From Owenia fusiformis (lineage: Eukaryota > Annelida > Polychaeta > Sabellida > Oweniidae): a stretch of 64,000 nucleotides of DNA. Positions 1-64,000 of the stretch are shown here, piece after piece (positions within the stretch are counted from its first letter, which is position 1; each line of letters begins with the position of its first letter). A model generated the notes under the pieces. That model had not been told where the DNA came from and made no database searches. It worked only from the letters and a program-made list of their open reading frames with translations. The stretch is from contig CAIIXF020000012.1 of NCBI GenBank assembly GCA_903813345.2, positions 33,926,572-33,990,571 on the forward strand. Direction: 5' to 3'. A program made the translations under genes and the position numbers.

Positions 1-46
1 GAATTTATAAAGGTCTCGTGACATGGTGCACAGTGAAAAGTTGTCC

Positions 47-987
47 ATACATATAGGCCACATACATATATTTTCTCTTAAAAGAGCTTCAATTTCTTAA
101 TATACTCAGATTAATGCCAATTAACAGCATACATTTCACTCCAAAAAATCACTGTGCTCTGTTGGATTTCAAAGAAATGTTTGACGTTTTCAATAATTTT
201 TTTTATTGATGAAATGTACAGGGTGTCCCAGATGTCATGAGAATATTTTGAGGGAGATATTAGGCGTGGGTATTGTTTTGTCAAATTTGGAACACTCATT
301 AAACAAACATTGAGGAATAACAATTTCAGCCTCATAGCTATTATATTTTTGATTTTATTATCAATTGATTGACCATGTCGCCACAGACCCGGGAGTCGTC
401 AGGAGAAATATGACGGTTTACGTCACAGGTGTATAAAGATTGGTTGATAAGGCACCAACAGATAATAGACAACCAGGGTAATTACTTTGAGGAATTAATT
501 TAGCTATACATGTGTATGATATCATTAACTAATGTGCCAAAAAGCTAAACCAATACAATTAAAACACTGCTTTTATAGTTGAGTTGAGTTAAGGTGTGTA
601 AAATGAACAAAATGTGATGTAAACCGTCATATTTCTCCGACAACTCCTGGATCTGTTGCGACATGTAAATCACTTGACAATATAATCAAAAATATAACAG
701 CTATGAGGCTGAAATTGGTGTCAGTTATTCCTCAATGTTTGTTCAATGAGTGCTCCGAATGTGACAAAAAACTACCCATGCCTTATATCTCCCTCAAAAT
801 ATTCTCATGACATCTGGGACACCCTGTACCTTTCATCAATAAAAATAATTATTGAAAACGTTAAACATTTTTTTGAAATCCAACAATGCACATTTTTTTA
901 GAGTGAAATACATGCCTCGTTGGCATTGATCTGAGTATATTACGAAATTGAAGCTCTTTTAAGAGAAATATGTGGCCTATATGTATG
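47..987. repeat. Long inverted repeat (foldback), arms about 370 bp
   Basis: The sequence at 47-410 is repeated in inverted orientation at 610-987, with about 200 bp of less paired sequence between them. The arms contain the ends of a CAGGGTGTCCC-type element (219-826), but the pairing continues about 150 bp outside those ends on both sides. The arms are diverged by scattered substitutions and small indels, so this is not a fresh insertion. No coding capacity is visible. Confidence 0.8.
219..826. mobile_element. Palindromic MITE with CAGGGTGTCCC ends and TA target site
   Basis: The left end CAGGGTGTCCCAGATGTCAT at 219 is matched by its reverse complement ending at 826, and TA lies on both sides (217-218 and 827-828). 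CAGGGTG ends with a TA duplication are typical of non-autonomous Tc1/mariner-like elements. That family assignment is inference because no transposase is encoded. Four further elements in the window share the CAGGGT(G/T) start. Confidence 0.7.
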
Positions 988-1139
988 TTTTTTTATGTTC
1001 TATCAACAGTGCAATCATTTTTGAGGGAAAGTATAAACACAAAATCATATTTGTGGTATGAAGTACAAAAACAGAGTAAACAAAGCACATGGTGAACAAG
1101 ATCGTACCTAAAACATACATGTAGCAGTGTGGATTTGAT

Positions 1140-1805
1140 GGCCCAGAAAGCAAGATGGCCGCCAAAAAGTTGAAGAACATCTTATTATGTAAAAATTTGA
1201 AGACAATCCATTAAGTGGTTTTCCTAGAATCACGATGACAAGATTGATGTAAAACTTCAAAGATGGCCACCAGAATGCAAGATGGCTGCCGAAAAGTTAA
1301 TCAGCTCTAGAACTTCTTTCTATTAACATGTGTTAACATTTGAAATAAATCTGTTCAGTTGTTTTCCTGGAATCGCGATGACAAGATTTATCTCAAAACT
1401 TCCTAGAAGGCCACCAGAATGCAAGATGACCGCTGAAAACTTAATCAGCTCTAGAACTTCTTACCATAAAACATGTGTGAAAATTTGAAGTTAATTCGTT
1501 TGGTTTTCCTGAAATCGTAATGACAAGATTATCTTAAAACTTCCAAGATGGCCGCCAGAATGCAAGATGGCCACTGGAAAACAAATGAGCTCTACCATGT
1601 AACATGTGTGAACATTTGAAGTATATCTGTAAAGTGTTTTTTCTGGAATCGCGATGACAATATTTATAAAAAAATTCCAAGATGGCCGCTAGAATGCAAG
1701 TTGGCCACCAAAAAGTTAATCAGCCCTAGAACTTCTTACCATGTAACATGTGTGGAAATTTGAAGTAAATCCATGTGGTGGTTTTCCTGGAATAGTGATG
1801 ACTAG
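1140..1805. repeat. Tandem repeat, about five units of 130-143 bp
   Basis: Diverged units each contain a CAAGATGGCCGCC-like block, then a TTAATCAGCTCTAGAACTTC-like block, ACATGTGT, and GGAATCGCGATGACAAGAT. Unit starts lie near 1155, 1284, 1427, 1566 and 1698. Open frames through it are not conserved between units, so no gene is called. Confidence 0.8.
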
Positions 1806-1985
1806 AAAGTGAGACTTCAGAATGCCACCTTGTCTAACCCCATTTTGGTGCCTTTTGCCCCTGTTTCTATCAGTATAAGAGGTGTTTTCTTTCTGAGGGA
1901 AGTCTGTCCTATCAAACGGAACAATCATTTCATGTGGGAAAGTACCGGACAACAAAACTTGTTTTCAGAGGGACCAGATCAGGAA

Positions 1986-2160
1986 CTAGATAGTGCCATT
2001 TAAAAGTAGTCGTCACTTTTATCACACCTCAGCATGCTCTTAAGACATTTAACATTCTAATTACGTTAACATATTCTCAATTAGCGCTCGAGTTTTTTCT
2101 TTTTTTCTTAATTCCACTATCTCGTATTTCTATTCTCTAAACTATACAATTTAGGTCGGT
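1986..2160. repeat. 5' edge of segmental duplication, copy 1
   Basis: A run from GCCATTTAAAAGTAGTCG through AATTTAGGTCGGTT matches 41730-42126 in the same order, apart from an insertion of roughly 150 bp in the later copy. Both blocks lie upstream of an LRR receptor gene, so they mark the 5' side of the duplicated segment. No gene is visible. Confidence 0.65.
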
Positions 2161-2164
2161 TAAA

Positions 2165-3050
2165 GATTTATATACAGGCCATATAATTGCCATCGCAAAA
2201 ATCGCTAGAATTCATATTCACAATCAAAGTGCGATTGCGACTTAGCAATTCAATCGCATAATAGCGTCATATAATTGCGACTACCCTCTACAAGCCGCAA
2301 TACAGTCGCAATATTAAGGGTTGCTTTATGTTTTGATTAAATGCGTTTAGCGTTCTCCGAATTATCTACTATTTTAATACAACGTTTTTCGGTATACTAA
2401 CCAACATACGATTTAAAAAAATCGTCATTTCATGTGTTCTGACGAGATACTAAGGGTCTAAAGTCGTCTTAAATAATGGAAGAATATCTTCTATATTTCA
2501 TCTAAAATTGCTATCAATGAATCGCAACGTTAATGACACCGTAAAACAAAATGGCGATGATAGCGGTGAACCGTAAAACATATTTACGATTATCAAGAGA
2601 TGATCGAGAGGTATCGTCGTTGTATGAGGGAATGGACATGAACTTTAATTCCATTAATAGATAAAGAGTAAATTGTAAAAATATGGAGGAGTAAACGATT
2701 TGAGGCAATGACGGGGATTGATGGAACGATTATTGGAAAACAGCTAACATAAACTAAGTTCCTAGAAGATATAATTTTGGGAGGGTTGAGCGGGTCCCCT
2801 CCCATACCCATCAAAATAGAATTTAGATATATATCTCCACGGACAGTCGTAAATCAATTAAATACCATTGGTTGCAACCATCCTATGTTTGCTTTACGTG
2901 TTTACAGTAAAGCTGCTAACACATTGCTGTCCTAAGGCGATTGCTATTGCTACGCGATTGCGATATCACGTCATTGTGAATACCGTGCTGAAATTACGAT
3001 GTCGGAATCGCATTCAAATTGCGATGCTTTGTGAATGAGTCCAAAATTGA
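2165..3050. mobile_element. Degenerate DNA-transposon-like element with TTCACAA/ATCGCAAT-rich ends
   Basis: Blocks at about 2165-2310 and 2930-3050 are rich in CGCAATCGC-type words. They carry TTCACAA and GCGATT motifs in opposite orientation, as expected for worn terminal inverted repeats. Between them are only short broken frames. A short + strand frame starting at the ATG at 2550 looks mildly coding but stops within about 40 codons. The superfamily was not identified and the boundaries are approximate. Confidence 0.4.
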
Positions 3051-3350
3051 GGATTTTTGAGATCTCTCATCCCAGCTCATATTTCATTTAATTGGGGTCA
3101 TTAAACTTGTGTACACATGCCTGTGCTAATATCTGCTGTTAAATACAATGCCATTTATGTAATGTATTGACATTAGGTAAATGATTACATGATAACTGTC
3201 ACACTTATTGACAGTTATAAGTCTTCCCATCTGATGTGCTCAGATCACAGAATATGCCGCATAATATCAGAGCATGTTTCAGGTGAAACAGAAAGATGCT
3301 ATGAGTATCAGAATGACAAATAACAATAAGTAATCATATTTTAAAACTTT

Positions 3351-3354
3351 CCAG
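3351..3354 (+). promoter_or_regulatory. Putative 3' splice acceptor (CCAG) directly before the LRR exon
   Basis: A pyrimidine-rich stretch ending in CCAG precedes AATGTGATG, six bases before the first ATG of the LRR gene. The paralogue has the same arrangement (TTTTCCAG then AATGTGATG, ending at 47991). The reading frame is open across the junction (AAT GTG ATG). The large exon may therefore be joined to an upstream exon carrying the 5' UTR or a better signal peptide. Confidence 0.45.
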
Positions 3355-3360
3355 AATGTG

Positions 3361-6300
3361 ATGTTGAAGTCACTGGTGATGATAATCCTACACCAAGCGA
3401 TCATTCCCCCTACGGCCGATGGTGTTGTGTTAAACTTGGCTCGGAGAAAACTAACCAATGTAACAGCACACATGTTCAACCCCAGCATAACCAATTTATC
3501 GCTCCATATGAATAACATATTAGAGATAGAGCCTGGGACGTTTTCTGGTTTGCAATCTTTGGAAGAGTTACAGTTGTCTAGAAATAAACTGGCAATATTG
3601 ACAGCTGGTATGTTTGGTATTCTTAAATCACTAACATTTCTGTTTCTATCTGATAATGATATATCTCAAATAGAAACAGATACATTTTCTGGTTTGCAAT
3701 CATTGGAACAATTGGACTTATCTGGCAATAAACTCACAATATTGACACCTGGTATGTTTGGTAATCTTACATTACTAACACAGCTGATTCTATCTAAAAA
3801 TGATGTATCTAAAATAGAAAAAAAAACATTTTCTGGTTTGCAATCTTTGGAACTATTGAACTTGTCTTACAATAAACTCACAATATTGACATCTGGTATG
3901 TTTGGTAATCTTACATTACTAACAAGGCTGGATCTATCTCGTAATGATATATCTCAAATAGAAACAGAAACGTTTTCTGGTTTGCAATCATTGGAACAAT
4001 TAGATTTGGGTTTCAATGAACTCACAATATTGACACCTGGTATGTTTGGTAATCTTACATTATTAACACAGCTGATTCTAATTTTTAATAAAGTATCTAA
4101 AATAGAAACAAAAACATTTTCTGGTTTGCAATCTTTGGAACTATTGAACTTGTATTACAATAAACTCACAATAGTGACACCTGGTATGTTTGGTAATCTT
4201 ACATCACTAAGAAGGCTGGATCTATCTGTTAATGATATGTCTCAAATTGAAACAGAAACGTTTTCTGGTTTACAATCATTGGAAGAATTAGATTTGTCTT
4301 CCAATGATTTCACAAGATTGACACCTGGTATGTTTGGTAATCTTACATTACTAACAAGGCTGGATCTATCTAGTAATGATATATCTCATATAGAAACAGA
4401 AACGTTTTCTGGTTTACAATCATTGGAACAATTAGATTTGTCTTACAATGAATTCACAAGATTGACACCTGGTATGTTTGGTAATCTTACATTACTAACA
4501 AGGCTGGATCTATTTAGTAATGATATATCTCATATAGAAACAGAAACGTTTTCTGGTTTGCAATCATTGGAACAATTAGATTTGGGTGGCAATCCTCTAG
4601 GAATATTGACTTCTGATATGTTTGGAAATATTACATCACTAACAAAGCTGTTGCTAGCTAAGAGTTATATATCTCAAATTGAAACAGATACATTTTCTGG
4701 TTTGCAATCATTGGAAGAATTAGACATGAATCACACTAAGATCACAATATTGACTTCTGATATGTTTGGTAATCTTGCATCACTAACAATGCTGTTTCTA
4801 TATGGTAATGAAATATCTCAAATAGAAACAGATACCTTTTCTGGTTTACAATCATTGGAACAATTAGACTTGCGTTACAATAGACTAACAATATTGACTC
4901 CTGATATGTTTGGTAATCTTACATCACTAACAATGCTGTTTCTAAAAGGTAATGATATATCTCAGCTAGAAACAAATACCTTTTCTGGTATGCAATCATT
5001 GGAACAATTAGATTTGTCTTACAATGAACTCACAATATTGACACCTGGTATGTTTGGTAATCTTACATCACTAACAAGGCTGTCTCTAAGAGGTAATGAT
5101 ATATCACAGTTAGAAACAGATACCTTTTCTGGCTTGCAATCATTGGAAGAATTAAATTTGGGTTACAATAGTCTCACAATATTGACTCCTGATATGTTTG
5201 GTAATCTTACATCACTAACAAGGCTGTTTCTATATGGTAATGATATATCTCAGTTAGAAACAAATACCTTTTCTGGTTTGCAATCATTGGAACAATTAGA
5301 TTTGTCTAACAATAAACTCACAATATTGACTTCTGATATGTTTGGTAATCTTGCATCACTAACAATGCTGTTGCTATCTCGTAATCCTATATCTCAAAAT
5401 GAAACAGATCTGTTTTCTGGTTTACAATCATTGGAAGAATTATATTTGTCTTTCATTGGACTCACAAGATTGACACCTGGTATGTTTGGTAATCTTACAT
5501 CACTAACAAGGCTGTTTCTAAAAGGTAATGATATATCTCATATAGAAAAAGATACCTTTTCTGGTTTGCAATCATTGGAACAATTAGATTTGTCTTACAA
5601 TGAACTCACAATATTGACACCTGGCATGTTGGGTAATCTTACATCACTAACAAGGCTGGATCTTAAAGGTAATGAAATATCTCAAATAAAAACAGATACA
5701 TTTTCTGGTTTGCAATTATTGGAATACTTAGACTTGGGTTACAATAATCTTAAACATATTCCGGCCGATATTTGCCAAGGTATGCCGAATCTTAATGAAT
5801 TAGACCTGTGGGGAAATGCCATCTCAATATCTGGGCCATCTCAATATACCATCTATGATATAACAGTTACTTTAATAAGGGACAATGACCTGTGCTTCTA
5901 CCCTCAAACAGATGAAGTATCCATTCAATCAACAATAGCAACCATTCAACCAACACAGACATCCAATCAAACAACACAGACATCCATTCAACCAACACAG
6001 GCATCTGCTCAACCAACACGGACATCCAATCGACCAACACAGGTATCTTCTCAACCAACACAGGCATCCATTCAACCAACACAGACATCCAATCGATCAA
6101 CACAGGCATCTGCTCAACCAACACAGACATCCATTCAACCAACACAGACATCCAATCGACCAACACAGGCATCTGATCAATTAACACAATCATCCATTCA
6201 ACCAACACAGGCATCTTCTCAACCAACACAGGCATCCATTCAACCAACACAGACATCCATTCAACCAACACAGGCATCTTTTCAACCAACACAGGCATCC

Positions 6301-7167
6301 ATTCAACCAAAACAGACATCCATTCAACCAACACAGGCATCTTTTCAACCAACACAGGCATCCAATCAACCAACACAGCCATCCATTCAACCAACACAGA
6401 CATCCAATCGACCAACACAGGCATCTGATCAATTAACACAATCATCCATTCAACCAACACAGACATCTTCTCAACCAACACAGGCATCCATTCAACCAAC
6501 ACAGACATCCATTCAACCAACACAGGCATCTTTTCAACCAACACAGGCATCCATTCAACCAAAACAGACATCCATTCAACCAACACAGGCATCTTTTCAA
6601 CCAACACAGGCATCCATTCAACCAAAACAGACATCCATTCAACCAACACAGGCATCTTTTCAACCAACACAGGCATCCAATCAACCAACACAGCCATCCA
6701 ATCAACCAATACAGGCATCCATTCAACCAACGCAGACATCTGCTCAACCAACACAACCATCCACTCAACCAACACAGACGTCTAATAAACCAACACATGC
6801 ATCCAATCAACCAACAAAACCATCCATTCAACCAACACAGGCATCCGCTCAACCGACACAGGGATCCACTCAACCAACACATGCATCCGATCAACCAACA
6901 CAGCCATCCACTCAACCAACACAGCCATCCTCTGAGACAACAGGGTCATATTTTGGATCTTCCCTATCACATGATAATCCCATAATCATTGGCTTAGCAT
7001 GTGGGATTTCAGCGTTATGTGTAAGTATCATTATTCTTTTAAGTATCGTACTCTACCTTCTGAAAACAAGACAGTCAACTACGTCTGGTCGACCAAGTGA
7101 AAGTACCGGAGATAATATGTATGCGAAATCAGATGAAGAATTGAAACATGAGTATCTGTTTATGTAA
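3361..7167 (+). CDS. LRR receptor with mucin-like heptad stalk, TM helix and YxxM-type tail (copy 1)
   Basis: A single open frame of about 1268 residues, probably a type I cell-surface glycoprotein. In order: a short hydrophobic N-terminus (weak signal peptide); residues about 24-830 with roughly 33 LRRs of 24 residues, arranged as 16 double units containing TFSGLQSLE and MFGNLT; an end cap with one DICQG and one NDLC cysteine; residues about 855-1190 of Pro/Thr/Gln/Ser heptads such as IQPTQAS; a transmembrane segment containing IIIGLACGISALCV; and a tail of about 35 residues ending HEYLFM. The double units carry about a dozen NLT or NIT sequons. No Cys-rich LRR N-cap is present. YLFM fits YxxM (PI3K SH2 docking in known receptors) and also the YxxPhi sorting signal. 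The layout resembles platelet GPIb-alpha in principle, but I see no orthology. I chose the ATG at 3361; an upstream exon is possible. The ligand is unknown. Confidence 0.85.
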   Translation: MLKSLVMIILHQAIIPPTADGVVLNLARRKLTNVTAHMFNPSITNLSLHMNNILEIEPGTFSGLQSLEELQLSRNKLAILTAGMFGILKSLTFLFLSDNDISQIETDTFSGLQSLEQLDLSGNKLTILTPGMFGNLTLLTQLILSKNDVSKIEKKTFSGLQSLELLNLSYNKLTILTSGMFGNLTLLTRLDLSRNDISQIETETFSGLQSLEQLDLGFNELTILTPGMFGNLTLLTQLILIFNKVSKIETKTFSGLQSLELLNLYYNKLTIVTPGMFGNLTSLRRLDLSVNDMSQIETETFSGLQSLEELDLSSNDFTRLTPGMFGNLTLLTRLDLSSNDISHIETETFSGLQSLEQLDLSYNEFTRLTPGMFGNLTLLTRLDLFSNDISHIETETFSGLQSLEQLDLGGNPLGILTSDMFGNITSLTKLLLAKSYISQIETDTFSGLQSLEELDMNHTKITILTSDMFGNLASLTMLFLYGNEISQIETDTFSGLQSLEQLDLRYNRLTILTPDMFGNLTSLTMLFLKGNDISQLETNTFSGMQSLEQLDLSYNELTILTPGMFGNLTSLTRLSLRGNDISQLETDTFSGLQSLEELNLGYNSLTILTPDMFGNLTSLTRLFLYGNDISQLETNTFSGLQSLEQLDLSNNKLTILTSDMFGNLASLTMLLLSRNPISQNETDLFSGLQSLEELYLSFIGLTRLTPGMFGNLTSLTRLFLKGNDISHIEKDTFSGLQSLEQLDLSYNELTILTPGMLGNLTSLTRLDLKGNEISQIKTDTFSGLQLLEYLDLGYNNLKHIPADICQGMPNLNELDLWGNAISISGPSQYTIYDITVTLIRDNDLCFYPQTDEVSIQSTIATIQPTQTSNQTTQTSIQPTQASAQPTRTSNRPTQVSSQPTQASIQPTQTSNRSTQASAQPTQTSIQPTQTSNRPTQASDQLTQSSIQPTQASSQPTQASIQPTQTSIQPTQASFQPTQASIQPKQTSIQPTQASFQPTQASNQPTQPSIQPTQTSNRPTQASDQLTQSSIQPTQTSSQPTQASIQPTQTSIQPTQASFQPTQASIQPKQTSIQPTQASFQPTQASIQPKQTSIQPTQASFQPTQASNQPTQPSNQPIQASIQPTQTSAQPTQPSTQPTQTSNKPTHASNQPTKPSIQPTQASAQPTQGSTQPTHASDQPTQPSTQPTQPSSETTGSYFGSSLSHDNPIIIGLACGISALCVSIIILLSIVLYLLKTRQSTTSGRPSESTGDNMYAKSDEELKHEYLFM
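5920..6932 (+). repeat. 21-bp coding tandem repeat (PTQ heptads) with a 252-bp higher-order unit
   Basis: About 48 copies of a 21-bp unit encode heptads of the form xQPTQ(A/T)S. A block of 12 heptads (252 bp) that includes the rare NRPTQASDQLTQSS combination occurs twice in succession near 6150-6640, which shows recent duplication inside the array. Several frames on both strands stay open here only because the unit contains few stops in any phase. Confidence 0.9.
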
Positions 7168-7290
7168 ATCATTTCGAAAGCTTACTGTAAATTGCCTTAA
7201 TTTGGCGCTATTTTATTTGTATTACGCACTTCACAGTTCGCCACCAATAAGATTTCTACCAAAGTTGTATTGTTCAAAGAAGCACGTGAA
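7168..7290 (+). other. 3' UTR conserved between the two LRR genes
   Basis: The sequence after the stop (CATTTCGAAAGCTT through CAAAGAAGCACGT) matches 51022-51255, where about 115 bp extra lies between CCACCAATAA and AAGATTTC. No clear AATAAA is seen close by. Similarity to copy 2 ends just after GAAGCACGT. Confidence 0.6.
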
Positions 7291-8431
7291 AAGGGCAATG
7301 GCCGAAAGTCTCCGGGAATTTGATTTTGAAAATTAAATTAAATCCATTAAATTAAAACGGCCGTCAAATTGGCAATTTACAATAATCTTTTGTTTTTGAC
7401 GATGATTAGCAACTGGTTCGTTTTGCATAATAACATGCACGAATAACTTCGGAAGCACATTAGCTTGGTATTATTATCTTTTTTGTATTAACTGTACTAC
7501 TCTGCCATTTGTTTTGAGCTACTTTGCCATTTGCAATGTTTCAGTCAAAACGGTCGACCTTTACTTCAATATTGAAATGTGCCTCTCGACCGGGACAGTG
7601 GAGAGTAACCCAACAAATGTGTACAGTCGAAATTAAAAGTGATACAAATATGTTATCTTAGAATATTGTCGTATTAAAAAGCATGTCAGCGGGGAATATG
7701 TCATAATGTAGAATATGCCAATTGTCAATAATGTCATAACTGCATAGTGGATTTGAAAATATTGATAAAAATATGTCATTTGAGAATATTATTTTAAAGA
7801 AAGTATGTTAGTTGCGAATATGACATATGCAAAATATGCCAGTTGAGACAATTGTTCACTTGTGAATATTACATAGAAACATGTCATTTGAGAATATTGT
7901 CTTAAAATAAGCATGTCAGTTTCAAATACGTCCTATTCAAAATATGCCATAGTTGTGAAAATTGTCATTACGAAAACATGTCAGTTGTGAAACTAGGCGG
8001 GTGTGTCGATGCCGATTTTGAATATTGGCATAATAATGAAACAATATTAACTGTGAATAGTTTTATAGTTTAAACACGAGTATTGTGAGAATGTCAGATA
8101 TGAATATTTTCACTCTGACAACAGCTAGGAATTCAACATGCAAGTTTTGATTTTTGTTAGGTAACAGGTCAACTATAAATATATCGAGAAATGAAACCAG
8201 CCGGTTGTAACCGAAAAGATATGCCACTTGTAAATATCACATTTAATAAGTTCATAGTCTGTTAATTTGAATTCCGTTTATTTGTATACATTGTCACAGA
8301 CTGTATTTGTTTTTATTTTCTACGTTGTGCTAACTATTCTATAATTGTCCCAATCGATTCGGTGGTTTTCTTGTAGAATATGATCTGTAATCGCTGATTT
8401 GTTAAGTAACATAAAAAATTCAATAGAGACA

Positions 8432-8724
8432 CAAAGAGGATTGTCTCCCAGGATCGAAACTCAATATTTTCCAACAATGAAAACGTCGAAATGTCGTTAT
8501 TTTCCTAAATTATAACCTACTATAAATTCAAAATAAACTGTGCGAAAAATTCGAACTAATATCTCGATCATTTCTTGTGAGTTTTGGAATTTTTCGTTCG
8601 GAAATAAGACTACCAAAATTCACGATTCAAATGTTATAGTGACGAAATGGCGGCTGATCGAATTTTGTAAACACGACATGTCCATATAATGCGAAAATAT
8701 CCATGTTGCAGTCAATCCTCCTTG
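8432..8724. mobile_element. MITE with (C)AAGGAGGATTG-type ends and 9-bp TSD, copy 1
   Basis: The ends CAAAGAGGATTGTCTCCCAG and its inverted partner CAATCCTCCTTG bound a 293-bp element. It is flanked by ATAGAGACA and ATTGAGACA (8 of 9 bases match). The interior matches 61045-61349 in inverted orientation over its full length. A 9-bp TSD is a hallmark of Mutator-like elements, although other superfamilies can also produce 9 bp. Confidence 0.75.
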
Positions 8725-8880
8725 ATTGAGACATGGGCGACTACAATTTAGGCCATGGTAGGATGAATTTATATCGCCATAGCAACAAATTATTTTTTTC
8801 CGTTCTATGACGTAATAAGTAGATTTACCTGAATGTAATTCAATTGATAAGAAGTTTTATAGTTTTACACGAATAAAAAC

Positions 8881-9320
8881 ATGTCAGTTATGAATGAGTT
8901 GAAAACAGTTAGTTGTTTGACATGTTAATTGTGAACTTTGTCATGATGGTTACTGGTCATTTGTGATGTATTTTCATAATGAAGAATACATGTCAGTTAT
9001 GAATGAGTTGAAACAGTTAGTTGTTTGACATGTTAATTGTGAACTTTGTCATGATGGTTACTGGTCATTTGTGATGTATTTTCATAATGAAGAATACATG
9101 TCAGTTATGAATGAGTTGAAACAGTTAGTTGTTTGACATGTTAATTGTGAACTTTGTCATGATGGTTACTGGTCATTTGTGATGTATTTTCATAATGAAG
9201 AATACATGTCAGTTATGAATGAGTTGAAACAGTTAGTTGTTTGACATGTTAATTGTGAACTTTGTCATGATGGTTACTGGTCATTTGTGATGTATTTTCA
9301 TAATGAAGAATACATGTCAG
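8881..9320. repeat. Tandem array, four near-identical 108-bp units
   Basis: Units begin ATGTCAGTTATGAATGAG at 8881, 8990, 9098 and 9206, with a partial unit at 9314. The last three are essentially identical, which points to recent amplification. No coding frame is conserved. Confidence 0.95.
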
Positions 9321-10019
9321 TTAGGAATTCCTTCATAATGTTAACGTAAACTATGAATGCTTTTATAAAAAGCATGTCATAGTACCAACCATAAAAAGGA
9401 TTCTTTAAAAGAAAATATGTCAGTTTTCAATATTGTCATATTAAGAATATGATACTATTTGTGAAAATTCTCATCATGAGAACGTGGCATTTGTGGATAT
9501 GATTGTCACAATGAAAACGTACGATGTACAAATTGTGTTACAAATAAAAAGGCGAAGACATCTCATTTGTGAATGTTGTCTTGATGTTACTTGTTAATAT
9601 TTTCATTATAAAAATATTTGCCAATTTTGAAATGATGTCACTTCTCAATATTGGCATATCATATATGCCATTTATCAACATTGTCATATTGAAAATATTT
9701 CATTGTGTAAAATCTAAGAAATGAAACCATGTTTGTAAATAGTGATGTTATTGAGATAATTTTTCTAAAAAATGTTGAATTTATATACAGCTTTTATATA
9801 GTGGTGAACGAGTTAATACGTGTTGATACAACTATACATCCATATTAAACATATAAACACTCGATAGGTACTCCATAGATAATATATATATGTAGAAACC
9901 ATGTTTGTAAATAGTGATGTTATTGAGATAATTGTTTATGTAAAATTGTGTTGGTAAATTTATTTACGGCTTTTATCTAGTTGTAAACGAGTTTTTACGT
10001 TTATGATACAATTACTGTA

Positions 10020-10254
10020 CAGGGTGACCCTAAAGTTTGGGACTCCCCTCTCTACTTATTCAGACATATACCAATGTCTCCATAGCAGGTGTCATATATC
10101 ATTTTTAGCATATGCAAAGTTACATTGGTTTATTAAAAACCATGATTCAACTCACAAATGGGAAAATCTAACAGGCATTTCAAAATTTAAGCTTTAAAAT
10201 GATATATGATTCATACTATGGAGACATTGGTATATGTCTCACTGCCTTGGTATA
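10020..10254. mobile_element. CAGGGTGACCC-ended palindromic MITE, copy 1
   Basis: It starts with CAGGGTGACCCTAAAGTTTG after TA. Internal blocks (ATACCAATGTCTCCATA and TATCATTTT) recur inverted at about 10200-10240. The right end is eroded. The orthologous copy lies at 52442-52694 in the other duplicated segment, so the insertion predates the segmental duplication. Confidence 0.7.
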
Positions 10255-11165
10255 GGTGGGCATGTGTTTGGTGTGTAGACGAATTCAGAATTTATACGTT
10301 TTGAAAGAACTTTTACATTCATATAAACCGTTTAACCAATTGCATGTAAATATTAAGTTTTTCAATCTATTTTTTTCAAGTGATGTCACATTGTGTCTCT
10401 TGCAATGTATAATATTGTACACTGTATATATATAACTTGCTCCAACTTTGTTTGCTTTTATATGAGAAATAAAATATGTACTAGTGCTACTATCTTGTTT
10501 GTTCTTAAACATGTTAATTTTGAAGGAGCAACATTTCTAAATCATCATCTGGCAGTTTTGGTTTATAATTTCTGAATCTTGGGTTAGAACGTGTGTGTTT
10601 AATATTGGTTTTGAGTGCCTAAAGGCACACTGTACTTCACAGCCGATAAAATGGTGCAAAAAATTCTTCTGGCAGAGTCGCTCCATGGTTTAAAACCTTA
10701 TTTGGTTGTTCTATTTTCGAACTATGCATGAAAGTCTATTCAAAGTCGGCTATTGAACCTTAAAAAGAGATACCTAGACTGAGTATTGAAAGTTGTTCAC
10801 GAGGACTTTCAGTTCATCTTTATTACGATGAACCGGAAGTGAATTTTCGAGTCAAGTAAATGGTGATAAAGTTGTTTTTGTGAAGCGGGGAAGTCACAAC
10901 ATTACAAATATAAATCATAATGAGCATTTGAAGATCATTTAGAAGCATTTAAAATCGAGTCCATGGCAAAACTTGAAGTAATTTAAATATTTCAACACCG
11001 ACTTCAGATTATCGTTGATCAAATTTCTGAATTTGTCCGATATCTGCTGAAATATGGTATGCGTACTTGTGTTGATTGTTAAATTACAAAATAGGTAGGG
11101 TAAAGAATATGTAAAAGTCGTTTGATCTTGTCCCCAGAGCAATATTTTGTTATTTATAGCCCAGA
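10255..11165. other. Noncoding flank shared with 52695-53405 (segmental duplication)
   Basis: The run from GTGTGTAGACGAATTCAGAA to CCCAGAATTCCTTTAA matches the second segment in order, with a gap of about 430 bp relative to copy 2 around 10590-10790. Part of that gap, about 10700-10810, is itself a dispersed repeat that occurs inverted at 57685-57775. No gene was recognised. Confidence 0.65.
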
Positions 11166-13365
11166 ATTCCTTTAATCAAATTTTTGGTATTGAGCTAAAT
11201 ATGTAGTTTTCTTGTTCATTTTAAAATAATAAGTTCAACTTCAAATAAGTCGGGTTTAAACGCATGGATTGCCAAGAAACTCGGGTATATATAACTTTGA
11301 AGCACCATGGTTGTAGTGAACTACAAATCATGTATAACATCGTGGGGAAAAGGTATATTCTTTAATTTTAGAAATTCATCAACTGTGATTGGTTACAATT
11401 CTGACGTCATTGAATATATTAATATCATTATAAATCTAGGCCCCGCCCTTTCGATCGGCAATCAGTGCAAAGTATATCAGAGCATCCTTGTACATAGCAG
11501 AGATGGTCTGAGTATCAGAATGGAAATACAGGGTATTCCAAAAATAACAGGATTGGTGCTGCGCCCCTTTTCCTCAATGAATGCAGTTTGGCATTTAAAG
11601 AAAGTTCAAAATTTATAGAATTTATAGAATATCCAATTGAATCTGGAGAGTCCGTATCCATCAAGTGCTCCCCTGGAATATTATTAAAGCATCATTCAAA
11701 CAATGTGATCTCAATTTTGTGAAAAATTGCCGGGGTACTCTGTTGTCACTTTACCATATCAAACATATAACTAATAGCGCTCCAAAGAAATTTCAATCTT
11801 GCACATGCAGTTCCATTACAAAGGAAGTATATTATGAAAAATCTTTAGCTTCAAGAATATCAGGCCTCCAAGACATCCACTAACGCAATCATCAGTTCTG
11901 ACCTCACGAACTATGTTCCTTCCATCCAAGGAAGCCGGCATGGGCTTAGCAGACACCATTGTAATAATTGTAATTGAGTATTGACTAGAGTAGTTTGACT
12001 TAGAGCACTCTGAAGTAGAGTAGTATTCAAGTGCTGCCATCTTAAAATGCTTTGACAAATATTTTTCTATTAATGGCTATTATCATTATGAATGAATATG
12101 CATGCAAACATAAATACACTGTATTGATACAATAACTTTTGCAGACAAGTGCTGGAAAATGACTATAACAGATTGGGGACACACGCTTGTTGCCCAGTTA
12201 TATCATTAATTCTCAAACGTATCATATGGGAAAGGTACGAGTTTTAACCAAGCCTGGACTTCACAAATGTAACTCCTATAATCTGCCATAGTCAAATTGC
12301 CTTTTTGAATACATATTATGAATAAGAGCTGCTAGAGGTTTTTGAATCTTCTTAGCAAGCATTGGGCTAATAAATGACAAATGTGAGTATGCATTATTCA
12401 ACTCTATATATAGTGATAAAGGAATTGACAACAAATTTAAAATTACCTCCTGTTCAATTTCTAATCAGTTTTATAGATTATATTGATAGATTTAATATCA
12501 CTGAATATGGTATTGCTTGTTGAGGACCACACAACATTACCGTTTATCATTTATGTGAGATTTAAGCAGGGGTCCATTTTAAAGAAATAATCGTTTTAAA
12601 ATATTTCTTGTGAATATATAATAAATAAGTACAAAAAGTATTACTTATTATATATTAAGAGCATAATATAAAATTTCCACTGAAAAATTAGATCACAATG
12701 GAATCCAAGTTCACGGTGGGGGTATAACTCATCAAACATTGTATAATTTTTTAAGCTTATTGTTACAGCCTTATGTTTTTAATTTACTTCTGTTAGTTAG
12801 GATAGTTCTTAGATGAAAAGCTAGTACATTGTTACGTTATGATTAGATTATATCATAAAGGTGTACAAGTATAAATCATGAAAACAGGTTTCATCTTGAT
12901 GTCTACAACCTAATTCGTATCACGCCATGTCACAAATGGGGGGGGGGGGCATTGACCTCCACTTGGGGATCTTTATTACTTATAAGATTTCAATATTACA
13001 ATAATGTCGGTATCATTATAAACAGGCACTAAATAAGTGTAGACTATTATAAATACGTTGACAGAAAATGAGATAACATTTGTGCTCTAAAATCACAATG
13101 ATTGGTATAACTAATCAAATGTTTACTTTTTAAGCTTATTATCATATCCTTACAATTTAAATTGGTTTAAATAGTTATAATTGAATCATTGTATTATCAC
13201 TATTATTACCACCTTGCCGGGAATGTTCAACTAGGGGTATTTCTGCTAGTTTAGAAGGCATTTATAGTGGCGGGCCAATAATGCATTAACGCCCGGCAAT
13301 TTTCCCCGGGAACTGAGATATTGTTCAATGCATATAATTTTTGCTTTTTCAGCCCTGGGCATTAA
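11166..13365. other. Intergenic, no gene recognised
   Basis: AT-rich sequence with short unconvincing frames, the longest at 11307-11618 (103 codons, no recognisable domain). A solitary CAGGGTATTCC end at about 11530 has no partner nearby. A run of ten G is present near 12940. Nothing else is supported. Confidence 0.5.
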
Positions 13366-14241
13366 CAGAGATCACGATAGTTGAAAAAACTTGTTAGCCA
13401 TTGTGGCTAAATCTTCCAAAATATTTTTAGCCAACCAAAATATGAATTAGCCATTTTGAAAAACCGTAAAAAAGGGAATTCGCAATAGAGGTGTCACGGT
13501 CCAAGAAAATTTCGGTACGGTACGGAACGGTACAAATGGTCTCAACACGTTACTTTCGGGACGGGACGGGACAGAATATTAAAAATGATGAAATGTCTGA
13601 TGATGACAGTTTCACTTTCAGTTTCACTTTTCAAAATCATATTCAGGAATAAAAAAACGTCCATTAAAATTGAATGTAAAGCATCTGCCGCGAATGTGAT
13701 CGGCATTTCACATAGTCTGCACGGTGTAATATTACCAATTCGTTTACCTTGTGATATCGGAGTCCCAAAATACTTCCAAACTGCCGACTTTTTCGACTTA
13801 GATGCCGGCTCGATTTTTCAATTTCTTTCCTACATCCGGCATACTGATAATGCACTAGATTTGCGAACGACGATGAAGAAATTTACGAACAAGCATTACC
13901 ATCTACCTGAAATCGCGGGTCCGTTAATAACACTTTTCAATGCAAAGAAGTGTAATCTAGGTACGAGGTAGATCTAAGTGAAAATATTTCAGAACGAAAT
14001 CGGAGGTGTTCCTCGCTATTTATACACGTTTTTATGCATTTTAGTGAAGGAATCTATGTACCGATATTAACCCTTTCTGTCCCATGTCCCGAACCGAAGC
14101 ATCTGGACCGAAATTCGGTCCAATATCGGGAAACCGTGACACCTCTAATTCGCCATAACTGCGAAATACCTTTACATATTTTTCGCCACCTCTTTCGAAA
14201 ATTCGCAATTGGCGAATGGCGAACGTTTACCGTGATCTCTG
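13366..14241. mobile_element. MITE with CAGAGATCACG ends, split by a hAT-like insertion
   Basis: CAGAGATCACG at 13366 pairs with CGTGATCTCTG ending at 14241, and both sides carry GCATTAA (13359-13365 and 14242-14248). Without the nested element at 13486-14147 and its TSD, about 206 bp remain. A 7-8 bp TSD fits a hAT-type MITE. No protein is encoded. Confidence 0.75.
13486..14147. mobile_element. Non-autonomous hAT-like element, TAGAGGTGTCACGGT ends
   Basis: The ends TAGAGGTGTCACGGT and ACCGTGACACCTCTA bound 662 bp. The flanking 8-mers are ATTCGCAA and ATTCGCCA (7 of 8 match), as expected for hAT. The interior has a 128-codon frame (13585-13971) with no recognisable transposase motif, so I do not call it a gene. 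It sits inside the older MITE at 13366-14241. Confidence 0.8.
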
Positions 14242-14589
14242 GCATTAACGGTGGTAATACTAATAATGTCATTTCTGCGGGCAATATTAAACAAATACTG
14301 GATGATCAGGAGCTGGATATGGCAGAAAACCAATTCGAGAAAAAAAGTATTGAGCGAGGCGGTATTAATCTATTTCAATAGAACGTTTGGGTTCTAGCAT
14401 TGCCTCAATGGGATTGTCTATTTTCTACTAAATGAAATAATCTATTACTAAAGTTATGTGCTTGCAGAGATAGCCTGTATCCCAAAAATCATATATACTT
14501 TCACCCCACATCATATCATATGCTTTATTGAGGTTAAAATCTAATTTTATAAATAGTGGAAATAAATTCTTAATTCATCTTAGATTATA

Positions 14590-17500
14590 ATTTAAATGCA
14601 AAAGCCGATTCATAAGTAGATAATTCGTTGTAAACTTCAAAAGTGTCAATATCTAATATTTTTCATTATTATGGACCTCTGTTAAACCCCTCAATGATAA
14701 CTAAACGGTAATGTTGACAGGTCCTCAACAGGTGAAAACGTATGTAGGAATATATGTTTTATCATTTAAACATATCATTTAACAATTGGCGGATCAACGA
14801 AAAACAAGATGATGTTAGAAGAAAGTGAACTAGATGGAACCATTATTTCTTATCATTTGAAATGCAAATCAGACAGACAATCTTAGTTTCACTTAAACAT
14901 ATAAAATCAATATGTCATACTAATAACCTTTCCAAAAATCGATTAATGAGTAGATAATCTGTTGTAAACTTTTAAAAATATCAAAATCTAATATTTTTTT
15001 TACCCCTGTTAAACCCCTCAATAATAAGTAAATGGTAATGTTGACAGGTCATCAACAGGTGAAAATGTATGTAGTAATATATGTTTTATCATTTAAACAT
15101 CAAAACAATTGATAGATCAACAAAAAAGATGATGTTGAAAGATAGTGAACTAAATGGAACCATTGTTTTTAATCATTTTGAATGCAAAATATAATCAGAC
15201 AGACAGACGATATTATTTTCAATTAAACAGATAAAATCAATATGTCATGCTCATAAACTTTCCAAAAGCCGATAAATTAGTACTAGATAATCTGTTGTAA
15301 ACTTCAAAAATATCAAAATCTTATATTTTTGTTGACCCCTGTTAAACCCCTCAATAATAAGGAAACGGTAATATCGACAGGTCCTCAACAGGTGAAAATG
15401 TATGTAGGAATATATGTTTTATCATTTAAACATCAAAACAATATAGATCAACAAAAAATATGATGTTGAAAGATAGTGAACTAAATGGAACCATTGTTTT
15501 TAATCATTTTGAATGCAAAATATAATCAGACAGACGATCTTATTTTTAATTAAACAGATAAAATCAATATGTCATACTAATAAACTTTCCAAAAGCCGAT
15601 TAAAGAATATGTAATCTGCTGTAAACTTCAAAAATATCAAAATCTTATATTTTTGTTGACCCCTGTTAAACCCCTCAATAATAAGTAAACAGTAATGTTG
15701 ACAGGTCCTCAACAGGTGAAAATGTATGTAGTAATATATTTTTTATCATTTAAACATATCAAAACAATTAGGCCATCAGCTTCACCCCAAAATTTAGCTT
15801 ATCGGTACCAAGTTAGGGGAATAATGCTCATAGTGATTTTTGGCAAGGTAAATACCTCCAGAGTAAGAAAATATGTGATAGCATTGCAGGAGTGGTAGCT
15901 TATGGATGTTATCGCCCATTTTTCAAAATGGCTGCTATTGCGCTTTTTACCAAATAAAAGAAATCATATCTTAGTATAATGAGAGGCAAAAACAGTGATT
16001 TAGAAGTCTATTTCTGGGTTTTAGTGGTCAAGGATTTCATTTATGTCAAAATCTAAGTCATCGACAAATTGCTTTATATGGAAATCCAAGATGGCCACCA
16101 AAATGGGTCTCAAAACAAATATGTTACTATTGATATAAGCTAAAAAAGCCCAAAGAACGGTCAAAAAGTGACTTTGGAGACCATGAATAGGTTTTAGAGG
16201 CTGGGGATTTTATTTGTGTCTAAATTTAAGTAATAATATAAATCCTTTATATGAAATTCCAAGATGGCCACCAAAATGAGTGCCAAAATGAATATGTAAA
16301 CTATTTATATAAACTCAAAGAACAGTTAAAAAGTGCTTTTGCAGACCATGATAGGGTTTTAGAGGTTAATACAGATTCCATCCATGGATAAATCTAAGTG
16401 ATTAAAGAATACCTTTATATTTTAAAATGGCTGCCAAGATGGCTGGTAAAATGAATTTATACGCACATAGAAAAGTTAGAAAAGTAATGTACGTAATAGA
16501 CATCTGAAACTAGGTTTCAGGGGAAAATGGTTTCAATTTAGCCTTTACCAAAGTCATCTTAACCTTTCCTCATATTAAACTCCAAAATGGATACCAAAAT
16601 GGCTGCCAAAATGAATATTTACATGTACATACATGTATATCTATAAGCATTAACAGAGGATATTGGCAAGTGATTGTGGTATCTTTGACTTAGTTAACTA
16701 GGATCTAGGGATTGAGGATTTCAGTTATCATTGAAATTTTTTCTTTTTACTTTAATTGTTAAATTGTTGTCTTGATGAAAATCAAAGATGGCTGCCAAAA
16801 TCGCTGCCAAATTGGCTGTTGGTTAAGTTTTTTTCCTATTTTCTAGCTTATTTCTCTCTTTATCTGTTGTAACCTCTTTATTTTTCAGTGTACTTTGTTG
16901 TTTTCATTTTTGTCTTTGTTTTTTGTTTACTTTCTTTTGTTTTCTTTGCTGCCTTTCAATTTTCTTGTTTTATTTGTGTTTTCTCATTTGTGTTGTCTTT
17001 ATTTTTTCATTTTCTTTGTTTTTCTCTTTTTCTTTTTTCTTGGAATTTGAGTCAATTAGAGCTTTCGGGATACACCAAAATTTAACTTGGTCCATTGTCA
17101 AGAGCTGATTCCCAGAGTGCTAAAATACTTATTAACCTTTTTTGGGTGTGTGTTTGTTTGAGATTATTAGAACCAAAGTTGCCTATCTACTCCCAGGTAA
17201 CCTTTGCAAGTCACCCCTTCTTACTCTGTTGATGTTGCTCTTTCTCCTCAGCCTCTGTTGTTGTAATGGAAGTTACATAGTTGGAAAAGTCATAGGAGAA
17301 TAGCAGCAAACTGAAAGCATGAAACTTTGAACCAACTCCCTACATGGCTAAGGTCAATAGCTTTCATTCATTTTTCTAGTTCTCACAGATGCTGTTGATA
17401 TCTTTAAGAAACTCATCAAAATGTTTCCCTAGATATTCAATTCTCTCATCATGGATAGTATGAATAATTGCGCATTAGCTTCCTTTGTATACCACTCAGC

Positions 17501-19050
17501 TGAAAAGGTTCCTTGGATTGGACTAAATACATGCCCAATTGGCCATCATCTAGAGGCAGCTTATAATCTGTGCTCCAGGGAATGACTAGGTCATAACAGT
17601 GATGATGTCCATAAAGGCTTGGCAAGAACGATGTTTTGTGTCATCATTCACTTTGAGACCTCTTTACTTGGACTCTTCTGCTTTCACAATCCAGTTCATT
17701 GCTGCGATGAAGAGGGGACAATTGAGATGGTACATCCCATCAGGGCCATCTTGGATATTCAAATAAATGTATTCCAAAATTACTTATTCTTTTGGCAGCC
17801 ATTTTGGTTGCCATCCTGAATATCCAAATAAAAGAATTATTTGATGACTAAGTTTTAGATATGGTCTCCAAAATCACTTTGAACATATATTAATAGTTAC
17901 ATATTCATTTTGGCAGCCATCTTCGATTTCAACATCAAGTTATTCTTTGATGACTAAGACAATAAAACCATTGATCCCCCTAACACTTTCATGGTCTACA
18001 AAATTAATTTTTATCTGTTGTTTGAGCTTATATCAATACATGTAGTTACATTTTCATTTCGGTGGCCATCTTGGATTTCCAAATAAAGCAATTCTTTGCT
18101 GACTTAAACTTAAATGAGGCATAAATGAAATCCTTGACCGCTAAACCCTTTCACTGTCTACATAATTGCTTTTTATCTGTTCCTTGAGCTTACGTGTATA
18201 TCAATACTGTAATAACATATTCGTTTTGGCACCTATTTTGCGGCCATCTTGGATTTCAATATAAAGTAATTCTTTGATGACATTGCTTTACACATGAATA
18301 AAATCTTTAGACTCTAAAACCTCTTCTAAAACTCTTCTAAATCATGTTGAAATGTTTTTGAGCTTGTATCATAAGTACATATTTGTTTTTGAACCAAATT
18401 TGGTGGCCATCTTGGATTTTCATATGAATTAATGTTTTGATGACTTGGATTTAGGCATAACTCAAATCATTGACCCCTAAAACCCAGAATTAGACCCTAA
18501 AATCACTGATTTTGCCTCTCAGTATGCTTAGATATAACTTCTTTTATTTGGTAGCAAGCGCACCGGCGGCCATTTTGAAAAATAGGTGATAACACCTATT
18601 AAGCTACCACTTCTGCAATGCTATCACATATTTTCTTACTCTAGGGGTCTAGACCTTCCCAAAAATCACCATGGCCATTATTCCCCTGATTTGGTACCGA
18701 CCAACCCCCCAGGCTGATCGCCTAAATTGGCGGATCAACAAAAAACAAGATGATGTTAAAAGAAAGTGAACTAAATGGAACCATTATTTTATTCATTTTG
18801 AATGCAAATATAATCAGACAGGCGATCTTATTTTCGATTAAACAAATAAAATTAATATGTCATACTAATAACCTTCCCAAAAACCGATTCATAAGTAGAT
18901 AATCAAAATCTAATATTTTTTAAATTTTTGTGGACCCCTGTTAAACCTCTAAATAATATGTAAACGGTAATGTTGACGAGTGCTCAACAAGTGAAAACGT
19001 ATGCAGGAATATATGTTTTATCATTTAAACTCATCAAAACGATTGGAGGA
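14590..19050. repeat. Tandem array of about 330-bp units, split by a foldback element
   Basis: Units begin with a GCCGATTCATAAGTAGATAAT-like word at 14600, 14934, 15263 and 15590, and again at about 18880 after the element at 15770-18724. Each includes CCCCTGTTAAACCCCTCAAT and TTGACAGGTCCTCAACAGGTG. Without the inserted element the spacing returns to about 335 bp. No conserved open frame runs through it. Confidence 0.9.
15770..18724. mobile_element. 2.95-kb foldback element with arms of about 1 kb and AATT TSD
   Basis: The left end AGGCCATCAGC and right end GCTGATCGCCTA begin inverted arms that pair over about 15770-16850 and 17735-18724. The same AATT lies on both sides (15766-15769 and 18725-18728), and joining the flanks restores the host repeat unit. 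Each arm is made of diverged units of about 175 bp that include CCAAGATGGCCACCAAAATG. The middle (16850-17730) is T-rich. Frames there (16888-17108, 17619-17819) show low complexity or no known domain. No transposase was recognised. Confidence 0.8.
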
Positions 19051-20457
19051 TGAACAGGAAGAAACAGCTTAATTAAGGCTTATCTGAAAAATTCCATTAT
19101 CACTAATATGGCAATTTCTCTTGTACAATCTCTCTATAAAAGGTATCCCTTAGGAGCGTATAGTGTGGTCATTTAATTAAGAAATGAATTTCACAACTTC
19201 ATCCAAATCAAAGAGTTTGCAAGTTATCTGGTCCAGAGGAGTACCATCATATCTTCCAGTTTCTATACGGAGTTGTAGTGTCCTTGTACTAGTTGTCTTG
19301 TACTAGCCCTACCAACTGCAGGTGGTGGGTGTTTCCAATTCTAACACCTTGTACTTGTCTCAATTCTAACACCTCGTACTTGTCTTATACTTGCCTCACT
19401 AACATGTGGTCGTTGATTCAAATCATGACACCTTGTACTTGCCTTATACTCCCAATATGTTAGTAAGTGATCTATTTTTTTCATATACTCCATAGAAAAA
19501 CTTAATGTATAAATATCCGTCTCCTACATTTCATAGTATTCAGTTTAAACCAACTCGAGCAGATCGAAATCCAACTAATATTCATGTCAGCTCCTTTTCT
19601 TAACAATCTACGACGTACAGGGGTTCATTGTATAACCATTTATGACTTTTAAATATTCTCACCAGCCACGCAACGCCTTTCGACACTTCGTCATCTGCAC
19701 AATTTGTACGTACTCTGTGTGGATGTGTCTAATCATTCAATAAACCAATCCACAACTAAGCAATCCGTACAAACAAACGAACGAGCAAACAAATGGTAGC
19801 GTGGTAAGCTGAACGGCAATATCAAGTAGTGAATCGAATTTGAGCTGAATTTTAAGATAGATTACTGGACTATATGTAAGGTGCTGCCATCTTTGAATAG
19901 ACACAAAAGTTGGAAACACTAATTGAAAAAGAATGATTTGGAACAGAAGGATGAAGTGATCAATATATGGCAGGCTTTTTCAAATATAAGAGTATTTCAC
20001 TGTTGTTTCATCTAAACCATCAATCAATGACTAAAAACAATCAACATGACAAATCAAGTAAAGTTTTAAAGTTTAATTGTAAATAAATAAATAAGATCTG
20101 GTTTTACATCAGTTTTATCAATACAAATTAAAACAATTTACACAAATTACAATTGCTCTTAAAAGCAGAATCTCACTTTAGTCGAACCTGACAAATTACA
20201 AACAAATTACAAAGGTCTTAACTAAGATGGCGACTATATTTCAGCCCTCAAGATCAAAACAATATCGAGCTTTGAGTAAAATCTCACCTGCGCGCTTAGC
20301 ATATAAAAAACTAGGCCAGATCTTCCAGCAAAAAATTACATTATTCTATCAAAGAAAATCAACCAAAATAGATGTTCCAAATAACCAGAGTAAACCCAAT
20401 GTCAAACTCAGTTGACTCTCAGAAGTCAAAGACAGAAAATAAAAATAAATTCCACAG
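19051..20457. other. Intergenic, no gene recognised
   Basis: Contains a short degenerate repeat with ACACCTTGTACTTGTCT words near 19340-19450. A 62-codon frame starts with ATG at 20227. Its product is basic and has no recognisable domain. Nothing else was supportable. Confidence 0.4.
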
Positions 20458-21266
20458 TATATATGCAGTTATGATTAGGGGCAAGCCCAAATTATTAGTC
20501 TATCTACCTTCTCTACAAGTTCAACAACGAAAATTTTGAAAGAATTTAATAATGTCGTTTACACACTGAAAAGTAAAGCAATTTCTCCGGGAATTGGCTG
20601 TGAATTGTAAATAACTATAATTGATACTATGACACTTCAATCTGTGTAATTGCTACACTTACCACCAGTGAATGAAACTCGAAAAACTCCTTCAGCAATT
20701 TAGCCGGACATTTTCAAAAATTCTAAGTCCCGTTGAGATCACGTCTTGTCACGTGATCGATACTTCCCGCGAGATTTGTACTTTTTCGCGCCATAATCTT
20801 TTTCAGAAATGGACTACGAAGTTGATGTAGACGCTGAAAATACTAAAGCTCTTGCGCTTGAAACTCTCTAAAATTGCAGTTTTTATGAAATAACAGGTGT
20901 TCTAGGTACGTTTTTATTTTCAATTTACCTCTAAATTAATCAACCAATCAGACTGCAGATTTTCAAGGTCAACTACCGGAAGTTGAAAAACAGCCCGGTA
21001 AAGTTGTTGTTAACAGAAATCCTTCAGTTTCTTGTCAATTATCATCGATTGGAGCGTATATCGGAAGAAAAACTATCGTGGATAAGAAACACTTATTTAT
21101 TTTTGTCACACAGAGCAAGGGATTAATCGCGGAAACGAGGATTTTCGTGGAGAATCGACCGATAGAAAAAAGGTACTCTGGCAAATAAAAATGTTCGTTG
21201 TTGAACTTGTAGAGAAGGTAGATAGACTCATGATTTGGGCTTGCCCCAAATCATAACTGCATATAG
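20458..21266. mobile_element. MITE with about 75-bp inverted ends (GGGGCAAGCCC)
   Basis: TATGCAGTTATGATTAGGGG and the following CTATCTACCTTCTCTACAAG at the left are repeated inverted at about 21190-21266. The interior (about 650 bp) has a GC-richer island around 20730-20810. That island includes CGCGAGATTTG, TCACGTGAT and GCGCCATAAT. It precedes a short clean frame at 20809-20871. The exact TSD is unclear, possibly TA. Confidence 0.7.
20809..20871 (+). CDS. 20-codon frame inside the MITE, possible captured first exon
   Basis: The ATG follows a GC-rich, promoter-like island and encodes an acidic peptide beginning MDYEVDVDAENTK, then stops. The composition looks coding compared with its surroundings. 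It could be the 5' end of a host gene captured by the element, with the splice site lost. I do not recognise the gene. No domain can be assigned at this length. Confidence 0.2.
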   Translation: MDYEVDVDAENTKALALETL

Positions 21267-21780
21267 ACTTATAATTCAGAATTCACAATATTGTAACAGT
21301 TTGGCCTATTTTTGTGGATAAATGTGGTAGTGTGGCTAATAATAGGCCCCTGTTCAGTAAACAGTGTTTACTTGGTGAGTTACACGGCACACGTTAAACA
21401 CCGTGGCTAGTCGATCTATGTGGATGCAGTCATTTATATGCAATGTATCGTGGGTGCTCGCGTACATTATAGGGAATGGGATCATTGCAAAAATATGACA
21501 GCAAATCGAGGTAAGTGATCTCAGAGTTTCTACTAAACATTGTGACTTGAAATATTGCATACATATTCAATATACATAGTATGACAATGTGTGAAAGTTT
21601 CAGCTACCATATTCCTGTTATAGGTCAGATATATTTGAAAAACATTTCGTAAACGTCAACATATATGTATAAAATGGATGCCACTATGTATCATTTGGAT
21701 TCAGAACGGTAACAAATGGATGCTATAATAATTTATACTTTATCATGATTTATTTACTGATGGACAACTGGCCAGATTTT

Positions 21781-22769
21781 CTTTGTATTCATTGTTTGGA
21801 TAAACATTCCTCATTCAGTAAAGTAATTAGCCACACCATTACAAGACACCCTCATGAAGAATTGAAAATACTATATATAAACCCATCAACTGGAAAATGC
21901 CATTACAGATGAAAAAACGTTGGTTTTATCCCTAATACTGTTAATTTAAAAAACGGGTCCATAACATGTAATGATGACAATGAAAATGTTGAGATTAGGT
22001 ACGCCAATGAAGTGAATTTAGAGCCAAAGACCCATCAACCCACTGGAATACCCACAAATCAAGTTTCATAGCCTTGCCCAAGACGGTCTCTTTTACTTAT
22101 CTTGATTTCTATTATGACCGCCATGTACCCAAGAGAAAGCCACGTGCTTTACCGACCCAATGTTTTTGTCGGTAAAATTTGACCAATCAACGACAACCCT
22201 ACATCGCCGGACTACATGGACTAGGTCTTTGTGCATTCCATCGAAAATTCAGTTTTGATTTTCAATCAACATTGAATTGGATGATTTCATTCATACGAGT
22301 ATTAATGACTGCTTACATTCCAATGTACATTTAATAACATAATATATTGTAACTCTCAAGAAACACTCTATCAGATCAGATAACGTTTTGATTGGTCAAT
22401 CAGCCTGAAGTCACACGTCGTGTCCATGCAATCTTGTCAATTAATAAGGTTTTGCGATGCCCTTAGGTAGCGTAGGTATTATGGGAATCTCAGAACCGCT
22501 GAATAACATAATATCAGCGACGATGCATTGGATTGTACAAGGTGGTAATAATTCAAAATCAGATAAGTAAATAAATACCGACTTGGGCAAGGCTACAAGT
22601 TTCAGAGCCATTAACATTCCTTAAAAGTGACAATGAGCAGCCAACAGATGGACCATCCGTAAATCTTAATGATTTTGTCAGCTCAGCAGAACGAGCCTAC
22701 AGATTCCTTGAAACAAATGACCCAAATCTAAGAATAATATTATATATTTCCAATTTTTTGAAATCGTGG
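21781..22769 (+). pseudogene. Unknown coding remnant, interrupted by a MITE and one stop
   Basis: From 21781 the frame reads a CIHCLDKH motif (a possible small zinc-binding knuckle), then SFSKVISHTITRHPHEE, an in-frame TGA at 21910, and later GIPTNQVS just before the MITE. When the MITE (22069-22595) and one copy of its 9-bp TSD are discounted, the same frame resumes with EPLTFLKSDNE and stays open to YISNFLKSW. It then meets TAA within GTG|GTAAGTGG. That is also a good splice donor, so the segment may be an exon. I recognise no family. It lies between inverted arms (21354-21480 and 23275-23370), so it may belong to a DNA transposon and not to a host gene. Confidence 0.45.
22069..22595. mobile_element. 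MITE with TAGCCTTGCCCAAG ends and perfect 9-bp TSD
   Basis: TAGCCTTGCCCAAGACGGT at the left pairs with ACCGACTTGGGCAAGGCTA at the right. CAAGTTTCA lies on both sides (22060-22068 and 22596-22604) without mismatch, so the insertion is fairly recent. The element is 527 bp and encodes no clear protein. The 9-bp TSD suggests a Mutator-like origin, but the ends differ from the AAGGAGGATTG family. Confidence 0.85.
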
Positions 22770-23739
22770 TAAGTGGAATCTTTCCAATTACCAAATATAG
22801 CATTATTATTGTTTTTGACACTGTGGATTAAAAAAACACACATTCAAAATGATTCAATTAAAACCTAGCCAGTTTGTTCATTGAATCCATTAAGAACGTC
22901 TACTAATCCACATGATACATCATAATTAAATTGCTTTTTAAAACGGATATTTCATACCATAACCCCAAAAATATTATAAAACGCATTGTATTTTACTTCA
23001 CACAGACATATTTGTGTACATGAAATAATTATATTACTTGAAATTTTTATTCCCAATTATAAGGTCAACCTATGGCAAATTATACATACCTTCTCACAGC
23101 TATGAGCGAGATGATAAAACTGGTCGAGTGAACTCGTTTGAGTTATCTATTCTCCGTAAAAATATCAGAGAATGTGTGTTTATAGCGTAGCTTTGGTTTT
23201 GTAAATCAATGAAGTATGATATACACGGATGAGTAAATATAGATTATTTAAACAGAAGTGCAAAATTCTTCCATTGAAAAGTACAGAGGCGAGCACCCAC
23301 GATACATTGCATATAAATGTCTGCATCCACATAGATCGACTAGCCACAGTGTTAAATGTGCGATTGTCCCTAAAGAATTAAACAGACATATACAATTAAA
23401 TATAAAATATAAAACAGTATATTGTGGCGTTTATAAGCCCAAATAAAGATCTACATTAAATTTCAAGTATGAATGTTAAAATACTACTATGTTAATATCT
23501 CTCTCAAAACTCAACTCAAAAGTCCATATAAATTAATAATTATCACTTATGAAACAATATCCAGAGTCCATATAACTAAAGTTTATGATCACTATATACA
23601 CTGTTGTATCTCCAATATTAAAAGTTCATATATGTTGTAACACTTCTAAGTTTCGTATTGTACTTGTAACTTGAACCTGGAATAGTAAGCGGACACAAAA
23701 CAATCTAAGTCCAAATATCTGTTGTGTAAACTCCTAAGT

Positions 23740-24560
23740 CCTGGATCCTTTTCAAGGTGTAGTATAATTAAACTTTGATGATGTGAAATCATCAAGTCAA
23801 CTATCGGCTCGGTAAATGTCTCCTGGATCCTAAGTCAAACTATTGCTCTGTAAACGGCTATCTCCTGGATCCTCTTCATTGTATTATAATATAATTCAGC
23901 TTTGATAATGTGAAATCATCAAGTCAACTATCGGCTCGGTAAATGGCAATCTTCTGGATCCTCTTCAATGTTGTAGTATAATTCAACTTTGATTAGGTGA
24001 TTAAATAATCCAAGTCAAACTATCGGCTCTGCAACTGGCTATCTCCTGGATCCTCCTCTCTATGTGTTGAAGTATAATTCAACTTTGATTATGTGAAATA
24101 ATCTAAGTCAAACTATCGGCTCTGTAAATTGTTATCTCCCGGATCCTTCTCTCTGTGTTGTCAGTAGTATAATTCAACTTTGATTATGTGAAATATTCTA
24201 AGTCAAACGATCAGCTCTATAAACGGCTATCACATGGATCCTCCTCAATGTATATGTATATTCTAACATCAATGACCCAAAATCATCAAAGTCAAAATAT
24301 CTCGTTGAATAAACTGCTAAGTCCTGGAACCTCTTCTCTGTAGATGTATATTCTAACTTCAATGACCCAAAATCATTAAAGTCAAAATATCTCGTTGAAT
24401 AAACTGCTAAGTCCTGGAACCTCTTCTCTGTAGATGTATATTCTAACTTCAATGACCCAAAATCATTAAAGTCAAAATATCTCGTTGAATAAACTGCTAA
24501 GTCCCAGAACCTCTTCTCTGTAGATGTATAAGTCAAACTATCACAATCTTCAAACTACCA
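23740..24560. repeat. Tandem array of about 90-bp units
   Basis: Diverged units with CTCCTGGATCCTCTTCA, then ATAATTCAACTTTGAT, then AAGTCAAACTATCGGCTC occur through about 24240. They are followed by three very similar 90-bp units starting at 24261, 24351 and 24441. A 112-codon - strand frame runs through the uniform part only because the unit length is a multiple of three. Confidence 0.85.
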
Positions 24561-25002
24561 AGTCCAAGGACGTCTAATACACGGCATCAACTGCTAAGTC
24601 CATGTAGCCTACTTCCTTCACAATTAAATAACAAGGCTACCTACAAATATAGCATGCACACATTTAATGTATCGAATAGAAATGCAAATTAAAGTATGTC
24701 CAGTAAAAGAAAATGCTATATGTCCAATACAAGAAAATACATTTCACTTTTTGTGATTTTGTAACATTGGGTCTATGGGGAATCAACCCGAACAAGAACT
24801 CACAATTTCAAAGAATATTAAATTTTCAAAGTTGATAAACAATTTTCAAAACCATATTTTTAGATGTATATTTACATGTAGATTTCAAATATGACATCAC
24901 TTTGACTGAATTTTGAATATTTAATAACGTTAATCAAGATCATTTCTACTCGCATCTAGTCCATTATAACTTTTAAAGGCTAGACACAACGCAATAGGCA
25001 TT
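24561..25002. other. Intergenic, no gene recognised
   Basis: AT-rich sequence with no supported gene or clear repeat. It runs up to the TTTATTTATTTATTTAT tail of the minus-strand LINE. Confidence 0.4.
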
Positions 25003-25990
25003 ATTTATTTATTTATTTATATAAAATAGATGTTCATGGGGTAATATAGTAAATACAAGAGAGCATATTCAAGTGCTAATCACCATTTTGGCATTATAAG
25101 CACTCTAGCCAAGCGGGGAAAAATATGAAGAGGGGTGGAAGGGGGGGGGGGGGGTCTGAGCTGGGCTGGGACTGGGGGAAATACAGGGCAGAGGGACAAT
25201 GTTATTTATATTTGCAAGACAAGACAGGGTACAATAGGTTCTAAGATGGTCTTGTTCAGTCTTGTTCAATATGGGGTAAGCCATCTCTTGATAAAGGCGG
25301 AAGTCAGAGTAAAGATTTTTGTGTTTTCATCCTAACTAAAATTACTATTGCCAAAGGCTAGGTATTCTAAAAGTGTAGATTGGTTAGTGGGGATCAAAGG
25401 AGTTTCAGTATAGAGAGTGTTGAAAAAGATGGTTCTTGCATTTTCATTCAGAGGGCAGTGACAAAATAAGTGTTTTGGAGTTTAGGGTAGACCACAAGAA
25501 CAATTGGGAGAGCTGATGAAGGTATAATTGTGGGCAAAGAGTTGAGCCCTGAAGAGCAGGTCTACCCTTAACCTATTAATAAGTGTTTCTTCATTTCTAG
25601 AAATATTTAGCTTTGAGGTAGGGATTATGTTTATGTCAAGGTTGGGAAGGTGCTTGCGATTGTTGTTCTTAAAGGCAATGAGGGTTTTACTTGTTTGAAT
25701 ATTCTTTGGTACAGATAGCCAATGGGAGATTGCATTTGGTATGCAGGAGTTCAGGTATTTAGTAGTGGCATGGTTGGGTAGCCTAAAGGGGCGAGTATGT
25801 CGTAGTTCTCTTTGAGTATCACATCGAAACTTATCGAAAATATCGTTTATGTATGGTGGAGATGTACCTTTACTAACGTTGAATATGAAGTTGTTAATTT
25901 GGAGTTTTCGTCTAGTTTCTAGGCTTGGCCAATTTAATATGTTAAGAACTTTAGTTATGCTGGTTCCTGGTAGACAACCTGAATAGATAA
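25003..25990 (-). mobile_element. 5'-truncated LINE fragment, minus strand
   Basis: Read on the minus strand, a reverse-transcriptase C-terminal frame (25990 to 25332) is followed by a 3' UTR with C-rich runs and an AAATAAATAAATAAATA tail ending near 25003. The 5' truncation and simple 3' tail are typical of target-primed LINE insertion. The coding part shares a layout with the LINE at 58346-59988, so both probably belong to one clade. Confidence 0.75.
25332..25990 (-). pseudogene. LINE ORF2 C-terminal region (broken)
   Basis: The frame covers the region after the RT active site. It begins near QCALIYSGCLPGTSITKV, runs through a basic stretch, and ends with a zinc-knuckle-like block, CSCG then HLFCHCPL, before a natural stop at 25332-25334. 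One in-frame TAA at 25482-25484 lies inside that block, so the copy is dead. The RT catalytic core is missing by 5' truncation. The C-CG...H-C arrangement is characteristic of the C-terminus of many invertebrate non-LTR retrotransposons. The same block appears at the end of the frame near 59550-59610. Confidence 0.7.
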
Positions 25991-26948
25991 GAGCACATTG
26001 ATAGTAGGCACTAATTATTAATTACTGATCAATAACTGACTTACTGATTATCGAGACCGATTAAACTTCAAAGGGCTTATTACAAATGACACGGCTGGAA
26101 TATAATCTCTTGTCTAAATAAAATCAAAGCTTTGATATAATTTCGAATATTTTGTCATTATGATGAAAAGTTGGATGTAATTTAGATGCGAAACATGAAA
26201 AGAAATATAATTCAAGTTAGGCAACTTTTAGAGAAAATATTTGTATATTCTGAACCGTCAAGAACGGCAATCATTTGAAACTTGCCATGATTAAGCTTTA
26301 GTCATTATTTTTTCTTGGTGATACATGTATGTCTCGCATGACAAGAATAAATATGAGTACATTCAAGTAACATGTCTTATCATGTCCCCCCCATCCGTTC
26401 ATTCCTCCCTCCGTTCAATTATAATTTGTTTGTATTATCTTTTTTTGAAACGTATGGAAACTAACTTTAAAAAGCCAATTTAGGCAATAATATCATTAGA
26501 ATTGTGATAATAACGTCCCTTCTACCTTTTATTACAGATCGTGTAGACAATTGTTGCCTGATTTATAGCGAAAGCATTGACTTTTGCACGTTGGTGACGA
26601 TGCGGCTTTTCTAATATCATATATTTTATCATATCATATCTTAGAAGCGTATAAGTTCAAAAAATACTGGAAGTCCTAACACATTTTGCCATGTACTGCG
26701 CCTATTCATTTGGCAATTCAGTTGTAAACTTTCTCTTGAAAAAATATTTGTTTATAGGCCTGTGATATAGCAGTGCGCAGTAAGAACTACTTAAATTCGA
26801 TCACGTGGTGTAAGGGGAATATTTTCAGTGGTTTTGACTGCCACGTTTTAAAATCTTTACGGCCCAATCCATCTCTCACAGTTGAAATAATGTCGACTCT
26901 CAAAAGGTGAGTGCGAGTCGATCACCTGTTACTTTTAGATATTCAATT
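25991..26948. other. Intergenic, no gene recognised
   Basis: AT-rich with no frame of note on either strand and no clear repeat. The right edge abuts the first ACACCCCAG element. Confidence 0.4.
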
Positions 26949-27430
26949 ACACCCCAGTCACATTTCCTACGGCGACCTTGCGGTCTATCATTTCTGCGGC
27001 CAGTAACATTTCTACGCTCGCCGTGGAATTTCTGCGCTTTCATACTTTTGCAGTCACATTCCCCACGGCAGCCGCACGGTGAATTTTAAATTTCTGTTAA
27101 TAAATAATACTTTTTTCATTTTATTTACATCGGGACAATTTATAAATGTTATTCATAGTAATATCAAATGAAAAGTGATCGTGAAACATTGACAAATAAT
27201 GATTCAATCTTGTTGAGCCAGTTGATTTCTACGGGGACCTCAGAAATGAACAAATATTATAACTCCGAGTTATAATTTCTCCGGTGACACTGCAGCCTGT
27301 AAAAAACTGGATTCGCCGTACGGAGGCCGCAAGGCGAGCGTAGTTTTTCTACGCGCGCCGCAGAAATACACTGATTTAATTGATCTGCGGTCAACGCACG
27401 CCCTCCGTACGACAAATGTGACTGGGGTGT
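26949..27430. mobile_element. ACACCCCAGTCACATTT-ended element, copy 1 (tandem with copy 2)
   Basis: ACACCCCAGTCACATTTCC at the left pairs with AAATGTGACTGGGGTGT at the right. The element is about 482 bp, with GC-rich ends (CTACGCTCGCC, CGCAAGGCGAGCGTAG) and an AT-rich middle. Copy 2 begins two bases after it ends, in the same orientation. Confidence 0.85.
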
Positions 27431-27431
27431 A

Positions 27432-27923
27432 ACACCCCAGTCACATTTTCTACGGCGACCCTGCGGTCTATCATTTCTGCGGCCAGTAACATTTCTACGC
27501 TCGCCGTGGAATTTCTGCGCTTTCATAATTTTGCAGTCACATTTCCCACGGCAGCCGCACGGTGAATTTTAAATTTCTGTTGATAAATAATACTTTTTTT
27601 CATTTTATTTACATCGGGACAACTTATAAATGTTATTCATAGTGCTAGGATGTAATATCAAATGAAAAGTGATCGTGAAACATCGACAAATAATGATTCA
27701 ATCTTGTTGAGCCAGTTGATTTCTACGGCGACCTCAGAAATGAACAAAAATTATAACTCCGAGTTATAATTTCTACGCCTTCCCTGCGGCCTGTAAAAAT
27801 CTGCATACGCCGTATGGAGGTCGCAAGGCGAGCGTAGTTTTTCTACGCTCGCCGCAGAAATTCACCGATTTAATCGATCTGCGGTCGACTTGCGGCCGTC
27901 GTCCGACAAATGTGACTGGGGTG
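27432..27923. mobile_element. ACACCCCAGTCACATTT-ended element, copy 2
   Basis: Same ends and internal order as the copy at 26949-27430. The last base of the right end is changed (GGGGTGG in place of GGGGTGT). A head-to-tail pair sharing almost no spacer suggests either insertion next to an existing copy or a local duplication. Confidence 0.85.
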
Positions 27924-28762
27924 GTAGCTACCGTATATTCACCTTCCCTCAAGTCAGCTCATGAATTTTATAATTAGCAAACTAGAAATCTCTTACGTCA
28001 GAGTAGAGCAGATCTTAACACATTAGAAGTTAATGTAAATCGTGACGGAAACGGGTTAATTCTATTGTCAAATTATGTTGAGTAGTTATAATATTAATGA
28101 TAAATGTCATGGAATTTAATAATTATACTCACATCTATATTCCCCCTTCTTGTTAGACTCCAGATTGAAAATCTGGAGTCTATTGTTTTTGCCTGTTTTA
28201 TTTTTATTTTTATTAGACTCCAGATTGAAAATCTGGAGTCTATTGTTTTTGCCAGTATTCTTATTAGACTCCAGATGTAAATCTGGAGTCTATTGTTTTC
28301 GTCAGTATTCTTCTTTATTATTCTTTATTATTCTTTCCCAGTTTTCTCGATAACCATAACGCTTCCAATAAATATTCACTTATTCCAAATAAGTGTTTTT
28401 ATGAACATAGCTTCTTGTTTATTATCACAGTCACATTCTTCATTTCTTAAAGCAGAGACGTACACAGCAGAAGAACACTTCAAATATATTTTCTGTGTTA
28501 ATACAAGTTTATGAAATAATATTATTAATACTATACTAGTATTCACACTTTATCAGTTTATATTGCTATATTTGGAAATATTACATATATAAATAAATTT
28601 TATATATGTTGTGGAACTGTTAACAATATATATTGTTCGCCCTACATTTGGACACTTCGGGATAACCGTAAGGATTTGGACTACGTCTACCGTCATTCGG
28701 TGAGTGTAGTGATTTAATAACTTTGATTACGTATATAATAGTATATATGTACAAATACAACC

Positions 28763-29249
28763 ATGAGTAAAATACCCGTTTTGATATTTGGACACTCATT
28801 AATACACTGGCTCAACATTTATCAAATGAAATGTAAAAACAATCTGGGACTATCTTTAACCCAATTTGACTTGATTTTTCGTGGTATTAGAGGTGGAACA
28901 TTTGAGTGGTCTCCTAAATCACGATCCAGATTTCAGAAGAAAAGTTTAGTCGCCTATTTAACAGATATGATGGTAAAATCGGACCCTCGTATAGTTTACT
29001 TACAATTAGGTGGAAATGACTTGGATAATCCCAACTTTAACATTGAAAAAATATTCACGGCAATCAAAAGTTTCGCCGAATTTATTGCAGAAGGTAAAGG
29101 TCGTTTGCGTTGGTCACGTATTTAAGAGATTAAAACCACGCATTGGTTTCGACGATTATGAAAGAGCACGCTTGGCCCTTAACTTCCCTAACGTGCTGCT
29201 TATGGCGGCTTATACATTATGTGCCACTTTTGGTAGCAATGTCTTTTAA
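28763..29249 (+). pseudogene. SGNH/GDSL-hydrolase-like fragment, frameshifted
   Basis: The first 111 codons contain block I (FGHSL, Ser12), a block II glycine region (RGIRGG, 41-45) and block III (LGGND, Asn85), in the right order and spacing for an SGNH hydrolase. After about residue 111 the coding trace continues in the +1 frame (CVGHVFKRLKP, then FDDYERAR) and fades by 29249. The C-terminal DxxH block is not visible. SGNH domains of this type are carried by DIRS/Ngaro-type and some LINE retroelements and are also found in stand-alone genes. Here the fragment lies inside a Helitron-like repeat, so I infer a captured piece of a retroelement or host gene. Activity is not expected. Confidence 0.55.
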
Positions 29250-29689
29250 TATATGCTGCTTATGGCGGCTTACGCAGTTATGTACGCAAAATATTACTGT
29301 AGTATATGAGATATGAACTCATGATCTGAATAGTTATGTCTTGGATGTTTTTCATGAATGATATGACTTATATCGTACAATGAACTTGATTGGCCTTTTC
29401 AGTTATAATGGCAGTGAGTGGGTTAACATTTGGAGTTTTACTTTGTGCATACTTTTGCTCACATTTATTAAGGTTCTGGGGATTTCGAATTGAAATTGTT
29501 TATGGGTTTCCTTGTTTAGACCCAACTTGCATAATTATGTATAGCGTCTTGTTGCACTTATGATGTGCAAAATAAAATATTGTCAGCAACATATGCTTTC
29601 TTGTGTTATCATCTTTATGCAACGAGCAAGTACCTAACAGCAATCTGAGCGACTGAATCATAAAGATAATTATTCAGTCAATTTATGTC

Positions 29690-31900
29690 TAGTATCTAGT
29701 TCCTCGGAAATTGGGTCAAATTTTTATCTAGGTCAAAGGTCAAGAACTAGGTCAAATCTTACATTTTCAACATTCTGTCATTTATCTTCGTCGTTGTTTA
29801 TCGTAACTCCTAAATCTTTTATTCATCATGTAGCTTAAAAAAAGCCAAAGCAAAGACATGACATTAGATTTTTGATTACCTTACCGATTTTGAAATATGG
29901 CGTCCAGAAAGTAGGTCAAAATGAAAAGTTCTCTGAGTTATGGATTAAAGGTAGAATTTACTCAGGAATTCGAATCTGCAAACCAAATTTCGATCCGACT
30001 TCCGGTTCGAAAGTTATGGTGTTTTGAAATTTCGGGAAAAATCGATCTGATGGTATCCTGATAGAGTCGATAGTAGCGAAGAAAATATTGAAAAATGCAC
30101 CCATCCTTCCTTCCTTTCCTGTCTGATCCTATCCTTCCTATCTACCCTTCCTTCCTATCCTATCCTTCCTTCCTATTCTATCCTATCGTATCCTTCTTTC
30201 CTATTCTATCCTATCGTTCCGTCCTATTCTTTCCTATCCCTTCTATCTATCCTTCCTTCTCATCATTTCCTTCCTATCCTTCATAACCTATCCTATCCTT
30301 CTTTCTTATCCTATCCTATCATTCCTTCCTATTCTATCCTATTTTTCCTCCCTTTTCAATCCACCCATCCATCTTTTTCTGGATGACTCAGCTTATTTTT
30401 GATGACTCGGCTTATTCTGGATGACTCGGCTTATTCTGTATGACTGGGCTTAAAAAAGTCTAGATCTGGAGTCTGAAATTGAACTTGTTCAATTTCCAAA
30501 GTCTAGTTATTTTTCTCTACACGTTTTCTCCTTAACTAGAAGACATTGAGTCAAGTCCTTTATATGGTCAATTTAGGTCCAGTATCTAGTTTCTCGGAAA
30601 TTTGGTCAATTTTTTATCTAGGTCAAAGGTCAAGAACTAGGTCAAATCTTACATTTTTAACATTCTATCAATTATCTTCGTCGTAATTTATCGAAACGTC
30701 TTTGTCTTTTTTTCATCATGTAGCTTAGAAAAAGCCCTTTCATAATGTTCCTGTTTTTTTTAATTACTCTTACCAATTTTGAAATATGGCGTCCAGAAAG
30801 TAGGTCAAAACAAAAGTTCTCCAAATTCAGGGTATGAGTTATGAATTAGGGGTAGAATTTTGTCAGAAATCTGAATCTGCAAACCAAATTTCGATCCTGG
30901 TTCGGAAGTTATGTCGTTTTAAAAGCTCAAAAATCGCTGCCCATGTTAAGTCAATGGGAAAAAAGATTTTTTTAAAGTGAAGAATACAAAATATAGACTG
31001 AGTTCAGCTTAATTTAATGAAAGCTTTTAAAAGAAGGGGACCTAAAAAGCCATCTAGCTTCAAAATTTGGACACCAACATGCCTAGGTCAAAATCTAGGT
31101 CAAATCCAAAGGTTTTCCTTATTTTTGCGATTCTGACACTACACTTCAATAATATTCTTCGAAATTGTGTATACATGTAGCCAAGAGTGTGCTAATAGTG
31201 GTAGCCTTTTGCCGTCAGAAAGTATTTTGATCCACTTTTGAGATATGGTGTCCAAAAAGTAGGTCAAAATAAAAAGTTCTCCAAATTTAACGTATGAGCT
31301 ATAAATATAAATTTTCCCAGGAATCCGAATCTGCAAACCAAATTTCAATCCGACTTACTGTTCGGAAGTTATGGCGTTTTGAACGCTCAAAAATCACTAA
31401 ATTTGGTGCCTCATGTTATGTCAATGAGAAAAAATATATAAACTGATATAAACTGAGTACAGCTTAACATTCTGAAAGCCTTTAAAAGAAGGGGACCTCG
31501 AAGGCTATCTAGCTTTAAAATTTGGACACCAAAATGCCTAGGTCAAAATCTAGGTCAAATTCAAAGTTTTTCCTTATTTCTGCGATTCTGACATTACACT
31601 TAAATGATTTGCTTCAAAATGTTGTGTACAGGTAGCAAAGAGTGTGCTTATAGTGTTAGCCTTCTGCCGTCATAAAGTATTTTGACGCACTTTTGAGATA
31701 TGGTGTCTGAAAAGTAGGTCAAAATAAAAAGTTCTCCAAATTTAACGTATGAGTTATGAATTTAGGGTAGAATTTTCTCAGGAATCAGAATCTTTAAACC
31801 AAATTTCGATCCTACTTCTAATTAGATAGTTATAGCGGTTTGAAGTCTCAAAAAGTCGATATGATGATATCCCCATGTTAAGCCAATGGAGTCGAAGATA
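29690..31900. repeat. Diverged tandem units with AGGTCAAAGGTCAAGAACTA blocks
   Basis: Blocks with GTCAAGAACTAGGTCAAATC occur near 29745 and 30635. Blocks with ATATGGCGTCCAGAAAGTAG occur near 29895 and 30785, with diverged forms near 31245 and 31695. Each is followed by CAAACCAAATTTCGATCC-like and GGAAGTTATGGCG-like text. They form the body of the Helitron-like units. No open frame runs through them. Confidence 0.7.
30095..30360. repeat. CTATC/CTTCC microsatellite
   Basis: An irregular run of CCTATCCTTC-type words on the + strand. It lies inside the first Helitron-like unit, upstream of the GATGACTCGGCTTA repeats. Central microsatellites are common in short Helentron derivatives of insects and molluscs. 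Confidence 0.8.
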
Positions 31901-32047
31901 ACATTCTTAAGAGTTGTCTTAATGTCTATATTCTAGCTGACTCAGCTTTTTCTGAATGACTCAGCTTACAAGTATTTGGATGACTCAGCTTAAAAAAGTC
32001 TGAAATCTGGAGTCTTAAATTGAACTTGTTCAATTTACATGTCTAGT
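30508..32047. mobile_element. Helitron-like 3' unit, second copy
   Basis: It ends like the first unit. Repeated GATGACTCAGCTTA words are followed by AAATCTGGAGTCT, a hairpin AAATTGAAC/GTTCAATTT, eight bases, and CTAG|T (32043-32047). It has the same AGGTCAAAGG-type body as the first unit but no separate TTAGACTCC left end. It could be a second element that lost its 5' end or a tandem extension. Confidence 0.5.
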
Positions 32048-34504
32048 TATATATATTGTTTTGGGGAATCAAATGTTTCCTGTACATTTTCAAATTACGC
32101 CGACTGTACAAAACCCCATGTTTAGTTCTTGACTGTCAAAATGTCAACACCCCATGGTAATCTTAAGTTCGTGTACTATTTTCTCATGGTGTGAAGAAGG
32201 GGGTACGGCTTAACCTTGAAGAAAAAGTATTTGACTCTCAAATCTGGGCCAAAGGTGCGTTACTTTCACTTACGTTCAGCCACCTATTATACCACATGAA
32301 AATGTTCCTTTTATGTCTGCTGAAGAATTTGACAATGGTTACGTGAGTGATGACTAGTGAGTGGTGATAAGGCCGTTCATGTATGCTTTGAGACAATGTA
32401 CCAGCTGCAGAGTTGCTTGTTTTACAAACGATCGAATATTTGAAGAGACTTATCTCTTGAAAGGCCTATGGGCGTTCTTTTAAATATCAAACTTTTTAGA
32501 GAACTTTCAGGATATTTTGGACGTAGACCTACAAGAGAGAAACTCCGGCAATTCAAGCCCGTAGTCAGAATTTACCTGCAGGGGCGGTTTTACGAAGGAG
32601 GAGCTTTTTGACAGTTTTGGCAAAAAAATCATACGAAAAGTGTTCAGAATGGTGTAAAACTGCATGATTTTGAGAAAATTTCTGGCAGGAGGGGGGGGAG
32701 CCGCCACTCCTTCAGAGCACATTCTCCTTCAAAGCCCTGCTTTGACGTCACTGATGTTCATCGACTACTCAGTGCAGCGGTCAAATGAGTACACTTTGGA
32801 CTTTGGGGAAAGGTGAATAACAAAGAATAAAGTTTCTCAATTCAATGAAGCCATTCAATTCATCAAATATTTTAGTATGTATACATTTTAGCCAAATACG
32901 TTATGAATGTATTCATTTAAAAAGTTCTACAATTGAATCCATTTAGTTTATTCATAAAGTGACGAGCCAAAAAGCAAAATAGAACAGCGCATGTGCAACT
33001 CAAAATCTCAAAAGAGGCTCTTGAAGGTATTCACCACGTTATTTAAATAAAAAACACACATTACAAAAAACACATTATATATCCAGATACTTCTAAATCG
33101 GGAACTTTGGTGAAACAACATTCTTGAGATGACATATATGATTATATGTTTTTAACAAATTAGATTTTATCATTACAGAAGAAGTAAAGAAATTCCCACA
33201 GGACGTTAATGCCCTTTGCGCTTCTTCTTAATCTATTTGCGAAAAATGTATAAAGAAATTTAAAAAGTTTAAAAATGCAATATGGATTCACATTCTGGAA
33301 CAACTGCTGATTAAAGGAGAACTCAATGTTACAACATTATATATCTTATTTTAGAAACATCATATGAGACCAACAGCCAAGAATTTTATTCAAATATTGT
33401 GAAGACATATGGAACATTTAGGTCAGAGAAAAATATGATATAACAGCGAAAAATAATTCAGTAAAAAATAAGGGAAAGAGAGAATAACTAGTTCATCTCG
33501 AAACAGAAAACTGGTTCGTTTGTGCATTAAAAATATTTGTACAGTCAATCATGGCATCAGTCAATGTAAGGGTAAGTACTATAATCTATTGCATACTGTT
33601 ATAACCTATAAGTAAATTGAACATGTTATGCGACAAACTATGTAAATAAGATAGATATAATTCTGAAAATGTTTTTTTCACAGTACAGGAAATAAATATG
33701 ATAAAATTGTTGAAAAATGAAGGAGTATGAAGGGAGAAATATTTTTAGTTTTTTTAAATGAATAATTAATTTTTTGCAGCATGTATTTCCCTCGCCCTAT
33801 GGGCTGTGGGCAATACATACTGCAAAAATCATTGAAAGATGAACAGGTATCGCCCTCCATAGAGTTAAATATTTGGCAATGCTTAATATTGGGATACAAA
33901 GAAATGATAATCCTGCATATATATTTCTTTATTGGGATAATATCTGCACTTCTTACGAATGAAAAAGACCAACCGTGAACTAGTTATATTAGCACATATT
34001 TTGTGAATTCTTCTACGGTTAGAAATCTCCACATTTTTCTCCAAAATCATCTCTTGAAATATTCAATAGAGAGTTTAAGATTAGTGTAAATAGCCCATAT
34101 ATGCATACATATACTATGTATTGGGTAACGTCATAGTATCACATGACAGCAACGTGACATAAATACTATGTTATTGCTCTCTGTGGTATAGTGGCGTAGC
34201 CAGGATTCGATGACCAAGGGTTCTTTGTTTTATGTTATCAACAAAGCCCCCCGCTTCATTGGGGTTCCTCACATGAAATCATTTCTTCAATTATTTTGAC
34301 CACCATGTATGATATGTACAGTGTAAAGAAAAAACTGTTTTTAGGGCTGGACAAAATAAATTAAAGATTTTCTATATTAAAATAGTTTTCGCTGAATCTT
34401 TTACTGAATAGATATCCTGAAATCTGAAGGCAAAATCATACATTTTAATAAAACACTTGTTTAACGAAATCCAAATCAAGAGTTAACAAGGGCAAATCCC
34501 AACA
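32048..34504. other. Intergenic, no gene recognised
   Basis: Long AT-rich stretch. A GGCGTAGCCAGGATT word at about 34192 resembles a dispersed-repeat motif also seen at about 57103 (GGCGTAGCCAGGGGG). Frames at 32507-32722 and 33781-33978 have no recognisable domain. Nothing else is supported. Confidence 0.4.
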
Positions 34505-34506
34505 TA

Positions 34507-35591
34507 CGAGGGGTGATCAATAAGTAATGGACGCTTTTTTACACGGATGCTTTTTATGGACCAATCTCTTTGATTTTTTCACCAGTGATACATCATTCAA
34601 TTATCTATCAACTCTGAAGATTTGAAGACCAGATATGTAATGCGTATTGATATATCATTCTTTTCGTGAAGGTGGTACAGGTACCCCGGGACCGACATTT
34701 ACGTCACATATTCTGAAGTAATGCCAATTTAGCATATCAGTTAGATTTGAACTTTTTGATATGCCAAAAGAGTTGTGTTGTTTGAATATCATGCTGCCTG
34801 TGGTTACACATAAAATATCATACTATAGTATTGTGATGTCAATTAAAGTGTTGTATGGTCAGGGTTTGCAGGTTGGTTTGTGAATGCACTATGGGAGAAG
34901 GGGCTAGTAAGAGGAGGTAACACCGTACTCCATGTGGATAATGCCCCTGCCTAAATATCTCAAACTGTGCAGGATACAATATCCCTGGACCTGAACATGA
35001 AGCCCTTGGCCCATGCAGCCTTTCGTTCAGATCTGGCCACACATGACTTATTCATTTCTATACTACTTATTTCTGTAGAGAAAGGATGCAGGTTTAATGA
35101 TCTTGATGAAATAAAACCAGCTGTGTAACTGCAGCTTGCTATCATGTCAGAGAATGGATTCGGCCTTGTCTTTCAATTTAAGAGGATAATGAGGAGTGTG
35201 TAGCACTTGATGGAACCTATGTAGAGGGCCCTGTAGAATGAAGGTCGCATGGATGCCCCAAAGTGATGACAAAATATTCAAAATCAATTATCAATCAGAA
35301 ATGGTGTAATTCATAACCATCATGGTTTGTTTTGTTCAACTTGCATTAAACTGCATTGCACGTTAAATGAGCTCAATAGCCTCAGAATATGTGACGTAAA
35401 TGTCGGTCCCGGGGTACCTGTACCCCCTTCACGAAAATAAAGATATATCAACACGCATTACATATATTGTCTTCAAATCTTCAGAGTTGATTAATAATTA
35501 AATGATGTATCACTGGTGAAAAAATCAAAGAGATTGGTCCAAAAAAAGTATCCGTGTAAAAAAGCGTCCATTACTTATTGATCACCCCTCG
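34507..35591. mobile_element. Mariner-type element with 215-bp inverted ends
   Basis: It starts CGAGGGGTGATCAATAAGTA and ends with the inverted TACTTATTGATCACCCCTCG, with TA on each side (34505-34506 and 35592-35593). The inverted arms run to about 34722 and from about 35376. Unusually long for mariner, they include the block GGGACCGACATTTACGTCAC. The core carries a worn transposase C-terminal half on the + strand. Confidence 0.8.
34870..35232 (+). pseudogene. Mariner transposase C-terminal remnant
   Basis: Across shifting frames the + strand shows VLHVDNAPA (the second catalytic Asp context of mariner, normally HDNAxxH), then a segment aligned to YSPDLAPxDxxLF (here AAFRSDLATHDLFIS, with the third Asp), then RFNDLDEIKPAV and an end resembling ALDGTYVEG. 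The Asp-to-Asp distance is consistent with the DD34D class. Stops and frameshifts are numerous and the N-terminal half with the first Asp was not found. The copy is inactive. Confidence 0.7.
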
Positions 35592-35824
35592 TATCTTTAA
35601 GGAACATACAGTGTTTTTAAAACGAGATATTTTAGGAAGAAATCCTTACTCCTAATTCATTGAGACTTCAGAGTTCAATATGTCAAATTCTGAAACATGC
35701 GATTCCCACACTTTAATACTGAGGTAAGATGATGATTTGAAAAGATTCCAAATCAACAGGTTTTTATTTAGTATTTCATTTCATAATAGAGGAGTATTCA
35801 CAATGTCCTTATAAACTTACAGTT

Positions 35825-36317
35825 ACACCCCAGTCACATTTCCTACGGCGACCTTTCGGTCTATCATTTCTGCGGCCAGCAGCTTTTCTACGCTCGCCGC
35901 AGAATTTCTGCGCTCTCATACTTTTGCAGTCACATTTCCCACGGCAGCCACACGGTGAATTTTTAATTTCTATTGATAAATAATAGTTTTTTTCATTTTA
36001 TTTACATCAGGACAATTTATAAATGTTATTCAAAGTGCTAGGATGTATTATCAAATGAAAAGTGATCGTGAAACATTGACAAATAATGATTCAATCTTGT
36101 TGAGCCAGTTGATTTCTACGGGGACCTCAGAAATGAACAAATATTATAACTCCGAGTTATAATTTCTACGCCTTCCCTGCGGCCTGTAAAAATCTGCATA
36201 CGCCGTACGGAGGCCGCAAGGCGAGCGTAGTTTTTCTACGCTCGCCGCAGAAATTCACCGATTTAATTGTTCTGCGGTCGACTTGCGGCCGCCGTGCGAC
36301 AAATGTGACTGGGGTGT
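35825..36317. mobile_element. ACACCCCAGTCACATTT-ended element, copy 3
   Basis: A 493-bp copy with the same ends and interior as those at 26949 and 27432. If CACCCC is taken as the true terminus, TTA lies on both sides (35823-35825 and 36317-36319), which would fit a 3-bp TSD. The other copies do not all show this. Confidence 0.85.
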
Positions 36318-37073
36318 TAGTTACTGAATAGTGGAATATTTAATTGCTAATATTTTCGAAGAATGTAATATTCATTTAATCATGGCGCACATATAAAAGT
36401 CTTTATAGCTACACGAACACTCTCAATTGGTACTCAAGATATCGATTGTGCTCCGTAGACTCTAAAATTAAACCTTTTTTAAATTCCAATGCCTTGCAAC
36501 AAAGAATACACAGTGCTTAAAATACATATTTGTTCTTTCTTTGAATTGAAAAAAAATCTGTACTTAAAGGCCCCCTCACATATGAACGAATCCACCAAAC
36601 GCAGCCTGACGCATGTGGTAAATTAGTCATTTCTGGCGAATATTGAGCGAAAATGTTTAAAAATATGTTACATAATAGAAAACATAACGAATAGTAATGT
36701 AAGGTAACTATTTGTTGCGAATGTTTTACGAAGTGTGACGAATTACTACTTTTCTTCGCTAAGATGCGTTGCGTCTCGCAAACAACCTTTGACATCCCCT
36801 TCAGCGAGTAATAACGCATACATGCGAAATAAAGCGTAATTATGCGCATTCTTCCGAATCTGAACAAAGCCTTACGAAAAGCAGGAGGCGTCAGCGATTC
36901 CCGTCAGCGATTAACAACGCATACATGCGAACCAAAGCGCAATTGTGCGCATGCTTCCGAATCTAAACGAACCTTTGCGAAAAGTGTAAGGGTCAATTTA
37001 CTTGACAACACCACACTATCATATATAAATCAAGCAGATTTTTGGCAATATGTTCTGTTGCCGTGCCAATATA

Positions 37074-37534
37074 CAGGGTTACACAAAAAATGCCACCCAC
37101 TTATTCTGGAATAACTTTGTCAATAACGACGGAATCTTCGTAATTTTTTATCAAAGATTGATGTACTTGAATTGCATCAAATACAATTTTCTGAAATTGA
37201 GATTTCTTTCTTAGCCATTATTTGTGTCATTTCTGTATTGCTTTCACATATTTTATCATTTAAATGTCATATCTACCCATTTTCCTTCATAATTTGTGCT
37301 ATATTTGAGGAACTGACTCACTTTTTAAGTAAATTTAAAAAAAGAAAGGTTTCTAAATTACATTTTCGAACGATTTTGTGTCAGAGCATGCCTCCGCGGA
37401 AAATGTGATATCTCTTTATTCGTAGTTATTGATGCAATTCAAGCATACCAATCTTTCTTCCATTGAACACTCTATCTACACATAAAAGAAAGTCATTCTG
37501 AAATAAGTGGGTGGCATTTTTTGGTGTCACCCTT
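37074..37534. mobile_element. CAGGGTTACAC-ended MITE nested in the Harbinger element
   Basis: CAGGGTTACACAAAAAATGC at the left pairs with GCATTTTTTGGTGTCACCCT at the right, and TA lies on both sides (37072-37073 and 37535-37536). The element is palindromic over much of its 461 bp, with CCACCCACTTATT near each end. It entered after the Harbinger element was already in place. Confidence 0.75.
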
Positions 37535-38024
37535 TATTTAATATGGCTCTTCTGACATTTCTAACATAGTCTACCTTAATTAAGAGGTCGTATTCAACAC
37601 AGATTTGAAATTCATGCAGTGATCATCCATTGGGAATGTTATTAACACGTACAATTGGTTACCATGCCAAGCAATTATTGTAATTACTTCAGTTTGAATG
37701 AAATATCCCTATGTTTTATGGTTTTGGGTCGTAATATTTGATATAAGAATGGAAGGGGAGGGGTGTTGGACACTGTTTCTTTTGACGCTTGAATTTCATT
37801 TGGGATAGTTGGGGTTTGTTTTTAATGACAATATTCGCTTAAAGGTTTTGTTTCTCTTGTGTTTTCTGATCATGTTTGGTATTTTCCCTTTGATATTATA
37901 TCAATACATTTCTTATTATTAGACTCGTAAAACAAAAATACGTTTAAACTAGTTTTTACAATTTATGTCAGGCAAATTACACTTAATTTCAAGTTGACAC
38001 AGTGCTTTAGATTATTTCTCAAAG

Positions 38025-39718
38025 TCACGATCCTGTCTTGCCATGGTACACTTTCTGCTGGAGAGTTGACCAGTGCTTCAGAGTTTTTCTCACAATCTTC
38101 CCCTTTTTGTTTGCTGTGTTGTGGCCTCTGATATTGACAGCCCTGGCATCTTCCAAGTTGCAATCTCTCCTCAATTCCCTAGGAACCATGTCGCCTCTTC
38201 TGTCCACTTGGTCAATCAGTGCATTTTGCATTGTAGGGTACCTCATTCTCATCAAGTTATGGAGAATGCAGCATGTCTTGACTATCAGCCTCGCTGTGGA
38301 TGGCTTATGGTTCATCGTTGAGAGGAGTACCTGAAATGTTATTATGCGTTAAATTGAATTAATTTGAAAATACGGATTAATAGTTAAACTGTTATAGGTC
38401 GAATGTGGAACTCAGTTGGTTCCAATTTATGCGCATCTTTCAAATTATTTATCAAACAAAACATACTATTTTCATGTCTCAATTAGCGGAAGTTCGAATG
38501 AAGTCTCATTTACTCGAAGTCATAAACGTATCTAGATAGTCCCAGGAACTTGGAGTTTAACTGTTTGTTTCGCAGACAAATATTATAAATTACAATGTAC
38601 CTGAAATCGGTTGGCCAAAATTCCAAAGGCGTTTTCTTAAACCCTCCTAGCCCTCGATAACCGGTAGTTTAGAACTCTTTCCTCTCTAGTGAGGGTTCTA
38701 TGTCAATAGGGCTTCTGCATGTGATCACTGAGGCTGAATGCGTCATCCCCTACCAAGAAAAAAGGCATATCAACGGTGTCGTTGGGAAATGGCTGTTGGT
38801 GTGGAAATGCGATCGAACCATCCTGCACCATCTCCAAGAATTCCGATGCATTATAGATCCTGGCATCTCCACTTGAACCATATCCTGAAATTATACAAGA
38901 GTAAGAGGATAAAATATTGTCAGTATACATTGCAAATATAGCTATAATTGTATTAAATCTATATAATTACAAAATTAATGCAGTAACGTATGTAGAGTTT
39001 ACTCACCACCCAGATCACACCACACGAACTTGTAGTCTGAGTCGACAATTCCCAGTAAGATGATGCTGTAGAAACCCTTATAATTATAATATAAGGAACC
39101 AGAGCTATTAGGCTTTCTTATGGCTATGTGTTTGCCATCAATTGCAGCAACGCAATTTGGAAAGTTCCACTTCTCGAGGAAACCATCAGCCAATTGTTTC
39201 CATTCTTCAGGTGTGGAGGGGGCAGTCATGACCTCATCAACATATTCGTCACATATAGCTTGACAGACTTCTCTTACCACTACAGAGAGGGTATTCTCAG
39301 CAACCCGCCAGGAGTACTGCATGTCAGAGTACTTGGCACCAGAAACCAGGTGGCGAATAGTGGCAGCTAGTTTGAGGCCTGGACCTAAAGGCTCTATGTA
39401 CCAGCTATGTTGTTTCCATAGCCGAGGACAGACCCTCTCAAAGATTTCGTCATATATTTCTGCTGGCATACAGATGAACTTTTTGAATGTTCTGGGGTCC
39501 TCTCTTCTCAGCTCCACCATGAGCTGATCATATATGCCGAATTGGCGCCGTCTCTCTGGATTCAACCATTGTCTCCTCCAGATGCCACGTCCTCTGGCTC
39601 CCCTTCTCCGCCTAAAACGGCCTCTGATGAACTCATGAATGTTAAGTTGCTGCGTTAAAACTTCTTGCTGGGCCATAGCAGCCACATACTGCAGCCTCAG
39701 TCGATCTGTGTCTTCCAT
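38025..39718 (-). pseudogene. HARBI1-like Harbinger transposase, three exons, two stops
   Basis: Exon 1 (39718-39007) starts MEDTDRLRLQYVAAM and contains the first catalytic Asp in AAIDGKHIAI. It ends at a GTGAGT donor. Exon 2 (38884-38601) joins in frame at GGYGSSGDA and carries the second Asp in FFLVGDDAF and the Glu in ENAFGILANRF. It ends CAG|GTACAT. Exon 3 (38330-38025) reads VLLSTMNHKPSTARLIVK through CCILHNLMRMRYP to the natural stop. The DDE triad is intact. Exon 2 has an in-frame TGA after HMQKPY and a TAA just before ENAFG, so this copy should not make a full enzyme. Splice sites and residue order match the family closely. An ATG at 39757 is an alternative start. Confidence 0.85.
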
Positions 39719-40195
39719 GACAAAAGAATTATTTGATTTAATTTGGTATTCTCTCAATTATTCAGCATAACGTAGATCCAATTCGTAAGTATTCGTTCCA
39801 CTGCGTACAAGGTTGCAAACTGCCGCAATGGTTCGTGATGGGATCGTCGTCAGTCGCTTGATATGCAAATTATGGGGATACGACCTTATCCCCAGCGACC
39901 TGTAACGTCACTTGATGAAGCCAATGCGAAGGTTAACCGATCGTTAACGCATTGAAACGAATTTCAACGAATGACACACGAAACTTTTATTCGCTGCAAT
40001 TTTTTGAACATGTTCAAAATTTTCCGACGAAAAAGACTAATTTCAACCGAGGTAAACGCTGACAAACACATCTATACGAACACTGCGACGTACTGTCACG
40101 AACTCGTACTAGTGAGAACGAATTTGACTAATTTCCTATTCGCCACTATACGCAAGTTGACGTAAAGGGGTTTTCGTTCATATGTGAGGGGGGCT

Positions 40196-40548
40196 TTAAG
40201 GCAGAATCAGATCTATGGGGTTGACAAATGTCTAAGTAACATGAACAATTGACTTACCAATCAATTTCTTATGATCTCAAGTACAATATCACCCAAAAGA
40301 TTTACGATATGTTATAAATTGTTGAAGATTCAAAGTGCAAAAATGGGTGATTTTTTTCTCCCAATTTATAAGAATGGTCACCATTCTTATACAAAATAAT
40401 ACATTATTGTAAAAAACTTGTTTTCCTGAAAAAGTGTACACTATGGGGATTTTCAGAAACTAGACATGAAAAGGTACGGCATAAGCCTGAAATATTCTAA
40501 GATTGCTTTTTTTGTCATGCTGCTCGTTAGATCTGATTCTCTCTTTAA
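40196..40548. mobile_element. MITE with TTAAAGxxAGAATCAGAT ends, copy 1
   Basis: TTAAGGCAGAATCAGATC at the left pairs with GATCTGATTCTCTCTTTAA at the right. The interior, including ATAAGAATGGTCACCATTCTTAT, matches 55347-55725 in inverted orientation. The Harbinger element at 36568-40196 abuts its left end, so that element landed in or beside this MITE terminus. No protein is encoded. Confidence 0.7.
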
Positions 40549-41729
40549 TAACTTTCCATTCCAAAAACATTCTATTCCCTATCAACGTTAACTGTTTTTA
40601 TTATTCATAATGTCGAGAATCGTTTTGAGAAATGAAAACAATTTAGGAGAATTTGTGAATCATTATAGACTTTGTTTTGAAAAATAAACTCTTATTATTT
40701 TATTAAAGAATGCTGTCAAATCCTTTGTTGGACGCACGATGTGAAACTTGTGCAAGACTTATCCTCTCGTCTTTCAGGTGAATATACATATTTTGTATAT
40801 AATTCTATTAAGATATCAGGGCTTTATTTAATTACCAAAAGTTCTTATTGTTGAGCGATTCAGATTCAACCATTTCTAAGGTTGGATGGGCTTCAAATGG
40901 ATTTCCTGTACAGGGTGACCCCAGCAACGTAACCTCCTTAATTTCGAAATAACTATCTCAATTTTGAAGGAATTTTTTTAGATGGAGATTTCAATACATG
41001 GAACAATAGAATTTAGCTAATAAGCAGTCAGTTCATCAAAGTTGACAAGATTATTGATAAAAGGGTAGATTTTACATACTATTGATGATATGAATGAAAG
41101 AAAGCCAGACAATTTTAGAAAATTGCATTTTTCATTTTGGACAATTTCATTCTCAAAAATATAAGAAATCAAAGTGATGGATAATAAATACTATACCCAT
41201 TCGATCAAATGCTTGTGTTTATAAATGATACATACATTACATGCATACTTTATATAATAACTCATTTCAAAATGTTTTAAAATTATTTAATAATTAATTG
41301 CTCCAGGCAAGAATTTTTTTGAAATAAAACAAAACAGGCGCATAGATTTGAAAGGAAATGTGTTTCATCAGTATAAAGACAGTTGCTTTATTTCACCTGA
41401 GATGAAGCAGCTTTTAAGTTTGAAAATAAATTATGCGAGATTATTGATATTTCTTTGCATAATGTCATGATGATCAGGGGTCTTCCCAAAAATAGATATT
41501 CCTACTCCGAGCCTAAGGTTGCCAAACTTTTGGAGAGAAGTGTAACTTTATCATGGTCATATAAATCGAATGAATGTTTCTGGGTATTGCAATGAATTTT
41601 TCAGCAAATATTTTTTGGGAAACCCCGACCGGGGGTTCGTTGGAACCCATCGAACCCCCGACCCCTACAGCTATAAAATATTAGCAATCACACCGTCTTT
41701 GTTTACAAACGAAAAAACATTGAAAATAG
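40549..41729. other. Intergenic, with one unpaired CAGGGTGACCCC end
   Basis: TACAGGGTGACCCCAGCAAC at about 40911 looks like a transposon end, but no inverted partner is found nearby. A stem GGGGGTTCG/CGAACCCCC with an 11-base loop lies at 41631-41659. No gene is supported. Confidence 0.4.
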
Positions 41730-42126
41730 TGTCATTTAAAAGCAGTCGTTACTTTTATCACACCTAACAATCGACAACGTACAGTGACAAAATATACCGT
41801 CATACAGTTCAGATGTACGTTGTCAAATGTTAAAACTCATAAAATATGTGATATAGGTTTTAAAAATTATCTGAGGAATACATTGAGTATTTCATGCTTA
41901 ATTTCATGTGCATGCTCTTAGCAAGACATTTGACATTCTAATTACGTTAACATATTCTCGATCAGCGCTCGAATTTTTTCTTTGTTTTCTTAATTACAAC
42001 CACATAACTGACTTGTGGGAAAATGTTGGTTTTATTCACATTTCCCTTGATCATTTCCCCCCTGCCTTCCGAGAGTGTCGATTACTTTTATAAAACCACA
42101 TTTGTCTAAACTACACAATTTAGGTC
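41730..42126. repeat. 5' edge of segmental duplication copy 2 and left arm of a large inverted repeat
   Basis: The outer part matches 1986-2160 (see that entry). In addition, about 41764-42126 (ATCGACAACGTACAGTGAC through ACTACACAATTTAGG) recurs inverted at about 47465-47850, including GACAACGTACA blocks and GAGTGTCGATTA. The two arms enclose the LINE, the MITE copy 4 and other sequence. Confidence 0.6.
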
Positions 42127-42269
42127 GGTTGAATTCAAAGAAACCTTTATTGGCAAATGTAGTTATCATGAAACACATGAACTTAAGAACAAAATAGGGT
42201 CGTCTTTAAGTACAGTGCTTCCAATTCTTAATCTCAACTCCAGAATTGCTCTAATAGACTATCTGAGAC

Positions 42270-42852
42270 TTGGCTTAATGCATCAAATTAAAACCAGTTT
42301 AACTTACCTAACTACTCATCAGAATTTAATTCTAGAATAGATGAAAGAGGGGGCGGTGTCTGTACAAATGTTCACAACTCCTTGCAGTATATTACATACA
42401 ATGACCTAAAGGTTGATACTCTAGAGTGTGAATCAGTAGCTATTGAATTAATCATTCAAAACTCAAAAATATCATTATTACTGTCATATATAAGCCACCT
42501 GGTGTTGATGTGTTACATAATTCTAATGATGACTTATATGGAGTGATTATATGGATAAAATAGCAGATGAGGGTAAATTATCTTACATCATGAGTGACTT
42601 CAACATTGATTTACTTAAGGTTGAATCTCATGAGCCCACACATGACTTTCTGAACCAGTTTTATTTATTCAATCATGTCCCATTAATATATAGGCAGACA
42701 AGAATTACTGAAAAGACTGCAACTCTCATAGATAATATTTTTACTAATGCCCCTAATATTGGTGGATGTAGTATCATCATGGAGGACATTTCTGATCACT
42801 TTCCAATTTATCTATTTCACATTATGATACTACCAAATCTAAAAAAACATTA
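42270..42852 (+). pseudogene. LINE AP-endonuclease domain remnant
   Basis: A shifting frame reads a piece aligned to SETWL, then RIDERGGGV, then SDFNIDLL (the catalytic DFN motif), then RQTRITEKTATLIDNIFTN and EDISDHFPI (the SDH motif). This is the usual order for an APE-type LINE endonuclease. At least two stops or frameshifts separate the blocks. The longest open part is 42551-42853. Confidence 0.75.
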
Positions 42853-43104
42853 AGTAGTTATCGTAATTTCAATGACTCTAATAAGCAATTATTTCTTGAG
42901 AAACTCTCAAATGTCGACTGGACCCCTTGCTATAAAAGTCAAGATGTAAACATAGCATTTAATATGTCCATTAACTTGTTAATGGAACAATATGGTTCTT
43001 CATTTCAACTCAAATCCAAATTTATCAAGGTTAATGATGATCCTAATATACCCTGGTTGACTTCTGGTATCTTAACTTCTGCCAAAACTAAAAAATAAGC
43101 TTTA

Positions 43105-44165
43105 TACCACATATTTCTACCATACTATCTGATTGTACCCTCACTTTTTAAGTTTGCAAGACAGTTTGTAGTTGATCCACTCTTGTATATACTTAAAGTG
43201 TGCGCCCGACCTGGCTACGTATACAACAGAGTTTATACTGGCGGATTAGACTAGTTCATTTTTTATATGTGTGTGAAAGCTTTCTATTATTTGCGTTTTT
43301 TTCGTTTAGTACGGTTTTGTTATAATTGCCGAGGTCATATAACCGGGATAAAACAATGATTATCGTTGACTGCGCACACACAAAACATTTACGTCGAGTG
43401 AACAGTGTTATTAAAAACAACAAGCTTTAGAATACAAAGCCCAGTAGTGTGATAATAAGCTGTACACTACCACTGCTGCATGTACATATTAGGGCTCATA
43501 AAGAGTGGATAGGGAGGTTGTGTTTGTCACTTTTAAATTTTACATTTCAAAATTGCCATTTTACATATAATTTCTTGGTTTCATTCGTTTAGCCGATCAA
43601 AACATTGTAAAACAATAAATCGTCTGTTACGTATAATCAATTTTGTTCAGTTTTGATTAGTTGTCAGAATGAAGTTACGTTCATCTAATCCATGTTTCAA
43701 AACAAAAATCATATTTTCTTCACTTCAAAATACTTCAGTGAGATGAATGCTCAGATTTGTCGTTTGCAATAACTTATTATTATTATTCGTTCTTTTATCT
43801 ACTCGATAGAAGCATTTAGTCGTACATTTGATGCCAGGTCACCTTCTCGCGTTCCTCTTGGGGAGCCCCACATTTGTGTCTGTACTCATGGAAGTAAATT
43901 CCCCGGTGTAGCCGAGAGCCACAAACTTTCAACAGGTTCGAAATGGCCAATTTCTCTCATATATACTCATATTTTATTAATTATCACCTACAAAGTATTG
44001 CTGATAACTATATGTAATTTCAATAAGGAAACTTATCTGGCTACATGTAAATTCAATATCAACACTAGATGTTCGCTCAACACGTCCTGGCTTACCTTGT
44101 GATGACAAACCCTGGGTTTTCGCTATTTATAGTTTATCAACACCGGGACGCATGCGCATTTTATA
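43105..44165. other. Unclassified insert within the LINE
   Basis: The LINE coding trace stops after SGILTSAKTK and resumes with FKSGIFPDALKLAKE near 44190. The sequence between them has no RT homology, is AT-rich, and contains ACGCATGCGCATTTTATAG and a repeated TTATAGTTTATCA at its right edge. It may be a transposon or a host-derived insertion. Part of the RT N-terminus is missing, so a deletion also occurred. No gene was recognised. Confidence 0.4.
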
Positions 44166-44169
44166 GTTT

Positions 44170-45110
44170 ATCAGGCACTTTAACTTATCTTTTAAATCTG
44201 GTATTTTCCCAGACGCCCTGAAATTGGCCAAAGAAACACCTATATTTAAAAAAGGTGTCACTACAAATCCTTCAAGCTAGACCAATTTCAGTTTTATCGG
44301 TATTTTCTAAATTGTTAGAAAAGCTCATTGGTTTTTTAGAACGTTTTGAAATTATTTTCACTTCAATTCTACCTACATGGCCATTTTATATTTCATGGAA
44401 CAAATTTGAAAATAAACTGATTTGGAAAAAACGAGAATTGGCATAACATTAGATTTTTCCAAGGCCTTTGACAGAATTAATCATGACATCGATACATAAA
44501 CTTGAATATTATGGCATCAGCTAAGTCCTAGTTGAAAGCTATTTAAAAAACCGTAAACAATATGTCACCATTAACAATAATGAATCGAGACAATCATCTC
44601 TAAATTGTGGTGTTCTGCAGGGCTCAGTACTTGGACAACTATTATTTATTCTTTACATAAATGATATTGTTGCCCCTAATCTAAAATTTATTGCGTTTGC
44701 TAATGACACCAATCTTCTTGATAGTGACTATAATTTAAATGAACCTATGACTAGAACCAAACCAAACTTGAATTCAATAGATAACTGGATAAAAGCAAAC
44801 AAATTTTCACTTAATATTGGCAAAACCAATGCTATTCTATTTGGACCCAAAAGAAATCAAACAAATCTGAAACTTAAAATACGCAATGAGAATATAAAAT
44901 TGACTTTCTTTGAATTATTATCGATAAAAACCTGAAACTTAAAGAGCACATAAAATCTGTTAAAACAAAGATTTCTCGCGTTATTGGTTTTCTTTATCAC
45001 ATTAAGCATCTACTTCAAATAGACAGTTTCAAAACAATTGACTACTCATTGATACATTCTCAATTAAATTGACTACTCATTGATACATTCTCAATTAAAT
45101 TATTGCAACA
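44170..45110 (+). pseudogene. LINE reverse-transcriptase remnant
   Basis: The blocks in order are FPDALKLAKETPIFKKG, RPISVLSVFSKLLEKL, FSKAFDRINHDI, then CGVLQGSVLGQLLFILYIND, FANDTNLL (where FADD is expected), a KANKFSLNIGKTN block and a trace of LKEHIKSVKTKISRVIGFL. FAND replaces the catalytic FADD box, so one metal-binding Asp is lost. Stops and frameshifts are also present. The copy is dead. Confidence 0.75.
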
Positions 45111-45719
45111 AATAATCTTAGGTAACAAATTTAAATCATTCTATGATTGTCTACATAAACTGCGGAAACAATTCTTGAGGCTAGTTTAGATAGACTTTCT
45201 CATTCCCATCCCCTATTTAAAGATCTTAAAATATTTTATATTTTCAATGTTAACAGATATTCTACTGGTCAGTTCATGTACAAACAACACATTCTTCTAA
45301 AAGTCCATTTCAAGACTTGTTTGATATAAACATTGATGTTCATTATCATTACACAAGAGAATTGAATTATTTTCATATCCCTAAATGCTCTAAACTTTCC
45401 CTTCGTTATCTAGGTCCTAATTTTTGGAACAAGATAATATAAAAAAAATCTTCATATAAAAAAACTACTTATCTATCGATAATGTACAATACAAATATTA
45501 TACTGTATTGTTGATTTTATATTGGTACCTGATTTTTTGGCAACATTTCTACATTGTACATCCTAAAATTAATTGTAAATACCATATTTAGATACCTACA
45601 TATAACACAATATAAGTGCTTTCTTTTATATGTAGTCATGATATCATTTTAAGAATTTCTGTTAAACCCCAACATATACCCATTAGGGTGTCCAGCGGCT
45701 TGTTTTTATAGTGTAACTA

Positions 45720-46306
45720 CAGGGTGGGCCAAAAAAGCGCCACTTTTTTCAAAATGCTATAACTTTTTACATTTTTGATACAAAATCATAATTTGCATAC
45801 CGAATGAAACTTGAGGTTGTTATCTAGCCATGGATCATGAATTATACACTTTTACTTGAATAAAATATGTCACCAGCGTCTCACTTAAACATGTGGCGTG
45901 CCATGAGAAATAAGCATAATTTGCAAAATGTTCCTGAACTGATATGCCCTGATGACCGCCAAGTTAATAGCCCTAATGCAAACCCCAGTGAGTATAGGGT
46001 ATGGGAAGGTCTCCAGGAGATGGTATGAAGGTACCAAATCTAAAAAATTGCTCAACTAAAGCTGGCAATTAAGACACGTTGAAAAAAATATAGCTAACAT
46101 TTCATTGATACTGCTATATCAGCAAGGCGTCTAAAGCTAAAATCTATCATCAAATAGGGTTGCGGACCAATTGAACTCCTCTTTTAGATCAAATGTAATC
46201 CCAGTTGAAGGACTTGTTACATTAACAAAATTTGGGGTATGTAGGTCGGAAAATAAAAAAGTTATAGTGTCTTGAGAAAAAAGTGGCGTTTTTTTGGCCC
46301 GCCCTG
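45720..46306. mobile_element. CAGGGTGGGCC-ended MITE in the LINE 3' UTR
   Basis: CAGGGTGGGCCAAAAAAGCG at the left pairs with CGTTTTTTTGGCCCGCCCTG at the right, flanked by TA on both sides (45718-45719 and 46307-46308). Length is 587 bp. It interrupts the LINE 3' UTR between TAGTGTAAC and TTATATAAGAATTAAG, so it is younger than the LINE. Confidence 0.8.
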
Positions 46307-46464
46307 TATATTATATAAGAATTAAGAAATAAATAAATTGAATTGAATTGAAAAAAAATAAAATAAATGATTATGTTTTGGCTATAATTTTAAAAATCAG
46401 AAGTGTGCGTTGTCAACTCGACTGTACGTAGTCCCATTGGAATAACAGATTTCAATTCACAGTT

Positions 46465-46957
46465 ACACCCCAGTCACATTTCCTACGGCGACCTTGCGGT
46501 CTATCATTTCTGCGGCCAGTAGTTTTTCTACGCTCGCCGCAGAATTTCTGCGCTCTCATACTTTTGCAGTCACATTTCCCACGGCAGCCGCACAGTGAAT
46601 TTTAAATTTATATTGATAAATAATAGTTTTTTTCATTTTATTTACATCAGGACAATTTATAAATGTTATTCAAAGTGCTAGGATGTAATGTCAAATGAAA
46701 AGTGATCGTGAAACATTGACAAATAATGATTCAATCTTGTTGAGCCAGTTGATTTCTACGGGGACCTCAGAAATGAACAAATATTATAACTCCGAGTTAT
46801 AATTTCTACGCCTTCCATGCGGCCTGTAAAAATCTGCATACGCCGTACGGAGGCCGCAAGGCGAGCGTAGTTTTTCTACGCTCGCCGCAGAAATTCACCG
46901 ATTTAATTGTTCTGCGGTCGACTTGCCGCCGCCGTGCGACAAATGTGACTGGGGTGT
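46465..46957. mobile_element. ACACCCCAGTCACATTT-ended element, copy 4
   Basis: A 493-bp copy almost identical to copy 3 (35825-36317), including GATTTCTACGGGGACCTCAG and CTTGTTGAGCCAGTTGATTT. The left flank reads TTA and the right flank TAA, so the TSD is not clear. Confidence 0.85.
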
Positions 46958-47464
46958 AAACCATAATGCAGGCAACGTATTTTTTATAACTCTAACGGGC
47001 AGAGTGGGGGGGGGGGGGTCAGCTGCTTTTAAAATTGAAACTGAACAATTACAGTATTACTTCAACTTGAACTATTGAACCTCTGCACTTTCCAGAATGA
47101 TATAGCATAAACGGGATTCATAAAAGTGTTACTTAACAAAACATAATGAATGAATGATCAATGATCAGTGACCTTAATGGCCACATGCTAACCATCACAC
47201 CAATACTTTCTTAATATAAAGTAGCACTCGACAAGAGGTAAAAAATCGCATTTACCTTATCAACTGTACAAAGGATACTAGAACTGTGAATAAATATTTT
47301 AAAATAAAATCTAAAAAGTATACTTGAACATGTTCGTTGAATATCACTTAAGTCATGAAAATCGATAGATTTTGAAATTAAATTGTTGCGTTGTTTTACC
47401 TCTCATGAATTTCAATTACACAGACAATTTACTGTGAAGTTGACAACGTACAGTTCTGATTTTA
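46958..47464. other. Intergenic, no gene recognised
   Basis: AT-rich with a run of nine or more G near 47007. A GTTGACAACGTACAG word at about 47440 resembles the ends of the inverted repeat that follows. No frame of interest. Confidence 0.4.
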
Positions 47465-47850
47465 TATGCCCATTTCTGAATATTTATTAAATCTTCGCCT
47501 ATCCTAAATTGTGTAGTTTAGAGAAACATATTCTCAAAAATATAATCGACACTCTTAGAAGCCAGGGGGGAAAATGGTCGAAGAAAATGTGAAAAAAATT
47601 CCAACCAATCAATTACATGGGTAGATTTACCACGAAAAATCGAGTACTGGTCCAGAATCTTTTAACGAAATTAGAAAATTAAAGGTCTAGAGAATACGAC
47701 GTGAAATCCATTATGTAGTCCTCAGATTAATTTTTTAAAATCTACAACAAACCTACATCATAGTTTTTGCTTCAAATCAGTTAACATTGACAACGTACAT
47801 CTAAAGTGTACGGCGGTATTTTTGTCACTGTACGTTGTCGATGGTTAACC
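47465..47850. repeat. Right arm of large inverted repeat (partner 41764-42126)
   Basis: Contains CCTAAATTGTGTAGTTTAG, ATAATCGACACTCTTAGAAG and TGTCACTGTACGTTGTCGAT, the inverse of the corresponding words at 41764-42126. Pairing is patchy. Together the arms may be termini of an old large transposon or a foldback. Confidence 0.55.
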
Positions 47851-47987
47851 AGGTATTTAAGTAGTAAACTAATTGGACATATTACTTTCTATTGAACATG
47901 GTAATATTGGGTAATCCGATAACTGATAAGTCAAAAATATCCAAAATCGTTTACAAATAACAATAAATAGTCATATTTTAAAATTTT

Positions 47988-47991
47988 CCAG
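47988..47991 (+). promoter_or_regulatory. Putative 3' splice acceptor (CCAG) before LRR exon, copy 2
   Basis: TTTTCCAG followed by AATGTGATG, as in copy 1. The upstream 50 bases (ACAAATAACAATAA...) are also shared with copy 1 and then similarity is lost, which suggests that the intron 3' end was part of the duplicated unit. Confidence 0.45.
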
Positions 47992-47997
47992 AATGTG

Positions 47998-50900
47998 ATG
48001 TTGAAGTCACTGGTGATGATAATCCTACACCAAGCGATCATTCCCCCTACGGCCGATGGTGTTGTGTTAAACTTGGCTCGGAGAAAACTAACCAATGTAA
48101 CAGCAGACATGTTCAACTCTAGCATAACCACTTTATTGCTCCATATGAATAACATAGCAGAGATAGAGCATGGGACGTTTTCTGGTTTGCAATCATTGGA
48201 AGAGTTAAACTTGTCTGAAAATAAACTGGCAATATTGACACATGGTATGTTTGGTAATCTTAAATCACTAACATTTCTGTTTCTATCTGATAATGCTATA
48301 TCTCAAATAGAAAGAGATACCTTTTCTGGTTTGCAATCATTGGAACAATTAGACTTGTCCTACAATAGACTCAAAATATTGACACCTGGTATGTTTGGTA
48401 ATCTTACATTACTAAGAATCCTGGGTCTATCTCATAATTATATATCTACAATAGAGGCAGATACATTTTCTGGTTTGCAGTCATTGGAACAATTAGACTT
48501 GTCTTACAATAGACTCAAAATATTGACACCTGGTATGTTTGGTAATCTTACATTACTAACAAGGCTGGTTCTATCTCATAATTATATTTATGTAATAGAA
48601 ACAGATACATTTTCTGGTTTGCAGTCATTGGAACAATTAATTTTGTCTTTCAATAGAATTTCAAGATTGACACATGGTATGTTTGGTAATCTTACATTAC
48701 TAACAAGGCTGGGTCTAATTGCTAATGTTATCTCTCAAATAGAATCGGACACCTTTTCTGATTTGCAATCATTGGAAAAGTTATATTTGTCTAAAAATAG
48801 ACTGACAATATTGACAACGGGCATGTTTAGCAATCTGACATCACTGGTAGAACTTTGGCTTCGCAGCAATGAAATAGATAAGTTAGAATCTGATACCTTT
48901 TCTGGTTTGCAATCATTGGAAAAGTTATACCTGTATGATAATAAACTTACAATATTGACAACGGGCATGTTTAGCAATCTAACATCACTGGTAGAACTTT
49001 GGCTACACACCAACGAAATAGATAAGTTAGAATCTGATACCTTTTCTGGTTTGCAATCATTGGAACGATTATACTTGTTAAACAATAAACTGACAATATT
49101 GACACATGGTATGTTTGATAATCTTGCATCACTGGCAGAGCTGTCTCTAACTAGTAATGATATATTCCAAATAGAATCCAATGCTTTTTCTGGTTTGAAA
49201 TCATTGGAAAAGTTATACTTGAATGGAAACAAACTTTCAATATTGACAACGGGCATGTTTAGCAATCTAACATCACTGGTAGAACTTTGGCTACGCAGCA
49301 ACGAAATAGATAAGTTAGAATCTGATACCTTTTCTGATTTGCAATCATTGGAAACGTTGATCTTGAATGACAATAAACTGACAATATTGACAACTGGTAT
49401 GTTTGGTAATCTTACATCACTGAAAAAGCTGTCACTGGATAGTAACAATATATCTCAAATAGAATCGGATTTCTTTTCTGGTTTGCAATCATTGGAAGAA
49501 TTAGACTTGTCTTACAATAATCTTGAACATCTTCCGGCCGACATATGCCAAGGCATGTCAAATATTAATGAATTAACCCTGATTGGAAATAATATAACGT
49601 CTGTGTCAGATGAATACATCAATAATATAACTGCAATAAGGGACAATGACCTATGCTCAAGGAACATAGAGACCACCTCTTCATCTACCATTTTCCCAAC
49701 AGAAGACATCACTGTACCATCTACACAATTGTACATTCAAACAGCGGAAGTATCCATTCAATCAACAATAGCATCGATTCAACCATCACAAAAATCCATA
49801 AAACCAACACATGCATCTTATCAACAAACAGAGGCATCCATTCAACCAACACAGGCATCCGCTCAATTAACACAATCATCCATTCAACCAGCACATGCAT
49901 CTAATCAACCAACACAAGCATCCACTCAACCAACACAGGCATCCATTCAACCAACACAAGCATCCACTCAACCAACACAGGAATCTCCTCAACCAACAGA
50001 GGCATCTTCCCAACCAACACAGGCATCCATTCAACCAACACAGGCATCTGCTCAACCAACACATACATCCAATCAACCAACAGAGGCATCCGCTCAATTA
50101 ACACAATCATCCATTCAACCAGCACATGCATCCAATCAACCAACACAAGCATCCACTCAACCAACACAGGCATCCATTCAACCAGCACATGCATCCAATC
50201 AACCAACACAAGCATCCACTCAACCAACACAAGCATCCACTCAACCAACACAGGAATCTCCTCAACCAACAGAGGCATCTTCCCAACCAACACAGGCATC
50301 CATTCAACCAACACAGGCATCTGCTCAACCAACACATACATTCAATCAACCAACACAGGCATCCGCTCAATTAACACAATCATCCATTCAACCAACACAG
50401 GCATCTCCTCAACCAACACAAGCATCCACTCAACCAGCACAGATATCTCCTCAACCAATACAAGCATCCATTCCACCAACGGGGGCATCTGCTCAACCAC
50501 CACATGCATCCAATCAACCAACACTGGCATCCGTTCAACCAACACAGACATCCAATCAACCCACACAGGCATCCGTTCAATCAACACAATCATCCATTCA
50601 ACCAACAAAGGCATCCAATCAACCAACACAGGTATCCACTCAACCAAAACATGCATCCAATCAACCATCACAGGCATCAATTAAACCAACACAGGCACTC
50701 GCTCAACCGACACAGTCATCTAATCAACCAACGCAGGCATCCACTCAACCAACACAGGCATCCATTCAACCAACACAGCCATTCTCTGAGACAACAGGGT
50801 CATATTTAGTATCTTCCCTATCACATGATAATTCCATAATCATTGGCTTAGCTTGTGGGATTCCAGCGTTAGGTGTAATTATCATTATTCTTTTATGTAT

Positions 50901-51021
50901 CGTATTCTACCTTCTGAAAACAAGACAATCAAATACGTCTGTTCGAACAAGTGAAAGAACCGGAGATAAAACATGGGCGGAATCAGATGAAGAATTGAAA
51001 CATGAATATCTGTTTATGTAA
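47998..51021 (+). CDS. LRR receptor with mucin-like heptad stalk, TM helix and YxxM-type tail (copy 2)
   Basis: An open frame of about 1007 residues with the same plan as the gene at 3361-7167. The first 35 residues are almost identical (MLKSLVMIILHQAII...). Then come about 21 LRRs in 10 double units, with motifs such as TFSGLQSLEKLYL and MFSNLTSLVELWL; an end cap with DICQG and NDLC; about 50 Pro/Thr/Gln/Ser heptads; a TM segment containing IIIGLACGIPALGVIIIIL; and a tail ending HEYLFM. Compared with copy 1 it lacks six LRR double units, and its middle LRRs carry a distinct SNEIDKLESDTF type. The tail tyrosine found in copy 1 at NMYAKS is replaced by Trp (KTWAES), while the terminal YLFM is kept. 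No stops or frameshifts, so it is probably functional. Confidence 0.85.
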   Translation: MLKSLVMIILHQAIIPPTADGVVLNLARRKLTNVTADMFNSSITTLLLHMNNIAEIEHGTFSGLQSLEELNLSENKLAILTHGMFGNLKSLTFLFLSDNAISQIERDTFSGLQSLEQLDLSYNRLKILTPGMFGNLTLLRILGLSHNYISTIEADTFSGLQSLEQLDLSYNRLKILTPGMFGNLTLLTRLVLSHNYIYVIETDTFSGLQSLEQLILSFNRISRLTHGMFGNLTLLTRLGLIANVISQIESDTFSDLQSLEKLYLSKNRLTILTTGMFSNLTSLVELWLRSNEIDKLESDTFSGLQSLEKLYLYDNKLTILTTGMFSNLTSLVELWLHTNEIDKLESDTFSGLQSLERLYLLNNKLTILTHGMFDNLASLAELSLTSNDIFQIESNAFSGLKSLEKLYLNGNKLSILTTGMFSNLTSLVELWLRSNEIDKLESDTFSDLQSLETLILNDNKLTILTTGMFGNLTSLKKLSLDSNNISQIESDFFSGLQSLEELDLSYNNLEHLPADICQGMSNINELTLIGNNITSVSDEYINNITAIRDNDLCSRNIETTSSSTIFPTEDITVPSTQLYIQTAEVSIQSTIASIQPSQKSIKPTHASYQQTEASIQPTQASAQLTQSSIQPAHASNQPTQASTQPTQASIQPTQASTQPTQESPQPTEASSQPTQASIQPTQASAQPTHTSNQPTEASAQLTQSSIQPAHASNQPTQASTQPTQASIQPAHASNQPTQASTQPTQASTQPTQESPQPTEASSQPTQASIQPTQASAQPTHTFNQPTQASAQLTQSSIQPTQASPQPTQASTQPAQISPQPIQASIPPTGASAQPPHASNQPTLASVQPTQTSNQPTQASVQSTQSSIQPTKASNQPTQVSTQPKHASNQPSQASIKPTQALAQPTQSSNQPTQASTQPTQASIQPTQPFSETTGSYLVSSLSHDNSIIIGLACGIPALGVIIIILLCIVFYLLKTRQSNTSVRTSERTGDKTWAESDEELKHEYLFM
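49745..50790 (+). repeat. 21-bp coding tandem repeat (PTQ heptads) with a 231-bp higher-order unit
   Basis: About 50 heptads of the form xQPTQAS. A block of 11 heptads that starts QLTQSSIQPAHAS and includes TQESPQPTEAS recurs near 49865 and 50096, with a partial third copy. The higher-order unit differs from that of copy 1 (252 bp), so each array was rearranged after the gene duplication. Confidence 0.9.
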
Positions 51022-51255
51022 CTCATTTCCAAAGCTTTGTATAAATTGCTTTTACGATCGTATATGACGCTATTTTATTTGTATTACTCACTTCACAGTT
51101 CGCCACCAATAACACAATTTTATCTCTTCTGGTATCAGGTTGTTTTCTCTAAACCAGTTGGGACTCTAGGTTTTCAGAAATTGTTTAAAATTGACATTTT
51201 ATCCATGGTGCAGTCAAGATTTCCACCAAAGTTGTATTGTTCAAAGAAGCACGTA
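51022..51255 (+). other. 3' UTR of LRR copy 2, shared with copy 1
   Basis: Matches 7168-7290 except for about 115 extra bases between CCACCAATAA and AAGATTTCCACCAAAG. Short AAGATTTC(T/C)ACC words at the junction would allow deletion in copy 1 by slippage. Confidence 0.6.
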
Positions 51256-52441
51256 ATATAAGGATATACCAGTGTAACCCTTACGACAATGGTGACATAT
51301 TTTTAAATTACAGAAATAGAAAATTTACACTTCTATGAAAAGCTCGTTTGTTAACTTCACGTTTGACAAGTGTTCTGTATTAAATATCAAGGACGCAGAA
51401 TGACGATATATGACGCTTTACGACATAGTAATCCATAGCAACTAAGATATTCTCATTTTCAATGTTGTTTTATCATGACGTCATATAACACTTTTGTTAA
51501 TGGGTTCTCAGAATATGATACCGTTATCTGTGACGTCAGTGACATATTGCCCCATCAACAAATAAACAAACAAATGAAACAAATAAACAAACAAATGAAC
51601 TGTACGTCATCAATTTTTCCAAATAATTCGGTAATTTTTTGTATATTTTCGATTCCAGTTTCGTGTCCGTTTCTTTCGTTTATCCCAGCAGTATATGTGT
51701 ATGTGCCCATGTATTACGAACACGACAAATCTAATTTGTAACTTGCTTCTTCGCTACAGTCTGTATGAGTTTTCATTAAGTTATAGTCTATAGCCTATGT
51801 ATTGACCAGGGGTATTTAATATCAAAGGCAACTGTAAAATACAGTATTCTATTTTGGAATTTCTATAATTCATGTATACACTTATTTCATGAACAACGGA
51901 CACTTAAAGTCCGTGCATGAACATTCATTTATATGTATTTCTATTGAAATCATTACCTTGTTTCGTTTTTCCTTTCTGTCAAAACAAATACCATCAAACA
52001 TGTCAAACAAGCCATTCAAACCGTTGTTCAATTTATGTTATTATTTTATATTTTTTATAATAATTATAGTTACCAGTTAAAAATATTTTCCCAGTGAGTA
52101 TTAACGACCATGTTCGGACATGCCGGATACAATGCGAAAAACGTCCATGGCCGTTCACAAAAACACATTATTCGTGAACTACATTCAGTAGACGTATCTT
52201 GGTCAAATCCGACAGCTTTACATAAGTGGGGACCTCGGGGTGAGGAATGCACGGGGAATGTACAACCCCATCCGAAAATCATCAAAAAGCACGCATGCGA
52301 GTGAAATGATTCATGCCTGATCTGTGAGGTTATACTTGTGAAGGCAGTTCATTAAGACAGGACATGTTGAGTTTTCACAATTGTTAACCTCAAATGTATC
52401 TAGTGGTAAACGAGTTTTTACGTTTTGATACAATCACTATA
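51256..52441. other. Intergenic with one weak candidate frame
   Basis: Mostly AT-rich. At 52110-52304 a 64-codon + strand frame starts with ATG soon after TTTTCCCAG and is clearly GC-richer than its surroundings. The product is polar with no recognisable domain. It could be an exon fragment, but I do not call it as a gene. Confidence 0.35.
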
Positions 52442-52694
52442 CAGGGTGACCCTAAAGTTTGGGACACCCCTCTCTACGTACACAGACATATACCGTTGTC
52501 TCCATAGTAGGTGTCATATATCATTTTTAGCATATACAAAGTAAAATTGGTTTATTGGTTCAACTAACAAATGGGAAAAACTAACAGGCATTTCAAAATT
52601 GAAGCTTCAAAATGATATATGATACATACTATGGAGACATAGTCTGCCTTGTGTAGGGGTTGGGTGTCCCATACTTTTTGGAGTGATCTACCTG
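52442..52694. mobile_element. CAGGGTGACCC-ended palindromic MITE, copy 2
   Basis: Starts CAGGGTGACCCTAAAGTTTG after TA and ends with GGAGTGATCTACCTG, an eroded inverse. It is the counterpart of 10020-10254 in the other duplicated segment, with the same flanks (GTAAACGAGTTTTTACG and GTGTGTAGACG). Confidence 0.75.
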
Positions 52695-53405
52695 GAGTGT
52701 GTATTGTATGGTGTGTAGACGGATTTAGAATTTATACGTTTTGAAAGAACTTTTACATTCATATAAACCATTTAACCAATTGCATGTAAATATTAAGTTT
52801 TTCAATATATTTTTTTTTCAAGTGATGTGACAATGTGTCTCTTTTATTAAGGTATTGTACACTGTATATATATATTGCTTGTTACAACTTTGTTTGCTTT
52901 TATATGAAAATATAAAATTGTTTATATGTACTAGTGCTACTATCTTGTTTGTTCTTAGACATGTTAATTTTGTAGTAGCAAAATTTCTAAATCATGATCT
53001 TGCGGTTTTGGTTTATAATTTCTGAATCTTGTTCACGAGAACTTTCAGTTCATCTTTATTAAGATGAACCGGAAGTGAATTTTCGAGTCAAGTAAATGGT
53101 GATAAAGTTGTTTTTGTGAAGCGGGGAAGTCAAAACATTTCAACTATAAATCATGAGCATTTGAAGATCATTTAGAAGCATCTAAAATCAAATACACGGC
53201 AGAACTTTAAATAATTGAAATATTTCAACACCGACCTCAGAGTATCGTCGATCAAAAAATATTTTTTCTGAATTTGTCCGATGAAATATGGTATGCATAC
53301 TTTTGTTGATTGTTAAATTACAAAATAGCTAGGGTAAAGAATATGTCAAAGTCGTTTGATCTTGTCCCCAAACAAATATTTTGTTATTTTTATAGCCCAG
53401 AATTC
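52695..53405. other. Noncoding flank shared with 10255-11165
   Basis: Collinear with copy 1 from GTGTGTAGACGGATTTAGAA to CCCAGAATTCCTTTAA. The right limit of clear similarity is close to 53405, which marks the 3' edge of the segmental duplication. No gene. Confidence 0.65.
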
Positions 53406-53655
53406 CTTTAAATGTGTAAATTTTGGGTGTTGAGCTCACATGTAGTTTTCTTGTTGCTTAATTTTAAAATGCTTTTTGATATCGTGTAATATTTATTTCC
53501 CCGCCACAAGTCATGGCATATTATAATAGTCCCAAACTTTGTCGACGTTGTTTTGGCGGTTGGACGATGGCCGTAATAAGATATGAAAATATCATATTGA
53601 CCTAGGTATAAACCCATATTCAATCCCCGATCATAACATCAAACGATATATTTTA

Positions 53656-53880
53656 CAGGGTGTCAAATAAATATGTTCTCCCTCTGTAACTTTAAAATCC
53701 ACAAAATGCAAGCCTTTTTGTCTGAACGATATCTGAAATGTTCTTTAGCATATTAAAACTAGGCTCCATGGAGCAACTCTTCAAGTAGTTTCAGATAACT
53801 AGCTCAACTAGATGCACTTTTATGCACAAAAAATGATACTCTTGAAATTAAGGGACAGAACATATTTATTTGACACCCTG
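53656..53880. mobile_element. 225-bp MITE with CAGGGTGTCAAATAAATATG ends
   Basis: CAGGGTGTCAAATAAATATG at the left pairs with CATATTTATTTGACACCCTG at the right, with TA on both sides (53654-53655 and 53881-53882). The termini match almost perfectly over 22 bases. No coding capacity. Confidence 0.9.
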
Positions 53881-54622
53881 TACACTCTTAAGAGAATAAC
53901 CTGATAAATGATGACGCACGGTCAGCATAGGACAACATCTAACTTAGACGCAAGACAGTCGCGTGGAGGCTTTAGATGATCCTTTAGTTGCATTCTGATA
54001 CACGGACCTGAAGAAAGTCCGTGCCCAGAATTAGCGACGAGGAAATCCCATGAAATGAGGACCAAGTGATTAAACAGTTGAAGCGACGGTTATGTCCCCC
54101 ATTTGTGACAACGGTATCTGGCTTTACCGTTGTCAGACTATTCCGGTGTGAGCATAGGCTGACATTAATCTGAACTAGGAAAACAGGACTGTGGGTTGTC
54201 TGTAAGTGTAAACCTAACTTAAAACTTTTTGAGATGACAGTTGAATAACTCAAAATAATGAAAGTGATGGAATCTGATCTTGGGTGGAGTGTCTACAGTA
54301 AACCATTTGAACACATATAAAATACATGTACAAATGGCTAAGGTTTAAAGATATAACATTTTCGGTTTAGGATAGGTCTTGTATAAAATCATTCTTAAGC
54401 GTTCAAAGTGTAATTTTTCCATTGTCATTAATCGATTATAAAAAAACAGTCTCCATCATCTTCTACTCGAAGCCCAAAGCTTCTTTACCTCCATAGGCTA
54501 GGCGTTGCCGGGGGGAGGGGAGGGTGCGATAACCATAACCAATATAGAACCTTTAGACAGAAGATCGCACCCCCTGACCGAAAGCTGTCTACGTCCCTGA
54601 CCTGTTTTGCCAGAGCACACCG
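53881..54622. other. Intergenic, no gene recognised
   Basis: A minus-strand frame at 53984-54253 has no known domain. A GGGGGGAGGGGAGGG run lies near 54512. No repeat family was recognised. Confidence 0.35.
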
Positions 54623-54812
54623 TTATTTCTTCCTTCGAGACTCATTTTCAGTTTCTTCAGCACTGCACAAACGAAATCCAGTGCCCACACTGATTTCTTT
54701 AGAAATGATGACATCAGACAAAGAGCTTGAATTTTTCAATGATTTGGCATGAGAAAAATGCAGTTTCTCTTCTCTGCTCATTCTTGTTATGAAATCTCTA
54801 GGACGTCTTATA
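54623..54812 (-). CDS. Possible terminal exon or gene fragment, minus strand
   Basis: The minus-strand frame reads RRPRDFITRMSREEKLHF and continues with a Ser-rich stretch to SAEETENESRRKK and a stop at 54623. Charge and codon use look more coding than the surroundings. Its 5' side is cut by the palindromic element at 54813-54925, so the start is unknown. No family was recognised. It may be a host-gene exon or a fragment. Confidence 0.3.
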
Positions 54813-54925
54813 AAAGCTAAGTTCACACCAACGGCGCTTCGATGGCGCTTTAAAGCAGTGTGCAAAGCCGCTTTCCACGCCGCTTTAAAGCGCCATCAAA
54901 GCGCCGTTGGTGTGAACTTAGCTTT
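54813..54925. mobile_element. 113-bp near-perfect palindromic MITE
   Basis: AAAGCTAAGTTCACACCAAC and the following GCGC/GATGGCGCTTTAAAGC are mirrored by GCTTTAAAGCGCCATC... GTTGGTGTGAACTTAGCTTT, leaving only a loop of about 25 bases. The arms of about 44 bases differ at one or two positions, so a strong hairpin can form. TATA-like flanks make the TSD uncertain. Confidence 0.85.
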
Positions 54926-55063
54926 ACATACGTCCCAGATTCGAAAGATAACATTTATGACAACGTAAACTAGATATACGTATGTCTCGTGAACACGCAG
55001 CATCCCGAATGGGCATGTCCCCTTGTTCAGCCCTGTAAATAAGTAATTGTTTTATTGATCTAG

Positions 55064-55215
55064 GAGTGGTTGGTTCCGTCTAGACTGGAACGTGACAAAT
55101 TTGGCCTGTATAGCCTGTGTCCTTTTAGTTTTGGTTCTTGTATTGACGATACGCAAATGGCGATTCTTGGTGGCGTATCCGATTGACCCTGGTTCAGCAC
55201 ATACTCAAAAGACAA
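55064..55215 (+). CDS. Candidate internal exon encoding a transmembrane segment
   Basis: Preceded by TTTTATTGATCTAG (acceptor-like) and followed by CAA|GTAAGA (donor-like), this 152-bp block is open in one frame. It encodes a short extracellular-looking piece (SGWFRLDWNVT, with an NVT sequon), a hydrophobic helix CVLLVLVLVLTI, then the basic IRKWRF stop-transfer and a polar tail. This is the pattern of a type I receptor exon. The donor phase does not join in frame to the long frame that starts at 55820, so whether they belong together is unclear. No family was recognised. Confidence 0.35.
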
Positions 55216-55346
55216 GTAAGACACCCCAGAGTTTTTCAACAATATCATACTATTCAAACACAAAAAGTATTTTGCACGCTAATATTTAATATTTATTTAC
55301 CTTTCAGATTTTCCATTTTATTCAAAACAAATAAACTTAGTGAGTA

Positions 55347-55725
55347 TTAAAGAGAGAAACAGATATAGCAAGTAGGCTAAACAATTTTTTTTCAATTTTA
55401 GAATATCTTTGCCTCATGCCATTCTTTGTCATGTCTTTTTTCTAAAAATCACAAAAGTGCATAGTTTATTTCAGGAAAACTAAGGATTTTTACAATAATG
55501 TATTATTTTTCTATAAGAATGGTTACCATTCTTATTATTTCGGGAGAATTGAAACATTTTCACCCATTTTTGCACTTTGAATTATTAATAACTTGACCAG
55601 TTTATAACATATTGTGATTCTTTTGGGAGATATTGCATTTGATATTGTAAGGAATAGATTGGTAGGTCAATTATACATGTTGCTTATAATTTTGTCACCC
55701 CCTATAGATATGATTCAGCCTTTAA
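55347..55725. mobile_element. MITE with TTAAAG...AATCAGAT ends, copy 2 (inverted)
   Basis: TTAAAGAGAGAAACAGAT at the left and ATATGATTCAGCCTTTAA at the right. The interior is the inverse of 40196-40548, including ATAAGAATGGTTACCATTC. It lies between the candidate TM exon and the frame at 55820. Confidence 0.7.
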
Positions 55726-55819
55726 AACAACAAATGATCAAAATGGATGATATGCCTCGCACAAAATTGGATTATGTTTACACCTAGGTATACGTACATT
55801 CTAGCAGTATTATTTTTCA

Positions 55820-56937
55820 GATGATATACAACAATGTGGCGAACCACACCCGAAGATGCAGAAAAGAAAGAAGACTCCAGATGCTGAGAAAAAATGCAAT
55901 CGATATTCTTGATGAGATCATGAAGAACACGTTCAATAACTGGGAAGAAGTCAGCAAGATTCGTCGTCGTGACTGCACCAGCCTCTTTGCAGAATGTGCT
56001 CATTCACAGACTAACGACCATGGTGACGATGGTCCTTCTATTGACAACCAAAGGTAAAACAGCAAATCATTTAAAGAGATTATCAATCGTGAAAGAATTG
56101 GACCTACAATCGTCACTGATGATATCGCACATGGCAGAATTCACAAACTAAAACCAATTGATTTAAGTCTCAGTGCCGTGGTTAATGATAGAGAGAAACA
56201 CAAACAAGACAGACGTAAAGAGGAGAAAAATAAGGGTGAAACCATCGTAAATGAGAATGCCAATAATGATCTCTTTCCAAAAGCCGATGGCATTCATCCA
56301 TGTACTGCGGACGGGCGTATAGCGGAGCTGTTCGCTTTGCAGCGTAAGTTAGATGACAGAGAGAAAGTTGTTCAAAACGCAATTGCATTTGTAGGTTCTG
56401 TGAAGACACCACATCGATTCAGTCTGAGAAGATCACCTTGATTTGAAACGATGAAAGAAAGACGCAGACTCTGTACAAACAAGCCATCCAATTTTGAGAG
56501 ACAAGTGACATCATTTAAAATCAACGAGAAGACTGACGAGCACTCAGTTCTAAAACATGATGAAGATAGAACTCCAGATGCTAATGTTATGGTGAATGAT
56601 ACAATGGATGCAGTAATTCCCATTAACAAGACAAAGCAAGTCAGCGTTAAGCAACCACAGGATGGAGGTGTATCTATCATGGAAAGCCCAAACAGGGAGA
56701 GCGACCAGTACTTCAAAGAAAGGAAGAACTCGTTCAAAAAGAGATTAAAGAGAGTCATAGCACCTCTGAAGCCAACTAAGCTGATAAACGATTGCAAGAC
56801 ATTGAAGAACCGACTAAAGAGGGACAAGTCAGCAAAGAAACAAACAGAGCCAGCATGCTCCAGGGACGACCCGGACAGCCAGGCTGATTTTGGAGAGCTT
56901 TCCAGGAACAGTGTCCCATTCCCATGTGGCATGTGAG
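55820..56937 (+). pseudogene. Long coding-looking frame with two in-frame stops, unknown family
   Basis: Directly after ATTTTTCAG, one frame runs 372 codons to TGA at 56935-56937, broken only by TAA at 56055-56057 and TGA at 56439-56441. The product is very basic and polar (RRCRKERRLQMLRKNAI; then KHKQDRRKEEKNKGE; then KERKNSFKKRLKRVI) with short motifs such as DIAHGRIHKLKPIDLSLS. There is no transmembrane segment. CAAAG|GTAAAA at the first stop is also a plausible donor. The sequence after it stays coding-like in the same frame, which argues against a simple intron. It may be a young pseudogene, the intracellular part of the TM exon upstream, or transposon protein. I recognise no domain. Confidence 0.45.
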
Positions 56938-58336
56938 CCTGTAGATTCACCGAACGCATGAGACTATTATGAGAATTCGTGTCAAAATATTTGACTATTT
57001 GACACTTATAACCAAACAATGTATAAATACATGTATATTGATTTTACTTGACTCCCAATACCACTGACTTAAAATTTATATATTTTGTGTACACGATTCA
57101 TAGGCGTAGCCAGGGGGGGTGTTTTTTCTAGCTTTCGAACAATAGATATGTTTAAAAAACTCAATTTAGTTACCTACCTTATCTTAATTTAATGAAATTT
57201 CAAGTATTGAGAAAGATAATTTTCATTTTTAGAGTGAACGGCATCATTTTTGTGCATTTTGTCATCATTTCCCGAACACTACCTTGTGCAATGGTGAGAT
57301 TTGGATTGCCAAATGTATTGAAAAGTGCGCACTTGTATTTTCAATACAAACGCGTTGATTTGTATTTATAAGTTAGGAATCGCAGTAAGACTATATTATT
57401 AGTCCACCAACTCATTTAAAGATGGCAGTGATATGCAAATATACCAACCAATGACATTTTTATTGGTCAATCAATTTTGATGTGATACATGTATTCACAA
57501 TGCCGTCCGAAGAATTTCCCGGGGTTGCGACTATCACGTAAGAATGGATTTTCCCAACGCGCGCTACTAGGGGGAAATATGTTAAAAATTTAGGTCCTCT
57601 TTGGTGGATTTGAACATATCCGAGAGCCAAATTTGCATCATTCAATACAAAACTCTCTTAAAAAATTTCTGGAAATTTCTTTCGTTCGTGAACAACTTTC
57701 AATCCTCAGTCTAAATATGGCTTTTCAAGGTTCAACACCCGACTTTAAATGGACCTTCATGCTTAGTTCGAAAATAGATAGAGAAGCCATGAAACCGATC
57801 TAGACTAAATTCCTTTGGAACAACAATCAATCAAACGATCCAAAGATGTTAATTGTTAATCCTTATCAATTTCCAGTTCCACACATTACCCGAGCAAATT
57901 ACAATATCTTTAACAGCATGTTGGTTTTTCACTTCTCACAAGTTTACCTTTCCCTGGGGAAGATTTACTGTTGAAAGGACCATTTGGTGAACTACAAGTT
58001 ATCATGATAAAACAGGCTCAGCTAGTTGAAACAAAATTCCTGTTATCCTGGTCTTAAATATATGTACCATTGAATTTGTGATCCGTATAAAAACATCATT
58101 TTACAAGAGAAAATCCAAAACAGTTAAATCTAATTCATGAAAAACACGAACGCTTGAAATTAAGAATTGTAGTCCTTTAAATGAACCTTAATGACCTTTG
58201 ATGAACTTCAAGGTTAGGCCTTGAAAACAATCTGAACGCTAACGTGTACATCATCAGTGAAGGTACATCGTCCAACTTCATTGATGAAATGAACACGCAC
58301 GTATCTTAAGTAAGCAATATATTCACATAGTCAATC
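56938..58336. other. Intergenic, with a dispersed-repeat block
   Basis: GGCGTAGCCAGGGGG at about 57103 resembles 34192. About 57685-57775 (GTGAACAACTTTCAATCCTC...) is the inverse of 10700-10810. AACACGCA words near 58292 and 58337 belong to a loose minisatellite that continues after the LINE. No gene is supported. Confidence 0.4.
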
Positions 58337-58345
58337 AACACGCAT

Positions 58346-59988
58346 AAAATTAAAAGTTAGGGTGAATGGTACAACTTCAATAAATTCAGATACTCTATAT
58401 GACAATATTGATGGGACAATGGAAGGGATTCTAGGGACAGGAGGAAGGGATTTAGGGGGGTTTGACAAAGGAGTAATAAATTGTGGGGTTCCTCAAGGGT
58501 CAATATTAGGTCCCCTTCTTACTTTATATCAATGACCTAGCCGATGCAGTTTTAAATAGCACTCTGTACCTTTATGCTGATGATAGCTCAATTTTTCTAC
58601 CTGTCAAAAAGGAGGACTCAGTTCATGAAACTTATCTAAAACTCCAAAGCGATGTTAATAGAATAGAGATCTGGTCAAAGACTTGGAAATTAAAATTTAA
58701 GACAAGTAAAAGTAAGGAAGTGTTTTTCCAGTCCAAAACTAGAACTCCAATTGCTCAAATTCCTATTGTGTTAAATGGTGACTCTATCCCTTTCACCAAT
58801 AGTCACAAACATCTTGGACTTATTTTAGACAAGGCTTTAAACTTTGAAGAACACATTAACAGTATAATTGTTAAATGTAACAGGATGTTGAACCCACTTA
58901 TGGCACTAAAACATAACTTAAGATCACAACATCTAGAGAAGATTTATATGGCATTTATACTACCTCACTTAGAATATGGGAATATCATTTTTGATTGTGC
59001 AAACTTAAATTTACTTTCTAAATTGGATAGTATTCAGTATAGGGCAGCATTGATTGTCAGTGGATGTACCCAAGGTACAAATGCAACCAAAGTCACCTCA
59101 TGCTTAGGTTGGAGGTCCCTAGGGGCCAGGAGGGATGAAAAGAAACTATTGTTTACTTATGACGTCATAAATAACAACAAAATGCCTTCCTATGTAAACC
59201 AGGCCTTTTCCTTATATAGAAATCATAATGTAATGAATAATGGAAATCGGTTACGCAGAGTCAGATCTTTTAGAATACCAGCTCACTGTAAGGCCAAGAT
59301 CAGAAAGGGTACAGTGATATCTTGTATAACAGCATGGGAGAAACTGCCTGGTGATTTGAAAGCTATCCAATCTAGAAATTGTTTTAAGTTTAACCTGAGG
59401 AAACGTATTCAAAATTCTAAAATAAAGCTACCTACTCCAAAACTGCATCTTGATAGGAAGACTGAATCAACTTTGAATAAGACTCGATGTGACTTTATTT
59501 TTAGGCAGCATTTATTCAAACATAATTTTAGAAACATTGATATTCCAAGTTGTAATTGTGGCTTTAGATCACAGTCTACAATGCACCTATTATTACACTG
59601 CCCTCTATTCATTGTTCAGCGAAACTTGTTTTTGGAAGAACTTGGGGAACTGCCATCCTTTGATTTAACCGTGTTTGGTCAACTCAGACAGCAAGACAGG
59701 GTAAATTATTTGTTAAACGGTGATTGCTCATTATCGTATCTGACAAATCAGAAAATTGTTGAAATGACTGCAGGTTTTCTGCAGTTAATTGTTACTATTT
59801 TAAATGAGTAAGTTTTTATTTTTATATACTGTTCTGCATTACCGAGTTGATCCTTAAATCTCATTGCAACTTCACTTTACATTATATAAATTCTTGACTA
59901 CCAGGGCCAATAATGCATTGCTTCGGCCCTTGCTGTGTTTGTAATTTGTTTTGTTTAAATGATAATAAAAAAACTTTAAACCTAAAAA
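58346..59988 (+). mobile_element. 5'-truncated LINE, fairly young, AACACGCAT target duplication
   Basis: The insertion begins within the RT domain and ends with an A-rich tail near 59988. AACACGCAT lies on both sides (58337-58345 and 59989-59997), which would be a 9-bp TSD. The local sequence already contains AACACGCAT-like repeats (60020-60100), so that match may partly be chance. The 3' 1.28 kb of coding sequence is uninterrupted. Confidence 0.75.
58470..59811 (+). pseudogene. LINE reverse transcriptase C-terminal half
   Basis: Begins CGVPQGSILGPLL, then a one- or two-base frameshift near 58525. It continues in one open frame with YINDLADAV, the catalytic YADD box (about 58573), the LGLILDKALNFEEHI block, the PHLEYGNIIFD and SGCTQGTNATKV segments, and a C-terminal CNCG...HLLLHCPLF knuckle. 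The natural stop is at 59809-59811. The N-terminal endonuclease and RT fingers are missing by truncation, so it cannot mobilise itself. Its layout matches the fragment at 25332-25990. Confidence 0.8.
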
Positions 59989-59997
59989 AACACGCAT

Positions 59998-61044
59998 CTC
60001 AACAATCAACAAGCAAATCACAAATCAACACGCATATCATTGGTCAACACATATATCAACAATAAACACGCATATCAACAATAAACACGCATACCAATAA
60101 TGGACTCACATCATCAAAATCAAATATACCGGTAATGTAATGTTTTTATCTCCGTGACTATTGTTATTAAAATATTAAATTGAAGTATATATACATACTT
60201 TAGTCTTAATAACAATTCATAACTGATAGTGAGTCATATTTATGTATCTGGTGTAATTACTTTGATTTATTGAAAGACAATTCGAGTTGTGAACTTCAGG
60301 CTAAGATTAGACTAAGATATACACTCCCCTCCATTAGTCTGGAACCGAAATTCACCATTTTAAGCCAGGTAATGTTTGGGAATTTAAACAAAGACGTTTT
60401 TTATCCTTTTCTGAACTACTGTGATTAAAAAACGAGATTAACATTGTAACATTGACAGGCTTTCATATGCTATGAAATGATTACTTCCAGTTACCAAACT
60501 TATGGCGGGAAGGGTACCACCAAAGCATTAAAAGGGCAACCCACTTAGCGGCAAAGTGGACAAAACTATTAGTATGTATATAATTTTCTGTGATGTTTAT
60601 TTTATTGACAGATATCGACCTACATTAAGTAGGATTCATTCCGTATAAATTGGCCCGATTATTGCTAGAATAACCCTAGATTGATACCCAAAAACTGAAA
60701 GGTTTAATGAACATCCAATATAAGGTACAAATAGAGTACTGCGCATGCGTAATGTTTCAATGACCAGATAAATCAAAAATTTGATTTACTAAGACATCGA
60801 ACGTAGTCAAATCGAAATGAAGTGCAAGTATGTTGAAGGTTTGGGATTAGTTTTAGAAAACATGGCTTGGATGTATGTCATAAATATTACTGCAGAAATC
60901 ACTGGGCCACTTATTGCTGGAAAACAGCATTTATTGCGGAAAATATATAGCACCCAATAACGTAAAACTAATGAAGGCGATTTTGCTATCAGGTTGAAAC
61001 AGTCTCGACGTACAATTTCCCAGGAAAGCAGTTTATTTTGATCG
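59998..61044. other. Intergenic with AACACGCAT minisatellite and a TACACTCCCCTCCATTAGT word
   Basis: ATCAACACGCATATC-like words repeat at 59990-60110. TACACTCCCCTCCATTAGTC at about 60320 resembles TACACTCCCCTTCATAAGTA at about 63534, and a worn inverse (GGACTAATGGAAGCCTGGA) lies near 61385. This suggests an old transposon of about 1.07 kb that contains the MITE at 61045. A minus-strand frame at 60807-61112 has no domain. Confidence 0.4.
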
Positions 61045-61349
61045 CAAGGAGGATTGGCTCCCAGAGTGCACCACCGATATTCTGTCCCATATATGGGTAT
61101 GTCGTAATACAAAATTCGAATTCAAACAGCCGCCATTTTGTTCACTTCAACATTTAAATCGTGAATTTTGGTCTTATTTCCAAACGAAAAATTCCAAAAC
61201 TCACAAGAAACGATCGAGATATTGGTTCGAATCTTTTGAACTGTTTATTTTGAATTTATAGTCGGTTTTAATTTCAGAAAATAACGACATTTCGACGTTT
61301 TCATTGTTGGAAAATATCGAGTTTCGATCCTGGGAGCCAATCCTCCTTG
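61045..61349. mobile_element. MITE with CAAGGAGGATTGG ends and perfect 9-bp TSD, copy 2
   Basis: CAAGGAGGATTGGCTCCCAG at the left and CTGGGAGCCAATCCTCCTTG at the right are exact inverses over 20 bases. TTTTGATCG lies on both sides (61036-61044 and 61350-61358). The interior is the inverse of 8432-8724, including AACGACATTTCGACGTTTTC. Intact ends and TSD suggest a younger insertion than copy 1. Confidence 0.9.
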
Positions 61350-61808
61350 TTTTGATCGTAAGAGAAAAGGTTACAGGAGTTAAGGACTAATGGAAGCCTG
61401 GAATGAGTTTAGGCGTTATGGATGGGGTACTACAATTATATTAAGAGAAAATAAATTCAACACCCTTTAAATTACCAAATCCATCAAGAAAAGAGCTCCT
61501 CACAGTGAGATGTTTTTAGAAACAAATTAAACGTATCTACTGTCATAACACGGTATTGTAATAAGCGATATTAATGAAGCTTTATCATGATTTGGATATA
61601 TAATCTTTAAAAACATGCACATGCTGTAGTCGGGTTTAAATTCATAAATGCAGCGGAGGCAATCATCGATGTACGTGACATTGGATAAAGGCCGTCCCCC
61701 GATAAATTAAGCTCTACGACTTAATCTGGAAGCTAGCTCATTATCACAAAACAAATGAAATTGTGAAATAAACGAACAGGTGTTGTTTTGGAATAAACAA
61801 CCACGATC
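61350..61808. other. Upstream region of the receptor exon
   Basis: No repeat of note beyond the TTTTGATCG target duplication and the worn transposon end near 61385. The promoter of the receptor gene may lie here, but no clear TATA or initiator can be defended. Confidence 0.3.
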
Positions 61809-62026
61809 ATGCCAAGAGAAGATACGATAATCCAAACTAAACTTAGTTTGTTTTCATTAGTTTTTATTTTGGCGCAACGGACTGCAATGAGTGTTGAAAT
61901 AAAAGTTGCATTATTTGCCCCTCGTGAACACAAGGATTATAATGCATCTAGTAGTTTAGGGGCAGTGAGTTTGGCTTTAGAAGACATACGGGCGAATGAA
62001 TCATTACTTGCTGGTCACAACCTTAC
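61809..62026 (+). CDS. First coding exon of a receptor with a periplasmic-binding-like ligand domain (partial)
   Basis: From the ATG at 61809 the frame encodes a signal peptide (LSLFSLVFILA core), then VEIKVALFAPREHKDYNAS and AVSLALEDIRANESLLAGHNLT. It runs into a good donor, AC|GTAAGT at 62027. The order beta-strand (IKVALFAP), loop, helix (GAVSLALEDI) and GHNLT is characteristic of the start of the ANF-receptor ligand-binding fold. That fold is used by natriuretic-peptide-type receptor guanylate cyclases, and also by metabotropic glutamate and GABA-B receptors. The GHNLT ending and spacing favour the guanylate-cyclase group. NAS, NES and NLT are possible N-glycosylation sites. Later exons were not found within the remaining 2 kb, so the gene continues outside the window. 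Confidence 0.7.
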
Positions 62027-62289
62027 GTAAGTAGAAACTTCCTTAAGTTTAAATAATTTAAACCAGCAATTGGTACTAGAGAAATTATGCTTGTCTCTAG
62101 GCTTTTACTTCAGATACGCTCCATCTTGACGCTTGACTTGGTGTTGAATTATACTGGCATTTTTAGGCTTGACTTGGATGTGACATTTCTCAATCTTAAG
62201 ACTTGTATTGGTATTACATTGCTTATCATGAGTTTTGACTTGATACGATATCGCTCAACTTCATTTAATTAGTCTTGTGGCACTAACCG

Positions 62290-62790
62290 ATCTCAACTTT
62301 GACTGGGCGTGACATGGATCGATCATGAGGCTTGACTAGGATGTGACATTTTTCAATTTTTATGCTTGACTTGGTGTGATATTACTCGATCTTTATGCTT
62401 GACTTGGTGTGATATTACTCGATCTTTAGGCTTGACTTGGTGTGATATTACTCGATCTTTAGGCTTGACTTGGTGTGATATTACTCGATCTATGCTTGAC
62501 TTGGTGTGATATTACTCGATCTTTAGGCTTGACTTGGTGTGATATTACTCGATCTTTATGCTTGACTTGGTGTGATATTACTCAATCTTTAGGCTTGACT
62601 TGGTGTGATATTACTCGATCTTAAGGCTTGACTTGGTGTGATATTACTCGATATTTATGCTTGACTTGGTGTGATATTACTCGATCTTTAGGCTTGACTT
62701 AGGGTGAAAAGTCTGACTTGATTAGACACTTTTCAATCCCACGGCTTGACAAGGCGTGACATTCCTCAATTACAAGGCTTGACTTGGATG
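62290..62790. repeat. 33-bp minisatellite in the receptor intron
   Basis: About 12-14 units of GCTTGACTTGGTGTGATATT followed by ACTCGATCTTTAG. The centre (about 62390-62700) is nearly uniform; the edges are worn. It starts about 260 bases after the splice donor at 62027. Confidence 0.9.
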
Positions 62791-64000
62791 GAAATTGATC
62801 AAATATAGTTTTTGCCAATTATATATTCAAACATTTGTCGTTTTCTCAATTTATGAAAGTTACGAAAGTACAAAGTTACTGTAAAACTTCTAAATATGCT
62901 TCATCAGGTCAGTATGACATCTGTGTTGGCGTATTTAAGTCACTACCTACACAATTGCTCATTTGAGTGGGATACACATCATTTTTTCTTAACAATCGCT
63001 AAAATTATGAATAACGATACTTGTACTTGTATAGATCAAACATGATTGGGGTCCGTATCTCTCTCAGAAGTATATTTTAGAAAGTACACTAAAACCTTTT
63101 CTGAAGAAACAAGTATGCCGAAAACAATCAAGGCATTTAAAAAGCTTTAACGTGCTTATAAACTTGGGTGTTGGGTTTGCAAACCTTTTTGGGGAGTGTA
63201 GAAAAGTCGTCTAAATAAAACGTTACAGACGGAATCCTTAAAAAGTGATTTTTAATAATTTTAACTTCAGATGTGACAAATCATCAATGATAAGAATGTC
63301 TGATCATTTTATTTTGCTGGGTTCATTTTATTACAATAAATCTAACTTACTTTTGAACTCTTATTTTGTTTTCAAAAAGAAATTAATGTCCACTATTCTA
63401 TACTTATGTTTGTGATTTATGAATAGAAAATGATAACTGAATAACGGCTATAACAGACGATGTATGTAAGTATTGAGTTCAAATATGTTTGCGCGCCTTC
63501 CCATATATAGGATTGGACTTCTTGATGCTATACTACACTCCCCTTCATAAGTATGACAATCGAAACTTTCCATGAATACCATACTAAAGTCTATCAATGT
63601 ATGAATCTTTTAATTTTGCTCCTTTGTTATATTAGAGAGATTTTGCAGCTCACTTATAGCATTTTTATTTTTCACGTGTATAACGTATGAAGCGTTTGAT
63701 TATATCCTCATATTATATTGCGCAATCCTATACGTCCATAAGCTTGATATTCTTAGAGTGTCGACTTTTGGCTTGCAACCGAAGATATCTCAAGAAAAGC
63801 CGGAGTTTGCCGAAGATTTTCTTTGCAAACGAAGTTGAATGAGGGTACCACGAATGTGAAGAGGACGTCTCTAATTGGTCAAAAAGAGAGGCTTGGCATT
63901 CTCCGTCAGATTGAATCGGCAAAATTCGGCTGTATGGCTTACATTCGGTTGTATGGCTTAGCTTCGGCTGCATGACCAAACCTCGATTGAATGGAAAAGA
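62791..64000. other. Presumed intron/intergenic, no further exon recognised
   Basis: No frame on the + strand shows continued homology to an ANF-receptor ligand domain. TACACTCCCCTTCATAAGTA at about 63534 resembles a transposon end seen at about 60320. Near 63910-63985 short TTCGGCTGTATGGCTTA repeats occur. The 83-codon minus-strand frame at 63728-63979 reads through these and is not supported. Confidence 0.4.

Follow-up and report, generated by a model that had tools for sequence, protein, structure and literature searches.

The VLR of lamprey and hagfish have a diverse LRR ectodomain, LRRNT, LRRCT, a Thr/Pro stalk and a GPI anchor, and they are somatically assembled from germline cassettes. 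The LRRs of GPIb-alpha are few and flanked by Cys-rich LRRNT and LRRCT, and plant LRR receptor-like proteins are lineage-expanded. GPIb-alpha is described as an LRR-mucin adhesion receptor with an LRR domain, a mucin-like stalk, a single TM and a tail (PMC5021522), the plant LRR receptor Ve1 has a tail with a YxxPhi motif in which mutation of the Tyr left function unaffected (PMC4049777), and amphioxus FrLRR, a membrane receptor with LRRs, is reported to bind bacteria and to promote phagocytosis via Grb2 (PMC10199209).

Two genes, A and B, in a window of 64,000 nucleotides of the annelid Owenia fusiformis genome also encode an LRR domain, a mucin-like stalk, a single TM and a cytoplasmic tail, the likeness to GPIb-alpha that a first-pass annotation had pointed out and that we found to be present. 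They differ from GPIb-alpha in the tandem heptads of their stalk and the terminal YLFM of their tail, and their family differs in its lack of Pfam Cys-rich caps and its about 8-44 repeats. The best reading is that the family is laid out like GPIb-alpha yet lies outside its family; membership was rejected on the lack of an LRRNT or LRRCT match, a family-specific two-Cys C-cap being the only one found. With Toll-like receptors A and B share the LRR ectodomain and single TM, and the best structural matches listed include TLR3, but the family has a low-complexity stalk and Tyr-motif tails, and the absence of a cytoplasmic TIR from the 11 proteins scanned led us to reject this membership as well. 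TIR domains are numerous in this genome (123 matches); inspected by eye, none of the matches listed lies at any locus studied here. Other searches of the genome gave 3 matches above the cut-off for the annelid-specific linker domain PF16915, one of them with an internal stop, and no match for COX1. The VLR are similar in their LRR ectodomain and stalk, and three annelid paralogs end in a GPI-like stretch. However, the genome assembly contains the annelid LRR exon as an open frame, and VLR membership was discarded given that Pfam found no LRRNT or LRRCT and that A and B have a TM and a 34-aa tail. Ve1 is likewise an LRR cell-surface receptor whose tail can carry YxxPhi, whereas the annelid family has animal-type LRRs and a mucin-like stalk, with no known relation. 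FrLRR offers a parallel as an LRR membrane receptor with bacterial recognition and a Grb2 route, but it has a folate-receptor domain, Slit2-type LRRs and a predicted GPI anchor and lacks a tail.

Layout of genes A and B

ORF A spans 3334-7167 (1277 codons) and, from the ATG at 3361, encodes a protein of 1268 aa; ORF B spans 47971-51021 (1016 codons) and encodes 1007 aa from the ATG at 47998. Both have the order LRR array, two-Cys C-cap, Thr/Ser/Pro/Gln heptad stalk, TM and tail, with the following features.

3321-3354, + strand: branch-point-like 'taacaat' and 3' acceptor, gene A (AG at 3353-3354)
3355-7167, + strand: main coding exon, gene A (ATG 3361, stop 7165-7167)
3361-3423, + strand: signal-peptide-like N-terminus, gene A (best hydrophobic 12-mer, mean KD 2.17)
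3424-5745, + strand: LRR array, gene A, about 33 repeats of 24 aa (TRF, Pfam; approximate edges)
5746-5895, + strand: family-specific C-cap, gene A, Cys residues 805 and 845 (alignment of 16 caps)
5896-6984, + strand: Thr/Ser/Pro/Gln stalk, gene A (48 heptads in 5919-6930)
6985-7062, + strand: TM helix, gene A (best 21-mer Kyte-Doolittle 2.69; edges by eye)
7063-7164, + strand: cytoplasmic tail, gene A, 34 aa, ending in HEYLFM (YLFM at 7153-7164)
47960-47991, + strand: branch-point-like and acceptor sequence, gene B (alignment)
47992-51021, + strand: main coding exon, gene B (ATG 47998)
48061-49518, + strand: LRR array, gene B, about 21 repeats (Pfam, AlphaFold2; approximate edges)
49519-49656, + strand: two-Cys C-cap, gene B (alignment)
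49657-50838, + strand: heptad stalk, gene B (49 heptads in 49748-50777)
50839-50916, + strand: TM helix, gene B (best 21-mer Kyte-Doolittle 2.91; edges by eye)
50917-51018, + strand: tail, gene B, 34 aa, ending in HEYLFM (sequence)

The receptor-like plan of A and B as coding genes was confirmed. An order shared by both genes, a stalk of about 50 Thr/Ser/Pro heptads, a short tail ending in HEYLFM and a missing Cys-rich N-cap had all been claimed in the first-pass annotation, and all were borne out: the 21-bp heptad array detected by TRF has 48.2 copies in A (5919-6930) and 49.0 in B (49748-50777), the tails have 34 residues in both genes, and Pfam LRRNT was unmatched in A, B and 9 paralogs. 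The frames are not open by chance, since the scaffold codons in the LRR units of A, B and the paralogs L006 and L007 have a mean pN of 0.08 vs a pS of 0.45 (pN/pS about 0.17, calculated on the 67 of 117 units that form one of two LRR classes) and the stalk has no stops in the coding frame vs 3 to 5 per frame in the other two forward frames. The stalks (368 aa in A, 394 in B) contain T+S at 0.34 and 0.33, P at 0.14 and 0.13 and Q at 0.24 and 0.21, respectively, and lack Cys, a composition by which the segment between the LRR domain and the TM would be classed as mucin-like. Their pN/pS in the coding frame is 1.20 (A) and 1.03 (B).

The LRR region appears as an array of 144-bp, two-LRR units (A, 3541-5747, 15.3 units; B, 48178-49520, 9.3 units; TRF) with Pfam LRR_8 matches at E=3.9e-186 (A) and 3.3e-109 (B). 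Its 24-residue LxxLxLxxNxLxxLxxxxFxxL repeats and modelled solenoid fold (AlphaFold2, gene B array, mean pLDDT 86.5) are those of extracellular LRRs. No Pfam match to LRRNT, LRRCT or TIR was found in 11 proteins (A and B at E<=0.001, nine paralogs at E<=0.01). The LRRs of A and B end in the two-Cys cap, a feature absent from the first-pass annotation; both Cys are invariant among 16 aligned family caps. In the best 50 matches listed, the closest solved folds are mostly recognition ectodomains, among them LRIG1 (Z 34.2), TLR3 (Z 32.7), Lingo-1 (Z 31.8) and LGR4 (Z 31.5); a designed LRR protein scores Z 31.5 too. GPIb-alpha is missing from these 50, which does not count against the likeness. Concave positions are commonly variable in LRR proteins generally, and within four subfamilies their mean entropy was 2.48-3.05 bits; scaffold positions had 0.17-0.49 bits and the remaining non-scaffold positions 1.23-1.75. 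Of five informative paralog pairs, only L009/L015 had a concave pN/pS above 1 (1.33), the other four giving 0.44-0.70; nine pairs were compared, of which three were identical and one had no synonymous concave change.

The genes had been described as uninterrupted. This holds for the body, a single exon, but splicing at the 5' end is probable. Alignment showed that the acceptor and branch-point-like sequence adjoining the exon are kept in A, B, L006 and L007 alike; therefore, at least one intron likely lies upstream of the main exon of A and B. At the codon of the annotated ATG, Met is found in six copies (A, B, L006, L007, L008 and L030), whereas most other listed copies have Leu. Over the eight codons just after the acceptor, pN/pS is 0.20 in nine genes whose first seven codons include no Met, which supports translation of these codons, within a small sample in which splice-site constraint could contribute. 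The upstream regions of 10 copies contain conserved blocks; no shared ATG-to-donor first exon was recognised among the pairs of these copies that were compared.

A family with a common exterior and different tails

The plan is real in both genes, but they are not the isolated pair that had been assumed: a single C-cap query matched at least 27 places in the same genome. This number is a lower bound because the query missed gene A. Judged by their sequences, A and B belong to a larger family in which the outside plan is common and the tails are different. Segmentation of 22 of 27 sequences (L018, L019, L020, L032 and L033, with an ORF lacking the cap or nothing after it, were left out, and L040-L042 are outside the set) yielded A, B and 20 paralogs; of these 22 genes, 19 have a TM, while a GPI-like hydrophobic end is present in 3. 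The number of LRRs ranges from about 8 to 44. Family members occur in clusters and some copies are very recent; the ORFs of L021, L040 and L041 are identical tandem copies with 0 differences. The plan had been called undescribed-looking, and indeed no description of this family was found in open PMC papers, among the matches listed.

The subfamilies have tails of the YLFM (A, B), YxN-rich, YEEI, YMNP and near tail-less types or GPI-like ends, and their stalk units also differ. The tails of L011 and L012 have just 6-8 residues. EYLFM is identical in the four intact copies (A, B, L007, L008), a fifth copy, L006, having two stops within the tail. The TM and tail are 60-83% identical within this subfamily, with a dN/dS of 0.68-1.23 (five pairs), compared to 0.29-0.42 in three other subfamilies (six pairs, some with few substitutions). 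By this measure the tails of the other three subfamilies are constrained and that of the YLFM subfamily is not, as if relaxed. The terminal YxxM proposed earlier is present in the four tails, and its identity there weakly supports a YxxM site, with the dN/dS and the L006 stops counting against it. YLFM fits both a YxxPhi clathrin-adaptor signal and a YxxM PI3K site. It is the weakest element of the receptor interpretation because the TM and tail of its subfamily are unconstrained and the L006 tail carries stops.

Proposed function and alternatives

Motifs of the YxN type are read by Grb2, those of the YEEI type by Src-family kinases and those of the YxxM type by PI3K. At about an even chance, we propose that A and B are type I single-pass, lineage-expanded LRR recognition receptors for a microbial or non-self ligand, with tail-linked uptake and signalling. 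The extended and O-glycosylated stalk would hold the solenoid tens of nanometres off the membrane, and the concave face would bind the ligand, most likely microbial or non-self. Binding would cluster the receptor, and the tail would couple it to the cell. Sister subfamilies would do this through phosphotyrosine motifs that may recruit SH2 adaptors, and the subfamily of A and B through the terminal YLFM, acting as a YxxPhi clathrin-adaptor or a YxxM PI3K site. The result would be signalling together with uptake, by endocytosis or phagocytosis. Directly observed are the order from LRR array through cap, stalk and TM to tail, its recurrence in paralogs, the modelled solenoid and the concave variability. 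The size of the family, its clusters and very recent copies, the mostly recognition-type nearest folds, the constrained TM and tails of three sister subfamilies and the tail motif counts given below also support this reading. The role is probably immune or phagocytic, an immune role being likelier because of the family expansion, the variable concave face and the SH2-type motifs in sister tails.

Amphioxus FrLRR is a precedent for recognition, though predicted to be GPI-anchored, and tail-less (PMC10199209). Weighing against recognition are the dN/dS of the YLFM-subfamily TM and tail, the L006 stops, a concave pN/pS above 1 in one informative pair only, the nearly absent tails of L011 and L012, and the functional Ve1 YxxPhi Tyr mutant (PMC4049777).

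It is possible, if unlikely, that these proteins are adhesion or developmental receptors whose LRR face binds a self protein on a neighbouring cell, matrix or gamete, with the stalk as a spacer and the expansion serving cell-type or gamete recognition. GPIb-alpha is itself an adhesion receptor of the LRR-mucin kind (PMC5021522), and the best fold matches listed include the adhesion or growth-control proteins LRIG1, Lingo-1, LRRTM2 and chondroadherin. The identical tandem copies and the wide range of LRR number argue in the opposite direction. Both are less usual in wiring or junction proteins.

C-terminal YxxPhi ends with a similar tail logic are present in LAMP/CD63. That YLFM is mainly a trafficking signal, and that its subfamily consists of scavenger-type membrane glycoproteins, endocytic or lysosomal, that do not signal through tyrosine kinases, seems to us rather unlikely. 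YLFM does lie at the extreme C-terminus and is identical in all four intact copies despite an L008 tail that the alignment shows to be four residues shorter immediately before it, but five conserved residues in a TM and tail of such identity are weak evidence, and the tails of other subfamilies have several internal YxN and YxxI motifs. Finally, it is improbable that A and B are decaying recent duplicates under weak constraint and with little present function, as could be argued from the TM and tail dN/dS near 1, the stalk pN/pS and the L006 stops, given that the 1268- and 1007-codon frames are open, the stalk coding frame is free of stops and the LRR scaffold is conserved.

Returning to recognition, a wider reading is offered tentatively: a paired-receptor-like LRR system, in which one ancestral mucin-stalked receptor would have radiated in the annelid lineage, keeping its plan while repeat number and concave face diversified and outputs diverged into PI3K/adaptor-type YLFM, Grb2-type YxN, Src-type YEEI, near tail-less and GPI-like forms. 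The vertebrate KIR/LILR or FcR families combine Ig domains with differing outputs, whereas the annelid parallel would be built on LRRs. If true, an annelid would rely for recognition on a sizeable LRR family encoded in the germline, lacking TIR and combining a mucin-like stalk with varied tyrosine-motif tails; the paired-receptor principle would have been invented independently, and a tractable non-TLR recognition system would be available in a spiralian. Inspected by eye, the tails gave no reason to keep an ITAM or ITIM reading, the spacing and the -2 residues being apparently unsuitable. In seven tails, two of them from the same subfamily, the motif counts exceeded those of composition shuffles, with 6 vs 2.3 for YxN (P 0.02), 9 vs 4.1 for YxxPhi (P 0.011) and 3 vs 0.6 for YxxM (P 0.017), all uncorrected.

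Layout and coding evidence

The two genes of interest occupy long ORFs that are open throughout.

3361-7167, forward strand: gene A, ATG at 3361, 1268 amino acids, about 33 LRRs of 24 residues, 48.2 stalk repeats
47998-51021, forward strand: gene B, ATG at 47998, 1007 amino acids, about 21 LRRs of 24 residues, 49.0 stalk repeats

The plan proposed in the first-pass annotation (LRR array, heptad stalk, TM helix and a tail ending in HEYLFM) was seen in both ORFs. A short hydrophobic N-terminus precedes the LRRs, the stalk consists of 21-bp/7-amino acid repeats, and both 34-residue tails terminate in HEYLFM. The LRR scaffold codons showed a pN of 0.08 vs. a pS of 0.45 (67/117 units), and the stalk coding frame has no stops while the other forward frames have 3-5 each. 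These results support a coding role of the ORFs. By site, stalk pN/pS was 1.20 (A) and 1.03 (B); this lack of purifying selection is expected if only composition and openness count. A and B appear to stem from a recent segmental duplication, since several blocks are common to the far-upstream flanks (positions 1-7311 of L026, a flank stretch, and window positions 26532-34123), the four top-scoring ones being 93-95% identical.

A family of stalked LRR genes

The O. fusiformis assembly that holds the window (498 Mb, 525 contigs) was searched for relatives. The tail query produced 5 matches, A and B among them; one query with the C-cap, a family-specific two-Cys segment right after the LRR array, produced at least 27, including B and missing A; and the N-terminal query produced 173, internal LRRs counted in. 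Among the matches listed, those starting in the first six residues of the N-terminal query were on contigs C2, C3, C5, C6, C7, C9, C10 and C12. After 5 further sequences were dropped, A, B and 20 paralogs were segmented. Their LRR regions comprise about 8 to 44 repeats, and their stalks 23-394 amino acids with varying units (e.g., SIQPTQA, TQAIQPS, STLTSEP, TTQES). The C-terminal anchor is a TM segment in 19 of the 22 genes and a terminal hydrophobic segment lacking a tail in 3 (L029-L031, on C2), which looks like a GPI signal. Both C-cap cysteines are invariant in 16/16 aligned caps. LRRNT, LRRCT and TIR had no match in A and B (E≤0.001) or in nine paralogs (E≤0.01). L021, L040 and L041 (C6:862500-888900) lie in tandem at intervals of about 12 kb, and their 625-codon ORFs show 0 differences, an identity that a very recent duplication, conversion or the assembly itself may explain.

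The closest known layout is that of GPIb-alpha, whose macroglycopeptide exceeds 30 nm and transmits force from the LRR domain to the juxtamembrane domain (PMC5021522, excerpt). Membership was rejected for GPIb-alpha on the LRR caps, for TLRs on TIR, and for VLRs on the caps and anchor. No published description of the family was found by title and abstract in the part of the open-access PMC matches covered. Within this limited search, no counterpart was found for the combination of an own C-cap with a heptad stalk and several different tails; LRR-TM receptors are already known. The annelid Galathowenia oculata is an oweniid. Thirty-nine TLRs are listed for it (PMC8609888, excerpt), and a TLR expansion is described in oyster (PMC4346834, excerpt). 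The O. fusiformis genome has 123 TIR domain matches, many in long single frames; judged from these matches, there is a large TIR/TLR-like repertoire beside the mucin-stalked LRR family.

Ectodomain, tails and proposed mechanism

The AlphaFold2 model of B, built from a two-sequence alignment with A, is an LRR solenoid (mean pLDDT 86.5). Because pLDDT is <50 at residues 548-559 and 541-543, as it is at 1-18, the far end of the C-cap is uncertain. Foldseek ranked TLR3 first; the top VIA-align 2 match was LRIG1 (Z 34.2, rmsd 3.4, 416 aligned), with TLR3 (Z 32.7, rmsd 7.3, 541 aligned), Lingo-1 and LGR4 also among the top matches. Within the family alone, with no control family, LRR entropy in four subfamilies was 2.48-3.05 bits at the concave positions (residues 3, 5, 7, 8 and 10 of the unit), 1.23-1.75 at other non-scaffold positions and 0.17-0.49 at the scaffold. 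Nine paralog pairs were compared, of which three were identical, L013/L042 had no synonymous concave change and five were informative. Diversifying selection on the concave face is suggested for L009/L015 alone and not demonstrated more widely, since concave pN/pS exceeded 1 only in this pair (1.33; L011/L012 0.70, L030/L031 0.44, L029/L030 0.65, L029/L020 0.66).

By reading of the sequences, GLxxGI starts the TM segment in A, B, the YxN, YEEI and YMNP groups, L010 and L022, and is absent from L006, L007 and L008. Many of the TM segments thus look homologous, with diverged tails.

Tail motifs by group of paralogs
Window clade (A, B, L006, L007, L008): YLFM
L009/L015/L023: YVN, YENT, YEMI, YETI or YDMM
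L014/L017/L021: YEEI, YEHI or YKHI, YVN
L013/L016/L025: YEVH, YMNP

In seven tails, two of them from one subfamily, YxN (P 0.02), YxxPhi (P 0.011) and YxxM (P 0.017) exceeded composition shuffles (5000 shuffles, P uncorrected). On small counts, as low as 2 synonymous changes, TM-plus-tail dN/dS was 0.29-0.42 in six pairs from three non-window subfamilies and 0.68-1.23 in five window-clade pairs. The terminal EYLFM does not vary among A, B, L007 and L008, and in L006 HEYLFM is still readable past two in-frame stops. This lends YLFM real but weak support.

Beyond the observed anatomy, family and fold model, the most likely mechanism would be binding of a putative ligand by the concave side of the LRR domain, carried on the end of an extended, presumably glycosylated stalk on the cell surface. 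Binding would cluster the receptors, and the clusters would undergo tail-driven uptake and signalling. Sister-subfamily tails, if phosphorylated, would engage SH2 adaptors, and the window-clade YLFM would engage PI3K or AP-2. YxN is a Grb2, YEEI a Src-family and YxxM a PI3K SH2 site. YxxPhi is a known endocytosis signal, and mutation of its Tyr in Ve1 left function unaffected (PMC4049777, excerpt). A functional precedent is amphioxus FrLRR, an LRR protein linked to bacteria and Grb2 (PMC10199209, excerpt).

The 5' end and other features of the window

The genes had been described as uninterrupted. Their ORFs are open, but a branch-point-like and acceptor sequence (taacaat ... cag), conserved across A, B, L006 and L007, lies directly 5' of the exon, so the description does not quite hold. 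The ATG codon of the window genes is also Met in L006, L007, L008 and L030, and Leu in most other copies compared. In nine paralogs with no Met in the first seven codons, pN/pS of the first eight codons past the acceptor was 0.20, which suggests that these codons are probably translated and that a short coding exon probably lies further upstream. Such an exon was looked for and could not be located. Upstream of L021 (in L034) and L025 (in L036) lie tandem repeats of the 5' part of the LRR exon, most of them spaced 99 bp apart, each unit containing the splice acceptor and signal-peptide codons. Counting the real exon, CAGAATGTG occurs 30 times in L034 and 12 times in L036; the copies may be either alternative acceptors or a satellite born from the exon.

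The window also contains the following features.

8879-9328: tandem array, 108 bp x4.2, 99%
26949-27923: tandem array, 494 bp x2.0, 91%
38999-39757, reverse strand: ORF with a Pfam DDE_Tnp_4 transposase match
58510-59811, forward strand: ORF with a reverse transcriptase match below the Pfam cut-off
62319-62707: tandem array, 33 bp x11.8, 91%
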